A stretch of 64,000 bases of DNA from Sulfitobacter sp. DFL-14 (GTDB lineage Bacteria > Pseudomonadota > Alphaproteobacteria > Rhodobacterales > Rhodobacteraceae). Below the pieces are notes generated by a model that worked only from the letters and a program-made list of their open reading frames with translations, was not told where the DNA came from and did not search any database. The translations under genes were made by a program, and so were the position numbers. Below, in pieces: positions 1 to 64,000 of the stretch (position 1 is its first letter; each line of letters opens with the position of its first letter). The stretch spans positions 1-64,000 of the forward strand of contig NZ_QBFD01000015.1 of the NCBI RefSeq assembly GCF_003335585.1, in the 5' to 3' direction.

Positions 1-167
1 CCCTGTTCAGTACGCTTCTTTCTGCAATTGCAACACGTTGTTTTTCCACAGAATCGGCTCTTTCCAGTCCTTCGCTGCAAGGCGCGCGAAGGTCTGCTCT
101 GCGGGTTTTGCTGCCGTCGGTCACTGGCGCGCAGGCCTGGCCGGGGGCGGGATCGCGCGACCGCTTT
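1..167. other. no gene recognised at the left edge
   Basis: The stretch before the end of the PCuAC gene shows no open frame with a recognisable product, no tRNA and no convincing terminator. A plus-strand open frame crosses it but is arginine- and alanine-rich shadow sequence. Confidence 0.5.
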
Positions 168-629
168 TCAGTCGCTGTGCTTCATCGCGCCGTGATCCGG
201 CTTGCGTTCGTGGTCCACGGGGATCATCACCTGCATCTCGCCCGCTTTTTCAAACGTCAGCGTGACGGCGATTTCGCTGCCCTGTTCCAGCGGGCCGGTC
301 AGCCCCATGAACATCAAATGATCGCCCCCGCGTGCCAGATGGTGCATGCCGCCGGCGGGCAGCGCGATGCCATCCTCGATCTCGGACATGCGCATGACGC
401 CGTTTTCATCCTCGCTGTGGGTGTGCAACTCGACCCGTGCCGCCACATCCGAGCTTACCGCGATCAGGCGGTCGTCCTCGGCCCCTTCGTTCATCAGCGT
501 CATGAAGGCCGCGCCGCTGGCGGAGGTGGGGGTGGAGCTGCGGACATAGGCGTCGCTGACCATGATCTCGGCAAGGGCGGGGGCGGCAAGCAGCATCGCG
601 GCAAGGGTGGCGGTCAGATGTCGTTTCAT
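168..629 (-). CDS. PCuAC-family periplasmic copper chaperone (DUF461)
   Basis: This 153-residue protein starts with a Sec signal peptide (basic MKRH, hydrophobic core, cleavage likely after ALA at residue 20). The mature part has the PCuAC layout: an early His followed by spaced Met residues (HTHSEDENGVMRM) and a later HHL...HLMFM cluster, which bind Cu(I) in this family. Family members carry copper in the periplasm, often to the CuA centre of cytochrome c oxidase. Length fits the family (about 150-170). The gene stands alone here, with an AAGGAT ribosome site just upstream. The family assignment is firm; which target it metallates cannot be read from the sequence. Confidence 0.88.
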   Translation of the reverse strand: MKRHLTATLAAMLLAAPALAEIMVSDAYVRSSTPTSASGAAFMTLMNEGAEDDRLIAVSSDVAARVELHTHSEDENGVMRMSEIEDGIALPAGGMHHLARGGDHLMFMGLTGPLEQGSEIAVTLTFEKAGEMQVMIPVDHERKPDHGAMKHSD

Positions 630-775
630 ATGTCGTATCCTTGGTTGGCGCCGGTGAAAGCCTGGTTCAGACCGTCAGGAGAGAGGCCCGGCCGGGTGGC
701 AGGGTCAGAGACACACAGCCTGTCATCGCCCCGGTTCTATCCCGGCGCGGAACCGGTGACGAGGGGGCAAAACGA

Positions 776-807
776 CACAACCCCGGTCGCGGGGGACCGG
801 GGTTGTG
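776..807 (-). terminator. stem-loop after rpmB
   Basis: A perfect 13-bp inverted repeat (776-788 with 795-807) with a 6-nt loop lies 24 bp past the rpmB stop codon. The stem is very GC-rich, with a CACAA/TTGTG foot. There is no long U-run, so it is terminator-like rather than a textbook intrinsic terminator. Confidence 0.7.
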
Positions 808-830
808 CATACGTCGGCAGAAAGGAAGGC

Positions 831-1130
831 TCAGCTCAGCGCGTCAGCTTCCGTACCGGATTTCAGGATCGCTTTCTTGATCTTCAGCGCATTGGCGGAC
901 AGCTCGGTGTCTTTCGCCTTGGCCAGGAACTTGTCCAGACCGCCACGGTGGTCAACGGACCGCAGGGCATGTGCAGAGATACGCAGTTTGAACGAACGGC
1001 CCAGCGCTTCGGACTGCAGGGTCGTGTCATTCAGGTTCGGCAGGAAACGACGCCGCGTCTTGTTGTTGGCGTGGCTTACGTTGTTGCCCGTCATCGGGCC
1101 TTTTCCGGTCAGTTCGCAAACACGCGACAT
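831..1130 (-). CDS. rpmB: 50S ribosomal protein L28
   Basis: The 99-residue product opens with [20 protein letters not shown], the typical L28 start, followed by the basic [12 protein letters not shown] segment and the [16 protein letters not shown] segment of alphaproteobacterial L28. It is a small, basic protein of the large ribosomal subunit. Length is normal for the longer alphaproteobacterial form. The gene is monocistronic here rather than joined to rpmG. A GGAT ribosome site precedes the start, and a strong stem-loop follows the stop. Confidence 0.97.
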
Positions 1131-1381
1131 GGGTTCATCCTTTGATTTAGTGGTGCGGCAACGCAGGCCCGCTGCAACACATAAAAGGGGCCGCGCGATG
1201 CGACCCGTAAACTTGTCCGCTGGCTTTAGTGGGAATCACCTTTGGCGTCAAGCCGATGTGACCGAAGTTATGCCCGATGGTCAGGCCACCCGCCACCGCC
1301 TGGGGTTGCAAAAATCACGCGAGGCGACTGTTGCCGCATTTATTTCTTTCATCCGCCAGTCCAATTTGCAACACCTTTGGA

Positions 1382-2077
1382 ATGACCATTCGCCTGCGCG
1401 CCCTTCTTGTTCACCTCTTCACCGCCACCGGTGCCGTCTTTGCCATGCTGGCGATGCTGGCCGCGGTCGATGGCAAATGGGACATGATGTTCCTCTGGCT
1501 GGTGGTCGCCTTTTTCGTGGATGGCATCGACGGGCCGCTGGCACGCAAATACGACGTCAAGACCAATGCGCCGGAATTCGATGGCGTGCTGCTGGACCTG
1601 ATCATCGACTACCTCACGTATGTCTTCATCCCCGCCTTCGCGCTGTTCACCTCGGGCCTCATGAACGGCTGGAGTGGCTGGGTCATGATCATCATCGTCA
1701 CCTTCGCCTCTGCCATGTATTTCTGCGACACCCGGATGAAGACAAAGGACAATTCCTTTTCCGGCTTTCCGGGGTGTTTCAACATGCTGGTGCTGGTGCT
1801 CTTTGCCCTGACACCCGCCTGGTGGGTCTGTCTGATCATCGTTACGGTCCTGTCCGTCGCGATGTTCCTGCCGATCAAGTTCGTGCATCCCGTGCGCACC
1901 GAGCGCTGGCGCGGGGTGACCCTGCCGATGGCACTGGCCTGGACCTTCTTTGCCGGTTGGGCCGCCTGGGGCAATTTCGACGCGGCAAGCTGGTCTCACT
2001 GGGGTCTGGTGGTCACCTCGGTCTACCTGATCCTGGCCGGTGCCGTGCAGCAGGCGTTCTTTGATCCGAAAGACTGA
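1382..2077 (+). CDS. pcs: phosphatidylcholine synthase (CDP-alcohol phosphatidyltransferase)
   Basis: The 231-residue integral membrane enzyme condenses CDP-diacylglycerol with choline to give phosphatidylcholine and CMP. The signature of this enzyme type is present: D50-G-x2-A-R55, 12 residues, G68-x3-D72-x3-D76. The 12-residue gap is the spacing seen in Pcs rather than the 8 of ordinary CDP-alcohol transferases. About seven to eight hydrophobic segments fill the rest. I chose the ATG at 1382; a longer frame from 1277 adds sequence with no hydrophobic or family character. The gene stands alone, as is usual for pcs. Confidence 0.93.
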   Translation: MTIRLRALLVHLFTATGAVFAMLAMLAAVDGKWDMMFLWLVVAFFVDGIDGPLARKYDVKTNAPEFDGVLLDLIIDYLTYVFIPAFALFTSGLMNGWSGWVMIIIVTFASAMYFCDTRMKTKDNSFSGFPGCFNMLVLVLFALTPAWWVCLIIVTVLSVAMFLPIKFVHPVRTERWRGVTLPMALAWTFFAGWAAWGNFDAASWSHWGLVVTSVYLILAGAVQQAFFDPKD

Positions 2078-2127
2078 CGGCAAGAGGCCGGGCGGCTGGA
2101 TCGAGCCCGGCGCGACCTGAGGTGCCA

Positions 2128-2259
2128 GGCCGGGCGGCGCCCGACCTGGAGGGCGTTCCAAACCTATACGCGGTGGGAAACGCGTCTTCACGCCAGCCGC
2201 TCGTGTGGTGGTTAAGGTTGCAAGATCGCCCTCCGGGGGGAGGTCGGGCGATGCCCGGC
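2128..2259. repeat. dispersed repeat family B, copy 1
   Basis: GC-rich inverted arms (about 2128-2160 and 2226-2259, core GGCGCCCGACC / GGTCGGGCG) flank about 65 bp of unrelated sequence. The left arm ends in GGGCGTTCCA. A second copy with the same arms, including GTTCCA, but a different centre lies at 12803-12939. This copy abuts repeat A copy 1 in the pcs-MFS intergenic region. Confidence 0.65.
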
Positions 2260-2275
2260 TTGGTGCCGGGCCGGG

Positions 2276-2466
2276 GCAAGCCGGGCCGTCGCCTGCCCGG
2301 GGTGGGCGATGCTGACTTATGTTCATGCCACTTAATTTATTAACCATGATGGATCCTATCGGGGGGAACACCTGGCCTCACCATATCGCCTACCCGACCG
2401 GCGGGCAGGCGATGGCCCGGCGCCTGCGGCTTGTTCCCGGGCCTGGGTATCAGTGATCGACGGCGG
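2276..2466 (-). repeat. dispersed repeat family A, copy 1
   Basis: About 190 bp that match, in reverse orientation, 43835-44023 along nearly the whole length with scattered substitutions. The ends of the core form an imperfect inverted repeat of about 35 bp (CCGGGCCGTCGCCTGCCCG against a near-identical arm), so the unit looks like a small non-coding mobile element. With repeat B it fills most of the gene-free interval between pcs and the MFS gene. Confidence 0.75.
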
Positions 2467-2583
2467 GAAAACCGCGTTGCGGAGGCAAGGGGTAAGGGTA
2501 GGCGCGACAACCGGTCTCACATTTCCGCTTGACCTCAACCTTGGTTGAGCCGCCATCAAGGGGCAAATCGCAAAGGATTGCCC

Positions 2584-4047
2584 ATGACCGCCTCGACAAC
2601 ATCCACCCCGGATACCGAATATGTGCCCTGGCGCGAGTTCCTTGGCGCGGGCTATAACGCGCCTCTGCTGCTGGTCTGCCTCGGGGTCTGGCTGCATGCC
2701 GCCGACAGCCTCGTCGTGGCCACCATGCTGCCCGCCATCGTGGCCGAGATCGGCGGCGCGGCCTATGTCAGCTGGACCGTCTCGATCTATGAAATCGGCT
2801 CCATCGTCGCAGGCGCGGCCAGTGCGCTCTTGACCCTGCGCTACGGGTTGCGGGTGCCGATGGCCGGGGCCGCATTGTGCTTTGCCGCCGGCTGTGCGCT
2901 GTCGGCACTCAGCGGCTCCATGGGGCTGGTGCTGGTCGGGCGCAGCCTGCAGGGCCTGGGGGGCGGCGGGCTGACCGCGCTGTCCTTCATCGCCATCGGC
3001 GTGCTCTTCCCGCGCCGCCACGCGGCCCGCACCCTGGCGGTGGTCTCCGCCTTCTGGGGGGTATCCGCTTTTCTCGGCCCGCTTCTGGGCGGGTTGTTCG
3101 TGGAATATGCCAACTGGCGCTGGGGCTTTGCCTTTTTCGCGGTGCAGGCCCTGGGCCTTGGCCTGTGGATCGCGCTGCGCCCCGCGCCGGACAGAGCCAC
3201 CACCGGGAGCCAGACAGCCGACGGCTTCCCCTTCTTCCGCCTTGCCGTGCTCTGCGCGGCGGTGATCCTGATCTCTTCCGGCGGGGTCCGGGTGGAACTG
3301 CTGCGCAGCAGCCTGCTGATCCTGGCGGGCATGGCCTGCCTGTGGTGGTTCCTCTGGCGCGATGCCCGTGCGGGTGCCGCGCGGCTGTTGCCCGCTGCCC
3401 CGATGAACCCCCGCCAGGCCACCGGCGCCACGCTGCTGATGCTTTTGTGCATCTCGATGGCCACCATCGGGTTGCTGGCCTATGGCCCGCTGCTGATGAC
3501 GCTGATCCACGGCGTCTCGGCCCTGACCGCAGGCTATATCGTCGCCGCTTCCTCGATCGGCTGGACCCTGACGGCAGTGGCGGTCAGCGGATCGCCCGAG
3601 CGGCGCGACCGGCTGTGGATCGGGCTGGGCATGGGCATGACAACCCTCAGCGTCGCAGGCTTTGCCTATGCGATCCCGCATGGGCCGCTCTGGCTGATTG
3701 CCCTGTTCTCGGCGATCGAGGGCGGTGGATTCGGCCTTGCCTGGACCTTCATCCTGCGCCGGGTCACGGCGCTGGTCCCGGCAGAGGAAGCGGCCCGCGT
3801 TTCCGGCGCCATCCCCACCGTGCAGCGCATGGGCTATGCCCTGGGTGCGGCCTATGTGGGGATCGTGGTCAACGCCAGCGGGTTCCTGGAGATGACAGGC
3901 CCGGCAGACGCCGCCCATGTCGCGCGTGTGCTGTTCCTGTCGAGCCTGCCGCTGGCGCTGATCGGGCTCGCGGCAATGGCGGGGCTGTTGCGCCGCCATC
4001 CGCATGACGAAAGGCTTCAGATAAGCAGCCCTGCCGCCCCCTCATGA
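2584..4047 (+). CDS. MFS transporter, DHA2/EmrB-like drug exporter type
   Basis: The 487-residue protein has at least 12 and perhaps 14 hydrophobic segments. It shows MFS hallmarks: GRSLQGLGGGGLTALSF near residue 120 and the FWGVSAFLGPLLGG motif typical of proton antiporters around residue 160. It probably sits in the inner membrane and exports a small molecule by proton exchange. The start at 2584 follows an AAAGGA site; an upstream TTG start at 2545 would add 13 residues. The 3' end overlaps the convergent methyltransferase gene by 31 bp. No regulator adjoins it, and the substrate cannot be predicted. Confidence 0.85.
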   Translation: MTASTTSTPDTEYVPWREFLGAGYNAPLLLVCLGVWLHAADSLVVATMLPAIVAEIGGAAYVSWTVSIYEIGSIVAGAASALLTLRYGLRVPMAGAALCFAAGCALSALSGSMGLVLVGRSLQGLGGGGLTALSFIAIGVLFPRRHAARTLAVVSAFWGVSAFLGPLLGGLFVEYANWRWGFAFFAVQALGLGLWIALRPAPDRATTGSQTADGFPFFRLAVLCAAVILISSGGVRVELLRSSLLILAGMACLWWFLWRDARAGAARLLPAAPMNPRQATGATLLMLLCISMATIGLLAYGPLLMTLIHGVSALTAGYIVAASSIGWTLTAVAVSGSPERRDRLWIGLGMGMTTLSVAGFAYAIPHGPLWLIALFSAIEGGGFGLAWTFILRRVTALVPAEEAARVSGAIPTVQRMGYALGAAYVGIVVNASGFLEMTGPADAAHVARVLFLSSLPLALIGLAAMAGLLRRHPHDERLQISSPAAPS

Positions 4048-4472
4048 CGCAGCAGCGCCACCTTGGTCTCCACCCCGCCGCGTCCTGAAAAGCCGGTCAG
4101 CCCCTTTGCCCCCATGACCCGGTGGCAGGGGATGATCACCGGAATCGGATTGCCGCCACAGGCCTGCCCCACCGCCTGCGCGGACACGCCCAGATCGCGC
4201 GCAATCTCGCCATAGGTGCGGGTATGGCCAAAGGGGATCGCCGCGATGGCGGCGCAGACCCGGCGTTGCAGCTCGGAGCCCCCGATCCGCAGCGGCAGAT
4301 CGAAAACTTCCAGCGCGCCGGCATCATAGGCGGCAAGCTGGCGCAGCGCCTCTGCCAGCAGATCGCTGGTGTCGGGTTGCGCCACGGCCCCCCAGCTGAC
4401 AGCGGTGATTGCGCCATCCTGTTCTGTCAGGGTCAGATCGCCGAAGCGGGTGGAGATATGGCTGCGTTTCAT
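4017..4472 (-). CDS. ogt: methylated-DNA--protein-cysteine S-methyltransferase
   Basis: The 151-residue suicide repair enzyme transfers an alkyl group from O6-alkylguanine (or O4-alkylthymine) to its own cysteine. The active-site motif IIPCHRVMG is intact with the acceptor at C116. The upstream FGHTRTYGEIARDLG segment is the DNA-binding helix region, and the downstream GLTGFSGRGG is also conserved. I start at the ATG at 4472 (MKRSHIS) because the longer frame to 4739 is arginine- and proline-rich non-coding sequence. The 3' end overlaps the convergent MFS gene. A symbol of ogt or ada-like methyltransferase would both fit. Confidence 0.92.
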   Translation of the reverse strand: MKRSHISTRFGDLTLTEQDGAITAVSWGAVAQPDTSDLLAEALRQLAAYDAGALEVFDLPLRIGGSELQRRVCAAIAAIPFGHTRTYGEIARDLGVSAQAVGQACGGNPIPVIIPCHRVMGAKGLTGFSGRGGVETKVALLRHEGAAGLLI

Positions 4473-5050
4473 GGCGCCAGAATGACGCGGAACGCCCCTG
4501 CGCTCAATCCGGAACCTGCGGTTATCACGAAGGGCAGCGCCGACCCGAGGGGTGGCGCAAAGCGCCGCCCCATGGGGGCGGGTCGGCGCTGCCCGGCGTG
4601 CCGCCGGGCGGGACGTTGTCATAACCTCGGGCCATTCACCTGCGACAGGAAAAACCGGCGTAGCGCCGCCCCGTGGGGGCGAACGGCGCGGCCCAACAGG
4701 AACTGTTGGGCTGGCCATGATTGGCAGTTGGACCTTCAAGCACCGATACCCGCACGAGGCCCTCGGCCCCGGCGGTGTCGCTGCAATCAGCCTGAATATG
4801 GAAAGGAGCCGGTAAGGATGGCGGCGCCGCCAGATTCGGAAAAACGAGACAGGGCATGGCCCTGCACCCTGAACGGTTCAGCGTGGCGCGGGATTTGCGC
4901 GCCTCTGCTCCAATGGTGCCGAAAGGTGGAAAGTCTTCCGGCGGTCAATCGCGATTGGAATGGGGTTCTAGACACCGCAGGTTAAGGCCGGGTGTGCCCC
5001 CCGTGCGGGCAGCGGGCGGCGCCGCGCAACAGCCGCGCCGCCCGGCCGGA
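4473..5050. other. gene-free interval with stacked hairpins
   Basis: No credible gene in 578 bp. It holds a perfect 16-bp inverted repeat (4532-4547 with 4579-4594) enclosing a second GC hairpin, a partial repeat of that inner hairpin at about 4662-4688, a perfect 9-bp stem with a 3-nt loop (4691-4711), and the ileS downstream stem. The rest (about 4720-5010) shows nothing recognisable. Confidence 0.6.
5013..5044 (-). terminator. stem-loop after ileS
   Basis: A 9-bp inverted repeat (CGGGCGGCG / CGCCGCCCG) with a 14-nt loop lies 6 bp past the ileS stop codon. No U-run follows, so its terminator role is inferred from position and stability only. Confidence 0.45.
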
Positions 5051-8000
5051 TCAGGCCCCCGCGTCCATTTCCCGGACCGCTTCGTCACAGCGTTTGCAGA
5101 CACCGGGGGTGGCATGGCTGCCCACATCCGGCAGCACCTTCCAGCAGCGGGCGCATTTGCCGCCCTCGGCCTTCTCGAACACCACGGCAACGCCTTCGGC
5201 CTCGGGCATGCGGAACGCCTCTGCCGGGGCCGGGTCACCGGTGACCGAGATGTCGGAAGTGATCGCCACATCCTCGAAAGACACGCTTTCCAGCGCCGCG
5301 CGCTGATCCGCATCCGCGACATGGACCACCGGCGCGGCCTCAAGCGAGGCGCCGATCACCTTGTCGGTGCGCTGCACCTCCAGGGCCGAGGTCACCACCC
5401 GGCGCGCCGCGCGGACCGATGCCCATTTCGCGGCGAGTGCCGGGTCCAGCCAATCGGCAGGGGTTTCCGGCATGTCGGTCAGATGCACCGAACTGTCCTC
5501 GCCCCCGAACCGCTCAAGCCAGACTTCCTCCATGGTAAAGACCAGCACCGGGGCCAGCCAGGTCGTCAGCCGGTGGAACAGCAGGTCCAGCACTGTGCGG
5601 GCCGAACGGCGGCGCAGCGTGTCGCCGTCGCAGTAAAGCGCATCCTTGCGGATGTCGAAGTAGAAGGCCGAGAGATCCACCGTGGCAAAGGTGAAGACCG
5701 CCTGGAACACCCCCTGGAAGTCAAAGCGCGCATAGCCGTCGCGCACCTGCTTGTCCAGTTCCGCAAGACGGTGCAGCACCCAGCGCTCCAGCTCCGGCAT
5801 ATCCGCAGGCGCAACCCGGTCGCTTTCGCTGAAATCGCTCAGCGCGCCGAGCATGTAACGCATGGTGTTGCGCAGCCGGCGATAGCCGTCCGCGACCCCT
5901 TTCAGGATTTCGTCGCCGATCCGCTGGTCCGCGGTGTAATCGGTCTGCGCCACCCAGAGCCGCAGGATATCGGCGCCATATTGCTGCACGATCTTTTCCG
6001 GCACGATGGTATTGCCGATGGATTTGGACATCTTCATGCCCTTGGCATCCAGCGTGAACCCATGGGTCACCACATTGCGATAGGGCGCGCGGCCGGTGGT
6101 GCCGACCGATTGCAGCAACGAGGAATGGAACCAGCCGCGGTGCTGGTCGGTGCCCTCCATATAGACATCGGCGATGCCGTCCTCTGTCCCGTCCGGGCGG
6201 TCGCGCAGGGTAAAGGCATGGGTCGAACCGCTGTCGAACCAGACATCCAGAATGTCGGTCACCTGATCGTAGTCATCCGGGTTCACGATGCCATCCAGGA
6301 AGCGCGCCTTGGCGCCCTCCTCGTACCAGGCATCCGCGCCTTCGGCCTCGAATGCCGCCGTGATGCGGGCGTTGACCTCGGGATTGCGCAGCAGGAAATC
6401 CGGATCGGTGGGCAGCACGCCCTTTTTGGTGAAACAGGTCAGCGGCACGCCCCAGGCGCGCTGGCGCGACAGCACCCAGTCGGGCCGCGCCTGCATCATC
6501 GAATGCAGACGGTTGCGGCCCGATTTCGGAGTCCAGCCCACATTGTCGATCTCGGTCAGCGCCCGTTCGCGGATGGTCTTGCCATGCATGTCCAGCCCGT
6601 CGCCCACCACCTTGTCGATGGCGGCAAACCACTGCGGCGTGTTGCGGTAGATCACCGGCGCCTTGGAGCGCCAGGAATGCGGGTAGCTGTGCTTGATCTT
6701 GCCGCGCGCCAGCAGCCCGCCGACCTCGACCAGCTTGTCGATGATCGCCGCGTTGGCATTGCCCTCCTTGCCATTGGGCTTGAGGATCGCCTTGCCGCCA
6801 AAGAACGGCAGGTCGTCGCGGAACCGCCCGTCGGGGTTCACGTTGTAGGTGATCACCTGCTCCAGCATGCCGAGGCCACGGTAAAGCTCGTATTCCTCAA
6901 GACCATGGCTGGGCGCGCAATGCACAAAACCGGTGCCTTCGGTGTCGGTCACGAAATCGGCGGCGCGGAAGTCGCGGATGTCGTCCCATTCGCCGCCCGC
7001 GCCCCCGGCCCCGGCCAGCGGATGCTGCAGCGACATCCCGGCAAGCTGTGCCGATGTCACATCGCGCAGCCGCCGGTACATGCCCGGTTCCAGCCGCGCC
7101 CGGCCCATGACGTCATCCGCCAGCTTGTCGGCCAGGATGTAGCGGTCCCCGACAGAGACCCAGCTTTCCTCCGGCGTGCCGGTCACCTCATAGAGGCCAT
7201 AGGCGATGTCCTCGCCAAAGACGACGGCCTTGTTCGACGGGATGGTCCAGGGCGTCGTGGTCCAGATGACAACATGCGCCCCTTCGAAATCCTGCGCGAC
7301 CCGGGTTTCGGCGGCCAGTTCGGCCCCGCGATCGGAGACTGATTCTTCCTCGCCACCGGTCACCAGATCGGCCAGCTTGAAATCCACCACCTTGAACTTC
7401 ACCCAGACGGTAAAGCTCTCCTTGTCGTGGTACTCCACCTCCGCCTCGGCCAGGGCGGTCTGCTCCACCGGCGACCACATCACCGGTTTGGAACCCTGAT
7501 AAAGCGTGCCGTTCATCAGGAACTTCATGAATTCCTCGGCGATCACCCGCTCGGCGTGGAAATCCATGGTCAGGTAAGGATCGGCCCAGTTGCCGGTGAT
7601 GCCCAGACGCTTGAACTCCTCGCGCTGCACATCGACCCAGCCGGCAGCAAACTGGCGGCATTCGGCGCGGAATTCGTTGATCGGCACCTCGTCCTTGTCG
7701 CGGCCCTTCTTGCGGTATTGTTCCTCGATCTTCCACTCGATCGGCAGGCCGTGGCAATCCCAGCCGGGGATATAGCGCGCGTCAAAGCCCATCATCTGGT
7801 GGCTGCGCACGATCATGTCCTTGATCGTCTTGTTCAGCGCATGGCCGATGTGCAGGTTGCCATTGGCATAGGGCGGGCCGTCATGCAGGGTAAAGGGCGT
7901 GCGGCCGGGCTTTTCGCGCAACCGGTCATAGACCCCGATCCGCTCCCAGCGTGCCAGCCACTCGGGCTCGCGCTTGGGCAGGCCCGCGCGCATCGGGAAA

Positions 8001-8062
8001 TCGGTCCTGGGCAGGTTCAGGGTGGCTTTGTAGTCAAACGTCTCTGGCGTGTCGGCACACAT
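5051..8062 (-). CDS. ileS: isoleucyl-tRNA synthetase
   Basis: The 1003-residue class I synthetase charges tRNA-Ile. HIGH is at residues 71-74 within PPYANGNLHIGHALNKT, and KMSKS is at 677-681 within GMKMSKSIGNT. The editing (CP1) domain lies between them, with the TTTPWTIPSNKA motif. A C-terminal zinc-binding segment has the paired cysteines KCARCW and CKRC, as in the bacterial IleS1 type. Length is slightly above the usual 930-960 because of an insertion in the editing domain around the GGEEES segment. It lies downstream of trpF on the same strand, separated by 342 bp that contain tandem repeats. Confidence 0.98.
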   Translation of the reverse strand: MCADTPETFDYKATLNLPRTDFPMRAGLPKREPEWLARWERIGVYDRLREKPGRTPFTLHDGPPYANGNLHIGHALNKTIKDMIVRSHQMMGFDARYIPGWDCHGLPIEWKIEEQYRKKGRDKDEVPINEFRAECRQFAAGWVDVQREEFKRLGITGNWADPYLTMDFHAERVIAEEFMKFLMNGTLYQGSKPVMWSPVEQTALAEAEVEYHDKESFTVWVKFKVVDFKLADLVTGGEEESVSDRGAELAAETRVAQDFEGAHVVIWTTTPWTIPSNKAVVFGEDIAYGLYEVTGTPEESWVSVGDRYILADKLADDVMGRARLEPGMYRRLRDVTSAQLAGMSLQHPLAGAGGAGGEWDDIRDFRAADFVTDTEGTGFVHCAPSHGLEEYELYRGLGMLEQVITYNVNPDGRFRDDLPFFGGKAILKPNGKEGNANAAIIDKLVEVGGLLARGKIKHSYPHSWRSKAPVIYRNTPQWFAAIDKVVGDGLDMHGKTIRERALTEIDNVGWTPKSGRNRLHSMMQARPDWVLSRQRAWGVPLTCFTKKGVLPTDPDFLLRNPEVNARITAAFEAEGADAWYEEGAKARFLDGIVNPDDYDQVTDILDVWFDSGSTHAFTLRDRPDGTEDGIADVYMEGTDQHRGWFHSSLLQSVGTTGRAPYRNVVTHGFTLDAKGMKMSKSIGNTIVPEKIVQQYGADILRLWVAQTDYTADQRIGDEILKGVADGYRRLRNTMRYMLGALSDFSESDRVAPADMPELERWVLHRLAELDKQVRDGYARFDFQGVFQAVFTFATVDLSAFYFDIRKDALYCDGDTLRRRSARTVLDLLFHRLTTWLAPVLVFTMEEVWLERFGGEDSSVHLTDMPETPADWLDPALAAKWASVRAARRVVTSALEVQRTDKVIGASLEAAPVVHVADADQRAALESVSFEDVAITSDISVTGDPAPAEAFRMPEAEGVAVVFEKAEGGKCARCWKVLPDVGSHATPGVCKRCDEAVREMDAGA

Positions 8063-8404
8063 GTCTTGCGTCCTTCGAATCTCGGGGAAAATGGTCAGAT
8101 CGGTGCGATGGTCTCAAACACCTCAAGCCCGGCGTCTCCAACAGGTCAGAGCGCCGGGGAAATAATTCGAATGAGGATCGCGAAATGCCATGCCATGCCG
8201 GGCTTATAATCAGGCACCGCCCGACGGACAAGACCCGACCCCCCTCTCTTTTTGGCCGTAAATATCCCTGGGGGAGTTTGAGGGGGCAAAGCCCCTTCAA
8301 GACGTCGGGGAGTTTGCGGGGGCAAAGCCCCTTCAAGGTGTCGGGGAGTTTGAGGGGGCCTGCCCCCTCATCAGCAAAAATGGATCGCGCACCGCGTCAG
8401 CGGT
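8063..8404. other. trpF-ileS intergenic region
   Basis: This 342-bp gap holds the 36-bp tandem repeats (8271-8374). The remaining ~200 bp next to ileS probably carry its promoter and leader, but I cannot pick a convincing promoter. No T-box or other riboswitch is recognisable. Confidence 0.5.
8271..8374. repeat. three 36-bp tandem repeats with internal hairpins
   Basis: Units start at 8271, 8307 and 8343 with GGGGAGTTTGAGGGGGC or a one-base variant. The first two have the same hairpin (GGGGGC AAA GCCCC) and end in TTCAAGACGTC or TTCAAGGTGTC. The third unit keeps the first half but has a different right half (CTGCCCCCTCATCAG), as expected for the outer edge of an array. The start of unit 1 runs out of AATATCCCTGG, a context I know from roseobacter intergenic repeats. 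Confidence 0.8.
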
Positions 8405-9052
8405 TCATTCAGATCGCGCCGCCGAGCAGAAGGCTGCCATCAGATCCGCGTCCTTGACCCCCGGTGCGCTTTCCACGCCGGAGGCCACATCGACCTGCCG
8501 TGCGCCGGTCATGGCGATGGCCTGGGCGACATTCTGCGGTGTCAGCCCGCCCGCGAGCATCCAGGGCACCGGCCAGCGCCGTCCGGCAATCAGCCGCCAG
8601 TCGAAGGTCAGCCCGTTGCCTCCCGGCAGGACCGCGCCCTTTGGCGGCTTGGCATCCACCAGCAGCTGATCCGCCACCGTGCCGTATTCATCCAGCGCCG
8701 CCAGATCCTCCGGCACCGCCACGCCGACCACCTTCATCACCGGCAGCCCATAGCGCGCCTTGATCTCGCGCACCCGCTCGACGCTTTCGGCACCGTGCAA
8801 TTGCAGCATGTCCAGCGGCACGACCTCCACCAGCGCATCCAGAAAGGCATTGTCGGCATTGACCGTCAGGGCAACCTTGCAGATCCCTTCGGGCACCGTA
8901 CCCGCGATAAAGGCGGCATCGGCGGGGGCCAGGTAACGTGGTGATTTTGCAAAGAAATTGAACCCGAGATAGCGCGCACCGGCCAGAATGGCGGCGGGGA
9001 CATCGGCGCTTTCGGTCAATCCGCAGATCTTGACGTTGATGGCAGAGGGCAT
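8405..9052 (-). CDS. trpF: phosphoribosylanthranilate isomerase
   Basis: The 215-residue TIM-barrel enzyme carries out the Amadori rearrangement of N-(5-phosphoribosyl)anthranilate in tryptophan synthesis. The first strand [12 protein letters not shown] contains the catalytic Cys. [21 protein letters not shown] and the closing [18 protein letters not shown] phosphate-binding motif all match TrpF, and the general-acid Asp is in the VDAKPP segment. It follows the LapA-domain gene by 7 bp and is the last gene of the ihfB run. Confidence 0.96.
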
Positions 9053-9059
9053 CGCCGCC

Positions 9060-9413
9060 TCAGCCGGCTTCGTCCAGCAGGGCCAGGACCTCGTCCTTGC
9101 CCTTGTGCTTTTCGCCCTTCAGACGCGCCACTTCACGCTCCAGCCTGCGCATCTCGCGCGCCTGTCTGGCAGCTTCGGCCCGCTCGCCGTATTCGCGGAT
9201 CCATTCCCAGACAAAGCCGACCAGCAGCCCCGCAAGGATGCTGCCGAGGATGACCAGGAACAGCGGCAGCCTGATCTGCGGCTTCACCGCAAACCAATGG
9301 GCGACTTCGCCCGGCAGCACCTTCAGTTCCACGATTTCCCGGTTGGCGAGCGCAACCGCGATCAGCGCGACGGCAAAGATCGCGATGCAGAAGTAGCGGA
9401 TGTAACGCATCAT
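9060..9413 (-). CDS. LapA (lipopolysaccharide assembly A)-domain membrane protein
   Basis: This 117-residue protein has two transmembrane helices (about residues 4-24 and 48-70) separated by a short loop containing [10 protein letters not shown]. It ends in a charged coiled-coil-like tail rich in Arg, Glu and Lys. This is the LapA/DUF1049 architecture. In E. coli LapA works with LapB in LPS assembly; in alphaproteobacteria its role is less certain. Its start codon overlaps the ihfB stop as ATGA, so translation is probably coupled. Confidence 0.82.
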
Positions 9414-9694
9414 GCTTTCCCGTTCAGCCTGTCCCGGAGCAGCTTGCCGGTCTTGAAAAACGGCACATGTTTCTCTTCGACATGAACGGTTTCGCCGGTC
9501 CGGGGGTTCCGCCCCACCCTGGCATCACGCTTCTTGACAGAGAATGCGCCAAATCCGCGCAGCTCCACGCGATCCCCCTTGGACATGGCCCCGGTGATCT
9601 CGTCGAAGATGGTATTCACAATGCGTTCGACATCGCGCTGGTAGAGATGCGGGTTATCATCCGCAATCTTCTGGATCAGTTCAGACCGGATCAT
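9410..9694 (-). CDS. ihfB: integration host factor subunit beta
   Basis: The 94-residue DNA-bending protein starts [26 protein letters not shown]. The beta-arm contains [14 protein letters not shown], with the Pro that intercalates into DNA, and the body has the GAFSVKKR segment. It pairs with IhfA to bend DNA in replication, recombination and transcription. Length is exactly typical. The start at 9694 is chosen because the longer frame adds a Cys/Arg-rich non-homologous extension. It lies downstream of rpsA, which is the usual alphaproteobacterial order. Confidence 0.97.
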
Positions 9695-9980
9695 CGCGAT
9701 ACCCCCCCAAGGTGCGTCTATTTTTTGCGTTCCATATGCCACTATAAAAAGAAACCCCGCCGCCGTGAAGCCGTGCTTGTGCCTGACTTCGACTTTTTCG
9801 GCGCGGAACCTCCTGTTTTTTTGGCTTTTTTGCATAACACCTGAGCTGCGGCGCCGCATCCGGGCGAAAAGCGGAAGCTCCCGCAGGCCGGGCGCCGCCG
9901 ATTCGTTCGGCATGTCACATGACATATCAGCGCCCTTTGATCGGCGCGGCAACCGCCGTTTCCGGGCAGCCGTGACAGGC
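9695..9980. other. rpsA-ihfB intergenic region
   Basis: About 290 bp between the rpsA terminator and ihfB. It contains T-rich runs (near 9720, 9816-9830) likely to belong to an ihfB promoter and leader on the minus strand. I see no gene or clear consensus promoter. Confidence 0.4.
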
Positions 9981-10010
9981 AAAAGGCCCCGCATGTCGCC
10001 ATGCGGGGCC
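9981..10010 (-). terminator. intrinsic terminator of rpsA
   Basis: A perfect 10-bp GC-rich stem (9985-9994 with 10001-10010, GGCCCCGCAT) lies 26 bp past the rpsA stop codon and is followed on the minus strand by TTTT. This would separate rpsA from ihfB transcription. Confidence 0.85.
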
Positions 10011-10036
10011 CTTTGATTTCGTCAAACGCGAGGCGT

Positions 10037-11716
10037 TTACTTGTCGTCGTCGCCTTTCAGCGCCGCGCCAAGGATATCGCCCAGCGATGCGCCGGAGTCG
10101 GAGGAACCGTATTGTTCGACGGCTTCCTTCTCTTCCGCGATTTCGCGTGCCTTGATCGACACGCCCAGGCGGTGTGCCTTGGTGTCGACATTGGTGATGC
10201 GCACGTCGACCTTGTCACCGACAGAGAAACGCTCGGGGCGCTGCTCGGCACGGTCACGGCTGAGGTCGGAGCGACGGATGAAGCTCTTCATGCCTTCGTA
10301 TTCGACCTCGATGCCGCCATCCTCGATGGAGGTCACGGTGACGGTCACGATGGAGCCACGCTTCACGCCGCCCACGGCTTCGGCGAACTTGTCACCGCCG
10401 ACACCCTTGATGGAGAGCGAGATGCGCTCCTTCTCGACGTCGACTTCGGAGACAACTGCCTGAACCATGTCGCCCTTGCGGTAGTCCTGAATGGCTTCTT
10501 CGCCACGCTGGTCCCAGCTGAGGTCGGAGAGGTGAACCATGCCGTCGATGTCGCCGGGCAGACCCACGAACAGACCGAATTCGGTGATGTTCTTGACTTC
10601 GCCTTCGACCTCGGTGCCCTCGGGATGCGTTTCCGCAAAGACTTCCCACGGGTTGCGCATGGTCTGCTTGAGGCCCAGGGACACGCGGCGCTTGGCACCG
10701 TCGATTTCCAGCACCATGACTTCGACTTCCTGAGAGGTCGAGACGATCTTGCCGGGGTGCACGTTCTTCTTGGTCCAGGACATTTCGGAGACGTGAACCA
10801 GACCTTCGACACCGGGCTCCAGCTCCACGAAGGCGCCGTAATCGGTGATGTTGGTCACGCGGCCTGTGTGCGAGGATTCCAGCGGGTACTTGGCGGCCAC
10901 CAGATCCCACGGATCTTCCTGCAGCTGCTTCATGCCGAGGCTGATGCGATGGGTTTCCTTGTTGATCTTGATCACCTGCACCTTGATCGTTTCGCCGATG
11001 GCGAGGATCTCGGAGGGGTGGTTCACGCGGCGCCATGCCATGTCGGTGACGTGCAGCAGCCCGTCAACACCGCCCAGATCAACAAATGCACCGTATTCGG
11101 TGATGTTCTTGACCACACCATCGACGTTCTGACCTTCGGTCAGGTTGCCGATGACTTCGGCGCGCTGTTCGGCACGGGATTCTTCGAGGATCGCACGACG
11201 CGACACCACGATGTTGCCCCGGCGACGGTCCATTTTCAGAACCTGGAACGGCTGCTTGAGACCCATCAGCGGGCCGGCATCGCGCACGGGGCGCACATCG
11301 ACCTGGGAACCGGGCAGGAAGGCCACGGCACCGCCGAGATCGACGGTGAAACCGCCCTTGACCCGGCCAAAGATCGCGCCTTCGACACGCTCTTCTGCGG
11401 CATAGGCTTTTTCCAGACGATCCCAGGCTTCCTCACGGCGCGCCATCTCGCGGGAGATGACAGCTTCGCCACGGGCGTTTTCGACCTGACGCAGGAAGAC
11501 TTCGACTTCGTCGCCGACTTCGATCTTGGGCGCTTCGCCCGGATCGGCAAATTCTTTCAGCTCGACGCGGCCTTCCATCTTGTAACCGACGTCGATGATG
11601 GCCTGACCGGCCTCGATGGCAATGACCTTGCCTTTGACAACAGACCCCTCTTCGGGGGTGTCCATCTCAAAGCTCTCCTCCAGGAGTGCTTCAAATTCGT
11701 CCATAGCATTTGACAT
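10037..11716 (-). CDS. rpsA: 30S ribosomal protein S1
   Basis: The 559-residue protein has six S1 (OB-fold) repeats. Most repeats show the signature G-x-V-x-N-I-T-[ED]-[YF]-G-A-F-V-[DE]-L, for example VKNITEYGAFVDLGG, VTNITDYGAFVELEPG and VKNITEFGLFVGLPG. S1 binds the mRNA leader and recruits it to the 30S subunit. The C-terminal tail is acidic (GDDDK). No strong Shine-Dalgarno lies at the usual distance (AAGGA sits too far upstream), as is common for rpsA, whose translation is autoregulated in other bacteria. The neighbouring cmk gene, usual upstream of rpsA, is missing here. Confidence 0.98.
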   Translation of the reverse strand: MSNAMDEFEALLEESFEMDTPEEGSVVKGKVIAIEAGQAIIDVGYKMEGRVELKEFADPGEAPKIEVGDEVEVFLRQVENARGEAVISREMARREEAWDRLEKAYAAEERVEGAIFGRVKGGFTVDLGGAVAFLPGSQVDVRPVRDAGPLMGLKQPFQVLKMDRRRGNIVVSRRAILEESRAEQRAEVIGNLTEGQNVDGVVKNITEYGAFVDLGGVDGLLHVTDMAWRRVNHPSEILAIGETIKVQVIKINKETHRISLGMKQLQEDPWDLVAAKYPLESSHTGRVTNITDYGAFVELEPGVEGLVHVSEMSWTKKNVHPGKIVSTSQEVEVMVLEIDGAKRRVSLGLKQTMRNPWEVFAETHPEGTEVEGEVKNITEFGLFVGLPGDIDGMVHLSDLSWDQRGEEAIQDYRKGDMVQAVVSEVDVEKERISLSIKGVGGDKFAEAVGGVKRGSIVTVTVTSIEDGGIEVEYEGMKSFIRRSDLSRDRAEQRPERFSVGDKVDVRITNVDTKAHRLGVSIKAREIAEEKEAVEQYGSSDSGASLGDILGAALKGDDDK

Positions 11717-11889
11717 GTAGCTTTACGTTTCCTTTTAAGATGTATCTGGCCGTGCGGTTGTCTCCGCCGGTCTTGGGTGTGAATTGGACCTCGGGCCGAT
11801 CCGGCAGACGCAAAAGAAATAGGGCCGGATGGTTCCGACCCTGCCTCAGTACTGCGTCCGGTGCTGTAATCGCCCCTTAGACAGCCGCG

Positions 11890-11918
11890 CATATAGGTTA
11901 TTTGAGGCGCGCGCGCAA
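11890..11918 (-). promoter_or_regulatory. putative sigma-70 promoter of rpsA
   Basis: On the minus strand, TTGCGC (11913-11918) is followed after 17 bp by TATATG (11890-11895), about 175 bp upstream of the rpsA start. Spacing and position fit a housekeeping promoter with a long leader, but the -35 box is only partly consensus. Confidence 0.5.
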
Positions 11919-11965
11919 GAGCCTCAAATCGCGGATGTTCACGGCAGGCAGTTCCGCGCGGGGTC

Positions 11966-11994
11966 GGAACGCCCGGTATCAGGCCGGGCGTTCC
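11966..11994. terminator. stem-loop between the PepSY remnant and rpsA
   Basis: A perfect 11-bp inverted repeat (GGAACGCCCGG / CCGGGCGTTCC) with a 7-nt loop sits 8 bp past the stop of the PepSY-domain frame. There is no clear U-run on either strand. Confidence 0.5.
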
Positions 11995-12001
11995 TGTTGC
12001 T

Positions 12002-12646
12002 TCATGCCAGACGGGCGCGGCGGCGGCGTGTCAGGTGCAGCGCGATCTCGACCGCCGCGATGACCAGCATCGACAGGCCCACCAGCGGAAAGAACACTCC
12101 GGCCAGTACCGCAAGCACCAGCAACATGCGCGGCATGCGCCAGTCCGTGGGCATCGCGGGGGTGCCGATGGCCCCGGCCGGGCGGCGTTTCCACCACATG
12201 GTCGCCGCCGAAACCGCCAGCATGATCATCCCCAGACAGGCCAGCAGCAGCACGATCTGGTTGGCCAGCCCCCAGGCCTGCCCCATGTGGATGCTGACCC
12301 CCCATTCGGCAGCCCAGCCCAGACCACCAAGGTCGGACAGGCCCGCGTCATAGAGAACCGCACCGGTATATTGATCCAGGTGGATCACCCGTTCCTGGCT
12401 GATGTCGTCGGGATAGACCGAAGCCGTAAACACACCCTCCGGCCCGCCGGGCATGTTCAGCGCATATCCGGGCGCAATGCCAAGCCCCTCGACCGTTGCG
12501 ACCACCTGATCCAGCCCCGCCGGAACCCCGTCCGAGGCCCCTGAAACCGGCATCGGCTGCTTTTCCATGATCCAGGGCGCGCGGTCGATCGCATCGCCCA
12601 GCGGCACCGTGGAAACCGGCAGTTTGGACCAGTAGCCATCAGGCAT
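12002..12646 (-). pseudogene. PepSY-associated transmembrane protein, C-terminal remnant
   Basis: The 214 residues match the C-terminal half of the PepSY-TM family (iron/siderophore-linked membrane proteins, normally about 400-500 residues). They include a PepSY-like domain (PAGLDQVVATVEGLG to VYPDDISQERVIHLDQYTGAVLYD), the helix segment ISIHMGQ-type (here VSIHMGQAWGLANQ), WWKRRPAG, and two closing membrane helices. The N-terminal membrane helix and first PepSY domain are missing, and upstream codons in this frame show no family character. A repeat copy lies about 160 bp upstream. I read it as 5'-truncated, probably by a rearrangement; a short functional protein is possible. Confidence 0.6.
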
Positions 12647-13037
12647 GCCCAGCCCTGCGGCAAATCTGCGACAAAATTGCCGTAGTTGCCCCGGGGGCCG
12701 GGGAGCAGCGCAGGCTCAGGCCTAACAGGCCGCTGAAAAATGCCGGGCATTGCCGTTGGGCAGAGAAATTGTTCCTTGCACAGGCAGTTGTTCGGATCAC
12801 AGAGGGCCGCGCCCGATCCTGGGAGGGCGCGTTCCAGACGTTTTAATAAGGCATAGCGCCTGAAATACTATGTATTATCAATGCATTGCGTGACATTTCA
12901 AAAGCGCCCTCCCGTGGGGAGGGTCGGGCGCGGCCCGGGCTTTCAGCCCGCGCCAAGGGGTGTAGCGGCCGCATCGGCGCACAATTTACCGGTTGCGGCT
13001 TGGCAAACCGCAAACAGACTCGTTTTTCAGCAGCTGG
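12647..13037. other. gene-free interval between RTX gene and PepSY remnant
   Basis: This 391-bp gap contains repeat B copy 2 (12803-12939), a local GC inverted repeat right after it (GGCCCGGGC ... GCCCGCGCC), and no credible gene. The segment 12650-12760 gives no family match in any frame that I can recognise. Confidence 0.5.
12803..12939. repeat. dispersed repeat family B, copy 2
   Basis: Arms 12803-12836 (AGGGCCGCGCCCGATCC, then GGGAGGGCGCGTTCCA) and 12904-12939 are inverted copies. They enclose about 65 bp of A+T-rich DNA that has no match in copy 1. The conserved arms and variable centre suggest either a mobile element or a structured RNA whose loop drifts. Confidence 0.65.
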
Positions 13038-14576
13038 TTAAAAGATAAAGTCCCCGGCATCGAGGTCAGCCAAGGCCACCGAAAGCAGGGTGATCTGCTG
13101 TGCGGCGCTGGCGGTGATCACGACGTTGTTGCCCTGTTGCACCATATGGTTGCCCGACAGATCGGCGAAATCGGTAATCTCCGACACCCCGGACAGGTCG
13201 ATGATTTCAAAAGGATTGGTGGCTTCAAAATCCTCCACCGTGTCGTTGCCGTCGCCATCCACGAAGACAAAGCAATCGGCGTTGAAATTGCCGGTCAGCA
13301 GGTCGTTTCCCTGCCCGCCCCGCAGGGTGTCAAAGCCTGATCCGCCAAGAATGCGGTCGTCTCCGGCGCCGCCCTCAAGGGTGTCATTGCCCTGATCGCC
13401 GAACAGGGTGTCATTGCCCTCGCCGCCCCGGATGTGGTCGCTGTCGTCGCCGCCGCTGAGCCGGTCCGCCCCGGCATCGCCCCAGAGCTGATCCAGCCCC
13501 ACGCCGCCCCAGATCGTATCGTCGCCACTGCCGCCAAACAGGCTGTCGGCATTGGTGCCGCCTTCGATACTGTCGTTGCCAGCGCCGCCATAGATCGTGT
13601 CGAAGCCGCCCCAGCCTTCGAGAAAGTCGTTGCCGCTGCCGCCATCGAGGAAATCATTGCCGATCCCGGCGCGCAGCACATCGTCATCGTCGCCGCCCCA
13701 GAGGTGATCGTCGCCGTCCTCGCCAAAGAGCAGATCGGCATCCAGCCCCCCGGCGATGCTGTCATTGCCGGTGCCGCCAAAGATCGTGTCGTCGCCGGTG
13801 GCACCGTCCACCACGTCATCGCCGCCGTTGGCATAGATGACCTCATAGGCGCCGGTCCCGGCGTGGGCGACACCCTGCACATTCCCGCGGATGTATTCGG
13901 AGGTTTCGAACCCGCTGAAGCCGTCATCGCTGTGGACCACGTTCCTGATCCGCAGGTGCTGGCTTTCGTAATGGTCGAAGGGCACGAAATTGACCTCGTT
14001 GTGATAGGCCACCTCGGTCAGCTCTTCTGCGGTCGGAACGTTGATGAAATGCAGCTCGTCGCCCCCGTGGCGCGACCCGTCCAGCGCGTAAAAGACATTG
14101 TCGCCGATCTGCAGGAACTGCTGCGGGCCCAGTCCCAGTTCCGCGGCGCTATGTTCCTCGCCATAGGAGGTGAAGGACACGATGCGCACAAGGACGCTGG
14201 TGCCGTCAGCAATCCTGACACTTGCCGGCAGGGCGTTCAGGTCGATCGGAAACCCTTCGATCATGATGACATCCCGCGTCGGTTCAAAGTCGTTGATCCG
14301 CCCCACCACCGGCGCGTTCACCAGATGGATGTTGGTGAAGTTGAAGATGTCGGCCCCTTCGCCGCCGTAGACGTGATGGCCCTGACGCCCGAAGTCGTTG
14401 CGCAGGTCAAGGTTGAACAGATCATCCCCGATATCGCCCCTGAGATGTATCTGGCCAATATCGGACACCGCCGCCGTCAGCGTGTCATCGCCCTGCCCGC
14501 CGTCGAGACTTTGCATGCCGATTCCACTGATGGAAAGCGAATAGCCCGCTGAGCGGACGTCTGTGAAAGGCGGCAT
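13038..14576 (-). CDS. RTX-type calcium-binding repeat protein
   Basis: The 512-residue acidic protein has, from about residue 250 to 450, more than ten nonapeptide repeats of the GGxGNDxLxG type (for example GGTGNDSIAGG, GGSGNDFLEG, GGAGDDRILGG) that fold as a calcium-filled beta-roll. The N-terminal half has a few degenerate repeats (DGGQGDDTL, YGGEGADIF) and no recognisable enzyme domain. It lacks a Sec signal, and the C-terminal region (VSEITDFADL onward) is compatible with type I secretion. No ABC/HlyD secretion genes adjoin. It is likely exported or surface-attached; function unknown. Confidence 0.88.
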   Translation of the reverse strand: MPPFTDVRSAGYSLSISGIGMQSLDGGQGDDTLTAAVSDIGQIHLRGDIGDDLFNLDLRNDFGRQGHHVYGGEGADIFNFTNIHLVNAPVVGRINDFEPTRDVIMIEGFPIDLNALPASVRIADGTSVLVRIVSFTSYGEEHSAAELGLGPQQFLQIGDNVFYALDGSRHGGDELHFINVPTAEELTEVAYHNEVNFVPFDHYESQHLRIRNVVHSDDGFSGFETSEYIRGNVQGVAHAGTGAYEVIYANGGDDVVDGATGDDTIFGGTGNDSIAGGLDADLLFGEDGDDHLWGGDDDDVLRAGIGNDFLDGGSGNDFLEGWGGFDTIYGGAGNDSIEGGTNADSLFGGSGDDTIWGGVGLDQLWGDAGADRLSGGDDSDHIRGGEGNDTLFGDQGNDTLEGGAGDDRILGGSGFDTLRGGQGNDLLTGNFNADCFVFVDGDGNDTVEDFEATNPFEIIDLSGVSEITDFADLSGNHMVQQGNNVVITASAAQQITLLSVALADLDAGDFIF

Positions 14577-14772
14577 CTATAGGGCTCCCGACCGTGTAGA
14601 GAGCGCAATGATAGGGAGGCGATCAGGGGGAGCGCAACGGATCAGGTGCAGGAATCCAGAAACTAACTGTTTCCGCTAAGTGTCAGGCGCAGGCTTTGTG
14701 GTCTGCGCTACGCCCGGAGAGTGACAGGCATGCCGACCGGAGTCGGCTGCCTGCCCCTGCCTTCAGACCGCC

Positions 14773-15168
14773 TCAGGCACAGGCGGTTGCCTCGATCTCG
14801 AACAGCAGACCGGGTATCGCCAGACGGGTGACGCCAAGCAGGGTCATCGGCGGGGCACATTGGGCGGCGCCGAAGCGCATGCCCAGCAGATCGAAATGCT
14901 TCAGCGCCTCATCCACATCGGTGGCGTAGATGGCCAGTCGCGTGACATGACCAAGCTCCATGCCTGCGCTGGACAGAACTGCTTGCAGATTGTCCAGCGC
15001 CAGACCGATCTGGCCGCGCATGTCGCCCGGATGCCGGGGATTGCCTTGTGCATCCACGGCGGTCTGGCCGGCGCAGATCAGCTGGCGCGATGCGCCTTCG
15101 ATGATTTCGGCCTGATTATAGCCCAGTTTCAGGGACCAGTCCCAGGGGTTCACGGCGGTACGTTGCAT
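14773..15168 (-). CDS. RidA/YjgF-family protein
   Basis: The 131-residue protein fits the RidA fold by length and by segments such as LICAGQTAVDAQGNPRHPGD, the AGMELGHVTRLAIYATDVD stretch and the end PGLLFEIEATACA. Classical RidA proteins hydrolyse reactive enamine/imine intermediates as cytosolic trimers. This one belongs to a looser subgroup: the usual IRVA-type ending is replaced by ARLAIPGLLFEIEA, so imine deaminase activity is not certain. It is transcribed away from the WYL regulator across a short region containing a palindromic operator. Confidence 0.82.
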   Translation of the reverse strand: MQRTAVNPWDWSLKLGYNQAEIIEGASRQLICAGQTAVDAQGNPRHPGDMRGQIGLALDNLQAVLSSAGMELGHVTRLAIYATDVDEALKHFDLLGMRFGAAQCAPPMTLLGVTRLAIPGLLFEIEATACA

Positions 15169-15214
15169 GTCGGTTTCTCCGGTTTGATGTCACTGGAGAC
15201 TCCCTATGCTCAAA

Positions 15215-15235
15215 TGGTGCCAAATTTTGTCACCA
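15215..15235. promoter_or_regulatory. palindromic operator between ridA-like and WYL genes
   Basis: TGGTGcCAAATTTTGtCACCA is a 21-bp palindrome with one mismatched pair. It lies in the 86-bp divergent gap, 20 bp from the regulator start and 47 bp from the RidA start. It is well placed to be bound by the adjacent regulator and to control both genes. Confidence 0.65.
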
Positions 15236-15254
15236 AATGTGCTAGGCTCGGGGA

Positions 15255-15974
15255 ATGGATATTCGCAGCCGTCATGACGCCATCATTCGCAGCCTTCGCC
15301 GCAGGGGGACCGCGACGGTCGACCATCTGGCCGCAGAGGCCGGCGTTTCGCGCCGCACGGTGCTGCGCGACATCGGTGCCCTGCGCGATCAGGGGTTTGT
15401 CATAGATTCGGAACCGGGGCGCGGCGGCGGTCTGCAGCTTGATCCGCAATCCATGCAGACAACGGCGCGGCTGGCGGTGACGGAGGTTTTTGCGCTGCTG
15501 ATCAGCGTGGCGACGATGCGGGCGGCGGGGCATCTGCCCTTTTCCGATCTGGCCGATGCGGGGCTGGCAAAGATCGAAAGGACCCTGCCCGGCGACAAGC
15601 TGCGCGACCTGCGCCGTTTTCTGGACTGCCTGCATGTGGGCAAGCTGTCCCCGTTGCAGGACCTGTCGGACATGGGCAAGATCGACCCGGCATTGCTGCC
15701 CGCCTTTGAAACCGCATTCCTGCAGCGCCGCCATCTGCGGTTCGACTACCGCGATGCAAGGGGAATTGAGACACGACGCGAGGTCGAACCGCAGGCGATG
15801 CTGATCCTGCCGCCGCTGTGGTATCTGGTGTCATGGGATCCCGCACGGGGCGATTTCCGGCATTTCCGGATGGATCGCATCACGGGGCCCGTGCTGGTCG
15901 AAGGGACAGCGTTTCGCCAGCGGCATGTGCCGTTCGAGGAGGATGTCTGCCCATACAGCGCATTGATGCGGTGA
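15255..15974 (+). CDS. YafY-type transcriptional regulator (HTH_11 + WYL)
   Basis: The 239-residue protein has an N-terminal winged helix (residues 1-60; HDAIIRSLRRRGTATVDHLA, then SRRTVLRDIGALRDQG, the recognition helix) and a C-terminal WYL ligand-binding domain (about 140-225; RFDYRDARG, LPPLWYLVSWDPARGDFRHFRMDRI). WYL regulators sense small molecules or nucleic-acid fragments. Its divergence from the RidA-like gene and the shared palindrome suggest it controls that gene and itself. It could be activator or repressor. Confidence 0.87.
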   Translation: MDIRSRHDAIIRSLRRRGTATVDHLAAEAGVSRRTVLRDIGALRDQGFVIDSEPGRGGGLQLDPQSMQTTARLAVTEVFALLISVATMRAAGHLPFSDLADAGLAKIERTLPGDKLRDLRRFLDCLHVGKLSPLQDLSDMGKIDPALLPAFETAFLQRRHLRFDYRDARGIETRREVEPQAMLILPPLWYLVSWDPARGDFRHFRMDRITGPVLVEGTAFRQRHVPFEEDVCPYSALMR

Positions 15975-15997
15975 GGTTGGTCCGCCGGCCCGCCCGA

Positions 15998-16783
15998 TCA
16001 GCTGAGCGTCAGCGCCGCGGTGCCGAGCCGGGACATGTGGACTTCGATCCGGCCCTTGCCCTTGTGATACCAGATCGGGCTGTGGGTACCGCAGAACACG
16101 ACCTGGCCCGCCTCAAGCGCAAAGCCGCGCGCGGCCAGGTGGTTGGCGATCCAGGTCACCGCATCCAGCGGGTCCTGCGGGGCGGCGCCGGTGACGTCAT
16201 GCACGATCTCACCGTCGATGTGCAGGGTGGTTTGCAGGTCACCGACGTTCAGGTCTTCGGGCGCGATGCCCGGTCCGCCGACCACCGCGCCGACATTGGA
16301 GATGTTCTGGGCAATGGCGTCGGGGATATGGGTGTTGGGCATATCGATGTGCCGCAGGTCCAGAAGCTCGATCCCCGGCACGAAGCGGTCGATGGCGCCC
16401 ATGACCTGCGCGCGGGTGAAGGGGGTGTCTTGCGGGCTGAGCCCCGTCTTCATCACGGCGACGATCTCTGGCTCAATGGCGAAATCGGTGTAATCGGCCA
16501 CATGCAAGGATGCCTCGCCATCTATGCGCTGGCTGGCGAAAATGCGGCCGGTTGCAGGTTCGCTCAGCTTGAAACGTGCCATCAGCTGCTGCGAATTCGC
16601 GGCGATCTTCCAGCCCGCAACCGGGCCGCGCACCGCGGGGTCGGACAGGGCTGCGGTCAGCGCGTCCTGAATGGCATAGGCCTGTGCCAGGCTGCGCGGC
16701 GGGTCCTCGGCATAGGGGTCAAAGGCATTGCCCTTCTGCACATCGTCGAAAATCTTCTGCGTCAGCGTCCGGAGCTCCGTCAT
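15998..16783 (-). CDS. 2-keto-4-pentenoate hydratase / 2-oxohepta-3-ene-1,7-dioate hydratase-family protein (MhpD-like)
   Basis: The 261-residue protein belongs to the small hydratases of the fumarylacetoacetate-hydrolase fold. The metal- and substrate-binding elements are recognisable: AGWKIAA near residue 60, IEPEIVAVM with paired glutamates, and GIELLDLRH. The family adds water to 2-keto-4-enoic acids in meta-cleavage pathways, but here no ring-cleavage genes are present. The gene is downstream of a Hyi-like isomerase with an ATGA overlap and divergent from an IlvD-like dehydratase, so a 2-keto-3-deoxy-acid (de)hydration step in sugar-acid catabolism is more likely. The start at 16783 follows AAAGGA; an in-frame upstream ATG exists at 16813. 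Confidence 0.78.
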   Translation of the reverse strand: MTELRTLTQKIFDDVQKGNAFDPYAEDPPRSLAQAYAIQDALTAALSDPAVRGPVAGWKIAANSQQLMARFKLSEPATGRIFASQRIDGEASLHVADYTDFAIEPEIVAVMKTGLSPQDTPFTRAQVMGAIDRFVPGIELLDLRHIDMPNTHIPDAIAQNISNVGAVVGGPGIAPEDLNVGDLQTTLHIDGEIVHDVTGAAPQDPLDAVTWIANHLAARGFALEAGQVVFCGTHSPIWYHKGKGRIEVHMSRLGTAALTLS

Positions 16784-17559
16784 GCCATCATCCTTTTGAA
16801 ATCCGTGATCCATTCAAGCGCGTCGCCGGTGTTTTCCAGGGGCCGGTACTCGGCAGAGATTTCTGCATCGTAGCCGGTGTCGCGCAGGGCCGCCAAGGCG
16901 GCGGGAAAGTCGATCATGCCGGTGCCGGGTTCATGGCGGCCCGGCGTGTCGGCGAATTGCACATGGCCGATCCGCGCGCCTGCGCGGCGGATGGCGGCAG
17001 GCAGGTCCGGTTCGGTGATGGCCATATGGTAAAGGTCGAACTGCAGCGCCAGATTGGGGTGGTCAATCTCCTCCAGCAGGTTCAGCGCAGGGTCGAGCCC
17101 GGAGAGGAAGAACCCCGGCACATCATCGCGGTTCACCGGTTCGACCATGACCTGCACGCCGATTTCGGCCATGACATCTGCGGTATGGACAAGATTGGCC
17201 TTTAACACCGCCAGACATTCCGCAGGGGAGGCGCCCTCGGGTGGCCTGCCGGAGAGCACATTGACCTTGCGCACGCCCAGCGCTGCGGCCTGCCCGGCGC
17301 AGGTGGCGACGGCGGCGCGGAAGGCGTCCTGTTCACCGGGCAATGCGGCAAGGCCGACGGCATCACCCGGTCCGCGCGGCACGTTGATCAGGGTGATGGG
17401 CATGGCCAGCGCCTGAGAGGCCTCTTTCAGGGGGGCGGTTTCAGACGCTTCAGGGAACTGGATTTCGACGCCCTGAAACCCGGCGTCCCGCGCGGCGCGC
17501 AGCCTTTCGATCAGTGGAACTTCGCAAAACATCATCGAGATGTTGGTTATCAGCTTCAT
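16780..17559 (-). CDS. hydroxypyruvate isomerase-family TIM-barrel protein
   Basis: The 259-residue AP-endonuclease-2-type barrel has the Hyi/OtnI layout: start LITNISMMFCEVPLIERL, GFQGVEIQFP, VEPVNRDDVPGFFL (first catalytic Glu), LQFDLYHM (metal Asp and His), HVQFADTPGRHEPGTG and ISAEYRP (second catalytic Glu). It interconverts hydroxypyruvate and tartronate semialdehyde, or 2-oxo-tetronates, in related pathways. Start at 17559; a longer frame to 17832 overlaps the divergent dehydratase gene and is not credible. Stop overlaps the downstream hydratase start. Confidence 0.85.
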   Translation of the reverse strand: MKLITNISMMFCEVPLIERLRAARDAGFQGVEIQFPEASETAPLKEASQALAMPITLINVPRGPGDAVGLAALPGEQDAFRAAVATCAGQAAALGVRKVNVLSGRPPEGASPAECLAVLKANLVHTADVMAEIGVQVMVEPVNRDDVPGFFLSGLDPALNLLEEIDHPNLALQFDLYHMAITEPDLPAAIRRAGARIGHVQFADTPGRHEPGTGMIDFPAALAALRDTGYDAEISAEYRPLENTGDALEWITDFKRMMA

Positions 17560-17658
17560 GTGCACCGCCCTGGATTCATTGTTGACAGAAAACGGGATTC
17601 GGTGGTTTGGTTCAAGCATAAACCTTCTTTCATGAAACTTTCTTTGGAGGCGGCAACC

Positions 17659-19386
17659 ATGGCATCGTCTGACAAAAAGCCACTTCGTTCGCGAATCACG
17701 ACGGATGGCATCGACCGCAGCCCGCACCGCGCATTCATGCATGCCATGGGGTTGGACGACGCCGCGATTGCCAAGCCGATGGTGGGGGTTGTCAGCCAGA
17801 AGGGTGAAACCACGCCCTGCAACATGACCCATTACCAGCAGGTCGAATATGCCAAGGAAGGCATCGCGATGGCCGGTGGCACGCCGCGCGAATTCACCAC
17901 GATCTCAGTCTCGGACGGGGTGGGGATGAACCATGAAGGCATGAAGTTCAGCCTGGTCAGCCGCGAGATCATCGCCGACAGCATCGAGGCGGTGATTCAT
18001 GGTCATGCCTATGACGGCATCGTCGGCTATGGCGGCTGCGACAAAACTTTGCCCGGCGTGATCATGGGCATGGTGCGCTGCAATGTGCCTGCTGTCTTTG
18101 TCTATGGCGGATCGGCCCTGCCCGGGCGGTTCCAGGGCCGCGATGTCAGCGTTCTGGACACTTACGAGGCGGTGGGCGCGGTGCAGGCCGGCACGATGAC
18201 CGAAGATGAGCTGACCCAGCTTGAAGAGGCCTGCAAGCCGACCATCGGCGCCTGTGCTGGCCAGTTCACAGCCAATACAATGGCCATGGTGTCAGAGGCA
18301 TTGGGCATGACGGTGCCCAATTCCTCGATGATTCCCGGTGTCTATTCGGAACGCAAGGGCGTGGGCCAGCGTGCGGGCGCGCTGGTGATGGCGCTGATCG
18401 AACGGGGCGGCCCGCTGCCGCGCGAGATTGTCACGCGCAAGGCGCTTGAAAACGCCTGCGCCATCGTGGCGGCGACCGGCGGGTCAACCAATACCGCGCT
18501 GCATATTCCGGCGATTGCCCATGAGGCGGGCATCAAGTTTACCGCCGATGACGTTGCCGCCGTGCTGCAGCGGACACCCTTCATCGGCAACCTGCGTCCG
18601 GGCGGAAAATACCATGCCAAGGATGTCTATGAGATCGGCGGCGCGCATGTGGTGATCAAGGAGCTGATCGCGCATGGGTTCATGCATGGCGACACGCTGA
18701 CCGTGACGGGCCGGACCCTGGCCGAAGAGGTCGCCCATGCGCCGGCACCGGATGGTGAGATCATCCGCCCCGTGTCCGACGCCATCATGCAATCGGGCGG
18801 GGTGGTTGTCCTGAAGGGGAACCTTTGCCCGGATGGGGCGCTGCTCAAGGTGGCGGGGCTGAAATCGCTGACCTTTACCGGCACGGCGCGCGTGTTCGAG
18901 AGCGAGGATGACGCTGTGGAGGCGGTCCATTCGCGCGACTACAAGGCAGGCGAGGTTCTGATCGTGCGGAACGAAGGGCCCGTGGGCGGCCCCGGCATGC
19001 GCGAAATGCTGGGCCTGACGGCGCTGATCTATGGGCAGGGCATGGGAGAGAAGGTCGCCCTGCTGACCGATGGCCGTTTCTCCGGTGCGACGCGGGGCAT
19101 GTGCATCGGCCATGCCGCGCCCGAGGCTGCGACCGGCGGCCCGATGGGGCTGGTGCAGAACGGCGACAGCATCACCATCGACGGCAAGGCCGCGACGATC
19201 ACGCTGCACGTGTCAGAGGATGAACTGGCCCGCCGCCGCGAAGGCTGGACGGCACCGGAAACGCGGCATCGCGCCGGTCTGCTGTCGAAATATGCGGCGA
19301 CGGTCGGGCAGGCCCATGAAGGCGCCGTGACCCATGCGGGCAACGCGCAATGGCCGGAAACCCGCAGGAAAGGAAAGACGACATGA
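17659..19386 (+). CDS. IlvD/Edd-family dehydratase (dihydroxy-acid or sugar-acid dehydratase)
   Basis: The 575-residue Fe-S dehydratase has cluster cysteines in TTPCN (C54), GGCDKTLPG (C127) and GACAGQFTANTM (C199), plus the NEGPVGGPGMREML and LTDGRFSGATRG motifs. Enzymes of the family remove water from 2,3-dihydroxy acids: isoleucine/valine precursors (IlvD), 6-phosphogluconate (Edd), or pentonates and hexonates. Context favours the sugar-acid group. The start follows GGAGG with 8-bp spacing; upstream in-frame starts (17560) would overlap the divergent gene's start region. Its stop overlaps the next gene as ATGA. Confidence 0.85.
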   Translation: MASSDKKPLRSRITTDGIDRSPHRAFMHAMGLDDAAIAKPMVGVVSQKGETTPCNMTHYQQVEYAKEGIAMAGGTPREFTTISVSDGVGMNHEGMKFSLVSREIIADSIEAVIHGHAYDGIVGYGGCDKTLPGVIMGMVRCNVPAVFVYGGSALPGRFQGRDVSVLDTYEAVGAVQAGTMTEDELTQLEEACKPTIGACAGQFTANTMAMVSEALGMTVPNSSMIPGVYSERKGVGQRAGALVMALIERGGPLPREIVTRKALENACAIVAATGGSTNTALHIPAIAHEAGIKFTADDVAAVLQRTPFIGNLRPGGKYHAKDVYEIGGAHVVIKELIAHGFMHGDTLTVTGRTLAEEVAHAPAPDGEIIRPVSDAIMQSGGVVVLKGNLCPDGALLKVAGLKSLTFTGTARVFESEDDAVEAVHSRDYKAGEVLIVRNEGPVGGPGMREMLGLTALIYGQGMGEKVALLTDGRFSGATRGMCIGHAAPEAATGGPMGLVQNGDSITIDGKAATITLHVSEDELARRREGWTAPETRHRAGLLSKYAATVGQAHEGAVTHAGNAQWPETRRKGKTT

Positions 19387-20270
19387 CCAAGACGGCAACA
19401 CTGGGCTATATCGGCACCGGTCTGATGGGGACCCCCATGGCGGCACGGCTGCTGGCGGCGGGCCATCCGCTGACCGTCTGGAACCGCACGGCGGCCAAGG
19501 CGCAGGGGCTTGTGGACAAGGGTGCCGCGATGGGGGAAAGCCCCGCCGATGTGGCCGGCCGGTCCGATATTGTGTTCCTGTGCCTTACCGACACAAATGC
19601 CGTGGAAGAGGCCGTTTTTGGCGAAAACGGCGTGGCCAGGGGCGCGCGCAAGGGGAGCGTTCTGGTCGATTTCTCCTCGATCCAGCCGGATGCATCGGTC
19701 AGGATGGCGGAGCGGCTGAAATCCGAGACCGGGATGGACTGGATCGACGCGCCGGTTTCGGGCGGTGTGCCGGGGGCCGAGGCGGGCACGCTGGCGATCA
19801 TGGCCGGTGGCGCGCAAGAGGTCTTTGACCGGGTCGAGAGCACCGTGCTGGACATGGCCGCGCGGTTTACGCTGATGGGGCCCTCGGGTGCCGGGCAGAC
19901 CACCAAGCTGTGCAACCAGGTCATTGTCGGCTGCACCATGGCGGTGCTGGCCGAGGCCGCGCGCCTTGCCACCAATGCGGGCGTGGATGCCACGCGGCTG
20001 CCGGAGGCCCTGGCGGGCGGGTTTGCAGACAGCAAGCCCTTGCAGATCTTCCTGCCCCGTATGGTCAATGCGCAGCATGAGCCGCCCCTGGGGCATGTCT
20101 ATACAATGCTGAAGGATCTGGATTCGGTCTGTGCGCTGGCGCGCTCCTGCACCTCGCCGGTGCCGTTCACGGCCATGGCTGCGGAACAGTTCCGCCTGCT
20201 GACCGTGCGCGGCGGCGAGACGGCGGATGCCCTGGAAATCTTCAAACTGAGTGGGCCGAGCAAGCTTTGA
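19383..20270 (+). CDS. NAD(P)-dependent beta-hydroxyacid dehydrogenase (3-hydroxyisobutyrate dehydrogenase family)
   Basis: The 295-residue protein has an N-terminal Rossmann fold (LGYIGTGLMGTPMA, residues 7-20), the substrate loop DAPVSGGVPGAEAGTLAIM, and the catalytic lysine K175 in GAGQTTKLCNQ. The family covers 3-hydroxyisobutyrate, tartronate-semialdehyde, threonate (LtnD) and related dehydrogenases. With the neighbouring Hyi-like isomerase and TRAP transporter, a tartronate-semialdehyde or tetronate substrate is plausible. Translation is coupled to the upstream dehydratase by ATGA. Confidence 0.86.
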   Translation: MTKTATLGYIGTGLMGTPMAARLLAAGHPLTVWNRTAAKAQGLVDKGAAMGESPADVAGRSDIVFLCLTDTNAVEEAVFGENGVARGARKGSVLVDFSSIQPDASVRMAERLKSETGMDWIDAPVSGGVPGAEAGTLAIMAGGAQEVFDRVESTVLDMAARFTLMGPSGAGQTTKLCNQVIVGCTMAVLAEAARLATNAGVDATRLPEALAGGFADSKPLQIFLPRMVNAQHEPPLGHVYTMLKDLDSVCALARSCTSPVPFTAMAAEQFRLLTVRGGETADALEIFKLSGPSKL

Positions 20271-20320
20271 CAATTTTGACGTAAGCGCGGCGAAGGCCGC
20301 AACACACAAGGGAGAGTAAG

Positions 20321-21367
20321 ATGAAACACTTTACGACCTGGACATTGGCGGCGGCCATGACTGTCGCGGCACTGCCAGCATGGGCGCAGGAAACCAAGAC
20401 CATGCGGATCGGGTCCTGGCTGCCGCCGCATCACCTGATCGTTTCGGGTATCCTGCAGCCCTGGGCCACGGCCATCGAAGAGGAAACCGGCGGGTCGCTG
20501 AAGTTCGAGATCATGACATCGCCGCTGGGCCCGCCGCCTGCGCAGTTCGACCTGTTGCTGGATCAGGCCTTTGACGTCGGATATGGCGTGTCCGGCCATA
20601 ATGCGGGCCGTTTCACCATGACACAGGTCATGGACCTGCCATTCATGTCGCCCGATCCCTGGGCCGGCTCTGCGGCCTCCTGGCTGACCTACCAGAAGTA
20701 CGGCGCAGACTATGGCGAGCATGAGGGCGCGCATGTGGTGGGGCTGTTCACCCATTCGAACCCCAACATCAACATGGCAAAGGGCCGGGTCGACACGCTT
20801 GCCGATCTGGAGGGCAAGACGATCCGCGTTGGCGGCAATGTCACCGGGCGCATCATGTCCGAACTGGGCGCATCGCCGGTGCAATTGCCCCCGACCGAAG
20901 CGCAGACCGCCATGTCGCGCGGTGTGGCCGATGGCATCACCTTTCCGTCTGAATCCATCGACTTCTTCGGCATCACGCCCGTCATCACCTCGATCACAAG
21001 GGTTCCCGGCGGGCTTTATACCGATACCTTCTGGGTCGCCTTCAACCAGGACAGCTGGGACAGTCTGAGCGATGATGAACGCGCCGCGGTCGAGAAACAT
21101 TCGGGCATGGCCATCGCCATGCTCTCCGGCTTTGCCTGGACCAATGGCGACAAGCATGGCGAAGAGAAGCTGAACGAAAACAATGTGGAATTCGTGACCC
21201 TGCCCGAGGCAGATGTCACCGCCGCGCGCGAAAAGCTGAAGCCGCTGGAGGCCGAATGGCTGGCGCAGGCCGCGGAAAAGGGCTTCGACGGGGATGCGAT
21301 CCTGCAATATGCGCGGGACATGGTCGAGAACTACCGCACGGACAAAGTGGTGAATGTGGTAAAGTAA
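20321..21367 (+). CDS. TRAP transporter solute-binding protein (DctP family)
   Basis: The 348-residue periplasmic protein starts with a clear signal peptide (MKHFTTWTLAAAMTVAALPAWAQE, cleaved after AWA). The mature part has the DctP features: RIGSWLPPHHLI, a GRVDTLADLEGKTIRVGGN segment and, near the middle, the conserved Arg-bearing strand that binds carboxylates. It captures the substrate and delivers it to DctQM. GGGAG precedes the start. A strong intrinsic terminator follows, so it is probably made in excess over the permease. Confidence 0.92.
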   Translation: MKHFTTWTLAAAMTVAALPAWAQETKTMRIGSWLPPHHLIVSGILQPWATAIEEETGGSLKFEIMTSPLGPPPAQFDLLLDQAFDVGYGVSGHNAGRFTMTQVMDLPFMSPDPWAGSAASWLTYQKYGADYGEHEGAHVVGLFTHSNPNINMAKGRVDTLADLEGKTIRVGGNVTGRIMSELGASPVQLPPTEAQTAMSRGVADGITFPSESIDFFGITPVITSITRVPGGLYTDTFWVAFNQDSWDSLSDDERAAVEKHSGMAIAMLSGFAWTNGDKHGEEKLNENNVEFVTLPEADVTAAREKLKPLEAEWLAQAAEKGFDGDAILQYARDMVENYRTDKVVNVVK

Positions 21368-21375
21368 CAATGTAA

Positions 21376-21406
21376 GGCGGCATTGCAGAAAATGCCGCCT
21401 TTTTTT
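21376..21406 (+). terminator. intrinsic terminator/attenuator between dctP-like and dctQ-like genes
   Basis: A perfect 9-bp stem (GGCGGCATT / AATGCCGCC, 21376-21384 with 21391-21399), a 6-nt loop and seven T residues (21400-21406). It lies 9 bp after the binding-protein stop and before the small permease gene, so partial readthrough would set the binding-protein to permease ratio. Confidence 0.9.
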
Positions 21407-21442
21407 ATTCCGTCACCCGCGCGCCCCGGAGGGAAGATCACC

Positions 21443-21955
21443 GTGACAGCCGCCATTACCCTTTTTGACAGATTGTGTCTGGCGCTTGCCTGGCTGTCCG
21501 GGCTGATCGCCTTTTTCGTGATGGCTGTCACCTTTACCGGTGTCGTGATGCGGTACGGCTTTCGCAGCCCGCTGATGGGCGGGTTCGAGATGATCGAGAT
21601 CGGCATGGGGCTGATTGTCTTTACCGCTGTGCCGCTGATGGTGCGCAGGCGGGGCAACATCACCGTGACGATCCTGACAGAGCGGTTGCCCCCGAAGGTG
21701 CTGGCGGCTGCAACCTTCCTGTCCGATCTTGTAGGTGCGGCGCTGATGGCCTTTGTGTCCTGGCGGGTCTGGCTGCAGGGTGAGCGGCTGCTGACCTATA
21801 ACGAGGTCACGATGGAATTGCGGGTGCCCAAGGGGTTGATTGCCCAGGGCATGGCGGTGTTTCTGGCAGTTGCCGCCCTCGCCTTTCTCATCTGTGCCAT
21901 TGATGTGCTGAGACGGGCGCGCCCTGCCGTATCCGAGACGGGCGGTGGTTTCTGA
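21443..21955 (+). CDS. TRAP transporter small permease (DctQ family)
   Basis: The 170-residue protein has four transmembrane helices, including FDRLCLALAWLSGLIAFFVM at the N terminus and a conserved GGFEMIEIGMG segment. It joins the large permease to form the sodium-driven membrane part. I chose the GTG at 21443 because GGAGGG lies 9 bp upstream; the longer frame from 21383 begins inside the terminator hairpin. Its stop overlaps the DctM start (TGATG). Confidence 0.9.
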   Translation: MTAAITLFDRLCLALAWLSGLIAFFVMAVTFTGVVMRYGFRSPLMGGFEMIEIGMGLIVFTAVPLMVRRRGNITVTILTERLPPKVLAAATFLSDLVGAALMAFVSWRVWLQGERLLTYNEVTMELRVPKGLIAQGMAVFLAVAALAFLICAIDVLRRARPAVSETGGGF

Positions 21956-23256
21956 TGGCGGTCTGGGAAATTTCCGGTCTGGCCTTTGCCGGGGTCTTTG
22001 TGATGATGATGGGCGGCATGCCCATTGCGCTGGCGATGCTGCTGGTCGGCCTGTCGGGCATCTGGATCAATATTTCGGACCGCACCGCCATGGGCATGAT
22101 CGGCCAGCTGCCGATCAACGCCACGATGTCCTATGAGCTGTCGGTTTTGCCGATGTTCATCCTGATGGGGGTCTTCGTGACACGGGCACGGATGTCGGAG
22201 GATCTCTACCGGCTCTGTCACGGGTTCGTGGGGCATATGCGCGGCGGTCTGGCGGCAGCGACGATCCTTGCCTGCGGCGGTTTCTCGGCGCTGAGCGGCT
22301 CTTCGCTGGCGACGGCAGCGACGATGGCAAAGGTCGCCGTGCCGGAGATGCGCCGCTACGGCTATGCCGATGGTTTCGCGGCCTCTGCCGTTGCGGCGGG
22401 CGGCACCCTGGGCATCCTGATCCCGCCTTCGGTGATCCTTGTGCTTTACGGGATCGCGACCGGAACGGACATCGGCTCGCTGTTCATCGCGGGTATCCTG
22501 CCCGGTGTGCTGGCGATCCTGCTTTATCTGGCGGCGATCCGGATTGCCGCGCAGATCGACCCTTCCTGCGCGCCCGCGGCCCCGCGCGCGGATTGGGCCG
22601 AACGGCTGCGATACCTGCGCAGCGTCGGGCCCATCCTGCTGCTTTTCATCGGCATCATCGGCGGGCTTTACCAGGGTGTCTTTACCCCGACCGAGGCGGG
22701 GGGCGTTGGCGCGACCGGCGCGCTGGCCTTTGCCCTGTGGCGGCGAGCCCTGTCCTGGGAGGGGCTGATCGCCTCGCTGGTGGAAACCGTGACAACCACG
22801 GCCAGCCTTTTCCTGGTGCTGATCGGGGCCCTTGTCTTTTCCAACTTCATGAACCTGATCGGCCTGCCCGCCGCCCTGTCGGATCTGATCACCTCGCTGG
22901 GCCTTGGCCCGATGGCGGTGATCTTTGCCATCCTCGTGATCTATCTGTTTCTGGGCATGTTCATGGAAAGCCTTTCCATGATCCTGCTGACCATCCCGAT
23001 CTTTTTTCCCATCGTGACGCATCTGGGGTTTGATCCCATCTGGTTCGGGATCTTTGCGGTGATGGTGACGGAACTTTCGCTGATCACGCCGCCGGTGGGG
23101 CTGAACCTTTTTGTCATCAAATCCGTCATCAGCGACCTGTCTGTCGGTCAGATGTACCGGGGGATTTTGCCATTTGTTCTGGCTGATATTGTCCGCATCA
23201 TTATCATAATTGCTTTCCCATGGATCGTGATGGTCCTTCCTCTGATGGCGCGGTGA
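21955..23256 (+). CDS. TRAP transporter large permease (DctM family)
   Basis: The 433-residue inner-membrane protein has about 11-13 helices. DctM signatures are seen in PMFILMGVFVTRARMSEDLYRL, GGFSALSGSSLATAATMAKVAVPEM, AGGTLGILIPPSVILVLYG and the ending LITPPVGLNLFVIKS. It forms the substrate channel. The substrate is presumably the acid handled by the flanking dehydratase and dehydrogenase. Confidence 0.94.
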   Translation: MAVWEISGLAFAGVFVMMMGGMPIALAMLLVGLSGIWINISDRTAMGMIGQLPINATMSYELSVLPMFILMGVFVTRARMSEDLYRLCHGFVGHMRGGLAAATILACGGFSALSGSSLATAATMAKVAVPEMRRYGYADGFAASAVAAGGTLGILIPPSVILVLYGIATGTDIGSLFIAGILPGVLAILLYLAAIRIAAQIDPSCAPAAPRADWAERLRYLRSVGPILLLFIGIIGGLYQGVFTPTEAGGVGATGALAFALWRRALSWEGLIASLVETVTTTASLFLVLIGALVFSNFMNLIGLPAALSDLITSLGLGPMAVIFAILVIYLFLGMFMESLSMILLTIPIFFPIVTHLGFDPIWFGIFAVMVTELSLITPPVGLNLFVIKSVISDLSVGQMYRGILPFVLADIVRIIIIIAFPWIVMVLPLMAR

Positions 23257-23258
23257 AT

Positions 23259-23801
23259 ATGGACAAGAAGACATACGATGCAGCTCCGGGGATCAGGGAT
23301 GGCGACGTGCTTTCCTATGGGTCGGTACAGGCCCCGGACACTGACACATTGGACCATGGCATTTTGCACGAATTCATCGGTATGTATCTGCGCCGCGCCC
23401 ATGAGACGGCCTATGAGGATTTCCGGGCGCGTCTGGGCGACGATGCCCTGCATCCGGGTTATTTCACCATCCTGACCCTGATCGTGCGAAACCCGCATAT
23501 CAGCCAGACCCAGATCGGCACCGCCTCGGCGCGCGACAAATCCAGTGTCACCAAGGCGCTGCGGTGGATGGAAGACGAGGGGATGATCGTGCGTCTCAGA
23601 TCGGCCAGCGACCGCCGGATCCATCTGAGCGTCGCCACCGAAAAGGGGATCAGGCAGCAGGCCATGATGGAGGCGAAAGCCATCGGGCACCTGCAATCGC
23701 TGAATGATGCGATCGGCAGCGAAAGATATGCGACCTTCATCGCCACGCTGAAGGATCTGATCCGCAATCTGGAAAGCGCCACATCCGCACGGAGCGACTA
23801 G
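23259..23801 (+). CDS. MarR-family transcriptional regulator
   Basis: The 180-residue protein has a winged-helix DNA-binding domain: HPGYFTILTLIVRNPHISQTQIG, then SARDKSSVTKALRWMEDEGMIVRLRSASDRRIHLS, which is the recognition helix and wing with the conserved DRR. It follows the TRAP permease by 2 bp and is the last gene of the cluster, so it probably controls the divergent promoters at 17560-17658. Start is uncertain: an upstream ATG at 23220 overlaps dctM and neither has a good ribosome site. Confidence 0.85.
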   Translation: MDKKTYDAAPGIRDGDVLSYGSVQAPDTDTLDHGILHEFIGMYLRRAHETAYEDFRARLGDDALHPGYFTILTLIVRNPHISQTQIGTASARDKSSVTKALRWMEDEGMIVRLRSASDRRIHLSVATEKGIRQQAMMEAKAIGHLQSLNDAIGSERYATFIATLKDLIRNLESATSARSD

Positions 23802-24153
23802 GCAGAACGCTGTCGATCACTGGCACCCGGGCCCGGAACAAGCCGAAGGCGCCGGGCCATCGCCTCCGGGGTCGGAAGGGATCCACACCGACCTTCGCTG
23901 CACTGGATGATCATTTCGGTGTCGGTGGGCATCCATCCAGACCAAAGAACTCAGGCAAGCCTGGCTTGTTGACGAGAAAGCAAGAAGTTGAGTCTATGCA
24001 TGCGCCCATGCGAGGTTCACGACAATCCACGGGGGCCTGGCAGGGTCATTGGCCGGGGTGGTCATTGCATCCAATTGAATGTGTCGGCTTGCAGTTGAAA
24101 ACAAAAATCTCGACTATGCATAATCCCCGCGCCCTCAAACGAGGCTTGAGAAC
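23802..24153. other. marR-kinase intergenic region
   Basis: This 352-bp stretch contains a partial copy of repeat A near its left end. The rest presumably carries the promoter of the hybrid kinase; I see no gene in it. Confidence 0.45.
23813..23867 (+). repeat. dispersed repeat family A, partial copy
   Basis: The segment from TCGATCACTGGCACC to GGGCCATCGCCT matches the outer end and one inverted arm of repeat A copy 2 (43840 onward), then the similarity stops abruptly. It is a half-element. Confidence 0.7.
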
Positions 24154-26277
24154 ATGAAATTATCGAATTTGCACAGGCCGTTGCTGCTGCTGGCCGCTGT
24201 CTGTGTCATTTTCGCGATGGTGTTGCTCGGCCAGCGTTTTGTCTATTATGAGCGCGCATCCTATACATTGCCGCGCCTGTTTCTGCTGCTTGAACGGTCA
24301 ATCGGCTATGCCGGGTTCATCCATAATTTCAAGAATCACGTGCTGCGCCCCGACGAGCCGGGGTATCTGGACGCGGCCCTGGAAGACTACAATATCGCTG
24401 TTGTCGCGATCTCAGAGATTGAAGTTCAGGCCGCGAATTTGGGCATAAATGCACAGATGACCGGCCTGAGATCGACTTTGGCGACCTATCGCGAAATGCT
24501 GGATACGACCCGCGACATACAGGATCAGCTGACAATTGCCGAGGTCGATGAGCGTATTCGCGTATCGGATACGGACGCCGCGCAGAGCATCAGAGAATTC
24601 GAACGCAAGATTCTGGATGTGATGGCACGCCGACGGGCCATCCTCTATGCCGTGGCCCTTCTGTTCGCATCTTCCGTCGTGGCGGGGGCCCTGGCGGTTG
24701 CCGTCGTGCAATCGAGACGGCGCCGTCAGGCCGAAGCCGACAAGCTGAAGCTGCAGGAGCAGGAAACATTTCTTCTACAGGCGGAACGCATCGCCCAGCT
24801 CGGGCGCTGGAAATCCGACCTGAAAGGCAACCTCTACTGGTCCGAAGCCGTGGGCCGGATCTGCGGGCTTGAACCCGGAGATTCTCCGACGACCGCCGAA
24901 GAGGGCTGGGCCTTTGTCCTGGAGGAGGACCGGGCCAAGCTGCGCGCAGCGGTCGATCTGGCGCAGGCGGAAAAGGGGCATTTTTTAAACCTGCACCGCA
25001 TGCGTCGCCCTGACGGGTCGATCGTGAATGTCGTCGACAGCGGAGAGGTCATTCTGGACGCGGAGGGAGAGATCAAGGGCATGGTCGGCACGCTGCAGGA
25101 TGTTTCCATGCTGGTCGATATGGAAAACGAACTTCGCCAGTCGCAAAAGATGGAGGCCATCGGCAACCTCGCGGGTGGCATGGCGCATGATTTCAACAAT
25201 ATCCTCGCCGTCATCCTTGGAAATCTGGAACTGCTGCAGACTGAACCCGATCACGCCGGGCATGCGGATTACATAGAAAACGCGATTGATGCGACGCAGC
25301 GCGGCGCCGATCTTACCCGGAACATGCTGGGTTTTGCGCGCCGTTCACACCTGGAACCGACCCTGCTGCAGGCCAATGACATGATCCGCGATGTGTTGAA
25401 CTGGTCAAACCGGCTTTTGCCCGCGAACATTCAGATCGAAACCTCGCTGCTGGCGAACCTGTGGCGGTTTACCGCCGACGAAAGTCTGGCCAAGAACGCG
25501 CTTTTGAACCTGATGCTGAATGCGCGGGATGCCATGCCCGGCGGTGGCCGGCTGACGATTGAGACTGCCAATGTCCGCATCGACAATGAATACATCGAGG
25601 ACCGTGGCGAAGATCTGGTGCCGGGGCGCTATGTGATGATTGCCGTCAGCGATACCGGCGTCGGGATCGGGGAAGAAGATTTGAAACGGGTATTCGAGCC
25701 GTTCTTCTCGACCAAGCCGACCGGCCAGGGGACGGGGCTTGGGCTGTCCATGGTACAGGGCTTCATGAAGCAGTCGAACGGGACGGTCCGCATCTATTCG
25801 GAGCCGAACACCGGCACGACGCTGAAACTGTATTTCAAAGCGGCCCTGGAGGGTGGCAAGACCAGGGCGGCCGCTGCCCTGCCCCGGGATATGTCGCATC
25901 TCGCGGGCAAGCGGGTCCTGCTGGTCGAAGACAACACCGACCTTCTGATCGCGCTTGAGGACATTCTGGTGAGGGTCGGGATCGAGGTCACGGCGGCGCC
26001 CTCCGGCGATGATGCAATGGCCCTTTGGGAAAAGGATCCGAATTTTGACCTGATCGCGACAGATATTGTCATGCCGGGAAAACTGCAGGGCACCCATCTG
26101 GCGAAAGCCATTCGGGCGATGGACCCCGACGCCGCCTTCATCTTCATGTCGGGCTATGCCAATGAGGCCATGGTCCACGGCAACGGCTTGCACGCCGATG
26201 ACATCCGACTGATGAAACCCGTGCGACAGGTCGATTTGCTGAACGCTGTCGCATCCGTGATCGGGAAGCAGGGTTGA
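24154..26277 (+). CDS. hybrid sensor histidine kinase (TM-PAS-HisKA-HATPase-REC)
   Basis: The 707-residue membrane kinase has helices at about 9-29 and 163-186 enclosing a short sensor region, then a PAS domain (about 200-320; AQLGRWKSDLKGNLYWSEAV). The phosphoacceptor is H345 in GGMAHDFNNILAVILGNLEL. The ATPase N box is NALLNLMLNARDAMPGGG, with G boxes at DTGVGIG and GTGLGLSMVQGFM. A C-terminal receiver domain has D637 in IATDIVMPG. The H box with HDFNN is typical of FixL/PAS-type hybrid kinases. No response regulator or DNA-binding partner adjoins, so the output is unknown; GGDEF or Hpt partners may lie elsewhere. Confidence 0.92.
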   Translation: MKLSNLHRPLLLLAAVCVIFAMVLLGQRFVYYERASYTLPRLFLLLERSIGYAGFIHNFKNHVLRPDEPGYLDAALEDYNIAVVAISEIEVQAANLGINAQMTGLRSTLATYREMLDTTRDIQDQLTIAEVDERIRVSDTDAAQSIREFERKILDVMARRRAILYAVALLFASSVVAGALAVAVVQSRRRRQAEADKLKLQEQETFLLQAERIAQLGRWKSDLKGNLYWSEAVGRICGLEPGDSPTTAEEGWAFVLEEDRAKLRAAVDLAQAEKGHFLNLHRMRRPDGSIVNVVDSGEVILDAEGEIKGMVGTLQDVSMLVDMENELRQSQKMEAIGNLAGGMAHDFNNILAVILGNLELLQTEPDHAGHADYIENAIDATQRGADLTRNMLGFARRSHLEPTLLQANDMIRDVLNWSNRLLPANIQIETSLLANLWRFTADESLAKNALLNLMLNARDAMPGGGRLTIETANVRIDNEYIEDRGEDLVPGRYVMIAVSDTGVGIGEEDLKRVFEPFFSTKPTGQGTGLGLSMVQGFMKQSNGTVRIYSEPNTGTTLKLYFKAALEGGKTRAAAALPRDMSHLAGKRVLLVEDNTDLLIALEDILVRVGIEVTAAPSGDDAMALWEKDPNFDLIATDIVMPGKLQGTHLAKAIRAMDPDAAFIFMSGYANEAMVHGNGLHADDIRLMKPVRQVDLLNAVASVIGKQG

Positions 26278-26485
26278 AAACAGGCCCTGCCGTTTGTCGG
26301 GACGCTGACCTTGCCCTTCTTGACCGGCGCTGTGGCGCTGTCTATCCTTGACGGGTCTGAAACAGGTCAGGCCCGGGAAGGTTGGCCCGGCCCCCGCACC
26401 CTGCGGGTCCTTCTGCTGATTGTCAGCGGCCCAAGACTATCCAGGCGTCTGCATGGTGCGGGCGCCGAATAGGAAAGGGCATGAC

Positions 26486-26911
26486 ATGAAACCCGGAATA
26501 TCCGTTCTCACACTTGGCGTCGCCGATCTCGAACGTGCGCTGGCATTCTACCGCGACGGCCTGGGGCTGCCGACAGAAGGCATCATCGGGCAGGAGTACG
26601 ATCATGGCGCGGTTGCGTTTTTCGACCTGTCCGGCGGCATGAAGCTGGCCCTGTGGGCGCAGGCCGACATTGCCCATGACACCGGGCTGGCGGAGCAGCC
26701 GATCAGCCCGACAGCGGTCACCATCGGGCATAATGTGGCGCGGCGCGAAGAGGTGGATCAGAACCTTGAGGCCGCGGCACAGGCCGGTGCCAGGATAATC
26801 AAACCCGCACAGGACACATTCTATGGCGGCTACGCGGGCTATTTCTGCGACCCTGACGGGCACCTGTGGGAAATCGTCTGGAATCCGCAGATGCTGCCGC
26901 CGGAGGGGTAA
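26486..26911 (+). CDS. VOC-superfamily (glyoxalase/bleomycin-resistance-like) protein
   Basis: The 141-residue protein has the two beta-alpha-beta-beta-beta modules of the VOC fold: ISVLTLGVADLERALAFYRDGLGL at the start and GGYAGYFCDPDGHLWEIVWNP at the end. The latter contains the Asp-Pro-Asp-Gly-His-x-Trp-Glu metal-site motif. Such proteins bind a metal and act as lyases, dioxygenases or resistance binders; no specific role can be given. The start at 26486 follows GGAAAGGG; a TTG 66 bp upstream is less likely. Confidence 0.88.
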   Translation: MKPGISVLTLGVADLERALAFYRDGLGLPTEGIIGQEYDHGAVAFFDLSGGMKLALWAQADIAHDTGLAEQPISPTAVTIGHNVARREEVDQNLEAAAQAGARIIKPAQDTFYGGYAGYFCDPDGHLWEIVWNPQMLPPEG

Positions 26912-26942
26912 CGGGCCCCGCGCCCCGGTCAGGACCGATGAA

Positions 26943-27040
26943 AGCGCCCCGCCTTAAACTTGAGTAGCCAATACCCTGCCGCGCTACGCGCTTTCGGGAC
27001 ATTGGCGATTTGATTTGTCTCAGGTCAAAGGCGGGACGCT
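26943..27040. repeat. 98-bp palindromic repeat family C, copy 1
   Basis: Ends are AGCGCCCCGCCTTAAAC and, inverted, GGTCAAAGGCGGGACGCT; the interior includes CCCTGCCGCGC and an inverted TATCGGCGAT-like pair. Same length as copies at 49318-49415 and 58452-58549. It lies between the convergent VOC and irr genes and overlaps the last 21 bases of irr, supplying its final six codons and stop. Confidence 0.85.
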
Positions 27041-27424
27041 GTAATCCTGCACCGCGCCTGCCACTTTTTCGAGGTGATAGATAGTGTCCACATGAGTCAC
27101 CCGATACCCCTCGGGCGGTCTTGGCGCTCCGTCCGGGCCGCAGGGGGTTTCGGGGGCATCGAACAGGCATTCTTCGCCCGCGACATGGAAATGCCGGTGA
27201 TTGCCAAGCTCGGTGTCATACCAGATCCGGTCCGACGCGACCGCGATCCGGCGGATGAGGCCAGCGCGTTCAAAATCACGCAGGGTGTTGTAGACCGTCG
27301 CAAGCGACACCGTTTCACCCGCGTCCCGGATGGACAGATGCAGCTGACCGGCTTCGACGTGGCGCGACTGGCCATCCGGCCACAGCCAGCGCCCGACAAT
27401 CAGGCGCTGGCGCGTGCTTCGCAT
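27020..27424 (-). CDS. irr: Fur-superfamily iron response regulator, Irr-like
   Basis: The 134-residue protein has the Irr-type DNA-binding region (TRQRLIVGRWL, then VSLATVYNTLRDFERAGLIRRI) and the histidine-rich NHRHFHVAGEE stretch corresponding to the heme/metal site of Irr. Irr senses iron through heme and controls iron and heme genes in alphaproteobacteria. The ATG at 27424 follows GGAAGGGG at good spacing. A same-frame upstream extension (DCLSRKLEGVG) resembles the usual N-terminal helix but has no ATG, GTG or TTG start. The last codons (SVPPLT) come from repeat C. It could be a second, divergent Irr paralogue. Confidence 0.78.
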   Translation of the reverse strand: MRSTRQRLIVGRWLWPDGQSRHVEAGQLHLSIRDAGETVSLATVYNTLRDFERAGLIRRIAVASDRIWYDTELGNHRHFHVAGEECLFDAPETPCGPDGAPRPPEGYRVTHVDTIYHLEKVAGAVQDYSVPPLT

Positions 27425-27509
27425 GCCGACCCCTTCCAGCTTTCTCGACAGGCAATCGCGGCAGGAACAATTCCTGGACCGGATTTCATAGACCGTCCCG
27501 AAAAGCGGC

Positions 27510-29018
27510 TTACCCGGCGCCGGGCTTGCTGCGCATGCTCCGCGTCGCCCGAATGCCGGCACGGATGATCGCGGCAACGGTGAGCAGGGTCAGGAACCAG
27601 AAGAACCAGGTGATCGGACCCCGGAACAGGATTTCAGGGGAATTGCCGGACATCAGCATCGCCTGGCGGAAATTGTTCTCCAGCAGCGGGCCGAGGATAA
27701 AGGCGATCAGGAAGGGGGCCGCAGGAATGTCGTTGCGCAGCATCACGTATCCGACCCACCCCATCACGAACATCACCCCGACATCAAAGATGTTGTTGTT
27801 CACCGCGAAGACCCCGTAGATGCACAGCACCAGCACACCGGGAAACAGCACACCGCGCGGGATGTCGGCCACGTATTTGAAAAGCCTGATTGCCAGCGAG
27901 CCGATGAAGAACAGAAAGAAGGAACTGACGATCAGCCCGATGAACAGGCCGTAGATCAGATCCTTGTTCAGCACGAACATCATGGGACCGGGCTGCAACC
28001 CGTGGATCATGAATGCACCGATGATGATTGCGGTGATGACGTCGCCCGGCACCCCAAGTGCCAGCAAGGGGATCAGCGTGGCCCCTGCCACACCGTTGTT
28101 GCCGGCTTCGGATGCGGCCACGCCTTCCACCTCACCTTTGCCGAAGTTCGCCTTGTTCGGCGATTTCCGGCGCGCCTCGCTGTAGGAGAGGAAGGCAGCC
28201 GGGGCCGCGCCGATCCCCGGAATGGACCCCAGAAAGACACCGATGAAACTGCCGCGCACGATGGTCCGGAAGCACCGTTTGTATTCGCCGAAGGTGACGG
28301 AATCACTGCCCAGCCCGCGCGCCTTGCCTTCGTGTGGCTTCGGGTCCCAGACCATCGACATCACCTCGGGCATCGCGAAGAGCCCGATCAGGACAGCGAT
28401 GAAATTCAACCCGCCCATCAGGTTCGGATCGCCGAAAGTGAGCCGGTTCGTACCATAGACCAGGTCAAGACCGACAGTCGCCAGCAGCAGCCCCAGCATT
28501 GCCGACAGCGCCCCCTTGAGCAGGCTGTTGCCCGACACCCCCGCGATGATTGTCAGCGAGAACAGGATCAGCGTGAAGAATTCCGGCGGGCCGAAGTTGA
28601 GCGCGAAGGAGGCGAGCCAGCCCGCAAAGAGGATCAGCGACAGATTGGAGATCAGATCTGCCGTGCAGGATGCCCAGAGCGCCATGCCGAGCGCCTTTCC
28701 CGCCTGCCCCTTTTCGGCCATCGGATAGCCGTCCAGCACAGTGGCGCTGGAGGCAGGCGTACCGGGCGTCTTGATCAGGATCGCGGGAATGCAACCGCCA
28801 AAGATGCCCCCCTTGTAGACACCCAGCAGCAGAAGGATCGCCGGAACCGCCTCCATCGCGAAGGTGAAGGGCAGCGTCAGCGCAACCGCCATCGTGGCTG
28901 ACATGCCCGGAATCGCCCCGGCGATGGTGCCGATCAACACACCGACAAACAGCGCTGCGAAGGCTTCGAAATTGCCGACCAGCGACAGGCCTGCAGCGAT
29001 ACTGTCGAGAAAACTCAT
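27510..29018 (-). CDS. tripartite tricarboxylate transporter large permease (TctA family)
   Basis: The 502-residue inner-membrane protein has about 12 helices and TctA signatures: GTIAGAIPGMSATMAVALTLP near residue 30, GIYKGGIFGGCIPAILIKTPGTPAS-type sequence around residue 68-90, and SEAGNNGVAGATLIPLLALGVPGD near 320. It forms the channel for a carboxylate captured by the TctC protein. It overlaps the TctB gene (ATGA). Confidence 0.94.
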   Translation of the reverse strand: MSFLDSIAAGLSLVGNFEAFAALFVGVLIGTIAGAIPGMSATMAVALTLPFTFAMEAVPAILLLLGVYKGGIFGGCIPAILIKTPGTPASSATVLDGYPMAEKGQAGKALGMALWASCTADLISNLSLILFAGWLASFALNFGPPEFFTLILFSLTIIAGVSGNSLLKGALSAMLGLLLATVGLDLVYGTNRLTFGDPNLMGGLNFIAVLIGLFAMPEVMSMVWDPKPHEGKARGLGSDSVTFGEYKRCFRTIVRGSFIGVFLGSIPGIGAAPAAFLSYSEARRKSPNKANFGKGEVEGVAASEAGNNGVAGATLIPLLALGVPGDVITAIIIGAFMIHGLQPGPMMFVLNKDLIYGLFIGLIVSSFFLFFIGSLAIRLFKYVADIPRGVLFPGVLVLCIYGVFAVNNNIFDVGVMFVMGWVGYVMLRNDIPAAPFLIAFILGPLLENNFRQAMLMSGNSPEILFRGPITWFFWFLTLLTVAAIIRAGIRATRSMRSKPGAG

Positions 29019-29497
29019 GGCAATCTCACGTAATTGCCCTGCGGGATCGCAACGCTCGCGACATGGGCGAAGAATCCGTAAAGCACCAGTGGCACGGTGA
29101 TGGCGCAGATGATCGCGGCCCTGGGATGGGAGGTCCGGATCAGGAATGCTGTCGCTGCGAAAATCAGCATCGAGGTCCAGACCATGCCGAGGCGCGGCAG
29201 GGCGAACATGGTCAGCGTCATGATTGCCGCCAGGATGCCCAGCCGCCCGTAGCCGCCGGAGATGGCTGGCTGTTCCGGCTCAACCGGGTCTGTGGTGAAA
29301 AAGCCCGTGACAACCAGACCCAGCCCGATCAGCACTGTCAGCCCGCTGAGAATATAGGGCCAGAACAGCGGCGAAAGCACGATATTGCGCACGTTGCTGG
29401 GAGAGGAAACCCATGTCGGTATGATCGCGAACATCAGGACCGCAGCCACGATGATGCTTGCGATTCCGATCAGGGATTGTCGCTTGATGCGCTGCAT
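29015..29497 (-). CDS. tripartite tricarboxylate transporter small permease (TctB family)
   Basis: The 160-residue protein has four hydrophobic segments (SLIGIASIIVAAVLMFAII, LSPLFWPYILSGLTVLIG, RLGILAAIMTLTMFALP and a C-terminal one), matching TctB. I chose ATG 29497; a TTG seven codons upstream is the alternative. It lies between the TctC and TctA genes, with a stem-loop separating it from TctC. Confidence 0.88.
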   Translation of the reverse strand: MQRIKRQSLIGIASIIVAAVLMFAIIPTWVSSPSNVRNIVLSPLFWPYILSGLTVLIGLGLVVTGFFTTDPVEPEQPAISGGYGRLGILAAIMTLTMFALPRLGMVWTSMLIFAATAFLIRTSHPRAAIICAITVPLVLYGFFAHVASVAIPQGNYVRLP

Positions 29498-29525
29498 GTC
29501 CAACCGAGCCCCGTGCAAAGAAAAG

Positions 29526-29549
29526 GGCGCACGAATGGCTTCGTGCGCC
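29526..29549 (-). terminator. intrinsic terminator/attenuator between tctC-like and tctB-like genes
   Basis: A perfect 10-bp stem (GGCGCACGAA / TTCGTGCGCC) with a 4-nt loop, followed on the minus strand by CTTTTCTTT. It lies 14 bp past the binding-protein stop, before the permease genes, in the same arrangement as in the TRAP operon. Confidence 0.85.
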
Positions 29550-29563
29550 GGTTCGGTTCAGGT

Positions 29564-30538
29564 TTACCCTTCGATCCGCATGCCGAGGCGATCCACCAGA
29601 TCCTTGAACGTGTTGTACTGGGTGCGGATGAAATCATTGGCTTCTTCCGGGCTCATCACGTCGATGATCGAACCGACCGCTTCCATGCGCGAAACGAATT
29701 CTTCGTCCCCCGCTGCGGCCTGCATCCATTCGCCCCACTTCGCCGCGACTTCATCGGGCAGGTCCTTGGGACCGGCAATGCCTGTCCAACCCACAAGCTG
29801 TTCCAGCTCCGGCTTGCCAAGGTCAGCCGCTGTCGGGGCGTCAAAGCCCACGACCGGCTCCGATGTGGTGACCATCAGCGGCTTGAGCTGACCATTGGAG
29901 ACAAAGCTCGCCAAGGCAGAGGAGTTTGTGCACAGGAAGGTCGCCGTCCCCGCCAGCACGGCTGTCGCCGCGGCACCGCCACCGTCCATCGGGATATGCG
30001 TCACCTGGTTGAGCGGGTCCTCGACGCCGAAGGCGTCCATCACCATGACCCCGCCCAGGTGCAGGCCGGAGCCAACGCCGGAGGAGGAGAAGCTGACCCC
30101 GCCCTCGCGCGCCCTGGCGACAAGATCATCCATCGAATTGATGTCTGAATCGGCGGCAACCGCACAGGCAAAGGGGTTGATCTCGTAGACGGTCACATAG
30201 CGGAAATCGTCCAGCGTGTAGGGGAGTGTCGCCTTCATCGCCGGGTTGACCGAATGCGACCCGACGCGGGTGAACAGCATCGTGTAGCCATCCGGCTTGG
30301 CGTTCATCGCGGCGACCGACCCGGTGGCGCCACCGGCCCCGGTCACATTCGCCATGATCAGCGGCTTGCCGACAACCTTGCCAAGCGGCTCTGCTATCGT
30401 GCGCGCCGAAATGTCTGTCGCACCGCCCGCACCGAACGGGATGATCATGTTGACAGGACGCTCAGGATATTCCGCCGCTGCTGCCGTCGCGAGCCCAAAC
30501 ACGAGGGCGCCGACCGCACCGAATTTTGCAAATTTCAT
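29564..30538 (-). CDS. tripartite tricarboxylate transporter solute-binding protein (TctC/Bug family)
   Basis: The 324-residue periplasmic protein has a signal peptide (MKFAKFGAVGALVFGLATAAAA) and Bug-family motifs: YPERPVNMIIPFGAGGATDI and the GAGGATGSVAAMNAKPDGYT loop that holds the substrate carboxylate. Bug proteins bind carboxylates such as citrate, tartrate, malonate or terephthalate. The linked catabolic genes point to a dicarboxylate. It diverges from a LysR gene that probably controls it. Confidence 0.92.
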   Translation of the reverse strand: MKFAKFGAVGALVFGLATAAAAEYPERPVNMIIPFGAGGATDISARTIAEPLGKVVGKPLIMANVTGAGGATGSVAAMNAKPDGYTMLFTRVGSHSVNPAMKATLPYTLDDFRYVTVYEINPFACAVAADSDINSMDDLVARAREGGVSFSSSGVGSGLHLGGVMVMDAFGVEDPLNQVTHIPMDGGGAAATAVLAGTATFLCTNSSALASFVSNGQLKPLMVTTSEPVVGFDAPTAADLGKPELEQLVGWTGIAGPKDLPDEVAAKWGEWMQAAAGDEEFVSRMEAVGSIIDVMSPEEANDFIRTQYNTFKDLVDRLGMRIEG

Positions 30539-30586
30539 CGTTTCCTCCCAAAAACAAATGGCTGATTTCACTCAGCTCGCTGGGCC

Positions 30587-30647
30587 GACAATACTGGCGA
30601 CCTGACAATACTTGACAAACTCTATTGGTAAGTCAATTTTGTATAAA
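30587..30647. promoter_or_regulatory. divergent promoter/operator region of LysR and TctC genes
   Basis: Two direct copies of GACAATACT (30587-30595 and 30604-30612) are followed by TTGAC (30612-30616) and its inverted partner GTCAA (30632-30636). On the minus strand TTGACT (30632-30637 region) faces the TctC gene with an AAGTAT 17 bp further on. The dyad and direct repeats are typical of a LysR-type binding region, but I cannot assign exact boxes. Confidence 0.45.
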
Positions 30648-30700
30648 GCGGAAACTCATTACAATTTCCGAAAGTATTGCTAACGAAAATCGTAACTCAG

Positions 30701-31612
30701 ATGTCCATCAGAATGTTTCGCACCCTGATCGCCGTGGCCGATCACGGCACGTTCAGTGCGGCGGGTGAGGCCGTGTTCATCACCCATGCCGCTGTCAGCC
30801 AGCAGATGAAGGCGCTGGAGGCGCAATGGGACATTGCCCTGTTCGACCGCACCCGGCGCACGCCGGAACTGACCCCTGTCGGTCGCTCCATCGTTGCCCG
30901 TGTCCGGGAGATCGTGGCGGCCTATGACAACCTGCTGCCCTCCGTCCTGGGCGATGACGGGCTGCGGGGAAACCTGTCGCTTGGCAGTGTGCCGACGGGG
31001 CTGACCAGTTTGATCCCCTTCGCCATAACATCCATCAAGGCCCGTTTTCCCGAACTGCACATCGGTGTCACGCCCGGTCAGACCAAGGAACTGGTCGTGG
31101 AACTGGAGCGCGGCATATTGGACGCCGCTGTCGTGACCAAGCCGCATGTGATCCCGCGCAACATGGTCTGGGCCCCGATCGCCGAAGAACCGATGCAGCT
31201 TGTGACTTCCTTGAATGTCACCTCCGAAGACCCCTTCGAGATTCTGGCCACGCATCCCTACATCCGCTTCACCCGCAAGGCGCTGCTGAGCGACATCATC
31301 GACAATTGGCTGCAGATGAACCGAATCGCGGTGAAAGACACAATGGAGCTGGAAAACCTCGAAAACATTTCGAGCATGGTGCATGCCGATCTTGGCGTAT
31401 CCATCGTGCCGCGCCGGTGCGTTCAGCCGCCCAATCCGCTGCCGCTCAGGTACATCCCTCTTGGCAGCGACGCGCCGGTGCGCGAACTGGGACTGTTGTC
31501 GCTGGCAAACACGGTCAAGTTGCGGGTCCTTCAGGAAGTCGAGGCCGAGCTTCTGAATGCTGTCCGCGTCGGTGTTTTCGATCCCTTTCCGGCCGGTGTA
31601 GCGGCACCATGA
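30701..31612 (+). CDS. LysR-family transcriptional regulator
   Basis: The 303-residue protein has the LysR helix-turn-helix at the N terminus (SIRMFRTLIAVADHGTFSAAGEAVFITHAAVSQQMKALE region, residues 2-40) and a periplasmic-binding-like effector domain. LysR proteins usually activate a divergent operon in response to a pathway intermediate; here the divergent gene is tctC and the downstream genes are TauE and a racemase-family enzyme. The start at 30701 is chosen over TTG 30677. Stop overlaps the TauE start as ATGA. Confidence 0.9.
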   Translation: MSIRMFRTLIAVADHGTFSAAGEAVFITHAAVSQQMKALEAQWDIALFDRTRRTPELTPVGRSIVARVREIVAAYDNLLPSVLGDDGLRGNLSLGSVPTGLTSLIPFAITSIKARFPELHIGVTPGQTKELVVELERGILDAAVVTKPHVIPRNMVWAPIAEEPMQLVTSLNVTSEDPFEILATHPYIRFTRKALLSDIIDNWLQMNRIAVKDTMELENLENISSMVHADLGVSIVPRRCVQPPNPLPLRYIPLGSDAPVRELGLLSLANTVKLRVLQEVEAELLNAVRVGVFDPFPAGVAAP

Positions 31613-32355
31613 GCCTGTATTTCTTTGTTATCCTCGCCCTTGGCGCCGCAGCAGGCGGGTTCATGAACGGGCTGGCCGGGTTTGGCACCGCGCTTTTTGC
31701 GCTGGGATTCTGGCTGCAGATCATGCCACCGGCCCAGGCGGTGGCCATCGTCGTGGTCATGTCGGTGGTGGCGGGATTGCAGGGCGTCTGGCTGGTCCGC
31801 AGGTCGATCACGGATCACCCGCGCCGGCTGGCGCGTTTCCTGCTGCCTGCGCTGATCGGCGTGCCGCTCGGGGTGGCGATGCTGTCGATGCTCGAACCCG
31901 ACATGCTTCGCCTGATCATTGCGGGTTTTCTGATCCTTTATGGCGGGTTCTTCACGCTGCGCTCTTCCCTGCCCCGGCTGGAGCGCCCGACCCCGGTGGT
32001 CGACGTGCTGGTGGGCTTTTTCGGCGGCATCCTGGGCGGTGCCGCATCCCTTTCCGGTGCCCTGCCGACCATGTGGTGCGCCATGCGCCCCTGGCCAAAG
32101 GCCGAGACCCGCGCGGTCCTGCAGCCCTTCAACGTCTGCGTGCTGGCGCTCGCGGCAATCGTGTTTGCCCTCAAGGGGACCTACACGACCCAGACGATCA
32201 TTTATGGCGCGGTGGCCCTGCCGACGACGATGATCTTCGCACAGATCGGCATCGCGGTTTTCAAACGCCTAACCGACAACCAGTTCCGTCGCCTGCTGAT
32301 TGCGATGATGCTGGTGTCGGGGCTGATCCTGATGGCAAGAGTGGTGATCGGATGA
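31609..32355 (+). CDS. TauE/SafE (TSUP) family membrane transporter
   Basis: The 248-residue protein has seven to eight membrane helices in two related halves, with the TSUP motif GFMNGLAGFGTALFAL in the first and GGILGGAASLSGALPTMW in the second. Members move sulfite, sulfoacetate, 2-thiouracil-like or organic anions across the inner membrane. No sulfonate-cleaving gene is nearby, so a carboxylate or pathway by-product is as likely as sulfite. It is sandwiched by ATGA overlaps between the LysR gene and the racemase-like gene. Confidence 0.86.
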   Translation: MSLYFFVILALGAAAGGFMNGLAGFGTALFALGFWLQIMPPAQAVAIVVVMSVVAGLQGVWLVRRSITDHPRRLARFLLPALIGVPLGVAMLSMLEPDMLRLIIAGFLILYGGFFTLRSSLPRLERPTPVVDVLVGFFGGILGGAASLSGALPTMWCAMRPWPKAETRAVLQPFNVCVLALAAIVFALKGTYTTQTIIYGAVALPTTMIFAQIGIAVFKRLTDNQFRRLLIAMMLVSGLILMARVVIG

Positions 32356-33491
32356 CCTGCCTTATCGAACGCGTCGAAGTTTTCTGTTACCGGGTTCCCG
32401 TGAAGGTGCCCGTCGCAACCTCCTTTGGCGTGATGCGGGACCGACCCGCCGTCTTTGTCAAACTGACAGACAGCACCGGATGCCATGGCTGGGGCGAAAT
32501 TTTCGCGAACTGGCCTGCCGCCGCCGCGGAACACCGGGCGCAGCTGCTTGTGCAGGACATCTGCGATCTGGTGGTCGGCGCAAATGTCGCCACGGCCGGC
32601 GCGCTGTTCGAAAGCCTGACCGCGCAAACCCACATCCGCGCCTTGCAATCGGGCGAATGGGGGCCGTTCCGGCAGGTGATCGCCGGGCTGGACATCGCCC
32701 TGCATGACATCTTCGCGCGCCATCAGGGTGTGCCTCTGGCGCAATTCCTCGATGGTGGCGCGGCCGCAGAGGTGCCGACCTACGCCAGCGGCATCGCCAT
32801 CGGCGCGGCGGCGGAGCTGATTGCCAGATCCCGCGCGGTGGGTCACAGCGCCTTCAAGGTGAAGATCGGCTTTGACGGCGCGCGCGATATCGACGCCTTG
32901 CGCGCCCTTGCGGACGACCTGGATGATGGCGAGCGCCTGATGGCCGACGTCAACCAGGCCTGGACCGTCACGGAGGCGCTGTCTCATGCGGCTGCAATAG
33001 ATGCGCTGGGGCTGCAATGGCTCGAAGAACCGATCCGCGCCGATCTGCCCGCCGGTGATTGGCAAGCACTGGCAGATGGCTTTGCCACGCCCCTGGCCGC
33101 GGGCGAGAACATCACCGGCAACAGCGGGTTCGAGACCGCCATCGCTGCCGGTCATATCTCTGTGGTGCAGCCGGATATCGTGAAATGGGGCGGGATCAGC
33201 GGCTGCCGGGCGGCAGCGCAGCGGACAAGGGACGCCGGGCTGCGCTATTGTCCGCATTTCCTGGGCGGCGGGATTGGCCTGATCGCTTCGGCCCATCTTC
33301 TGGCGGCTGTCGGAGGCGACGGCTTGCTGGAGGTGGACGTGAACCCCAACCCGCTTCGCGATGCCTTTGAGGGCGCGCGGCTGCGCGATGACGGCAATTT
33401 CACCATTGGCACGGCACCGGGGCTTGGCATCGACGCCTTGCCAGCGGAACTGTCGCAATACCAAACCTTATCGCTTGAGCGGCGGGCTTAG
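32352..33491 (+). CDS. mandelate racemase/muconate lactonizing enzyme-family protein
   Basis: The 379-residue enolase-superfamily enzyme has a full mandelate-racemase-type active site: K169-V-K171 on one face, metal ligands D199, E225 and E252, and the D275...H302 dyad (QPDIVKWGG and CPHFLGGGIG). Members abstract the alpha-proton of a carboxylate, giving racemases, epimerases, or acid-sugar dehydratases. KxK plus the Asp-His dyad allows either enantiomer to be used. The cluster's dicarboxylate theme fits a tartrate-, malate- or methylmalate-like substrate. Its 3' end overlaps the convergent fumarase beta gene by 4 bp. Confidence 0.87.
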   Translation: MTCLIERVEVFCYRVPVKVPVATSFGVMRDRPAVFVKLTDSTGCHGWGEIFANWPAAAAEHRAQLLVQDICDLVVGANVATAGALFESLTAQTHIRALQSGEWGPFRQVIAGLDIALHDIFARHQGVPLAQFLDGGAAAEVPTYASGIAIGAAAELIARSRAVGHSAFKVKIGFDGARDIDALRALADDLDDGERLMADVNQAWTVTEALSHAAAIDALGLQWLEEPIRADLPAGDWQALADGFATPLAAGENITGNSGFETAIAAGHISVVQPDIVKWGGISGCRAAAQRTRDAGLRYCPHFLGGGIGLIASAHLLAAVGGDGLLEVDVNPNPLRDAFEGARLRDDGNFTIGTAPGLGIDALPAELSQYQTLSLERRA

Positions 33492-34153
33492 ATCACCTCG
33501 TCCGACCGATCATCCGTCTCACCATAGCGTTTCAGCGTGGCCGGGCGGGTGCCCTCGTAGATCTTGTCGAAGTTCTGCGAGATCTTCGCATTCTCCCGCT
33601 CGAACAGGCAATCGCCGTGCTTGTCCGAGGCAACGATGAAGGGCCCCATCTCCTTGCACCTGATGACCCACATGGCCTGGGCGAGGCCCAGTTCCTCGTT
33701 CCAATGGACGGCCTCGACATTCTCGACCCCGCGGCCCAGCAGGGCACCGGTGCCGTAGCCGACCGTGGACAGGTAGATCGCACCGTTGGGAACGAAGTAG
33801 GACTTGTAGTCCTTCGACGACATCCCGCCCTTGCCGATGATCAGCTTGGCACCCGATTTTTCCATCCATTCCGGCAGCCATTTGGAAAAGCGGAAGGAGG
33901 CGGTGGCGGTCACCGCGCCCATCTCGAAACTGCCGTCGGCGTTGATCCGGGCGGCGGGCGAACAGTGAAAGTTCGCAGCCGAATCGCGCGGCAGTTCCAT
34001 CGGGATGTTGGCCTTTTCCTCCAGCGCGCGTTTGTAGACGCCTTCGCGGGCGGTATACATCAGCCCGTCCAGATAGACGATGTCGCCCAGTTGCAGGTCA
34101 TCCAGCGCTTCTTGCGTGGGCGTGGTGCTCAGGCGGATCTTACGTGGGCTCAT
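33488..34153 (-). CDS. class I fumarase-type hydratase, beta subunit
   Basis: The 221-residue protein matches the C-terminal (beta) domain of iron-sulfur fumarases and tartrate dehydratases: LGDIVYLDGLMYTAREG, the GAVTATASFRFSKW segment, LIIGKGGMSSKD and VPNGAIYLSTVGYGTGAL. It pairs with the alpha subunit at 35276-36235. Known substrates of two-subunit members include fumarate/malate, mesaconate/citramalate and L-tartrate. It is the last gene of the seven-gene operon and overlaps the CoA-transferase gene by 14 bp. Confidence 0.9.
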   Translation of the reverse strand: MSPRKIRLSTTPTQEALDDLQLGDIVYLDGLMYTAREGVYKRALEEKANIPMELPRDSAANFHCSPAARINADGSFEMGAVTATASFRFSKWLPEWMEKSGAKLIIGKGGMSSKDYKSYFVPNGAIYLSTVGYGTGALLGRGVENVEAVHWNEELGLAQAMWVIRCKEMGPFIVASDKHGDCLFERENAKISQNFDKIYEGTRPATLKRYGETDDRSDEVI

Positions 34154-35279
34154 GACGGGCCTCCGGTGTCAGGATTTCGGTTGTGTCGCGGCCAAAGGTC
34201 GGCGCGGGATCAAGCCGCGCAGCTGCCCAGGGCGCGCGGAAACTCAGGCCGGGGGCGCGGACCGTCATGCCGAGTTCAGGCACCGGCAGATCGTGCCAGC
34301 AGGGCGAGGCCTGCATCTGCGGATGCGCCAGCGCCGCGCCAAGGTCAAGCACCGGCCCGGCGGGCACATCAGCCTGCGCCAGCAGCGTATCCCAATGCGC
34401 GACACTGTCCTTGGCGAACAGCTCCGCCAGCGCCTGTGCCACCGCCGCTTCATCGGCCTGCGCCAAATCGGGTTGCCCCAATGCGGCGCACAGCCTGCGG
34501 GTCTGGGCGGGTGTGTTCGCCGTGACAACTAGCTGCCCGTCCTTGCAATCGAAACGCCCCGAGAACGGCGAATCCGAAAAGGCCCGGTTGCCATCCAGAC
34601 CGCGCAGGGCACCGGTGGTCTGGTGATTGATCGCGTAGGCCCCCATCAGGTTGGTCATGGCGTCCAGCATGGACACCGACAATTCCTGCGGCACCCCCGG
34701 CGCTTTTGCACGTTGCAGAAGCCCCGCCAGAACAGCGGCGATCAGCGATTGGCCTGCGACATAGTCCACGATGGGGATGCCAACACGAAGCGGGCCGCTG
34801 CCTTGGGTCCCTGTCATCGCCATCAGCCCGCTGATGCCCTGCAGGATATGATCATAGGCCGGTCGCGATGCCAGCGGGCCGTCGGGGCCATAGCCCGACA
34901 GGCTGGCATAGATCAGATCGCCCTTGCGCGCGGTCGCCGCCTCGAACCCCAGGCCCAGTCGTTCGGCCACGCCGGGGCGGAAGTTCTGCACCAGCACGTC
35001 CGCACGTTCGACAAGCGACAGCGCCGCCGCAAGCCCCGCATCGGTCTTGAGGTCCAGCACCACGGATTTCTTGCCCGCGTTCTGGCTGAGAAAGGAGGCC
35101 CCGAGACCTGCTGTCCGCATTTCGGCCGTCCCACCGTGACCGCGCACGAAATCGTCACCGCCGGGCCGCTCCACCCGGATCACCTCTGCCCCCATCAGGG
35201 CAAGCTGGCCGGTTGCATAAGGGCCGGCAAGCACATGGGTCAGATCGAGAACCGTGATGCCCGCAAGCGGCCCTGTCAT
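34140..35279 (-). CDS. CaiB/BaiF-family (class III) CoA transferase
   Basis: The 379-residue protein starts MTGPLAGITVLDLTHVLAGPYA and has the family segments GAEVIRVERPGGDD, SFLSQNAGKKSVVLDLK, RADVLVQNFRPGVAERLGLG and YASLSGYGPDGPLASRPAYD. The family moves CoA between acids by a ping-pong-free mechanism with an active-site Asp; relatives act on mesaconate, itaconate, succinate, formate/oxalate and carnitine. The longer frame to 35477 is antisense-like extension into the alpha subunit and is rejected. It sits between the two fumarase subunits with ATGA and 14-bp overlaps, an odd place that argues for a shared substrate. Confidence 0.9.
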   Translation of the reverse strand: MTGPLAGITVLDLTHVLAGPYATGQLALMGAEVIRVERPGGDDFVRGHGGTAEMRTAGLGASFLSQNAGKKSVVLDLKTDAGLAAALSLVERADVLVQNFRPGVAERLGLGFEAATARKGDLIYASLSGYGPDGPLASRPAYDHILQGISGLMAMTGTQGSGPLRVGIPIVDYVAGQSLIAAVLAGLLQRAKAPGVPQELSVSMLDAMTNLMGAYAINHQTTGALRGLDGNRAFSDSPFSGRFDCKDGQLVVTANTPAQTRRLCAALGQPDLAQADEAAVAQALAELFAKDSVAHWDTLLAQADVPAGPVLDLGAALAHPQMQASPCWHDLPVPELGMTVRAPGLSFRAPWAAARLDPAPTFGRDTTEILTPEARHEPT

Positions 35280-36235
35280 TCCGCAGCCTCCATCGCCGGG
35301 GCGTCCCATTCCACGGTTTCGCGGCGCTGATAGTCGGTGAACCAATCGGGATCGGTGCGGTATTCCACCCGCCCGTCGGGGAACACGCGGGCAACGGCCC
35401 GGCGTGACGACAGGCAGAAGGCGTGTACCGACATCTGCATCCCGCCGGTGTGGCAATAGCCCACCTCGATATTGCAATCGACGACCATGGATTTGCCGAC
35501 GAAACCCATCGCCCCCATGCCGATGGAATTGCCCAGCTCCTTGAACTCCCGCTCCAGCTGGGCGATTTTCGGATCGGAGTTTTCGCTGCCGACCGTGCGC
35601 AGGCAGGCGGCACGCTTACCCAGCACCATGCAGGTATCCTTGCAGCCGCCCAGCCCGATGCCGATGATCGCAGGCTGGCAGGCCAGCCCCCGTTTGCCAA
35701 AGGCAATGAGGCTATCGAGGTAGAACCGCCTGATCCCCTCGATCCCGTCGGAGGGGAAAAGCATCCGGTAATCGGTGCCGAACAGCCCGCCCTTGTGGAC
35801 GGTGATCAGGTCGATCCACTCGCCGCCCGGTTCATAGCCGTATTCGATCTCGGGCGCGCCAATGCCGACGTTGTTGTTGTGATCGGTGCGCCACAGGGGA
35901 TGGACCCGGTTGGGCCGCAGCGGCACGCCGTTGGTCGCATTCGCCGTGGCGCGGCGCAGCGCCGCCTCCAGCGCGATGGGTCCGCCCTCGATCCGGGTGT
36001 CGTTGCCCATCTTGACGTACCAGCGTGGTGTGCCGGTATCGCCACACATCGCGCGGCGGTCCTCCTTTGCGGCCTCATAATTCTCAAGCATCGCCTGCAG
36101 CACGAAAGACGACAGGTCGCCGTCCTCCACATCGGCGGCGGCCTGCAGACCGTCGAGGTAATCCTGCGGAATTTCGATGGCGGCCTTGTCCATCAGGGTT
36201 TCCGCGGTCTTCTGGATGATGTCTATCGGGATCAT
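35276..36235 (-). CDS. class I fumarase-type hydratase, alpha subunit
   Basis: The 319-residue protein matches the Fe-S (alpha) domain of two-subunit fumarase, mesaconase or tartrate dehydratase. Likely cluster ligands are C64 (AMCGDTGTP) and C198 (GLGGCKD), with a third among the later cysteines. Other conserved stretches are NRVHPLWRTDHNNNVG and IGMGAMGFVGKSMV. The [4Fe-4S] cluster binds the hydroxyl and carboxylate of the substrate. Its start overlaps the flavoprotein stop (ATGA). The sequence alone does not separate fumarate, mesaconate and tartrate specificity. Confidence 0.9.
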   Translation of the reverse strand: MIPIDIIQKTAETLMDKAAIEIPQDYLDGLQAAADVEDGDLSSFVLQAMLENYEAAKEDRRAMCGDTGTPRWYVKMGNDTRIEGGPIALEAALRRATANATNGVPLRPNRVHPLWRTDHNNNVGIGAPEIEYGYEPGGEWIDLITVHKGGLFGTDYRMLFPSDGIEGIRRFYLDSLIAFGKRGLACQPAIIGIGLGGCKDTCMVLGKRAACLRTVGSENSDPKIAQLEREFKELGNSIGMGAMGFVGKSMVVDCNIEVGYCHTGGMQMSVHAFCLSSRRAVARVFPDGRVEYRTDPDWFTDYQRRETVEWDAPAMEAAE

Positions 36236-37986
36236 TCGGCAGCCTCCACCAGGGATAGGGGTTCGTTTTCGGGCAATATCGTCTCGCCCGGTTTGACGAT
36301 CGTGAATTGTACCGCCTCACGGCTGACATCAAGCGTGCCGCCTGTCTGCCGCGCCACGGTGAAATAGCTGCTCTCCATCGCGCCGCTGTCGGGAAAATCT
36401 TCGCGGAAATGTGCGCCGCGCGAGTTTTCCCGTGCCAGCCCCGCTTTCGCGATGACCTCCGACACTTCGCAGAGCGAGGCCATGTTCAGCCAGTCATGCC
36501 AGGTCAAATTGAAGGCCAGGTTGTCACCCGCCACGCCGGCCTGCAACAGCGCGTCGTGGATATCCGCGATCCGGGTCAATCCGCGCGCCAGGCCGGTTTG
36601 CGTCCGCATGACGCCCACGTCCTCCCACATTGCGTCCTGCAGCTTGTCACGCAAGGGCTGGATCGGGGCGACCTTGTTCGACAGGGGCCGCAGCGCGCGG
36701 GCGATTTCTGCCTCCAGCACCGTCTCGTCCGGATCACGGAGCGCGCCCATGCGCCGGATGTCCGCCCCCATCACATCGCCCGCAACGCCACCGTAGACCG
36801 TGGAATTTGCCACGCCGTTACCACCGAGGCGGTTGGAGCCATGCGCACCCCCCGCGTCCTCGCCCGCGACGTAAAGCCCCTCCATCGCCGTGCGCGTGTC
36901 GGGGTCGACCACGACGCCGCCCATGAAGTAATGCGCGGTCGGCACCACCTCCACCTTGCCGGCGGCCAGATCGAAACCGCTGTCGGCGCAGCGCTTGACC
37001 ATCCCGGGAAATTTCGCGCGCACGTTTTCGGGGCCAAGGTGCGCCATGGAGATATAGACGCCGCCGTGTTCGCTGGTGTTCGACTTGCGCATCTCGGCAA
37101 AGATGCCACGGCTGACCACGTCGCGCGTGGCCCGCTCGCCCTTGGGGTCGTAGTCGAACATGAAGCGGTTCTCGGCCCCGTTGAGCAATTGCCCCCCCGC
37201 CCCGCGCAGCCCTTCTTCCAGCACCGTGCCGGTCATCTTGGTGTGGTCTCCGGCCAGCAGGCCGGTGGGGTGGAATTGCACCATCTCCATGTCCCGCAGG
37301 GGCAGGCCCAGGCGCAGGGCCATGGCAAGACCATCCATCGTCTTGTCCCCGCTGGGGGTGTGGTACTTGTACATGGTCGGCCCGCCGCCGGTGCCCATCA
37401 TCACGGTCTTGGCCCGCACGAAGCGGAACTTGCCGCTGCGCATGTCGATCATCAGAACCCCGGCCAGCGCGCTGCCGTCCGTCGTCGGGATCAGACCAAT
37501 GGCCCGATGTTCCTGCAACTTCTCCACCGGGCGGGACAGGACCTGCTCCATCAGCCGGTTGATGATCTCGATCCCCGTGAGGTCGCCCTTGTGCACGGTG
37601 CGGTCCGCCGTCTGCCCGGCAAAGGCCTTCTGGTGCAGCGACCCGTCCGGGTTGCGGTCGAAGAAACAACCGATCTCGTTCTCCAGCTCGCGGATCCGCA
37701 CCACCGCCTGTTCGCAAAGCTTCCAGGCCATATCCTGATTGGGCAGCCATTTGCCGCCGTTGATCGTGTCCATGAAGTGCCGCTCAACGGTATCGCCACC
37801 GCCCAGCGCCACGTTGTAGCCGCCCTGCACCATGCGGGTGCATCCGCATTTCCCGATCAGGCCCTTCACCGCGATTGTGATCTTTGTCCCCGGCGGGGCG
37901 CTTTGCTGGGCGTGCAGGGCGGCGAACATGCCCGCGCCGCCCGTGCCCAGGATGAGGATATCGGTATCATGTCTCTCGATCTGCAT
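36232..37986 (-). CDS. succinate dehydrogenase/fumarate reductase-like flavoprotein subunit
   Basis: The 584-residue FAD protein starts with a dinucleotide fold (DILILGTGGAGMFAALHA). Dicarboxylate-site elements of SdhA/FrdA are kept: VLEEGLRGAGG, RATRDVVSRGI, HYFMGGVVVD and GSNRLGGNGVANSTVYGG. The histidine that carries covalent FAD in standard SdhA (RSHTVAAQGG type) corresponds to C49 here, in KCGCTRMVQGG, so FAD is probably not bound in the usual covalent way. It should oxidise a succinate-like acid or reduce a fumarate-like one. TGATG and ATGA overlaps bind it to both neighbours. Start ATG 37986. Confidence 0.88.
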   Translation of the reverse strand: MQIERHDTDILILGTGGAGMFAALHAQQSAPPGTKITIAVKGLIGKCGCTRMVQGGYNVALGGGDTVERHFMDTINGGKWLPNQDMAWKLCEQAVVRIRELENEIGCFFDRNPDGSLHQKAFAGQTADRTVHKGDLTGIEIINRLMEQVLSRPVEKLQEHRAIGLIPTTDGSALAGVLMIDMRSGKFRFVRAKTVMMGTGGGPTMYKYHTPSGDKTMDGLAMALRLGLPLRDMEMVQFHPTGLLAGDHTKMTGTVLEEGLRGAGGQLLNGAENRFMFDYDPKGERATRDVVSRGIFAEMRKSNTSEHGGVYISMAHLGPENVRAKFPGMVKRCADSGFDLAAGKVEVVPTAHYFMGGVVVDPDTRTAMEGLYVAGEDAGGAHGSNRLGGNGVANSTVYGGVAGDVMGADIRRMGALRDPDETVLEAEIARALRPLSNKVAPIQPLRDKLQDAMWEDVGVMRTQTGLARGLTRIADIHDALLQAGVAGDNLAFNLTWHDWLNMASLCEVSEVIAKAGLARENSRGAHFREDFPDSGAMESSYFTVARQTGGTLDVSREAVQFTIVKPGETILPENEPLSLVEAAE

Positions 37987-38327
37987 CAGATGGCCCTCAT
38001 CAGAAAAACGCCCGCGATCAGGGTCGATGCGGCAACCGCACCGGCGGCGGCGGTCTTCTGGCCCGATGTCCAGGGCAGCCATTCCAGCGCCATCAGGCGC
38101 AGGCCGCCGAACAGATGCGCGGCCAGCAGGAAAACCAGACCGAACTCGGCGAATTTGACAATGCCCATCTCGCTCCAGCGCAGGAACCCGTCGAGGTGTT
38201 CCGGCTGGTTCAGCGCATAGGACAGCACCCAGAAATGCACCGGCAGGAACAATGCCAGCGCCACACCGGACAGGCGGTGCAACAGGTAGGCGACCCAAAG
38301 GGTATGGTTCCGGTAGCCGCGCCTCAT
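37986..38327 (-). CDS. membrane anchor subunit (SdhC-like cytochrome b) of SDH-like complex
   Basis: The 113-residue protein has three transmembrane helices. YLLHRLSGVALALFLPVHFW resembles the His-Arg-x-Ser/Thr-Gly helix of SdhC, and AAHLFGGLRLMALEW resembles the heme-ligand helix HxxxGxRHL. It should anchor the complex, bind quinone and perhaps heme b. It overlaps its neighbours on both sides: start within the preceding gene's ATGA, stop in TGATG with the flavoprotein gene. Confidence 0.83.
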   Translation of the reverse strand: MRRGYRNHTLWVAYLLHRLSGVALALFLPVHFWVLSYALNQPEHLDGFLRWSEMGIVKFAEFGLVFLLAAHLFGGLRLMALEWLPWTSGQKTAAAGAVAASTLIAGVFLMRAI

Positions 38328-38653
38328 CTCGCCGTCACCCCGTGAACAGCCAGCATGCCAAGGACCAGCAGCAGGGCGAAAATGGCCCAGGCCGCCGCAT
38401 TCAGGGTGCCGCCCCGCAGGCCCATCCATTCCGACAATACCGTGCGCAGGCCAATCGCCCCATGCACGGACACGGCGGCGACAAATGTGCCATAGACGGC
38501 GAACCAAAGGATGCTGCCTTTCGTGCGGCCAAGGATTTCGGCGGCAGACAGCCCGCCCTGGATGGCATAGATCATCACACCGATATGCAGCAGCACCAGC
38601 GGCGCCATGATCAGCGCCGAAATCCGCTGCGCCATATAAAGACCGAGCGTCAT
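38324..38653 (-). CDS. membrane anchor subunit (SdhD-like) of SDH-like complex
   Basis: The 109-residue hydrophobic protein has three helices; MAQRISALIMAPLVLLHIGV and VSVHGAIGLRTVLSEW carry the conserved His and Arg positions of SDH/FRD anchor subunits. It lies between the Fe-S gene (TGATG overlap) and the SdhC-like gene (ATGA overlap). Such small anchors diverge fast; identification rests on topology and position. Confidence 0.8.
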   Translation of the reverse strand: MTLGLYMAQRISALIMAPLVLLHIGVMIYAIQGGLSAAEILGRTKGSILWFAVYGTFVAAVSVHGAIGLRTVLSEWMGLRGGTLNAAAWAIFALLLVLGMLAVHGVTAR

Positions 38654-39387
38654 CAGGAGCGCCTCTTGAAGAAATTGCGCGCGGTCTCGCGCTTCAGGCC
38701 GGCGATGGCGTTCATCGGGTTCAACGCATTCGGACAATGCACCGCGCAGCTGCCCTGGCTGTGGCAATTGTGGCAACCGCCAACACCCGACACCGCGTCC
38801 AGCACCGCCTGTTTGTCCGCGTTCTTGCTGTCGTTGTAGACGCTCCAGGCCCGTTGCAATGCGGCGGGGCCGAGGAAATCGGGATTGTTCGCCACCGTAT
38901 CGCAGGCGGCGTAGCAGACCGAACAATTGATGCATTCGATGCCCGCCGCACTCTCGACCCGCGCCTCCGCCGCAGGGTCGAGTGCCTCGATCGGGTCGTT
39001 GCGTGTCAGGGTCGGGTGGTGGACCCCTTCCGCCGCGACCCATTTGTCGAAGAAAGGGTCCATATCGGTGGCCAGATCCTTGATCACCGGAAGGTTGCGC
39101 AGCGGCGCGATTTGCATATGGCCGTCCACCAGCACTTTCTTGACATGGGTCCGGCAGGTCCAGCGCGGCGTGCCGTTCACCATCATCGCACAGGAACCGC
39201 ACATGCCTACGCGACAGGCGTAACGATAGCTCAGGGTCGGGTCGGCGTATTGCTGGATCCAGGCGACCACATCCAGCACGGTCTGGTTGTCCTCGACCTT
39301 CACTTCAAAGGGCTGAAAGGACCCCACGGCGTCGCCACGCCAGACCGAGACAGACATATGGGTTTCATTGGCCAAGCGTCTCTCCAT
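38653..39387 (-). CDS. iron-sulfur subunit (SdhB/FrdB-like) of SDH-like complex
   Basis: The 244-residue protein has an N-terminal ferredoxin domain binding [2Fe-2S] through C58, C63, C66 and C78. The C-terminal domain has two cluster motifs: C152-x2-C155-x2-C158-x3-C162, and C205, C208, C214, C218 (CHSQGSCAVHCPNALNP). In the first, the usual Pro after the last Cys is Asp. It passes electrons from the flavoprotein to the quinone site. It is the first gene of the operon; the order B-D-C-A differs from the common sdhCDAB. An ATG at 39357 is an alternative start; neither has a clear ribosome site. Confidence 0.9.
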   Translation of the reverse strand: MERRLANETHMSVSVWRGDAVGSFQPFEVKVEDNQTVLDVVAWIQQYADPTLSYRYACRVGMCGSCAMMVNGTPRWTCRTHVKKVLVDGHMQIAPLRNLPVIKDLATDMDPFFDKWVAAEGVHHPTLTRNDPIEALDPAAEARVESAAGIECINCSVCYAACDTVANNPDFLGPAALQRAWSVYNDSKNADKQAVLDAVSGVGGCHNCHSQGSCAVHCPNALNPMNAIAGLKRETARNFFKRRS

Positions 39388-39543
39388 CGGTTTCAGGGTG
39401 GTTCCGCGGCAATATAGATGATTGTTTTTCTAACAAAAAGGAATAAAGACTTACCCGTTTCTTAAGATTTGATTACATTAACGCAGCCTTTTCAATTGCT
39501 TGCCGGCCGCTATGATCGCCCCGGATGTCCAGGGAGGAACCGC

Positions 39544-39687
39544 ATGCTGACGCTGTACGACGCCGGGGAAACGGCCGCATCACCCGTCCATATCGCTGCG
39601 GTCGGCGGCGGCCTTTCCGGGCATAATGGCGCAGCGCGCGCTGATGGCGACACACCCTGCTGTGCAACCGGTGCTGACGTCTCATGA
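39544..39687 (+). CDS. small ORF upstream of nitroreductase, unknown or decayed
   Basis: A 47-codon frame (MLTLYDAGETAASPVHIAAV...) has a strong GGAGG site 7 bp upstream and overlaps the nitroreductase start as ATGA. I recognise no family. In another frame the 3' half reads MAQRALMATHPAVQPVLTS, which looks more protein-like, so this may be a frameshifted remnant of a longer gene or simply a leader that carries the ribosome-loading site for the nitroreductase. Confidence 0.35.
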   Translation: MLTLYDAGETAASPVHIAAVGGGLSGHNGAARADGDTPCCATGADVS

Positions 39688-40511
39688 GTGACCGCCTGTC
39701 TGCTCTCCTCGTCGCGCGCTTTTCCGATGCGCGGCAGGCCCCTGCGGAGCTGGAGCGGGTTTCATCCCTGCAGGCCATTGCCGGACGGGGCTCTTGCCGG
39801 TCGTTCGAACCCGATCCGGTCCCCCTCGATACGCTCAGAACGCTCGGCGCAATCGCCCTCGCCTCGCCCTCGAAAAGCGACCTGCAACAGCGCGACATCG
39901 TGATCGTCGATGATGCGGAACAGAAGTCACGGCTGCTGGATCTTGTCTCTGACCAGGCGTGGACGGGGCAGGTGCCCTCGCTTGTGGTCTTCTGTGCCAA
40001 CAACCGCCGCCAGCGTCACCTGCATGAGATGCAGGGGCTCGACTTTGCCAACGATCATCTCGACGCGTTCTTCAACGCCAGTGTGGATGCGGGCATCGCG
40101 CTGGCAAGTTTCGTCGTCGCAGCGGAGGCGGCGGGCCTCGGCTGTTGCCCGATCAGCACGATCCGCAACCGCGCGGCAGAGGCAAGCGATATTCTGGGGC
40201 TGCCGGACCACGTTTTTCCCGTTGCCGCGCTGGCCATCGGCCGGCCGGCTGTTGCCCCCCGGATCAGCCCCCGCCTGCCCCTGCGGGCGACGCTTCACCT
40301 GGACCGTTTCAACGAGACGACAACCGCAGACATCGCGGCCTACGACGCGGAGCGCGCCGCCGTGCAACCCTATGCAAATCAGCGCCGCACCGACCTTTAC
40401 GGCACCAGCGACCGCTACACATGGTCAATGGACAAGGCCCGTCAATACAGCCTGCCGGAACGGAAAGGCTTCGCGCAGTTCATCCGCAGCAAGGGCTTCC
40501 GCCTTGATTAA
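39684..40511 (+). CDS. nitroreductase-family (FMN) oxidoreductase
   Basis: The 275-residue protein has the nitroreductase start motif RGSCRSFEPDPVPLDTLR, with the FMN-phosphate Arg and Ser, and FVVAAEAAGLGCCPISTIRN, the central helix and loop of NfsA/FRP-type enzymes. The flavin is probably reduced by NAD(P)H. The substrate is unknown; the SDH-like operon diverges from it. The stop overlaps the convergent TPP-enzyme gene. Confidence 0.85.
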   Translation: MSDRLSALLVARFSDARQAPAELERVSSLQAIAGRGSCRSFEPDPVPLDTLRTLGAIALASPSKSDLQQRDIVIVDDAEQKSRLLDLVSDQAWTGQVPSLVVFCANNRRQRHLHEMQGLDFANDHLDAFFNASVDAGIALASFVVAAEAAGLGCCPISTIRNRAAEASDILGLPDHVFPVAALAIGRPAVAPRISPRLPLRATLHLDRFNETTTADIAAYDAERAAVQPYANQRRTDLYGTSDRYTWSMDKARQYSLPERKGFAQFIRSKGFRLD

Positions 40512-42112
40512 TGCGCAGCGCCGCTTGGGGCGGGCAGGCCCTCGATCAGCACGTTGACACAAGCGGGTTTGCCGCTTTGCACCGCACGCGCCAGCGCCTC
40601 GTCAAGCCCGGCAAGCTCTGTCACATATTCCCCGTGCGCGCCAAGCCCCCTGGCGGCCAGATCATAGCGCGCCCGGCTGAGCCCGCAGCCGATCAGCCGT
40701 TCGGGGCCGTAATCGCGCAGCTGGATCTGATGTTCGGCGTTCCAGCGTTCGTCATTGCCGATCACCGCGACAAAAGGCAGCCTCGCGCGCGCTGCCGTCT
40801 CGAACTCGGCAAAGTGGAAACCAACCGTGCCGTCCCCCATCAGCGCAAAGATCGCCGCATCCGGCGCCGCAGCGCGGGCGCCCAGAGCATAGCACAGCCC
40901 GCCCCCGATCGCCCCGGAAATCCCGTTGATCACCCGGCGATCCGCCCGCGTGGCGGCCTGCGCCCACTGGCCGAACTCACCACCATCACAGATCAGCACG
41001 GCCTGCGCCGCCCTGTCGATCTGCCGCTGCACGGCGGCGCATAATTGTGCAGGTGTGATCCGCCCCGAGGGCACCATGTCGGCGGTGCTGAACCCGCGCC
41101 GTCCCAGATGCGCCGCCACATCGGCCCGCCACTGGTCGTGCCCCCCCTGCCCGGCCTCGATCAGAACACCGAGACTGTCACGGGGATCAGCGGCGAAACA
41201 GGCGGCCAGCCGATTGCCAAGATTGCGATGCGCCCGGTCCCGCTCTGCCGTGCTGGCCTGAACAACCATCCAGCGGCAATCGGTATGGAACGCCGCCGCG
41301 CCGCCAAACCCGAGGGTAAAGTCGATCCGCTTGCCCAAGGCAACGACAAGGTCGGCCTGCCCCAACGCCTTGCCGATATCGCCAAGCGCCGGGTCCTTCA
41401 GGCCGCGCGGGCTTTCCATCACCACAACGGCCGCGCCAAGGGCCGCTTCCAGCGCCGCCAGCCTGCCCGGATTGCGTGTGGCATTCATCGCGGGGCCACA
41501 GATGATCAAGGGCCGCGCCGCTCCGGCGACGGCCGCCGCAATCGCCGCCGCATCGGAGACCGACAAACCCATCGGCTCTTTCGTGACCGCGTGGGGCACA
41601 TCGACATCGCCCACATCCGCCTCGACCAGGTCAAAGGGCAACGCCATATGCACCGGCCCCGACCGCCCCGAAAGCGCAACCCGCAAGGCACGCGCCGTCT
41701 CAACGCCGAAATCCGCCGCGCGGATCGGACGGAACGACAGCTTGGTCACCGGCGCTGTCATCGGCACCTGGTCAAGCTCCTGGAAAGCGCCTTTGCCATC
41801 CTGACCGATGGGAGAATCGCCGGTCAGCAGCAGCACCGGCGTCTCTGATTCAGAGCAGGTGAACAGCGGCCCCAGCGCATTCGCCGCCCCTGCCCCCGCG
41901 GTCACCAGGGCCACGCCCACAGTTCCGGTCAGCTGCGCATAGGCCTCCGCCATGAACACCGCCGCCGCCTCGTGACGGGTATGGACAATCTCTATCCCGG
42001 CATCGAAACAGGCGTCGAAGATCGGCATGATCTGGTTGCCCGACAGCGCGAAGATGCGGGTGATACCGGCGGATGCCAGCGTTCTTACCAATAGATCTGC
42101 ACCGCGCATCAT
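40508..42112 (-). CDS. thiamine diphosphate-dependent enzyme, acetolactate synthase large-subunit-like
   Basis: The 534-residue protein has the three domains of the acetolactate-synthase/oxalyl-CoA-decarboxylase family: the PYR domain with catalytic Glu in HTRHEAAAVFMAEAYA, a central domain, and the PP domain with the TPP motif MGDGTVGFHFAEFETA ending in VIGNDERWN. GGGAGAGAG lies just before ATG 42112; a TTG at 42133 is the other possible start. No ilvN small subunit adjoins, so it is unlikely to be the main acetolactate synthase; a decarboxylase or carboligase of a keto acid or of an acyl-CoA made by the neighbouring operon is possible. Confidence 0.82.
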   Translation of the reverse strand: MMRGADLLVRTLASAGITRIFALSGNQIMPIFDACFDAGIEIVHTRHEAAAVFMAEAYAQLTGTVGVALVTAGAGAANALGPLFTCSESETPVLLLTGDSPIGQDGKGAFQELDQVPMTAPVTKLSFRPIRAADFGVETARALRVALSGRSGPVHMALPFDLVEADVGDVDVPHAVTKEPMGLSVSDAAAIAAAVAGAARPLIICGPAMNATRNPGRLAALEAALGAAVVVMESPRGLKDPALGDIGKALGQADLVVALGKRIDFTLGFGGAAAFHTDCRWMVVQASTAERDRAHRNLGNRLAACFAADPRDSLGVLIEAGQGGHDQWRADVAAHLGRRGFSTADMVPSGRITPAQLCAAVQRQIDRAAQAVLICDGGEFGQWAQAATRADRRVINGISGAIGGGLCYALGARAAAPDAAIFALMGDGTVGFHFAEFETAARARLPFVAVIGNDERWNAEHQIQLRDYGPERLIGCGLSRARYDLAARGLGAHGEYVTELAGLDEALARAVQSGKPACVNVLIEGLPAPSGAAH

Positions 42113-42458
42113 GTTCTCTCTCCCTGTGATCAATCCCGCCGCGACCTGAACGTATCCTTTCGGCCCCGTCCATCCCCTTTATGGCAACCCCTGCCGCAAA
42201 GGCCCCGGAGGGCATGACGAACTCACAAAGTCCCGATCACCCCAAAAACGCCTTCGACAGCGAGTGGTGGTGAAATTGCACCATGACGTTGGTGCTATGG
42301 CACCTTCTGCCTTGGCAAGCTGCGCTGGATGGACGGGCACCCGGGCCCAAGCTCCGATATCGGCCATGCGCGACTGAACCGGTCGCACCGCGGCCCCGGC
42401 ATAGTGCAGGCCACACGCAGCGCCGATGAACGACAGCGCGGGCGTGCCTGATCGTTGC
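42113..42458. other. intergenic region, nothing recognised
   Basis: This 346-bp stretch between the TPP-enzyme start and the HxlR stop shows no gene that I recognise. It should hold the TPP-enzyme promoter. A short inverted pair (CACCATGACGTTGGTGC at about 42277) may be regulatory. Confidence 0.4.
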
Positions 42459-42824
42459 TCACCGGGCGGTTCGCGCTGCAGTGTTCGCACCAGTCATGTT
42501 CCGAGGTGCGTCTCGATCTTCGAGGTCTTCCCACCAGCTTCCCAACGCGTCGATCAGCGGCACCAGATCATGTCCGTCGGCGGTCAGATCATATTCCACC
42601 CGCAGCGGGTAGCCGCTGAACTCCGTGCGCTGGACGATCCCCGCATCCTCCAACTTCCTCAGCTCCAGTGCCAGCATCTTATGGGAAATCGTCGGGTTGT
42701 CGCGGCGCAGATCGCTGAACCTCCTGGTGCCTGTCTTCAAGTAATAGATGAGCAGCGTTGGCCACCGTCCGCTCAGGACTTGCATGACCTCTTCGATCGG
42801 GCATCGCGACACAAGATTTTTCAT
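42459..42824 (-). CDS. HxlR-family transcriptional regulator
   Basis: The 121-residue winged-helix protein has the HxlR pattern: CPIEEVMQVLSGRWPTLLIYYL at the start (including the conserved Cys that senses reactive species in some members), RRFSDLRRDNPTISHKMLALELRKLEDAGIVQR for the recognition helix, and VEYDLTADG in the wing. It diverges from a glutathione S-transferase gene, its likely target. Start at 42824; the longer frame to 42911 covers the divergent promoter. Confidence 0.9.
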   Translation of the reverse strand: MKNLVSRCPIEEVMQVLSGRWPTLLIYYLKTGTRRFSDLRRDNPTISHKMLALELRKLEDAGIVQRTEFSGYPLRVEYDLTADGHDLVPLIDALGSWWEDLEDRDAPRNMTGANTAARTAR

Positions 42825-42931
42825 TGGTACCTCATGGTTACAAAAAGGTGCGTAATTTACCCCGCGGCACATGGCGGTATGTTTCGGGTTCGCTGCGCAG
42901 CGTGATGACATGAGATTACGGAGTATAAATC

Positions 42932-43636
42932 ATGGAACCGATTCTACTTTATGGCTTCCCGTCTGGAAGCTCCATGGGGCTTGTCGCAGCTCTTGAATGG
43001 TTGGCGAAACCCTACCGTCTTTGCCGTGTCGATATGTTCGGTGAGATGCGCGACCCATCCTATCTGCGCATCAATCCGCGGGTTGAGACGCCGGTCCTCA
43101 TCACCGACAACGGCGAAGCACTGACTGAAACTCTGGCGATAGCATCATGGCTGGAAGCCAGGGATTCCAAGCGCAGCATCAGTTTTGACCCGCTGTCGAG
43201 AGAAGCCGACCGGATGCATCAGTTGATGGCTTTCATCAACACCGGCTTTACAGGATCGTTCGGACCGCTTTGGGCGGCCATGGAAATGGCTGACATGAAT
43301 GAGGCGACACGATCTGCACTCAGTGAGTGGGGTCGGGACGGTGTTTTCGAACGCCACGACAAGCTTGAAGAGATGATCGGGGACAGCACGTTCCTGATCG
43401 CGGATCACCCTACGCTGGCTGACGCCCTCTTGGTCGGTGTCGCACGTTGGCTCGATTTCCACGAACTGGCTGACAAAGGCCGCTGGCCAAAACTTGCCGC
43501 TGTTCGTGCGCGAATTGAAGCGCTTCCGGCAGTCATCCACGCGACTGCACTTGAGAACGGGGATATGAACCCGGGGAGCGGCGCGTGTTTGGGCCACATC
43601 AATCTCACCGAGGTCATTGAGCGGTTTGGTAAATAA
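42932..43636 (+). CDS. glutathione S-transferase family protein
   Basis: The 234-residue protein has an N-terminal thioredoxin-like domain (ILLYGFPSGSSMGLVAALEWL, and the cis-Pro/SNAIL-equivalent VETPVLITDNGEALTETLAI) and an all-helical C-terminal domain (LIADHPTLADALLVGVARWLDF). It probably conjugates or reduces an electrophile in the cytosol. Its base composition is less GC-rich than its neighbours, including the regulator, which hints at acquisition. Confidence 0.87.
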   Translation: MEPILLYGFPSGSSMGLVAALEWLAKPYRLCRVDMFGEMRDPSYLRINPRVETPVLITDNGEALTETLAIASWLEARDSKRSISFDPLSREADRMHQLMAFINTGFTGSFGPLWAAMEMADMNEATRSALSEWGRDGVFERHDKLEEMIGDSTFLIADHPTLADALLVGVARWLDFHELADKGRWPKLAAVRARIEALPAVIHATALENGDMNPGSGACLGHINLTEVIERFGK

Positions 43637-44175
43637 ACGCTGCGAGCGCGGGCTGAGAAACGTCATCAGCCCGCGCTCAACAATGGCGCCGCGCAACTGC
43701 GACGCGAGGGTGGCGCATTTGCTGAATCATGTCGGCGGGCCGTGCCAGGCAATTCCGACCTAAGTGCCAAGCATCTCTGACCCAAACCAGACTTTGCGCG
43801 TGGTATGGGTCAAGGACGGGTGAGCGGACGAAACCGCCGTTCGATCACTGGCACCCAGGCCCGGAACAAGCCGAAGGCGCCGGGCCATCGCCTGCCCGCC
43901 GGTCGGGTAGGCGATTTGGTGAGGCTGGGTGTTCCCATGATAGGGCTCATCAATGCTGAGAAATAAAGTGGCATGAGCCAAGGTCAGTATCGCCCACCCC
44001 GGGCAGGCGACGGCCCGGCTTGCGCTTTGCGTCACTTCGGGCTCGTTCCCGCCATTCGCTGCAATTTTCACGAATGCCGCTTAGCCCCTGCCCCGTCCTC
44101 CGAACGTAGCGCCGCGCTCTGGGTCAGTTATCTGTCACAAAAGTCGGTTTTGCTTGGCATCTGACAGGGGGGTAG
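43637..44175. other. gene-free interval before tRNA-Arg
   Basis: This 539-bp region contains repeat A copy 2 and otherwise no credible gene. The part 44024-44175 includes the region downstream of the tRNA on the minus strand; no clear terminator was found. Confidence 0.5.
43835..44023 (+). repeat. dispersed repeat family A, copy 2
   Basis: About 190 bp matching 2276-2466 in inverted orientation and 23813-23867 in part. The inner arms (CCGGGCCATCGCCTGCCCG near 43880 and the inverted counterpart near 44003-44018) form an imperfect palindrome. It lies between the convergent GST and tRNA-Arg genes. Confidence 0.78.
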
Positions 44176-44252
44176 TGGCGGACCGAGGAGGATTCGAACC
44201 CCCGACCCCTTGATTCGTAGTCAAGTACTCTATCCAGCTGAGCTATCGGTCC
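44176..44252 (-). tRNA. tRNA-Arg (anticodon ACG)
   Basis: A 77-nt tRNA with a GGACCGA/TCGGTCC acceptor stem, encoded 3' CCA, D-arm GCTCAGCTGGATAGAG, anticodon stem CTTGA/TCAAG with loop CTACGAA (anticodon ACG, presumably edited to ICG), and T-arm GGTTCGAATCC. It reads CGU, CGC and CGA codons. Confidence 0.97.
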
Positions 44253-44328
44253 ACTGTCGGGCGGTTTAGTGGCCCGCGCGGGGGTTTGCAAGCCCCAGTT
44301 TTGACCTGTGGCAGATTTCCTGGCGGTG

Positions 44329-45714
44329 TCAGACGGCGGCGTCGCCCTTGGGCAGGCAGACCGCAAAACATGTACCGGTTTCATCGCTGCTCAACAGGGA
44401 CAATTGCCCGCCGTGGCCGCGCACCAGTTCCGCTGCGATGGCCAGGCCCAGCCCGGTGCCGTCCTTGCGGGTGCCGCCCTGGAACGGCTTGTACAGAAAA
44501 GTGCGCGCCTTGGGCGGCAGGCCGGGGCCGGTATCTGCCACCTCGATGTTCCAGCTGGTCTCGTTTTCGGATGCCCGCAGGGTAATTTCGCCCCCCGTAC
44601 CGGCAGACATCAGCGCCTGCCGGGCATTACGGGTCAGGTTGCTGAGCACGCGATACAGGTGTTCCGGGTCTGCGCGCACCTTCAGGCCGGGGGCAACATC
44701 GGCAACAAAGCTGATCTGCGTGCTTTGCGTCGCCAGGCGTTCGTTCTCGATCACCTCTTCGACCAGGTCGGCAAGCGGCACCATGGTCAGGGTCGGCCCC
44801 GGTTCTTCCGCCTTGCCGAAGGCCAGGGTGCTTTCGCACAGATGGACCGCGCGGGTGATCGACCCCACCAGCTTGGGCGCCAGCCGTTTGACCGCCGGAT
44901 CCTCCGAAGTTTCGATGCGGTCGGTAAAGAGCTGCGCGGTGGTCAGGATATTGCGCAGGTCGTGGCTGATCTTGCTCACCGCCGCGCCAAGCTGCGCCAG
45001 CCTGTCCTTCTGCTTCAGCGCCTGGGTCAGCTCCGTCTGCAGGGTGCGCAGGGCGACTTCGGCTTCGCGCAACTCGGTCACGCCAGCCTTTGGTTCGATG
45101 ATGCGGCGGGCGTCCTCGGGGGCTTCGGCATAGCGCTGGATATGGCCCACCACGCGTTTCACGGGTTTGAGGAACATCGCCCGGATGGTCAGGAAGAGCA
45201 GGGTCGCGGTGATTGCGGAAATCACCGCCGAGAGAATCAGGATGCGCAGGCCATAGTCGATCATCGCCATGCGCAGCGGTGCCGTTTCCATCGTGATCTC
45301 GATCAGCAGACCCGCATCCCGGACCGGCGCCCCGATGACACGGATCACTTCGTTTTCAGGCCGGAAAAGGCGCATCACCGCATCCCGGATCAATGTCATC
45401 GCGGTGGCATTGCGCAGATCGAAGGTCTGCGAGATCGCCTGCGGCATCTCGGAAGACAGCATGAGCTGGCGCACCGCGTCACGGCGCAGGACAACGTTGA
45501 ACACCTCTGCCGTTTCCAGCAGTTCCGCCTCGAGCGCGGGGTCCAGCATATCGTCCGCGAGAAGCGCCAGTGAGGCGATCTGCGCCCGCTCCAGCCGCTG
45601 CAGCATGTAATCCTCGCGGAACCGCGCGATGGAGGGCACGAAGATCAGCACTTCGGCCAGCATGACAAAAACACTTGTCAGGATCAGCAGGCGGCCGGAC
45701 AGGGAATTCAGCAT
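44329..45714 (-). CDS. membrane sensor histidine kinase
   Basis: The 461-residue protein has helices at about 5-27 and 155-180 enclosing a periplasmic domain, then a HAMP-like linker (FLKPVKRVVGHIQRYAEAPED). H251 in KISHDLRNILTTAQL is the phosphoacceptor. ATP-site boxes are NLTRNARQAL, DTGPGLP and GTGLGLAIAAELV. No response-regulator gene adjoins, so the partner is elsewhere. It is followed on the same strand by tRNA-Arg. The signal is unknown. Confidence 0.92.
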   Translation of the reverse strand: MLNSLSGRLLILTSVFVMLAEVLIFVPSIARFREDYMLQRLERAQIASLALLADDMLDPALEAELLETAEVFNVVLRRDAVRQLMLSSEMPQAISQTFDLRNATAMTLIRDAVMRLFRPENEVIRVIGAPVRDAGLLIEITMETAPLRMAMIDYGLRILILSAVISAITATLLFLTIRAMFLKPVKRVVGHIQRYAEAPEDARRIIEPKAGVTELREAEVALRTLQTELTQALKQKDRLAQLGAAVSKISHDLRNILTTAQLFTDRIETSEDPAVKRLAPKLVGSITRAVHLCESTLAFGKAEEPGPTLTMVPLADLVEEVIENERLATQSTQISFVADVAPGLKVRADPEHLYRVLSNLTRNARQALMSAGTGGEITLRASENETSWNIEVADTGPGLPPKARTFLYKPFQGGTRKDGTGLGLAIAAELVRGHGGQLSLLSSDETGTCFAVCLPKGDAAV

Positions 45715-45777
45715 GCCTGCGTCACCCCCATGGGACGGCGGGCGGGCTGTCGCGCCCCGGCGCGCAGGCCCCCGTTG

Positions 45778-47196
45778 TCACGGCACACATCGCTGAACAA
45801 ACCGCACCACCCGCTTTACAAGATCGCTTTCGAACAGGCGCGGGCTGAAATAGGCCCCCGCCGCACGTTTGTTGACTTCACCGATTGTCGGATAAGGAGC
45901 CACCATGGCTGCAATCTGGCTCATTTTCATGCCGTTTGCCAGAGCCAGCGCCCAAAGGCCGATCAGTTCTCCCGCCTGATGGCCGACAATGGAGGCGCCC
46001 ACGGGCCTGCCCTTGACCACCATGACCTTGATAAACCCTTTGGTCTTGCGCTCCGCCAGGGCGCGGTCGTTGTGTTCATAGTGGAACCGGACCACCTCCA
46101 GCCTGTCGCCGTGTTTTTCCCGCGCCTCGGCCTCGGTCAATCCGACCTGTGCCAGTTCCGGGTCGGTATAGGTCGCCCAGGGAATATGGGACGTCTTTGC
46201 CCGGGACGGCAGGCCAAACAGCATGGAACGGATGATCACCCCGGCATGATAGCCTGCCACATGGGTGAATTGCAGCCCGCCGGCCACATCCCCGATGGCA
46301 TAGGCCTTGCGGTTGGTGGTGCGCAGCGATGCATCCACCTTGATCCCGTTTTTGGCCGACTCGATCCCGGCCTTGTCGAGATCCAGCTTGTCGGTATTGG
46401 CCTTGCGCCCCACCGCGATCAGCAGGTGAGAGCCCTTGAATATCCGGCCATCCTTGGCCTCGACCTCGATCTTGCCCGCCGTGCCGCGCACTTCGGCGGC
46501 GGTGGCGTTTTCCTCGATCACCACGCCCTCGTCGCGCAGGGTGTCCAGCACGACGCGGGCGGTTTCCGGGTCGTCCTTGCCCAGCGCCTTCATCCCTTCG
46601 ATCACGGTGACCTTGCAGCCCAGACGCAGATGGGCCTGGGCCATTTCCATCCCGATGGGGCCCCCGCCGATGATCAGCAGATGTTCCGGCTTCTCGCGCA
46701 GGGCAAACAGCGTTTCATTGGTCTCATAGGGCACTTTGTCCAGCCCGGGAATGGGCGGCACCAGCGGCGATGATCCGGTGGCGATCACGATGCGCCGGGC
46801 CTTGATCACCGTATCGCCTGCCTGCACCTCGTCGCGGGAAATGAAGCGCCCATAGGCGCGGATCACCTTGACGCCCAGGCCTTCGAAACGTTCCTGGCTG
46901 TCCACCGGGGCGATCTGCGCGATCACATCGGCGACGTGATCCTTGGCGGCGGCGTAATCCGCGGTGCCGGGGGCGTTGGCCACGCCGTATTGCGCCGCGT
47001 GGCGCTGCGCATGGGCCGCCTTGCCGCTGGCAATCAGCGCCTTGGAGGGCACGCAGCCGTAGTTCAGGCAATCACCGCCCATTTCATGGCCTTCCAGCAG
47101 GACCACATCGGCCCCCATCTGGACCGCACCCGCCGCGACGGACAGGCCGCCGGAGCCTGCGCCGATAATCAGAATGTCCGTCTTGATCCGGTTCAT
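45778..47196 (-). CDS. FAD-dependent pyridine nucleotide-disulfide oxidoreductase (dihydrolipoamide dehydrogenase/mercuric reductase-like)
   Basis: The 472-residue flavoprotein has the FAD fold (DILIIGAGSGGLSVAAGA), a redox-active C43-x4-C48 pair (GGDCLNYGCVPSKAL), an NAD(P) fold (LIIGGGPIGMEMAQ) and the dimer interface. The HP-x-x-E motif that supplies the catalytic base in classical members reads YPTIGEV, so the His is Tyr. It is not next to 2-oxoacid dehydrogenase genes; it is translationally coupled (ATGA) to a TVP38-family membrane protein, a pairing I have seen in other proteobacteria. Role unknown; a membrane-linked disulfide or quinone reductase is possible. Confidence 0.87.
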   Translation of the reverse strand: MNRIKTDILIIGAGSGGLSVAAGAVQMGADVVLLEGHEMGGDCLNYGCVPSKALIASGKAAHAQRHAAQYGVANAPGTADYAAAKDHVADVIAQIAPVDSQERFEGLGVKVIRAYGRFISRDEVQAGDTVIKARRIVIATGSSPLVPPIPGLDKVPYETNETLFALREKPEHLLIIGGGPIGMEMAQAHLRLGCKVTVIEGMKALGKDDPETARVVLDTLRDEGVVIEENATAAEVRGTAGKIEVEAKDGRIFKGSHLLIAVGRKANTDKLDLDKAGIESAKNGIKVDASLRTTNRKAYAIGDVAGGLQFTHVAGYHAGVIIRSMLFGLPSRAKTSHIPWATYTDPELAQVGLTEAEAREKHGDRLEVVRFHYEHNDRALAERKTKGFIKVMVVKGRPVGASIVGHQAGELIGLWALALANGMKMSQIAAMVAPYPTIGEVNKRAAGAYFSPRLFESDLVKRVVRFVQRCVP

Positions 47197-47936
47197 TTCA
47201 ATACATCCTTCCGGCCCGTGGCCCATTTGAGTGTGGCGGGCAGCAGGGACAATGCGCAGAGCCCGAGGATGGGGAACAAGATATGCGGCTCAAAGATGAT
47301 GCCAAGGTCCGGCGTTTCTCCGCGCGCGAAAACCGCGCCGAGCCCTGCGCCGACGGAGGTATAGACAACAGCCCCCGGCATGATCCCGAAGAAGGTGGAG
47401 ACCACAAAGCGATGCAGCGGCACCGCCAGCAGGGCCGGGATCAGATTGGCGACAAAGAAGGGCACCACAGGGACAAGGCGAATGAAGAACAGCATCGACC
47501 ATTGGTTTTCGTCCAGGCCCTTGCCGATCTTGGACACCAGCCCCTCTGAAGCCTCCAGCCGCGCCTTGAGCGCCTGCCCCAGCCCCATGCGCGCGGCAAG
47601 GAAGATCAAGGTCGCGCCGATGGTGGCGGCTGTCACGTTGAACGCGGTGCCCAGGACGGTGCCGAACAGGAAGCCCCCGGTCAGGGTGGCGATTGTGGCC
47701 CCCGGCAGGGAAAAGGCGACGATGCCCACATAGGCAGCCATGAAGAGCAGCGCAGTTACCAGGTAATTGCTGTCCCGGAAGGCAATCAGCGCCTCGCGGT
47801 TGTCGCGCAGCGTGTCAAAGCTGAGGTAGTCGCGCAGCGTGAAGGCACCGATCACCGCCGCGACGGCAATCGCGATCAGGGGCACAATGCGCGCCCGCTG
47901 CGATCCGGTGTGTTTTCCGTCGGCCCTGTCCGCCAT
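47193..47936 (-). CDS. TVP38/TMEM64 (DedA-like, SNARE-associated) membrane protein
   Basis: The 247-residue protein has about six hydrophobic segments and the family core: VGIVAFSLPGATIATLTGGFLFGTVLGT, a re-entrant-loop-like segment, and FFIRLVPVVPFFVANLIPALL. Relatives in bacteria and eukaryotes are lipid scramblases or flippases of the DedA superfamily. It is the first gene of a two-gene operon with the disulfide oxidoreductase. Confidence 0.9.
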   Translation of the reverse strand: MADRADGKHTGSQRARIVPLIAIAVAAVIGAFTLRDYLSFDTLRDNREALIAFRDSNYLVTALLFMAAYVGIVAFSLPGATIATLTGGFLFGTVLGTAFNVTAATIGATLIFLAARMGLGQALKARLEASEGLVSKIGKGLDENQWSMLFFIRLVPVVPFFVANLIPALLAVPLHRFVVSTFFGIMPGAVVYTSVGAGLGAVFARGETPDLGIIFEPHILFPILGLCALSLLPATLKWATGRKDVLK

Positions 47937-48138
47937 TTCCGTTTCTCCGCCGCAACCGGCCTATCTGCCTGCCTCACAGATGATCCGGAACGCGGCCCGC
48001 GCCTAGCCCTATCACGGCCCCTTGAACCAAGGTGTGCTTTTCGGGGGTCTTTCGTGAAAGATCGGCCTGAATTGAAATATATACCAGCCGCGACGGATAA
48101 ATTGTTGCAAGAGAGGGGGGAAAACCCGCTTGCAGGGT

Positions 48139-48167
48139 TTGACTTGCCCGCGCATCCTGACTAGAGA
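48139..48167 (+). promoter_or_regulatory. putative sigma-70 promoter of rpmH
   Basis: TTGACT (48139-48144), 17-bp spacer, TAGAGA (48162-48167), about 65 bp before the L34 start. Spacing and position fit a strong ribosomal-protein promoter. Confidence 0.6.
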
Positions 48168-48231
48168 GCGGGTCTGAATTGACGTGACGGGCCGAATCTG
48201 CGCCCCGAATGACCTATTGGAGATCGACGCG

Positions 48232-48366
48232 ATGAAACGCACCTTTCAACCTTCGAACCTTGTCCGCAAGCGTCGTCACGGGTTTCGTGCGCGCATGGCC
48301 ACCAAAGCGGGCCGCAAGATCATCAACGCACGCCGCGCCCAGGGCCGGAAGTCGCTGAGCGCGTAA
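48232..48366 (+). CDS. rpmH: 50S ribosomal protein L34
   Basis: The 44-residue basic protein [20 protein letters not shown]... is a textbook L34. It starts the conserved rpmH-rnpA-yidD run. An upstream in-frame start at 48184 is ignored because L34 always begins MKRT(F/Y)QP. Confidence 0.98.
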
Positions 48367-48388
48367 ACCGCGCAGCGTCTTGCAAAGC

Positions 48389-48814
48389 ATGACACCGCCG
48401 GAGGCCCCCGTGGATGGCAGCACTGCCAATCCGGGGAACAATCCTCCGGCGGTTTCTTTGCGTCTGCAGGTGCTGAAAAACCGCGCCGATTTTCTGCGCG
48501 CCTCCCGCGCCAGCCATGTCGCGATGCCCGGTTTCGTTGTGCAGATGCGCCGGCGCGAGCCGGATGAAACCCCCGATCCGGATGTCATTCGCGTCGGGTT
48601 TACCTGCTCCAAGAAGGTCGGCAATGCAGTGGCCCGCAACCGGGCAAAACGACGCCTGCGGGAAATCGCGCGTCTGTCCTTGCCAGCGCTGGGCCAGCGG
48701 GGGCATGACTATGTGCTGATCGGTCGGCGCGGGGCCACCGCCACCCTGCCCTTCGCGCAAATGCAGTCCGACTTTGCCCGTGCCCTGGGCAAGCTGCACA
48801 GGCCGCCCGCGTGA
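48389..48814 (+). CDS. rnpA: ribonuclease P protein component
   Basis: The 141-residue basic protein has the RNase P signature [24 protein letters not shown] and an early [10 protein letters not shown] segment that contacts the pre-tRNA leader. It supports RNase P RNA in 5' tRNA maturation. The N-terminal ~20 residues (PPEAPVDGS...) are longer than the core family; a later start is possible but no better candidate is seen. It overlaps yidD as GTGA. Confidence 0.95.
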
Positions 48815-49056
48815 CCGCCCTTGCCCGTATCCTGGCGCTGCCGGTGCGCGCCTATCGGCTGGTTTTCAGCCCCTGGGTCGGGTTCAACTGCCGGTATCAG
48901 CCAACCTGCAGCGCCTATGCATTGGAAGCGCTCGAAACCCATGGGGGGCTGAAGGGCAGCTGGCTGGCACTGCGCCGGATCTTGCGCTGTCACCCCTGGG
49001 GGCGCAGCGGCTATGATCCCGTGCCGCCCATGTCGCAGGACCACGGGCCGCACTGA
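48811..49056 (+). CDS. yidD: membrane protein insertion efficiency factor YidD
   Basis: The 81-residue protein has the YidD motif [19 protein letters not shown] and the end [14 protein letters not shown]. It aids insertion by YidC. The GTG start overlaps the rnpA stop. Normally yidC follows closely; here about 4.1 kb with three other genes intervenes. Confidence 0.96.
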
Positions 49057-49173
49057 GGCCTGAGCCTGCCGCCATGCCAACGGGATCGGGAGAGCTTCGC
49101 CTCTTACTGCCGGCGACATGCGGCCTGCCCCACCTGCTGAGCCATGCGGCCCCCCGTGACACCCTCCCGTGTA

Positions 49174-49195
49174 GACATGTCAAAAATGACATGTC
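49174..49195. other. twin GACATGTC palindrome
   Basis: A perfect 9-bp inverted repeat (GACATGTCA / TGACATGTC) with an AAAA loop. Each half contains the self-palindromic 8-mer GACATGTC, so it reads as two identical sites 13 bp apart. It lies 118 bp after yidD with no downstream gene in that direction. Confidence 0.55.
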
Positions 49196-49317
49196 ATCAT
49201 TTGCAGGACTGTCGGTATGAACTGATGACGACGCGCAGGGGCAAGCGGCATCTGTAGCGCGCCGCAGTACCCCTGCGCCTGCCTCATCCGCTCAACACGC
49301 TGGAATATATTGTTTAC

Positions 49318-49415
49318 AGCGTCCCGCCTTTAACCTGATACACCCAATATCGCCAATGTCCCGAGAGCGCGAAGCGCGGCAGGGTATCGGCGATTCAAGT
49401 TTAAGGCGGGGCGCT
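49318..49415. repeat. 98-bp palindromic repeat family C, copy 2
   Basis: Ends AGCGTCCCGCCTTTAACC and, inverted, CAAGTTTAAGGCGGGGCGCT. Orientation is opposite to copies 1 and 3 when the interior (GATACCCTGCCGCGC) is used as a guide. It lies between convergent yidD and the hydrolase gene. Confidence 0.85.
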
Positions 49416-49491
49416 CTAATTTGCCTCCGGGTGGTCAAATACGCCACAAACCGTTCCAGGACTGCAGCCCCCTGGCAGCCTTACACGCCCC

Positions 49492-50394
49492 TTACGCCTT
49501 CAACACCGCGTCCCCGTTGGTGATCAGCCGGGTCGGCATATCCGCCGCCGCCGTTCCCGCAAGTGTCAGCGCCACATCCTTGAAAAATCCGTCATCGCCG
49601 AAATAGAAGCGATGCGAAATCTGCGCACCCTTCTGGGGAAAGGCCGCATAACGCTGCGTGGCATCGACATCGACCTGATCCTTTTCAACCAGATCAGGCA
49701 GCCCTTTGCGCCCCGCGCGCCTCTGGCCCCCGTTGATGAAATCCCCCGCCAATTGCAGCACCGCATCATTGCCGTTGTAAAAATTCGTCAGGCGGTTGGA
49801 CCGACGGTCCATCACCAGACTGCCCCATGTGCCCTTGCGCATCCATTCCACATCCACATCCGCCGCCGCAAAAATCGCCTGATCCACGTCCCATTTGCGC
49901 GCGCCGGGCGCATCACCAACACCGGAGAACCCGCGCAGCGTCAGGTAAGCGCCCATCGAATGGGCCAGCACATGCAGCTTGAACCGGGGGTTTTCATTCA
50001 GGAAAAGACCGATCGTTTCCGTCACCAGGTAGGGCGCAACCTTTTTGGCGTCATTGCGGTCGGAATCATACGCCAGCACATTCCCGTCGCTGGGCCAGTC
50101 AAAGCCGACCACCGCACCGCGATAGCCATGTTTGCGCAACCCCTGCTCCAGCGCGGCCAGCCGGTGCAGCATGGTTGTCTGCGAGGTATTGAACCCATGA
50201 ACGAAAAACAGGATCTCGCGGCTCTGCGACGCGCGCAGAACCTCCCGGTGCCAATCCGCGCGTGAAATGATGCCCCCCTTGCTCACCGCCCCCGCAGAGG
50301 TGGTGATCTGGACATAGCGGGTCAGTGCCGCAGCATTATTGGTGAATCTGTTCGTCTGGGCGTTATAGGTCCGCCGGCTTGCAAAAAGCGTCAT
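49492..50394 (-). CDS. DUF900-type alpha/beta hydrolase
   Basis: The 300-residue protein has the core of the DUF900 hydrolases: REILFFVHGFNTSQ (oxyanion-hole strand), GYRGAVVGFDWPSDG, and the nucleophile elbow LAHSMGAYLT with S146. Acid and His candidates follow (DVDVEW, ISHRFYF). It is presumably a cytosolic or periplasmic esterase/lipase-like enzyme, but no signal peptide is visible. It is inserted, on the opposite strand, within the rpmH-yidC region. Confidence 0.85.
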   Translation of the reverse strand: MTLFASRRTYNAQTNRFTNNAAALTRYVQITTSAGAVSKGGIISRADWHREVLRASQSREILFFVHGFNTSQTTMLHRLAALEQGLRKHGYRGAVVGFDWPSDGNVLAYDSDRNDAKKVAPYLVTETIGLFLNENPRFKLHVLAHSMGAYLTLRGFSGVGDAPGARKWDVDQAIFAAADVDVEWMRKGTWGSLVMDRRSNRLTNFYNGNDAVLQLAGDFINGGQRRAGRKGLPDLVEKDQVDVDATQRYAAFPQKGAQISHRFYFGDDGFFKDVALTLAGTAAADMPTRLITNGDAVLKA

Positions 50395-50507
50395 GTCTCA
50401 AATTCCTTTATCAATAGGGTCGGCAATAAGTGGTAGCCTAGCATATTTTCGCCTTTAGCGCGAAACCTTCCTGCCCCGCGCATCGCGTCCTTGAACGCCT
50501 TTGGGCA

Positions 50508-51389
50508 ATGGATTACTGCGATCACATGCTCGACCAACCCGAAGAAATCCACGCGCTGTTTCAGGGTGCGCCCCAGACAACGGAGTTCAGGAAACTCCGC
50601 AAGCGGATCGTGCGCGCCACGCGCGAAGCGATCGAGCAATATGGCATGATCGCTCCGGGCGCGCAGGAACCCGACGCCCCCCGCGCCCGCTGGCTGGTCT
50701 GCCTGTCGGGCGGCAAGGACAGCTATACCCTGCTGGCGGTTCTGCACGAGCTGCAATGGCGCGGGCTGTTGCCGGTCGACCTGCTGGCCTGCAACCTCGA
50801 TCAGGGCCAGCCCGGCTTTCCCGCAACGGTCCTGCCCGCCTTTCTGGAAAAGATGGGCGTCCCGCATAGGATCGAATACCAGGACACCTATTCCATCGTG
50901 ATGGACAAGGTTCCGGCGAACCGTACCTTCTGCGCGCTGTGTTCGCGGCTGCGTCGCGGCCACCTCTACCGGATCGCGCGCGAGGAAGGCTGTTCCGCCG
51001 TGGTGCTGGGACACCACCGCGACGACATCCTGGAAACCTTCTTCATGAACCTGTTTCACGGCGGGCGCCTGGCCACGATGCCGCCCAAGCTGGTGAACGA
51101 ACAGGGCGATCTTTTCCTCTATCGCCCCCTCGCCCACGTGGCCGAGGCCGATTGCGAGAAATTCAGCGCCGCGATGCAATACCCGATCATCCCCTGCGAT
51201 CTTTGCGGCTCGCAGGACGGGTTGCAACGCCAGCAGGTCAAGCAGATCCTCGACGGCTGGGAAAAAAACAGCCCCGGCCGACGTCAGATCATGTTCCGGG
51301 CGCTGATGAACGCGCGCCCCTCGCATCTGCTGGACCCCAAACTGTTCGATTTTGCCGGCCTGTCGCTTGATCCGCAGACTTTTAGCTAA
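50508..51389 (+). CDS. ttcA: tRNA 2-thiocytidine(32) synthetase TtcA
   Basis: The 293-residue PP-loop ATPase has SGGKDS at 67-72 and the paired cysteines C142-x2-C145 ([11 protein letters not shown]) plus a later PCDLCGSQ that holds an Fe-S cluster. It thiolates C32 of certain tRNAs, mostly Arg and Ser types. ATG 50508 or 50526 (MLDQPEE) may be the start. It is divergent from the hydrolase gene across 113 bp. Confidence 0.95.
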
Positions 51390-51493
51390 AAGAACACCAC
51401 CTTTTCGGGCGACATTAACCCCCGGCTCATTCCGCGCAGGCTAAGCTCCTGCAGATGCAGCGGACGCATCTTACGACGAGCGGGGAAGCACCA

Positions 51494-53035
51494 ATGGCGC
51501 GACGGCGGGCCAGGACACTGGCAAGATGGCAAAATCATCTCACTTCCGCGCTGAACGGGCCCGGCGCTCTGGTCATTCTGCCGACCCTGACCCTGGCCGT
51601 CTACATGGCTGCCGGCGAAACCGGGCTGATCTGGTTTTCGCTTTCCATGCCGGGGCTTTATCTGATTTTCGGACAGGGCGCCTTGCGGTTTCGGGCCTCT
51701 GATCCCGCGGTGCCGGGCATTCTGACCCGTCAGGCCTTTTCCGAGATCGTCAGCCAGACCCTGAAACAGGCCCATGCCGACGACAGATTTGCCGTTATCT
51801 ATGCCATCGCATTAAGTGAATTCGACGCGCTTGCAGACCGATACGGTCAGGCCGCCGCCGACACGGTTGTCCAGCGCACCGGTGAACGGCTGATCGCCAC
51901 ATTGCGCGACGTGGACAGTGTTGCGCAGCTGGGCGACGCCCGGTTCGGCATCTGCACGGCCCCGCTGCGCCATCTTGATCTGGAAACCTGCATTCAAATG
52001 GCGTCCCGCCTGCAGACCGCCCTGGAAGAACCCGTGGCCATCAACGGCGTCAATATCTACGTCTCTGCCAGTGTCGGATTCTGCCAGCATACGCGCGCGC
52101 CCGACAGCGGCGGCGACGCCTGGATGCGCGCCGCCGTCACCGCCCTGCGCGAAGCGCAACACCGGGGGCCTTCCGCGATCCGGGCATTTTCCGATCAGAT
52201 GCGCATCGCCATCGAAACCCGCGAAGAGATCCGCGATGACGTGGTCAAGGCGCTGGATTCCGGCCAGATCCAGCCCTGGTTTCAACCCCAGATCTCCACC
52301 GACACCGGAGAGATCACCGGTTTCGAGTCGCTGGCCCGCTGGCATCATCCGCAGCGTGGCATCCTGCTGCCCAAGGATTTCCTGCCCGCCATCGAAAGCG
52401 CCGGTCTGCTGGAACGGCTGACCGAGGTCATGATGTACCACACCTTTGCCGCGCTCAAGGCATGGGACGGTGCGGATGCCCATGTGCCCCAGGTCGGCGT
52501 GAATTTCACAAGTTCGGAACTGCGCAATCCCCGTCTCACCGACAAGGTGAGATGGGAGCTCGACCGGTTCGATCTGACCCCGGACCGGCTTGCCGTCGAA
52601 GTGCTTGAGACGGTGGTCGCCTGTGCGCCGGATGACCTGATTACCCGCAATATCAACGCGCTGGGCGCAATGGGGTGCCGCATAGATCTGGATGATTTTG
52701 GCACCGGCCATGCGGCGATCACCTCGATCCGGCGGTTTTCGGTCAGCCGGATCAAGATCGACCGCTCCTTCGTGATGAAGGCCGACCGCGACCCGGAACA
52801 GCAACGCATGATCAGCGCGATCCTGACCATGGCCGAAAGGCTGGAGGTGGAGACCCTGGCGGAGGGCGTCGAAACCGTGGGCGAACACGTTCTGCTGGCA
52901 CAACTGGGTTGCGACCATGTGCAGGGCTACGGCATCGGGCGGCCCATGCCATTCGACCAGACCCTGGACTGGATCAGCCGCCATACCGCCAAACTGGCCG
53001 ACACCCCCCGTTTCATGGATGGCAAGAGCGGCTGA
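51494..53035 (+). CDS. GGDEF-EAL protein: degenerate GGDEF, probable c-di-GMP phosphodiesterase
   Basis: The 513-residue protein has one or two N-terminal helices (about 22-62), a GGDEF domain whose signature is degenerate (QLGDARFG at 145-152), and an EAL domain with E278 in ESLARWHHP. The other catalytic residues look intact: NFTSSEL, the VEVLE Glu, DLDDFGTG, IKIDRSF and ETLAEGVET. It should therefore hydrolyse c-di-GMP but not make it; the GGDEF may bind GTP. Start 51494 (MARRRAR) is preferred over 51455. It lies between ttcA and yidC. Confidence 0.9.
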   Translation: MARRRARTLARWQNHLTSALNGPGALVILPTLTLAVYMAAGETGLIWFSLSMPGLYLIFGQGALRFRASDPAVPGILTRQAFSEIVSQTLKQAHADDRFAVIYAIALSEFDALADRYGQAAADTVVQRTGERLIATLRDVDSVAQLGDARFGICTAPLRHLDLETCIQMASRLQTALEEPVAINGVNIYVSASVGFCQHTRAPDSGGDAWMRAAVTALREAQHRGPSAIRAFSDQMRIAIETREEIRDDVVKALDSGQIQPWFQPQISTDTGEITGFESLARWHHPQRGILLPKDFLPAIESAGLLERLTEVMMYHTFAALKAWDGADAHVPQVGVNFTSSELRNPRLTDKVRWELDRFDLTPDRLAVEVLETVVACAPDDLITRNINALGAMGCRIDLDDFGTGHAAITSIRRFSVSRIKIDRSFVMKADRDPEQQRMISAILTMAERLEVETLAEGVETVGEHVLLAQLGCDHVQGYGIGRPMPFDQTLDWISRHTAKLADTPRFMDGKSG

Positions 53036-53199
53036 CCGCCTGAGGCGGCACGGGGCCCTCCCGCCCTGTCAAACCAGCCTGCAGGGCCTGCGTCGGATCA
53101 TCGCGCAGACCGGAGGTTTTGCCCGAATCCGCTTGACCTCTGGGCCTCAACTCTGTTCAACCCACCCAGATCAAAAGCATCCCGAAGGTGGCGGTCCCC

Positions 53200-55023
53200 A
53201 TGGACGAACAGAACAAGAATCTCATTCTCGCGACGGCACTCAGTTTCATCGTGATCCTTGCGTGGTTCGTGCTGTTTCCACCACCTGAACCGGACCCCGC
53301 CCTCGATAGCACGACACCGGCGACCCAGCAGACCGCTGACGGAACCGTGCCCGTGGCACCCGCCGATCCCGCAACCGCACCGATTTCGGGCGGGGACGAC
53401 ACCACATCGAGTGTTTCGCTTGCCGATGCGCCCCGCGTCAACATCGAAACACCGCGCCTGACCGGCTCCATCTCGCTGGTCGGCGGCCGGATCGACGATC
53501 TGAAACTCAAGGATTACCGCACCACGCTGGACGCCGATGCGCCCATCGTCACATTGCTGTCCCCCCAGGGCACGACGGACGCCTATTATGCCCTGCAAGG
53601 CTGGGCCGCCGGCACTGGCATCGACCCGACATCGGTCCCCGGCCCTGACACGGAATGGTCGCTTGCCGAAGGCGACACGCTTGGAGTCGATTCCCCCGTG
53701 ACCCTGACCTGGGACAACGGCGCGGGCCAGGTCTTTACCCGCACCATCGCGGTGGATGACAACTACATGTTCACGCTGGGCCAGGGGGTCACCAACAATG
53801 GCGAGGCGCCGATTTCCCTCGCCCCCTACGGCATGATCGTCCAGCACACCCAGCCCGATGATCTGCAGAATTTCTTCATCCTGCATGAAGGTGCCGTATC
53901 CATCGCCGATGGTGAATTGATCGAAACCGACTGGGACGACATCTCGGAAGCGGATGCAAACGCGAAATGGGGCCGCCAGGCCATCGTCAAGGAAGATGTG
54001 ACCACGGGCTGGATCGGCTTTACCGACCATTTCTGGCAGGCGATCCTGATCCCCGATCAGGGCCAGCCCTTTGACGAGGCGCTGACCTACGACGCGCGCT
54101 CCGACGTCTATCGCGCCGTCACCCGCCAGCCCACACAGACCGTGGCAGCGGGTGCCTCGGCCAGCATGAAAACCCAGTTGTTTGCCGGTGCAAAGGAATG
54201 GGCGATCCTGCGCGACTACGAAGCCGCCGGCGTGCCGAAATTCATCGACAGCATTGATTGGGGCTGGTTCTTTTTCCTGACCAAGCCGATCTTCTGGCTG
54301 CTGCACGAGCTGAACAAGCTGATCGGCAACATGGGCATCGCGATCATCGGGCTGACCCTGCTGATCAAGGCGATCCTGTTCCCGCTGGCCTATAAATCCT
54401 ATGTCTCCATGGCCAAGATGAAAGAGCTTCAGCCGCAGATGGAGAAGCTGAAAAAGGACGCGGGCGACGACCGCCAGAAAATGCAGCAGGGCATGATGGA
54501 GCTCTACCGCAAGGAAAAGGTGAACCCGGCCGCGGGCTGCCTGCCGATCCTGTTGCAGATTCCGATCTTCTTTTCGCTCTACAAGGTAATCTTTGTCACC
54601 ATCGAGCTGCGCCACGCGGCGTTCTTCGGCCCGTTTCAGGACCTCAGCGCACCCGATCCGACCTCGCTGTTCAACCTCTATGGCCTGTTGCCCTGGGCCG
54701 CCCCCGAGGCCGGCACGATCATGGCGCTGATCTTTATCGGCATCCTGCCGCTGCTGCTGGGCATCTCGATGTTCCTGCAACAGAAACTGAACCCGGCCCC
54801 CACCGACCCCACGCAACAGATGATCTTTGCCTGGATGCCCTGGGTCTTCATGTTCATGCTGGGCAGTTTTGCAAGCGGGCTGGTGGTCTACTGGATCGCG
54901 AACAACACCATCACCTTTACCCAACAATACCTGATCATGCGCAGCCAGGGGTACAAGCCTGACCTCATGGGGAACATCCTGGGGTCGTTCCGGCGCAAGC
55001 CAAAGCCGGACGCCAAGAAATGA
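53200..55023 (+). CDS. yidC: membrane protein insertase YidC
   Basis: The 607-residue insertase has an N-terminal helix (MDEQNKNLILATALSFIVIL), a large periplasmic domain and the C-terminal five-helix core with NMGIAIIGLTLLIKAILFPLAYKSY-type sequence and the CLPILLQIPIFFSLYK segment. It inserts and folds inner-membrane proteins alone or with SecYEG. Start ATG 53200 with an AAGG site; 53188 is an alternative. Stop overlaps the MOSC gene (ATGA). Confidence 0.97.
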   Translation: MDEQNKNLILATALSFIVILAWFVLFPPPEPDPALDSTTPATQQTADGTVPVAPADPATAPISGGDDTTSSVSLADAPRVNIETPRLTGSISLVGGRIDDLKLKDYRTTLDADAPIVTLLSPQGTTDAYYALQGWAAGTGIDPTSVPGPDTEWSLAEGDTLGVDSPVTLTWDNGAGQVFTRTIAVDDNYMFTLGQGVTNNGEAPISLAPYGMIVQHTQPDDLQNFFILHEGAVSIADGELIETDWDDISEADANAKWGRQAIVKEDVTTGWIGFTDHFWQAILIPDQGQPFDEALTYDARSDVYRAVTRQPTQTVAAGASASMKTQLFAGAKEWAILRDYEAAGVPKFIDSIDWGWFFFLTKPIFWLLHELNKLIGNMGIAIIGLTLLIKAILFPLAYKSYVSMAKMKELQPQMEKLKKDAGDDRQKMQQGMMELYRKEKVNPAAGCLPILLQIPIFFSLYKVIFVTIELRHAAFFGPFQDLSAPDPTSLFNLYGLLPWAAPEAGTIMALIFIGILPLLLGISMFLQQKLNPAPTDPTQQMIFAWMPWVFMFMLGSFASGLVVYWIANNTITFTQQYLIMRSQGYKPDLMGNILGSFRRKPKPDAKK

Positions 55024-55760
55024 CAACGCTGGTTCAACTTTTCCGCCATCCTCTCAAGAGCCACGGCCGCGAAGAGTTGCAGAGCGTGACCCTGACCGCC
55101 GGGCAGGCGATGCCCTTCGACCGGCTCTGGGCCGTGGCGCATGACCACTCCAGAGCGGATGGGTCGGAATGGGCACGATGCGTGAATTTCAGCATCGGCA
55201 GCAAGGCCCCGAAACTGGCCGCGATCAATGCCATGCTGGCGGAAGATGGCAAGACGCTGACCCTGTCGCATCCGGAACGGCCCGATCTGACCTTTCAGCC
55301 CGACAGCGAAGCTGCGCGGCTGATCGACTGGGTGCTGCCGCTGGTCCCGCAGGACCGCGCCCTGCCCGACCGGATTCTGCGCCTGGCGGAGCGTGGTTTC
55401 ACCGACACCCCGTTTCCCTCGGTCAGCCTGTGCAACCTGGCGTCTCACCGGGCCGTCGCGGACAAGGCGGGCGTGGCGCTTTCCAATCTGCGTTGGCGTG
55501 GCAACATCTGGTTCGACACGGGCACCGCATGGGACGAGTTCGACTGGATCGGCAAGGACGTGGCCATCGGCGGCGCGCTTTTACGGGTGCGTGAACCGAT
55601 CCGCCGCTGCCTGCATACCGCCGCCAACCCCGAAACCGGCGAACGCGACGTGGACACGCTGGGTATCCTCAATTCCTGGGGCCACCAGGATTTCGGCGTC
55701 TACGCCGAGGTGATCCAGTCGGGCCAGGTGGCGATCGGCGATGCGATCGAGGTGAAATGA
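55020..55760 (+). CDS. MOSC domain-containing protein
   Basis: The 246-residue protein has an N-terminal MOSC_N-like part (VQLFRHPLKSHGREELQSVTL, MPFDRLWAV) and a C-terminal MOSC domain with RVREPIRRCLHTAANPETGE, containing the conserved Cys thought to bind a molybdenum-cofactor sulfur, and WGHQDFGVYAEV. It may be a molybdoenzyme or sulfur-carrier. It is coupled to yidC and yihA by ATGA overlaps. Confidence 0.88.
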   Translation: MTTLVQLFRHPLKSHGREELQSVTLTAGQAMPFDRLWAVAHDHSRADGSEWARCVNFSIGSKAPKLAAINAMLAEDGKTLTLSHPERPDLTFQPDSEAARLIDWVLPLVPQDRALPDRILRLAERGFTDTPFPSVSLCNLASHRAVADKAGVALSNLRWRGNIWFDTGTAWDEFDWIGKDVAIGGALLRVREPIRRCLHTAANPETGERDVDTLGILNSWGHQDFGVYAEVIQSGQVAIGDAIEVK

Positions 55761-56410
55761 TGCAGCTTCCCTTCCCCATCGCAGCAGAACCCGAACCGCA
55801 GACCCTGGAAACGGGCCGCCTGCTCTTTGCCGGGGAAACCGTGTTTGTCAAAGGCGTGGTGGCGATGGATGGCCTGCCGCCCGCCGACCGGATGGAGGTC
55901 TGCTTTGCCGGGCGGTCCAACGTCGGCAAATCGACCCTGATCAACGCGCTGACCGGCACCAAGGCGCTGGCCCGCGCCTCCAACACGCCGGGCCGGACGC
56001 AGGAAATCAACTATTTCACCGCCGGTGACTCGCATTACCTCGTCGATCTGCCGGGCTATGGCTATGCCAATGCACCGCTGCCGGTGGTCGAAAAATGGCA
56101 ACGCCTGCTGAAACAATACCTCGGTGGCCGCCAGACCCTGCGCCGCGCCTTTGTGCTGATCGATGCGCGCCATGGCGTGAAAAAGGTGGATGAGGAAATC
56201 CTCTCCCTGCTCGACAGTGCCGCTGTCACCTTTCAGGCGGTTCTGACCAAGGCCGACAAGGTCAAGGAAAAGGAACGTGAAAAGGTGCTGGATCAGGTCC
56301 GCGGCGCGCTGGCGAAACATCCCGCTGCCTATCCCGAAATCATCGTCACATCGTCGGAAAAGGGCTGGGGCATCCCCACGCTTCGTGCCATCATCGCGAC
56401 GCTGGAATAG
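55757..56410 (+). CDS. yihA: ribosome biogenesis GTP-binding protein YihA/YsxC
   Basis: The 217-residue TrmE-Era-Era-like GTPase has P-loop GRSNVGKST, the G2/G3 stretch [11 protein letters not shown] and DLPGYGYA, and TKADK for guanine recognition. It helps assemble the 50S subunit. It is in the conserved yidC-MOSC-yihA-argB order of Rhodobacteraceae. ATGA overlap with the MOSC gene. Confidence 0.96.
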
Positions 56411-56438
56411 TCCCGCCGCCGTTCCCGGAACCCAAGGC

Positions 56439-57302
56439 ATGAGAAAACAAGACATGAACCGCGACTGGATCGCCACCGCCAAAACCCTCAGCCAGGCCCT
56501 GCCCTATATGCAGCGCTATGCCGATGCCACCGTCGTGATCAAGCTGGGCGGCCACGCCATGGGCAGCGACGAGGCGATGGATGAATTCGCCCGTGACGTC
56601 ACCCTGATGCGACAGGTCGGGGTCAACCCGGTGATCGTGCATGGTGGCGGGCCGATGATCAACGCCATGCTCAAGCGGCTGAACATCCAGTCCGAATTTG
56701 TCGACGGCCAAAGGGTCACCGACGAGGCGACGATGGAAGTTGTCGAAATGGTTCTCTCCGGCCTGGTGAATGCGCGCATCGTGCAGGCGATTTCCGAACA
56801 GGGCGGCCGCGCCGTGGGCCTGTCAGGCAAGGATTCCGGCCTGATCGTCTGCGAACACGAGGACCCGCGTCTGGGTCTGGTGGGCAGGCCGACCCGCGTG
56901 AACCCGCGCATCCTGCGCGACATGGCGGACAAGGGGATCATCCCGGTGATCGCACCCCTGGGCATGGGCGACGGGGGCGAGACCTTCAACATCAACGGCG
57001 ACACCGCCGCCGGGGCCATTGCCGCCGCGCTCAAGGCCGACCGGCTTTTGCTGCTGACCGATGTGGCCGGTGTCAAGAATGCCGAGGGTGAAGTGCTGAC
57101 CGAGCTGACCGCGGCGCAGATCCGCGAAATGGTCGCCGATGGCACCATCGCCGGGGGCATGATCCCAAAGACCGTTACCGCCCTGGATGCGCTGGAGGGT
57201 GGCGTGCGTGCCGCCGTCATCCTGGACGGACGCGCACCCAACGCCTGCCTGCTGGAGCTTTTTACCGAACACGGTGCGGGCAGCATCATCCGGCAGGGAT
57301 GA
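56439..57302 (+). CDS. argB: acetylglutamate kinase
   Basis: The 287-residue kinase phosphorylates N-acetyl-L-glutamate in arginine synthesis. It has [11 protein letters not shown] (Lys at the ATP site), VHGGGPMIN (substrate loop), and the later [15 protein letters not shown] and LLTDVAGV. The ATG at 56439 gives the length usual in this group; ATG 56454 (MNRDWIA) is the alternative. The stop overlaps the next gene as ATGA. Confidence 0.96.
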
Positions 57303-57952
57303 ACTATGCGGCGCTTCAGCAAAGCGCCCGCGCGCGTCACCTGAGCATCCTTGGCGGCTTTCACCCCGACGCCGGTGACGATGTCCCGCAAGCCTGCCGA
57401 ACCATTCTGTTGCTTGGCCCTGATGAGCCTGCATTCTGGCCCGCGTACCTAGACAGCCCCGAGGCCATGGACGGCACTCCCGACCCGATGGACCGCTGGT
57501 CGCGCCGGGTCATCGGTGCCTGGGCGGAAACGCTTGGGGCACAGGCGCTTTACCCTTTTGGCGGAGCGCCTTTTCTGCCGTTCTATAGCTGGGCCCTGCG
57601 CAGCGGGCGGGTCCATGCCGCGCCGGTGCAATTCCTGGTCCATGACACGGCAGGGCTGATGGTCTCTTTCCGGGGCGCGCTGGCCTTTCAGGCGCATATA
57701 GACCTGCCCGACAGCCCGCCCTCGCCCTGCCAGAGTTGCGCTGCAACGCCCTGTGTCACCGCCTGCCCCGTTGCCGCGCTGACGCCGGCGGGCTACGACG
57801 TACCGGCGTGCAAGGCATATCTCGATACGGCGGCCGGACAGGACTGTCTCACCGGGGGCTGCCGGGTGCGCAGGGCCTGCCCGGTCTCTCAGCGTTTTGG
57901 CCGCCTGCCTGCGCAATCCGAATATCACATGCGCCAATTCAAAGGGGCCTGA
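57299..57952 (+). CDS. 4Fe-4S-type ferredoxin-like protein of unknown role
   Basis: The 217-residue protein has cysteines in [18 protein letters not shown], a [4Fe-4S] ferredoxin motif, and a second group [14 protein letters not shown]. Its N-terminal 130 residues resemble the flavin/cobalamin-free part of epoxyqueuosine-reductase-like proteins in length and layout but I see no QueG motif. It is cytosolic with no signal peptide. Coupled by ATGA to argB; sixA follows after one base. Function not assigned. Confidence 0.75.
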
Positions 57953-57953
57953 A

Positions 57954-58451
57954 ATGAAACGCCTGATCCTGATGCGCCACGCAAAATCCGATTGGTCGGG
58001 CGAAGCCTTGATCGACCACGACCGCACCCTGAACGACCGGGGCCGTGCCAATGCCCGCGCGCTTGGCGACTGGCTGCGGGATCAGGGCATTGTGCCGGAC
58101 GAGGTGTTATGTTCATCGGCGATGCGGACACAGGAGACGCTGGCGGGATTGAACCTGCCCGGCGGGATCAAGACCACGATCACCCGCAAGCTCTACCTCG
58201 CATCGCTGGACCAGATCCTGAGCCTGTTGCAGCGGGCAACGGGCAATTCGGTGCTGGTGCTGGGGCATAATCCCGGGGTCGGCATGTGTGCCGATGAAAT
58301 CCTTGCCACCGCGCCGGATCATCCTCAGTTCATCAGCTTTCCAACCGGTGCGACGCTGGTCGCGGATTTCGATAAGGAGATGTGGTCGCAAGTGGGCTGG
58401 GGCAAGGGCCATCCCGCCGCCTTTGTCGTGCCACGCGACCTTACGCACTAA
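57954..58451 (+). CDS. sixA: SixA-type phosphohistidine phosphatase (histidine phosphatase superfamily)
   Basis: The 165-residue protein has the RHG-type motif LMRHAKSDW with H9 and a second catalytic segment VLVLGHNPGV. This is the SixA branch, which removes phosphate from phosphohistidine proteins, for example Hpt domains or PTS-Ntr components. Start ATG 57954 directly follows the preceding stop. The stop codon abuts repeat C copy 3. Confidence 0.88.
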   Translation: MKRLILMRHAKSDWSGEALIDHDRTLNDRGRANARALGDWLRDQGIVPDEVLCSSAMRTQETLAGLNLPGGIKTTITRKLYLASLDQILSLLQRATGNSVLVLGHNPGVGMCADEILATAPDHPQFISFPTGATLVADFDKEMWSQVGWGKGHPAAFVVPRDLTH

Positions 58452-58549
58452 AGCGTCCCGCCTTAAACTTGAATCGCCGATACCCTGCCGCGCTTCGTGC
58501 TCTCGGGACATCGGCGATACGGAGTGTCTCAGGTTAAAGGCGGGACGCT
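58452..58549. repeat. 98-bp palindromic repeat family C, copy 3
   Basis: Ends AGCGTCCCGCCTTAAACTT and, inverted, CAGGTTAAAGGCGGGACGCT, with inner pairs ATCGCCGAT / ATCGGCGAT. It begins directly after the sixA stop codon and is followed by the bzt terminator, between convergent genes. Confidence 0.88.
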
Positions 58550-58552
58550 GTA

Positions 58553-58579
58553 AGGGCGCCTGCTGATCGCAGACGCCCT
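58553..58579 (-). terminator. stem-loop after the bzt operon
   Basis: AGGGCGCCTGC (58553-58563) pairs with GCAGACGCCCT (58569-58579) with one mismatch and a 5-nt loop, 41 bp past the bztD stop. A U-run is weak. Confidence 0.55.
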
Positions 58580-58619
58580 TTGAAGCATTGTGTCGGTCGG
58601 GCAGCGGCCCTACCTGTGA

Positions 58620-59387
58620 TCAATGACCGAGGATCTGGCTCAGGAACAACTGGGTCCGCGGCGATTGCGGGTTGTTGAAGAATTCTTCCGGTTCATTCTG
58701 TTCGACGATCTGGCCCTGATCCATAAAGATCACCCGGTTCGCCACCTGACGGGCAAAGCCCATCTCATGTGTCACGCAGAGCATGGTCATGCCTTCTTCG
58801 GCAAGCTCGATCATCGTGTCCAGAACTTCCTTGATCATCTCGGGGTCCAGCGCCGATGTGGGTTCATCAAACAGCATGATGCGCGGACGCATGCACAGGG
58901 ACCGCGCGATGGCGACACGCTGCTGCTGGCCGCCCGAAAGCTGGCCGGGGTATTTGTCGGCCTGATCGGGGATCTTCACCTTTTCCAGGAAATGCATCGC
59001 CGTCTCTTCGGCTTCCTTCTTGGGCGTCTTGCGCACCCAGATCGGGGCCAGCGTGCAGTTTTCCAGGATGGTCAGATGCGGGAACAGGTTGAAGTGCTGA
59101 AAGCACATGCCAACCTCGGACCGGATCTTGTCAATGTTCTTGAGGTCCGAGGACAGCACGGTGCCGTCCACTTCGATCCGGCCCTTCTGGTGCTCCTCCA
59201 GCGCGTTGATGCAGCGGATCAACGTCGATTTGCCGGACCCGGAAGGCCCGCAGATCACGATCCGCTCACCCCGGTAGACCGTCAGGTCGATGTCACGCAG
59301 CACGTGGAAGGTGCCGTACCATTTGTTCATGTTCTGGATCGAGATCGCGATCTCGTCCGATACTTTCATTTGTGTTGCAGCGGCCAT
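58620..59387 (-). CDS. bztD: general L-amino acid ABC transporter ATP-binding protein
   Basis: The 255-residue ATPase has Walker [10 protein letters not shown], signature [15 protein letters not shown], Walker [13 protein letters not shown] and the switch His in CVTHEMG. The [19 protein letters not shown] start and high overall match to the polar-amino-acid family identify it as BztD/AapP. It powers uptake by BztBC. It is the last gene of bztABCD. Confidence 0.94.
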
Positions 59388-59401
59388 GTGTCAGCCCTTT
59401 C

Positions 59402-60700
59402 TTAACGATGATCTGTCGCAAGGCGGCGTTCCAGCCACTGCGAATATTGCGAAATGCCGTAGCAGACGACAAAGAAGAGGATCGAGGCGAACATCAGAAG
59501 TTCCCAATAGACCCCGTTCCAGTCCGTCGAGGCCAGGATCGGGCCCCGGATCATGCCCACGATATCAAACAGCGAGATGACCGAGACCAGCGTGGTGTCC
59601 TTGAACAGGCCCACCGCGATGTTCACGATGCCGGGGATGGATATCTTGAGCGCCTGCGGCAGGATGATCAGGCGAATGGCTTGCGCATAATCCAGCCCCA
59701 GCGAAGACGCCGCCTCGCTCTGCCCCTTGGGCAGGGCAGCCAGACCGCCGCGGATCACCTCGGCGATATAGGCCGAGGAGAACATGGTGATCATGATCAC
59801 CACCCGCAGGAACAGGTCCACTGTGGATTCCGGCGGAAAGAAATAGGCCAGCATCACGCTTGCCACGAACAGCAAGGTGATCAGCGGCACGCCGCGGATG
59901 AACTCGATGAAGACAACGCAGATGCCCTTGATCAGCGGCAGGTTCGACTGACGCCCCAGCGCCAGTGCGATGCCGATGGGCAGGGACAGCGACACGCAGG
60001 TCACGCCCAGCATCAGGTTCAGCATGAAGCCGCCGAGGTCCCTGCTGGGGATCGCTTCCAGCATGGCACGGTCCGATGCGCCTGCCGGGATAAGGTAACC
60101 CCCGATCCCCCAGACGATGACCGCCGCTGCGATTCCGCCCAGAAAGCCCTTGGCAAAGCTCGCTTTGACCAACCTTGCATAGATCAGGTAGCCCGCGATG
60201 AACCCTGCCAGAGCGACCAATGGCGCAAGGATCGTACCGCCCCAGATCAGCCAATAGGCGATGAACGGGTACAGCCCGGTAAAGATCAGCAGCTTGCGCG
60301 GCAGGTCAAAGAACAACACCGGTGCTGCGGCAAAGAACAGCAGCAGCAGGGCCAGATTGGGTCGCCAATAGAGTTCAGACGGGTATTTGAAGCCGTAAAG
60401 CAACTGGTGCCACCGCTCTGTCAGGACAGAGAAACAGGCAGCGGACCGGCCATCGAGAACCTCGCGGCAGGCGGCCAGGCTGTTGGTGTTCCAGACGCCG
60501 CCCAGGATCCAGGGCAGGGTCGAGGACAGGACCAGCCAGATCACATAAAGAGCAGCGACCGTAAGCAGCGCATTGGCCCAGGTGGGAAACAGATTGTCCC
60601 GCACCCATTTGACCGGCCCCGCCGCCGTCGAGGGTGGTGCGGCGGGTGGAATGGCCGTTTCGCGGACGAAGGCGACGGATTGTGCATGTGTGTCCGACAT
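59402..60700 (-). CDS. bztC: general L-amino acid ABC transporter permease
   Basis: The 432-residue inner-membrane protein has about eight helices. The HisM-type conserved motif is near the C terminus: IRGGLAALPKGQSEAASSLGLDYAQAIRLIILPQALK, which docks with the ATPase. The long N-terminal extension and length match BztC/AapM rather than ordinary 230-residue amino-acid permeases. Follows bztB by 1 base and precedes bztD by 14 bp. Confidence 0.95.
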   Translation of the reverse strand: MSDTHAQSVAFVRETAIPPAAPPSTAAGPVKWVRDNLFPTWANALLTVAALYVIWLVLSSTLPWILGGVWNTNSLAACREVLDGRSAACFSVLTERWHQLLYGFKYPSELYWRPNLALLLLFFAAAPVLFFDLPRKLLIFTGLYPFIAYWLIWGGTILAPLVALAGFIAGYLIYARLVKASFAKGFLGGIAAAVIVWGIGGYLIPAGASDRAMLEAIPSRDLGGFMLNLMLGVTCVSLSLPIGIALALGRQSNLPLIKGICVVFIEFIRGVPLITLLFVASVMLAYFFPPESTVDLFLRVVIMITMFSSAYIAEVIRGGLAALPKGQSEAASSLGLDYAQAIRLIILPQALKISIPGIVNIAVGLFKDTTLVSVISLFDIVGMIRGPILASTDWNGVYWELLMFASILFFVVCYGISQYSQWLERRLATDHR

Positions 60701-60701
60701 T

Positions 60702-61916
60702 TCAGCGCTCCTTCAGCTTGGCGGCATTGTTGTAGACGTTCATGAACGCCGAGATCAGAAGCGAGATCGTGAGGTAGAACAGCATCAGCAACAGAACGCA
60801 TTCGATGGCCCGGCCCGTCTGGTTCAGCGTGATGCCGCCCAGCGTTGCCGTCACATCGGCATAGCCCACGGCAATCGCCAGCGATGAGTTCTTGGTGATG
60901 TTGAGATATTGCGAGATCAGCGGCGGGATGATCACCCGCAGCGCCTGTGGCAGGACCACCAGGTTCATCACACGTCCGGGGCGCAGGCCCAGGGCCGCGG
61001 CGGCCTCTGTCTGGCCCTTGGACACCGCCTGGATGCCCGCACGCACGTTTTCCGCGATGAAGGCACCGGTATAGATCGACAGGGCGAACCAGAGCGCGAT
61101 CAGCGGTGCACCGATCTTGATCCCGCCGCCAAAGTTGAAGCCCCGCAGTTCCGGATAATCCAGGCCGATGGGAGACCCCATGATGAAATAGGCAAGAATC
61201 GCAGGCAGCAGCAATATCCCGACCGAAGGCCAGAACATCGGCAACAGCTTGCCCGTGTCATACAGCAGCTTCGTCGCATAGCGGCGATAGGCAAAGACCC
61301 CGATGATGGACAGGACAAAGACAACGACAACCACCAGGGACCCTGCCCCCCAGACCGGCGCGGGCACATAGACACCGCGGTTGGTAAAGGCGAAGGCGCC
61401 AAACAACATTGACGACGCCGGATCCTCGCCCCGGAAGGCGCTGGGTGCAGGCATCGAGGCGGTCATCACGGTGAAAATGATGATGATCCAGATCAGCACG
61501 GGAATGTTGCGGAAGATCTCCACGTAGACCGCCATCAGCTTGCGCACCAGCCAGTTCGGCGACAGGCGCAGGACACCGGCAATCACGCCAAAGACCGTCG
61601 CGGTCACACAGGCCAGGAATGCAACCAGTAGCGTGTTGAGAATGCCGACGACAGCCGCTCTGAGGTGCGTGGACCGGCTGCTGTATTCGATCAGCGTCTG
61701 GTTGATATCATAGTTCGAGGCGCTGCCGAGAAACCCGTAGGAGATGTTCAGCCCCGCAGCCCGCAGGTTCTGGATCAGGTTGTTGCCGAGATAAACAATC
61801 GCAAGCGCCAGCAGCAGGGCCGCGATGGCCTGCATTGTCAGTGACCGATATCGTGTATCGTTCAACAGCATAGAGAGCCGGAACGACTCCTTCGGAGGGT
61901 CGGTGAGTGTTGTCAT
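60702..61916 (-). CDS. bztB: general L-amino acid ABC transporter permease
   Basis: The 404-residue permease pairs with BztC. It has about eight helices and the EAA loop VRAGIQAVSKGQTEAAAALGLRPGRVMNLVVLPQALR, and FRNIPVLIWIIIIF. Start at 61916 (MTTLTDPPKESF) is favoured over 61973, which would run through the region next to the upstream hairpin. Length matches BztB/AapQ. Confidence 0.95.
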   Translation of the reverse strand: MTTLTDPPKESFRLSMLLNDTRYRSLTMQAIAALLLALAIVYLGNNLIQNLRAAGLNISYGFLGSASNYDINQTLIEYSSRSTHLRAAVVGILNTLLVAFLACVTATVFGVIAGVLRLSPNWLVRKLMAVYVEIFRNIPVLIWIIIIFTVMTASMPAPSAFRGEDPASSMLFGAFAFTNRGVYVPAPVWGAGSLVVVVVFVLSIIGVFAYRRYATKLLYDTGKLLPMFWPSVGILLLPAILAYFIMGSPIGLDYPELRGFNFGGGIKIGAPLIALWFALSIYTGAFIAENVRAGIQAVSKGQTEAAAALGLRPGRVMNLVVLPQALRVIIPPLISQYLNITKNSSLAIAVGYADVTATLGGITLNQTGRAIECVLLLMLFYLTISLLISAFMNVYNNAAKLKER

Positions 61917-62035
61917 CAGATTTTTCCCTGTGTCCCATGCCTTGATTTTTTTCACTGTGCCTTTGTGGCACATGCGGCAGGGTCATTATTGGTCGCAGGC
62001 ATCGCATCGCGCTGATTTGGTGCCATCAGGTGCGA

Positions 62036-62059
62036 AGGGCGCGGAATGCTCCGCGCCCT
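62036..62059 (-). terminator. stem-loop between bztA and bztB
   Basis: A perfect 10-bp GC-rich stem (AGGGCGCGGA / TCCGCGCCCT) with a 4-nt loop, 14 bp past the bztA stop. There is no U-run, so it may stabilise the bztA mRNA 3' end rather than terminate. Confidence 0.7.
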
Positions 62060-62072
62060 CCGGCAGTTCTGT

Positions 62073-63089
62073 TTAGCGGAACGGCGGGCTGTAGAGAAGG
62101 CCACCGTCTGTCCACTGGGCGTTCAGCCCGCGTGCCAGGCCGATGGGTGTGTCTTCGCCGATGTTCGTGGCAAAGATCTCGCCGTAGTTGCCCTGGGTTT
62201 CGATGGCGCGCTTGGCCCAATCTGCGTCCAGGCCCAGCATGGCGCCCAGTTCCCCTTCGGTGCCCAGCAGGCGCGCGATTTCGGGGTTGTTGGTCGAGGA
62301 AGCCATTTCACCGACGTTTGCGGAGGACACGCCCAGCTCTTCGGCTGCGATCAGCGCGTTCAGGGTCCAGCGGACCACATCGCCCCATTCGCTGTCGCCG
62401 TGGCGGACCAGCGGGCCCAGCGGCTCTTTCGAGACGATTTCAGGCAGCAGGACGTGATCGCCCGGGTTTTCGAAAGCGGCACGAGTCGCCGCGAGGCCGG
62501 AGGCGTCTGTTGTGTAGACGTCGCAGGCACCGGCAAGGTACTGCTGCTGCGCTTCGGCGTTGGTTTCGATCGGCACCGGCTCATAGCTGATGTTGTTCAC
62601 GCGGAAGAAGTCCGCGAGGTTCAGCTCGGTGGTTGTGCCGGTCTGGATGCAGACGGTCGCGCCGTCCAGATCCTTGGCCGAGGATACGCCCAGCGCCTTG
62701 GGCACCATGAAGCCCTGACCGTCGTAGTAGTTGACGCCGATAAAGTCGAATTTCAGGTCGACATCGCGCGAGAAGGTCCATGTGGTGTTACGGGCCAGCA
62801 CGTCGATTTCGCCGGATGCCAGCGCGGTAAAGCGTGTCTTGCCGGTTGTCGGGACGAATTCGACAGCTGTCGCATCCCCCAGAACGGCAGCGGCGACAGC
62901 GCGGCATACCGCAACGTCAAAGCCTTTCCATTCACCGTTGGCGTCCGGTGCCGCGAAACCGATCAGACCGGTTGTCACGCCACAGTTGAGTTTGCCGCGT
63001 GCCTTGACATCGTCAAGCGTAGCTGCGCCGGCAGCGCCGGCAGCCAGACCCGCAACGGTCAACGCACCAAAAATCATAGATTTGTTCAT
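62073..63089 (-). CDS. bztA: general L-amino acid ABC transporter solute-binding protein
   Basis: The 338-residue periplasmic protein has a signal peptide (MNKSMIFGALTVAGLAAGAAGAA) and SBP family 3 features: VKARGKLNCGVTTGLIGFAAPDANG, KGFDVAVCRAVAAAVLGD and VCIQTGTTTELNLADFF. BztA/AapJ binds many L-amino acids, chiefly glutamate, glutamine, aspartate and asparagine. Start ATG 63089 follows GAGG. On the minus strand a TTGACC lies about 140 bp upstream as a possible -35 element. Confidence 0.95.
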   Translation of the reverse strand: MNKSMIFGALTVAGLAAGAAGAATLDDVKARGKLNCGVTTGLIGFAAPDANGEWKGFDVAVCRAVAAAVLGDATAVEFVPTTGKTRFTALASGEIDVLARNTTWTFSRDVDLKFDFIGVNYYDGQGFMVPKALGVSSAKDLDGATVCIQTGTTTELNLADFFRVNNISYEPVPIETNAEAQQQYLAGACDVYTTDASGLAATRAAFENPGDHVLLPEIVSKEPLGPLVRHGDSEWGDVVRWTLNALIAAEELGVSSANVGEMASSTNNPEIARLLGTEGELGAMLGLDADWAKRAIETQGNYGEIFATNIGEDTPIGLARGLNAQWTDGGLLYSPPFR

Positions 63090-63284
63090 TTTTACCTCTT
63101 CCTGATAATCCGCCACGTTTTGGACGGTTGATCCGACAATTCGATGCCGGAGGCGATACTGTGCAGGAGTCCCCATGCTCAGTGTAGGTTAATGTGCTCG
63201 GATTCCCGCAAAAAGGTCAAGGGTTAGCCCCCGGGTTTTCGACCGATTGACACGAATGCGGTCTCAGAACGCTCTGCATTGACG

Positions 63285-63998
63285 CTAATCGGCCTGACTC
63301 AGGGCAAACATCCGGCTGGCATGCAAAAAGGCCGCTTTCTTGATTTCCGCCAGCGCTTCGGCGGCATCGTCGCGGCCCCATTGTTCTGCCTGCCATGCCT
63401 CGTCCAGCCGCGAAATGTCCCACAGGACCTCTGTATCGCGCGCGCCAAGGGTTGCGGCGAAGCCCAGAACAAGGGACCCCGAGAGGCTGACCAGATCGTG
63501 AAAGGCGGCCAGTTCGAAATTGTTCAAGGCATGGGTGCGGGCGCGCAGAGTGTCCAGGGTGGCGGGGTCCTGCGGCTTGTGCATGATGCCGGTGCGGGGC
63601 TCCAGCCGCGCACCCAGCACCTCGGCGGCCCAATCCAGCATCGGGTCCCAATGTGCCGCCTGCCGCGCCACCAGTTCCTCCGGCGCTTCGGCACGGTAAC
63701 ACAGAAGGTCGGCATCGCCGTAGTCGGCCAGCATGTCCGCCACTTCGGCATGCTGCACCGCAACCTTGTCGATCGCCGAATTCGCGGTCTTGGTGACCGG
63801 CATCAGGTTCGGGTTGATCACCCCCTCCTGCGCGTCCCATTCGGCGGCGACGGCCCTGGCCATCTCTTCGGTGGGCAGGAACAGCGGCTGCTTCGCCGGT
63901 GTCTTGACCGGCCTGCCGTCCAATTCGACCGCAAATCCGCTTGCGGCGGGCACAACTGCCGCCTGTTTCCAGAATCTCTTGGCTTTCCAGTCGCTCAC
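63285..63998 (-). CDS. ATP12-family F1-ATPase assembly chaperone
   Basis: The 237-residue protein matches the ATP12 family: MSDWKAKRFWKQAAV, DGRPVKTPAKQPLFLPT, VAAEWDAQ, NSAIDKV, DLLCYRAEAPEELVARQAAHWDPMLDW and the C-terminal LVSLSGSLVLGFAATL. In mitochondria ATP12 shields the F1 alpha subunit during assembly; alphaproteobacteria carry homologues. The gene lies upstream of the bzt operon on the same strand and ends near the window edge. Confidence 0.92.
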   Translation of the reverse strand: MSDWKAKRFWKQAAVVPAASGFAVELDGRPVKTPAKQPLFLPTEEMARAVAAEWDAQEGVINPNLMPVTKTANSAIDKVAVQHAEVADMLADYGDADLLCYRAEAPEELVARQAAHWDPMLDWAAEVLGARLEPRTGIMHKPQDPATLDTLRARTHALNNFELAAFHDLVSLSGSLVLGFAATLGARDTEVLWDISRLDEAWQAEQWGRDDAAEALAEIKKAAFLHASRMFALSQAD

Positions 63999-64000
63999 GC

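Follow-up and report, generated by a model that had tools for sequence, protein, structure and literature searches.

An operon of Sulfitobacter sp. DFL-14 annotated as succinate dehydrogenase and fumarase probably forms a sulfonate-degrading module

What does an operon do that joins a succinate dehydrogenase-like membrane complex to a split fumarase-like hydratase? We analyzed this locus within a 64,000-nucleotide stretch of contig NZ_QBFD01000015.1 (the window) and compared it with homologous loci in other genomes. From sequence, the six core genes probably form a module that degrades a sulfonate and that descends from part of the TCA cycle. We put the probability that this module acts on a sulfonate and frees sulfite at roughly 0.85.

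Operon layout and neighborhood

The operon spans 33488-39387 on the minus strand and consists of seven genes that overlap at every junction, as seen in the open reading frame list and in a check of the sequence itself. Listed from the first gene to the last, these are:

38653..39387, minus strand, SdhB-like Fe-S subunit (Pfam Fer2_3/Fer4_17; three Fe-S cysteine motifs)
38324..38653, minus strand, SdhD-like membrane anchor (Sdh_cyt, 35.8 bits)
37986..38327, minus strand, SdhC-like membrane anchor (Sdh_cyt, 42.4 bits)
36232..37986, minus strand, SdhA-like flavoprotein (FAD_binding_2/Succ_DH_flav_C), proposed 3-sulfopropanoate dehydrogenase
35276..36235, minus strand, class I hydratase alpha (Fumerase), proposed 3-sulfoacrylate hydratase
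34140..35279, minus strand, CaiB/family III CoA transferase (CoA_transf_3), between hydratase alpha and beta
33488..34153, minus strand, class I hydratase beta (Fumerase_C)

The SdhB/SdhD-like and SdhC-like/SdhA junctions read TGATG, the SdhD-like/SdhC-like, SdhA/hydratase alpha, and hydratase alpha/CaiB junctions read ATGA, and the CaiB and hydratase beta genes overlap by 14 bp. All seven genes match their expected Pfam families. The original prediction of a seven-gene, overlapping operon was thus borne out at each junction and for each family. Both class I fumarase domains score above the Pfam cut-offs (Fumerase, 218 bits; Fumerase_C, 76 bits), and, as expected of complex II, one operon encodes a flavoprotein, an Fe-S subunit with three clusters, and the membrane anchors. 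The operon proteins have clear sequence matches to solved folds.

The genes on either side, with their frequency among 87 operon loci where it was counted, are as follows:

27510..29018, minus strand, TctA; shares a cluster with an annotated Tct gene of locus L020; in 39/87 loci
29015..29497, minus strand, TctB; named from position and order
29564..30538, minus strand, TctC; shares a cluster with an annotated Tct gene of locus L020
30713..31612, plus strand, LysR-type regulator; clusters with annotated LysR genes; in 66/87 loci
31609..32355, plus strand, TauE/SafE permease (PF01925, 115 bits), proposed sulfite or sulfonate permease; this subfamily in 62/87 loci
32352..33491, plus strand, enolase-superfamily (MR/MLE) gene, convergent, its stop overlapping that of hydratase beta by 4 bp; putatively accessory; in 17/87 loci
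39684..40511, plus strand, nitroreductase-family protein (PF00881); putatively accessory; in 21/87 loci
40508..42112, minus strand, TPP-dependent enzyme, acetolactate synthase/2-hydroxyacyl-CoA lyase-like; putatively accessory; in 24/87 loci

TctABC (27510..30538) makes up a tripartite tricarboxylate-type transporter, which we propose takes up the substrate. The TPP gene is perhaps an upstream 2-oxoacid decarboxylase; Xsc was ruled out for it, as it scores 152 bits in the window and 161 bits in locus L050 against a cut-off of 676.

Departures from canonical succinate dehydrogenase and fumarase

Like succinate dehydrogenase and fumarate reductase, the membrane complex has a four-subunit layout with Fe-S motifs, FAD and C-terminal domains, and Sdh_cyt anchors. 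However, its flavoprotein is 35% identical to the canonical SdhA of the host, which is encoded elsewhere in the genome, and scores 325 bits against TIGR01816 (SDH flavoprotein, cut-off 727 bits), compared with 893 bits for the host canonical SdhA. The SdhC-like anchor barely passes TIGR02970, the succinate dehydrogenase equivalog for the cytochrome b556 anchor (53.0 vs 52.3 bits), and the SdhD-like anchor stays below the cut-off of TIGR02968 (28.4 vs 41.8 bits). The Fe-S subunit is also below the NCBIfam cut-offs for SDH equivalogs; the cysteines of its three checked motifs are invariant in 84/84 homologues.

The flavoprotein active site is altered throughout the family. In 86/86 operon flavoproteins, the FAD-linking His of the SHT motif (SHTVAAQGG in the host SdhA) is replaced by Cys (GCT), the FrdA active-site Thr (Thr244 equivalent) is replaced by Glu, and the same loop that holds this Glu has an insertion with an extra basic residue, Lys or Arg. 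The equivalents of FrdA His232, Arg287, His355, and Arg390 are kept. Two of the changes count against the route proposed below: succinate oxidation usually drops when the His that links FAD is lost, and Glu at the Thr position is not an obvious fit to anion binding.

The hydratase has both domain families of the split alpha-beta type of class I (Fe-S) fumarase/L-tartrate dehydratase, but its subunits score below the fumarase/tartrate dehydratase equivalogs (PRK06246, 192/276 bits; PRK08228, 131/264 bits). The CQDTG motif of the alpha subunit reads C[G/A]DTG in 87/87 loci, with G in 85 (CGDTG in the window) and A in 2, whereas the Q is present in 30/30 control fumarase loci, the best-scoring 30 of 113 matching genomes. 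Furthermore, the alpha subunit has an additional Arg, in PNRVHP, and in the beta subunit AREGVY replaces an ARDxAH-type motif. Alpha retains the Asp of its DTG, and beta retains the equivalents of Thr, Arg, and Lys.

The sequence identity, the missed equivalogs, and the altered active sites indicate that these proteins are not plain duplicates of the central SDH and fumarase. At the level of sequence, they support the earlier suggestion that an SDH-like membrane enzyme works in series with a split class I hydratase on one succinate analogue. Present annotation uses the names “succinate dehydrogenase” and “fumarate hydratase” for a probable sulfonate pathway.

Conserved core and coupling to sulfite genes

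The operon has a patchy distribution among bacteria, and its order recurs in many genomes, so it is not due to chance. Six genes make up the conserved unit, SdhB-D-C-A plus hydratase alpha-beta, found in 63/63 long loci. The seventh gene is different: CaiB separates hydratase alpha from beta in just 9/84 loci, and a 98% identical copy of the operon in Sulfitobacter sp. THAF37 has no gene between alpha and beta. Therefore, the CoA transferase is an accessory insertion, and we ruled it out as a core step. The gene order sought in other genomes was thus recovered for the six-gene core and seldom for the CaiB position, and the original argument that this position marks a pathway step and a shared substrate is not supported.

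That argument belonged to a carbon-only pathway, in which methylsuccinate, for example, would go to mesaconate and citramalate, CaiB would activate the product to citramalyl-CoA, and any sulfite genes would be chance neighbors. The chemistry of the enzyme families fits such a pathway, as do CaiB matches to succinate-glutarate CoA transferase (201 bits, below the cut-off of 750) and succinyl-CoA:mesaconate CoA transferase (184 bits, below the cut-off of 700). No citramalyl- or malyl-CoA lyase was found among the neighbors identified by annotation or family scan, which covered minor clusters in part. The one published methylsuccinate route that we found, the itaconate/methylsuccinate cluster (PMC12290011), shares branched C5 dicarboxylate chemistry with this proposal but employs an acyl-CoA dehydrogenase, an MmgE/PrpD isomerase, and an itaconate CoA transferase.

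The genes coupled to the hydratase point to sulfite instead. A same-strand gene follows hydratase beta within 60 bp in 26/84 loci, and 20 of these 26 genes are sulfite-type: SorA-like sulfite dehydrogenase in nine, YeiH exporter in seven, and TauE-type permease in four. The SorA-like genes start -4 to +53 bp from the hydratase beta stop, and the YeiH genes start at -4 or -1 bp. A total of 51/84 loci, the window included, have no same-strand gene behind hydratase beta within the tested range. In a matched control of 15 genomes, YeiH or SorA was found at 6/15 operon loci vs 0/15 canonical sdh loci; 4/15 operon loci (L173, L178, L179, and L182) were without any of these sulfite genes.

PF01925 permeases are a broad family, and weak TauE-type matches (24-52 bits) were found at 10/15 canonical sdh loci of the same genomes. 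We therefore dropped TauE/SafE proximity as sole proof of sulfite and shifted the weight to the coupled SorA and YeiH genes. When scored with a model and threshold that were themselves derived from operon loci, the operon-type TauE subfamily (265-408 bits) occurs at 9/15 operon loci and 0/15 controls. The window operon itself has neither SorA nor YeiH nearby and only the TauE/SafE gene, the host genome has no close SorA homologue, and Sulfitobacter S190 has no such sulfite gene annotated within 10 kb of the operon. The SorA type is present in five genomes, in two of which it lies on a contig other than that of the operon. In Paracoccus versutus pTAV3, the operon sits within an apparent sulfonate island, near a suyAB-like pair and adjoined by sulfolactate-type genes. 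SsuA-like ABC transporters were matched in 10/87 loci (82 bits, cut-off 163.5).

Among gammaproteobacterial loci that share the active-site signature, the four that could be read had none of these sulfite genes, and one of the four has a tartrate dehydrogenase-family gene downstream; both observations suit carbon-only chemistry. Nevertheless, the rarity of CaiB, the tight coupling of sulfite dehydrogenase and exporter-type genes to the hydratase in relatives, with YeiH and SorA missing at the matched controls, and the differing published methylsuccinate route make a carbon-only pathway, including the one first predicted, highly improbable.

A proposed route and its competitors

Gene content, linkage to sulfite genes in relatives, and diverged active sites are the observations above; what the substrate is, which carbon takes up water, and every catalytic step are inferred from them. 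The membrane SdhABCD-like complex would take a succinate isostere that bears a sulfonate group, most likely 3-sulfopropanoate, oxidize it to 3-sulfoacrylate, and deliver the electrons to quinone. The split Fe-S class I hydratase would then hydrate 3-sulfoacrylate, placing the hydroxyl on the sulfonated carbon, and the resulting alpha-hydroxysulfonate, 3-hydroxy-3-sulfopropanoate, would fall apart into sulfite and malonate semialdehyde. Malonate semialdehyde dehydrogenase (MmsA) would yield acetyl-CoA and CO2, and sulfite would be oxidized by a SorA-like enzyme or leave the cell through YeiH or TauE/SafE. Uptake in the window would fall to TctABC and control to the LysR gene, and the CoA transferase, enolase-superfamily, nitroreductase, and TPP genes would be accessory. 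We consider the chances about even that the full route, from 3-sulfopropanoate through 3-sulfoacrylate to sulfite and malonate semialdehyde, is correct as proposed.

Several linked genes fit this route. SSADH-like genes occur in 8/87 loci, Zn alcohol dehydrogenase genes in 8/87 (both together in 3), and omega-aminotransferase genes in 5/87, which fits the conversion of 3-hydroxypropanesulfonate or homotaurine to 3-sulfopropanal and then 3-sulfopropanoate. MmsA is encoded in 16/17 operon genomes and lies at two operon loci; in Pseudomonas sp. MPC6, its gene (695 bits) starts 1 bp inside the hydratase beta stop. A point against the route is that no more than 20/87 loci have any of the upstream ADH, ALDH, aminotransferase, or MmsA genes. 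A wider and more tentative reading, to which we give somewhat less than even odds, is a sulfo-isosteric TCA segment in which a TPP 2-oxo acid decarboxylase and an SSADH-like enzyme would make 3-sulfopropanoate for an SDH homologue with non-covalent FAD, followed by desulfonation by a fumarase homologue. The sources of 3-sulfopropanoate would then be 2-oxo-4-sulfobutanoate, 3-hydroxypropanesulfonate, or homotaurine.

Anaerobes, including gut bacteria, form 3-sulfopropionate and 3-hydroxypropanesulfonate from sulfoquinovose and DHPS. The HpfXYZ and homotaurine routes use aldehyde dehydrogenases akin to enzymes of the 4-aminobutyrate pathway (PMC11489063). Those routes form 3-sulfopropionate as a byproduct, whereas the operon would consume it, and we propose them as a source of its substrate. 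Bilophila wadsworthia can use 3-sulfopropionate as an electron acceptor, according to a paper that describes bacterial degradation of 3-sulfopropionate and 3-hydroxypropanesulfonate as previously unreported save for thesis work with a single aerobe (PMC11489063). If our proposal is correct, the operon would represent a new cleavage of the C-S bond of sulfonates by a new desulfonating class, an Fe-S hydratase. It would also give many marine and soil bacteria an aerobic sink for a sulfonate derived from plant and algal sulfolipid.

The main rival substrate is sulfosuccinate, which the SDH-like complex would convert to sulfofumarate, with hydration at the sulfonated carbon and collapse to oxaloacetate and sulfite. 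The coupling of sulfite genes fits this equally, both succinate carboxylates would be retained, which suits the tricarboxylate-type transporter, and no further enzyme would be required, in keeping with the 67/87 loci that lack ADH, ALDH, aminotransferase, and MmsA genes. The enolase-superfamily gene could be a racemase. However, sulfosuccinate would not account for the SSADH-like, alcohol dehydrogenase, aminotransferase, and MmsA genes at the loci that have them. Our literature search, in which subscription papers were missing, returned no paper naming sulfofumarate or sulfosuccinate dehydrogenase and none combining sulfosuccinate, desulfonation, and sulfite, which weighs little. We regard sulfosuccinate as rather unlikely; if it is the substrate, the operon would account for how a surfactant head group is degraded.

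Another possibility retains 3-sulfopropanoate but adds water at the other carbon, giving 3-sulfolactate for desulfonation by SuyAB or through sulfopyruvate and Xsc. Our favored route resembles those of SuyAB (sulfolactate sulfo-lyase) and Xsc in that it ends in sulfite and has genes for a sulfite dehydrogenase or exporter as neighbors, but the operon has neither enzyme, and desulfonation is proposed to occur by hydration and collapse of the alpha-hydroxysulfonate. A Konstanz thesis, cited in PMC11489063, has Roseovarius nubinhibens taking homotaurine through 3-sulfopropionate and sulfoacrylate to sulfolactate rather than to malonate semialdehyde, which counts against our favored route. The sulfolactate-type genes in P. 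versutus and the presence of Xsc in 14/17 operon genomes, host included, also speak for sulfolactate. Against it stands the direct coupling of sulfite genes to the hydratase, along with that of MmsA in Pseudomonas. Furthermore, a SuyB-like protein, identified with a query named from its island (best model galactarate dehydratase, 124/731 bits), is found in only 6/17 operon genomes, the host not among them. This distribution, with that of Xsc, weakens SuyAB and sulfolactate as a general exit, and we judge the sulfolactate route distinctly unlikely. Two operon genomes (G047 and G107) have neither a SuyB-like protein nor Xsc and carry YeiH at the operon, which, together with the SuyB-like count, argues for direct desulfonation.

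Operon architecture and the accessory CoA transferase

The window lies at bases 1-64000 of contig C15 in a host genome of 5.7 Mb. Seven genes follow one another without a gap:

39387 to 33488, minus strand: Fe-S subunit, SdhD-like, SdhC-like, flavoprotein, class I hydratase alpha, CaiB CoA transferase and hydratase beta, in operon order

The junctions, read from the sequence, are TGATG, ATGA, TGATG, ATGA, ATGA and a 14-bp overlap. This confirms the gene order and the overlap at every junction described in the original prediction, and Pfam matches back all seven genes. By sequence comparison, the operon enzymes are distinct from the TCA enzymes of the host. The canonical SdhA (TIGR01816, 893 bits) is encoded on a different contig and shares 35% identity with the operon flavoprotein; the genome also encodes an L-aspartate oxidase. 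The only Fumerase and Fumerase_C matches in the host genome are the operon alpha and beta subunits, respectively. Among the core subunits, just one, the SdhC-like anchor, passes an NCBIfam equivalog threshold for SDH, with a margin below 1 bit; the others fall short of every such threshold for SDH, fumarase and tartrate dehydratase.

The comparison covered 87 loci, made up of the window, six loci from plasmids (L020-L025, out of 12 plasmid matches) and 80 from genomes, which were the best 80 of at least 529 relatives in a scan of genome contigs. Some of the 87 nearly duplicate one another (two P. versutus, two P. onubensis), and in 24 cases the locus spans less than 18 kb. The set of six core genes is complete in 63/63 loci of at least 18 kb and in 81/87 overall. 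The beta subunit was detected in 84 loci; of the remaining three, two break off no more than 130 bp from alpha, and L080 stops 1.27 kb past alpha, with CaiB following alpha. Because the CoA transferase is interposed between alpha and beta in 9/84 loci (the window, L026, L027, L028, L034, L039, L060, L067 and L095) and is absent there from the plasmid copy of Sulfitobacter sp. THAF37, where an empty gap of 27 bp separates the subunits, we regard it as an accessory insertion. Its position had been offered as a clue to the pathway, a use that this comparison does not allow. A 3-sulfinopropanoyl-CoA desulfinase-like gene lies near the operon in L020 (635 bits, cut-off 600), L026, L027 and L072; it hints at linked sulfinate metabolism, in which a CoA transferase would perhaps be relevant.

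Sulfite genes linked to the operon

Judged from sequence, we put the probability that the operon serves sulfonate catabolism at roughly 85%. The outline predicted originally, an SDH-like enzyme and then a hydratase acting on a succinate analogue, is retained, whereas the role given to the CoA transferase is not, and the sulfur-free pathway probably is not either.

In 84 loci, we looked behind beta for a same-strand gene starting -450 to +300 bp from its end. Such a gene was present in 33, with its start within 60 bp in 26; the remaining 51, including the window, had none in that range. The 26 close genes comprise nine SorA-like sulfite dehydrogenases, seven YeiH exporters, four TauE-type permeases, two amidohydrolase-family genes, and one each of MmsA, a TPP enzyme, a NIPSNAP protein and an unidentified gene. 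In several loci the downstream gene starts 4 bp or 1 bp inside the end of beta. One representative of each of the two largest types was scanned: the SorA-like protein scored 167 of 600 bits against NCBIfam SorA, with Pfam Oxidored_molyb and Mo-co_dimer matches, and YeiH scored 133 of 233 bits against TIGR00698 and 228 bits against PF03601. YeiH or SorA occurs somewhere in 19/87 loci, or 21 once SoxC-type genes in L024 and L088 are included. A small NIPSNAP-family protein is found beside the operon in 13/87 loci (e.g., L021 13654-13968), often behind YeiH.

As a matched control, we took 15 operon genomes and set the operon surroundings, to a maximum of 20 kb (only 14-17 kb in three cases, at contig ends), against an equal maximum around canonical sdhA. 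YeiH was found at three operon loci and SorA at three, versus none at canonical sdh loci for either, or jointly 6/15 versus 0/15, with every control match at or below 20 bits. Operon-type TauE was found at nine operon loci versus none. TauE alone is nevertheless weak evidence, because canonical sdhA (L153-L167) has a distant TauE-family member, from a different subfamily, as a neighbour at ~10 kb or less in 10/15 genomes of this bacterial family. Four of the 15 operon loci lacked YeiH, SorA and operon-type TauE. Of 17 operon genomes, five encode the SorA type (63-69% identity), three of them at the operon and two on a separate contig; the host genome has none.

Within 35 kb past the operon, P. 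versutus plasmid pTAV3 carries YeiH, NIPSNAP, TauE, an Ldh-family gene (top model L-sulfolactate dehydrogenase, 204 of 500 bits), a hydroxyacid dehydrogenase, a Tct transporter, an alcohol dehydrogenase/SDR/histidinol-dehydrogenase-like trio, a UxaA pair, a second YeiH-type gene and a sulfite oxidase. From gene order, we take the trio to be hpsNOP-like (DHPS) and the pair to be suyAB-like, although neither is so named by the models applied. A Methylobacterium nodulans plasmid copy adjoins a sulfite dehydrogenase with cytochrome c, a sulfate exporter family gene and TauE. Outside the 87 loci, P. ferrooxidans (L152) has YeiH, NIPSNAP and TauE behind the operon. Other loci count against the sulfite link. 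The four readable gammaproteobacterial-type loci (a fifth spans only 4.6 kb) have no SorA, YeiH or operon-type TauE; L148 instead carries, downstream in the same orientation, a tartrate dehydrogenase-family gene (537 bits, cut-off 470) and a Liv-type transporter. In P. seriniphilus, outside the 87 loci, YeiH is present only at a distance of 7 kb. In Sulfitobacter S190, also outside the 87 loci, no sulfite gene is annotated within 10 kb in an incomplete gene table, and aconitase X and DUF126 genes adjoin the plasmid-borne operon (L151 3453-5098).

Candidate substrate, hydration and active sites

The substrate has to be an analogue of succinate, and two sulfonates fit: 3-sulfopropanoate, in which the sulfonate replaces one carboxylate, and sulfosuccinate. 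The linked genes favour the former. MmsA acts on malonate semialdehyde; its gene begins within the beta stop in Pseudomonas MPC6, and in Cupriavidus P-10 it sits on the opposite strand, 1.3 kb off the operon. These are the 2/87 loci with linkage, and MmsA occurs somewhere in the genomes of the host and 15/16 other operon carriers. SSADH-like aldehyde dehydrogenases and Zn alcohol dehydrogenases each occur in 8/87 loci (both in L043, L051 and L099), omega-aminotransferases in 5/87 and SsuA-like ABC transporters in 10/87. A passage of PMC11489063 terms the C. necator 3-sulfopropionaldehyde dehydrogenase a homologue of 4-aminobutyrate-pathway enzymes. Sulfosuccinate, which we consider unlikely, would need no alcohol or aldehyde dehydrogenase, aminotransferase or MmsA, and since all of these are missing from 67/87 loci, we only infer 3-sulfopropanoate; the substrate may vary across the family. 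A TPP enzyme, in the window at 40508-42112, is linked to the operon in 24/87 loci and also in L149; examples among the 24 are L033 and, behind an SSADH-like gene, L061. It might supply the pathway as a 2-oxoacid decarboxylase.

If the hydratase placed OH on the sulfonated carbon, the product would be an alpha-hydroxysulfonate; such compounds, as bisulfite adducts of aldehydes, decompose. We give 3-sulfopropanoate with this direct desulfonation about even odds. Water on the other carbon would instead yield sulfolactate, a substrate for SuyAB or Xsc. Xsc is present in 14/17 operon genomes, host included, and a thesis cited in PMC11489063 has Roseovarius nubinhibens converting sulfoacrylate to sulfolactate, which speaks against direct release. 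However, homologues of the pTAV3 SuyB-like protein occur in just 6/17 operon genomes (82-89% identity), with none in the host at E <= 1e-60, and two genomes (G047 and G107) lack both SuyB-like and Xsc yet carry YeiH at the operon (L177, L170). Direct sulfite release would thus be the more general reading. The full-scoring host Xsc (913 bits; G000:C15:224747-226480, outside the window) is followed 1.2 kb downstream by a TauE-family gene (227670-228347), which makes a second route of sulfonate use in the host probable.

The alpha CQDTG motif, whose Gln-Asp we take to be Gln134-Asp135 of the Leishmania enzyme, reads CGDTG in 85/87 loci and CADTG in two; Gln is kept in 30/30 control class I fumarases, which were the 30 top scorers among 113 genomes with a match and, with few exceptions, single-chain enzymes. 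Compared with 7xky, PNVVHP becomes PNRVHP in 87/87 alpha subunits, and the beta motif R-E-G-[V/I]-Y is present in 70/70 aligned sequences. All 86 flavoproteins have Cys at the FAD-linking His position, so FAD is probably non-covalent. They also have Glu at the FrdA Thr244 equivalent (86/86) and Lys or Arg in an inserted loop preceding it (86/86). The five gammaproteobacterial-type copies show this active-site signature too. The extra positive charge and room for a bulkier group would fit a sulfonate; the Glu is not explained by this.

Distribution, literature and neighbouring genes

The alpha subunit is found in 18/149 genomes of the host's family, host included (E <= 1e-20), with 80-100% identity in 17 and 30% in one. 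It occurs in 5/369 genomes of the gammaproteobacterial-type sample, a class assigned from kinship, and on 12 of 72,556 plasmid records, five of them predicted conjugative. This patchy spread, the plasmid locations and the 98% identity of the THAF37 and window copies suggest spread by horizontal transfer.

Quick and others (1994) reportedly described sulfosuccinate desulfonation by a Pseudomonas, and Mayer and Cook (2009) are said to have treated homotaurine metabolism in Cupriavidus necator. The open-access papers searched contain no 'sulfofumarate', 'sulfosuccinate dehydrogenase', 'sulfoacrylate hydratase', 'sulfopropionate dehydrogenase' or 'sulfopropanoate dehydrogenase', and never sulfosuccinate together with desulfonation and sulfite. 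Two of them combine sulfosuccinate with biodegradation, gene cluster and sulfonate, and by their titles and the first lines of their abstracts neither describes such a pathway. A sulfopropionate or sulfoacrylate term appears in 29. An earlier description may exist in a subscription paper or thesis. Among these 29, sections of PMC11489063, PMC12890257, PMC11659671 and PMC12330013 cover 3-sulfopropionate formation and its use, by an unknown mechanism, by B. wadsworthia; within those sections, an aerobic route appears only in PMC11489063, from a cited thesis.

The window has two further features:

32352-33491, convergent with the operon: enolase-superfamily gene with a 4-bp overlap between its stop and that of beta
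15998-23256: block resembling sugar-acid catabolism with a TRAP-type transporter

The enolase neighbour order recurs in several loci. The second block, judged by eye from translations only, includes IlvD/Edd-like, hydroxyisobutyrate-dehydrogenase-like and isomerase-like genes.
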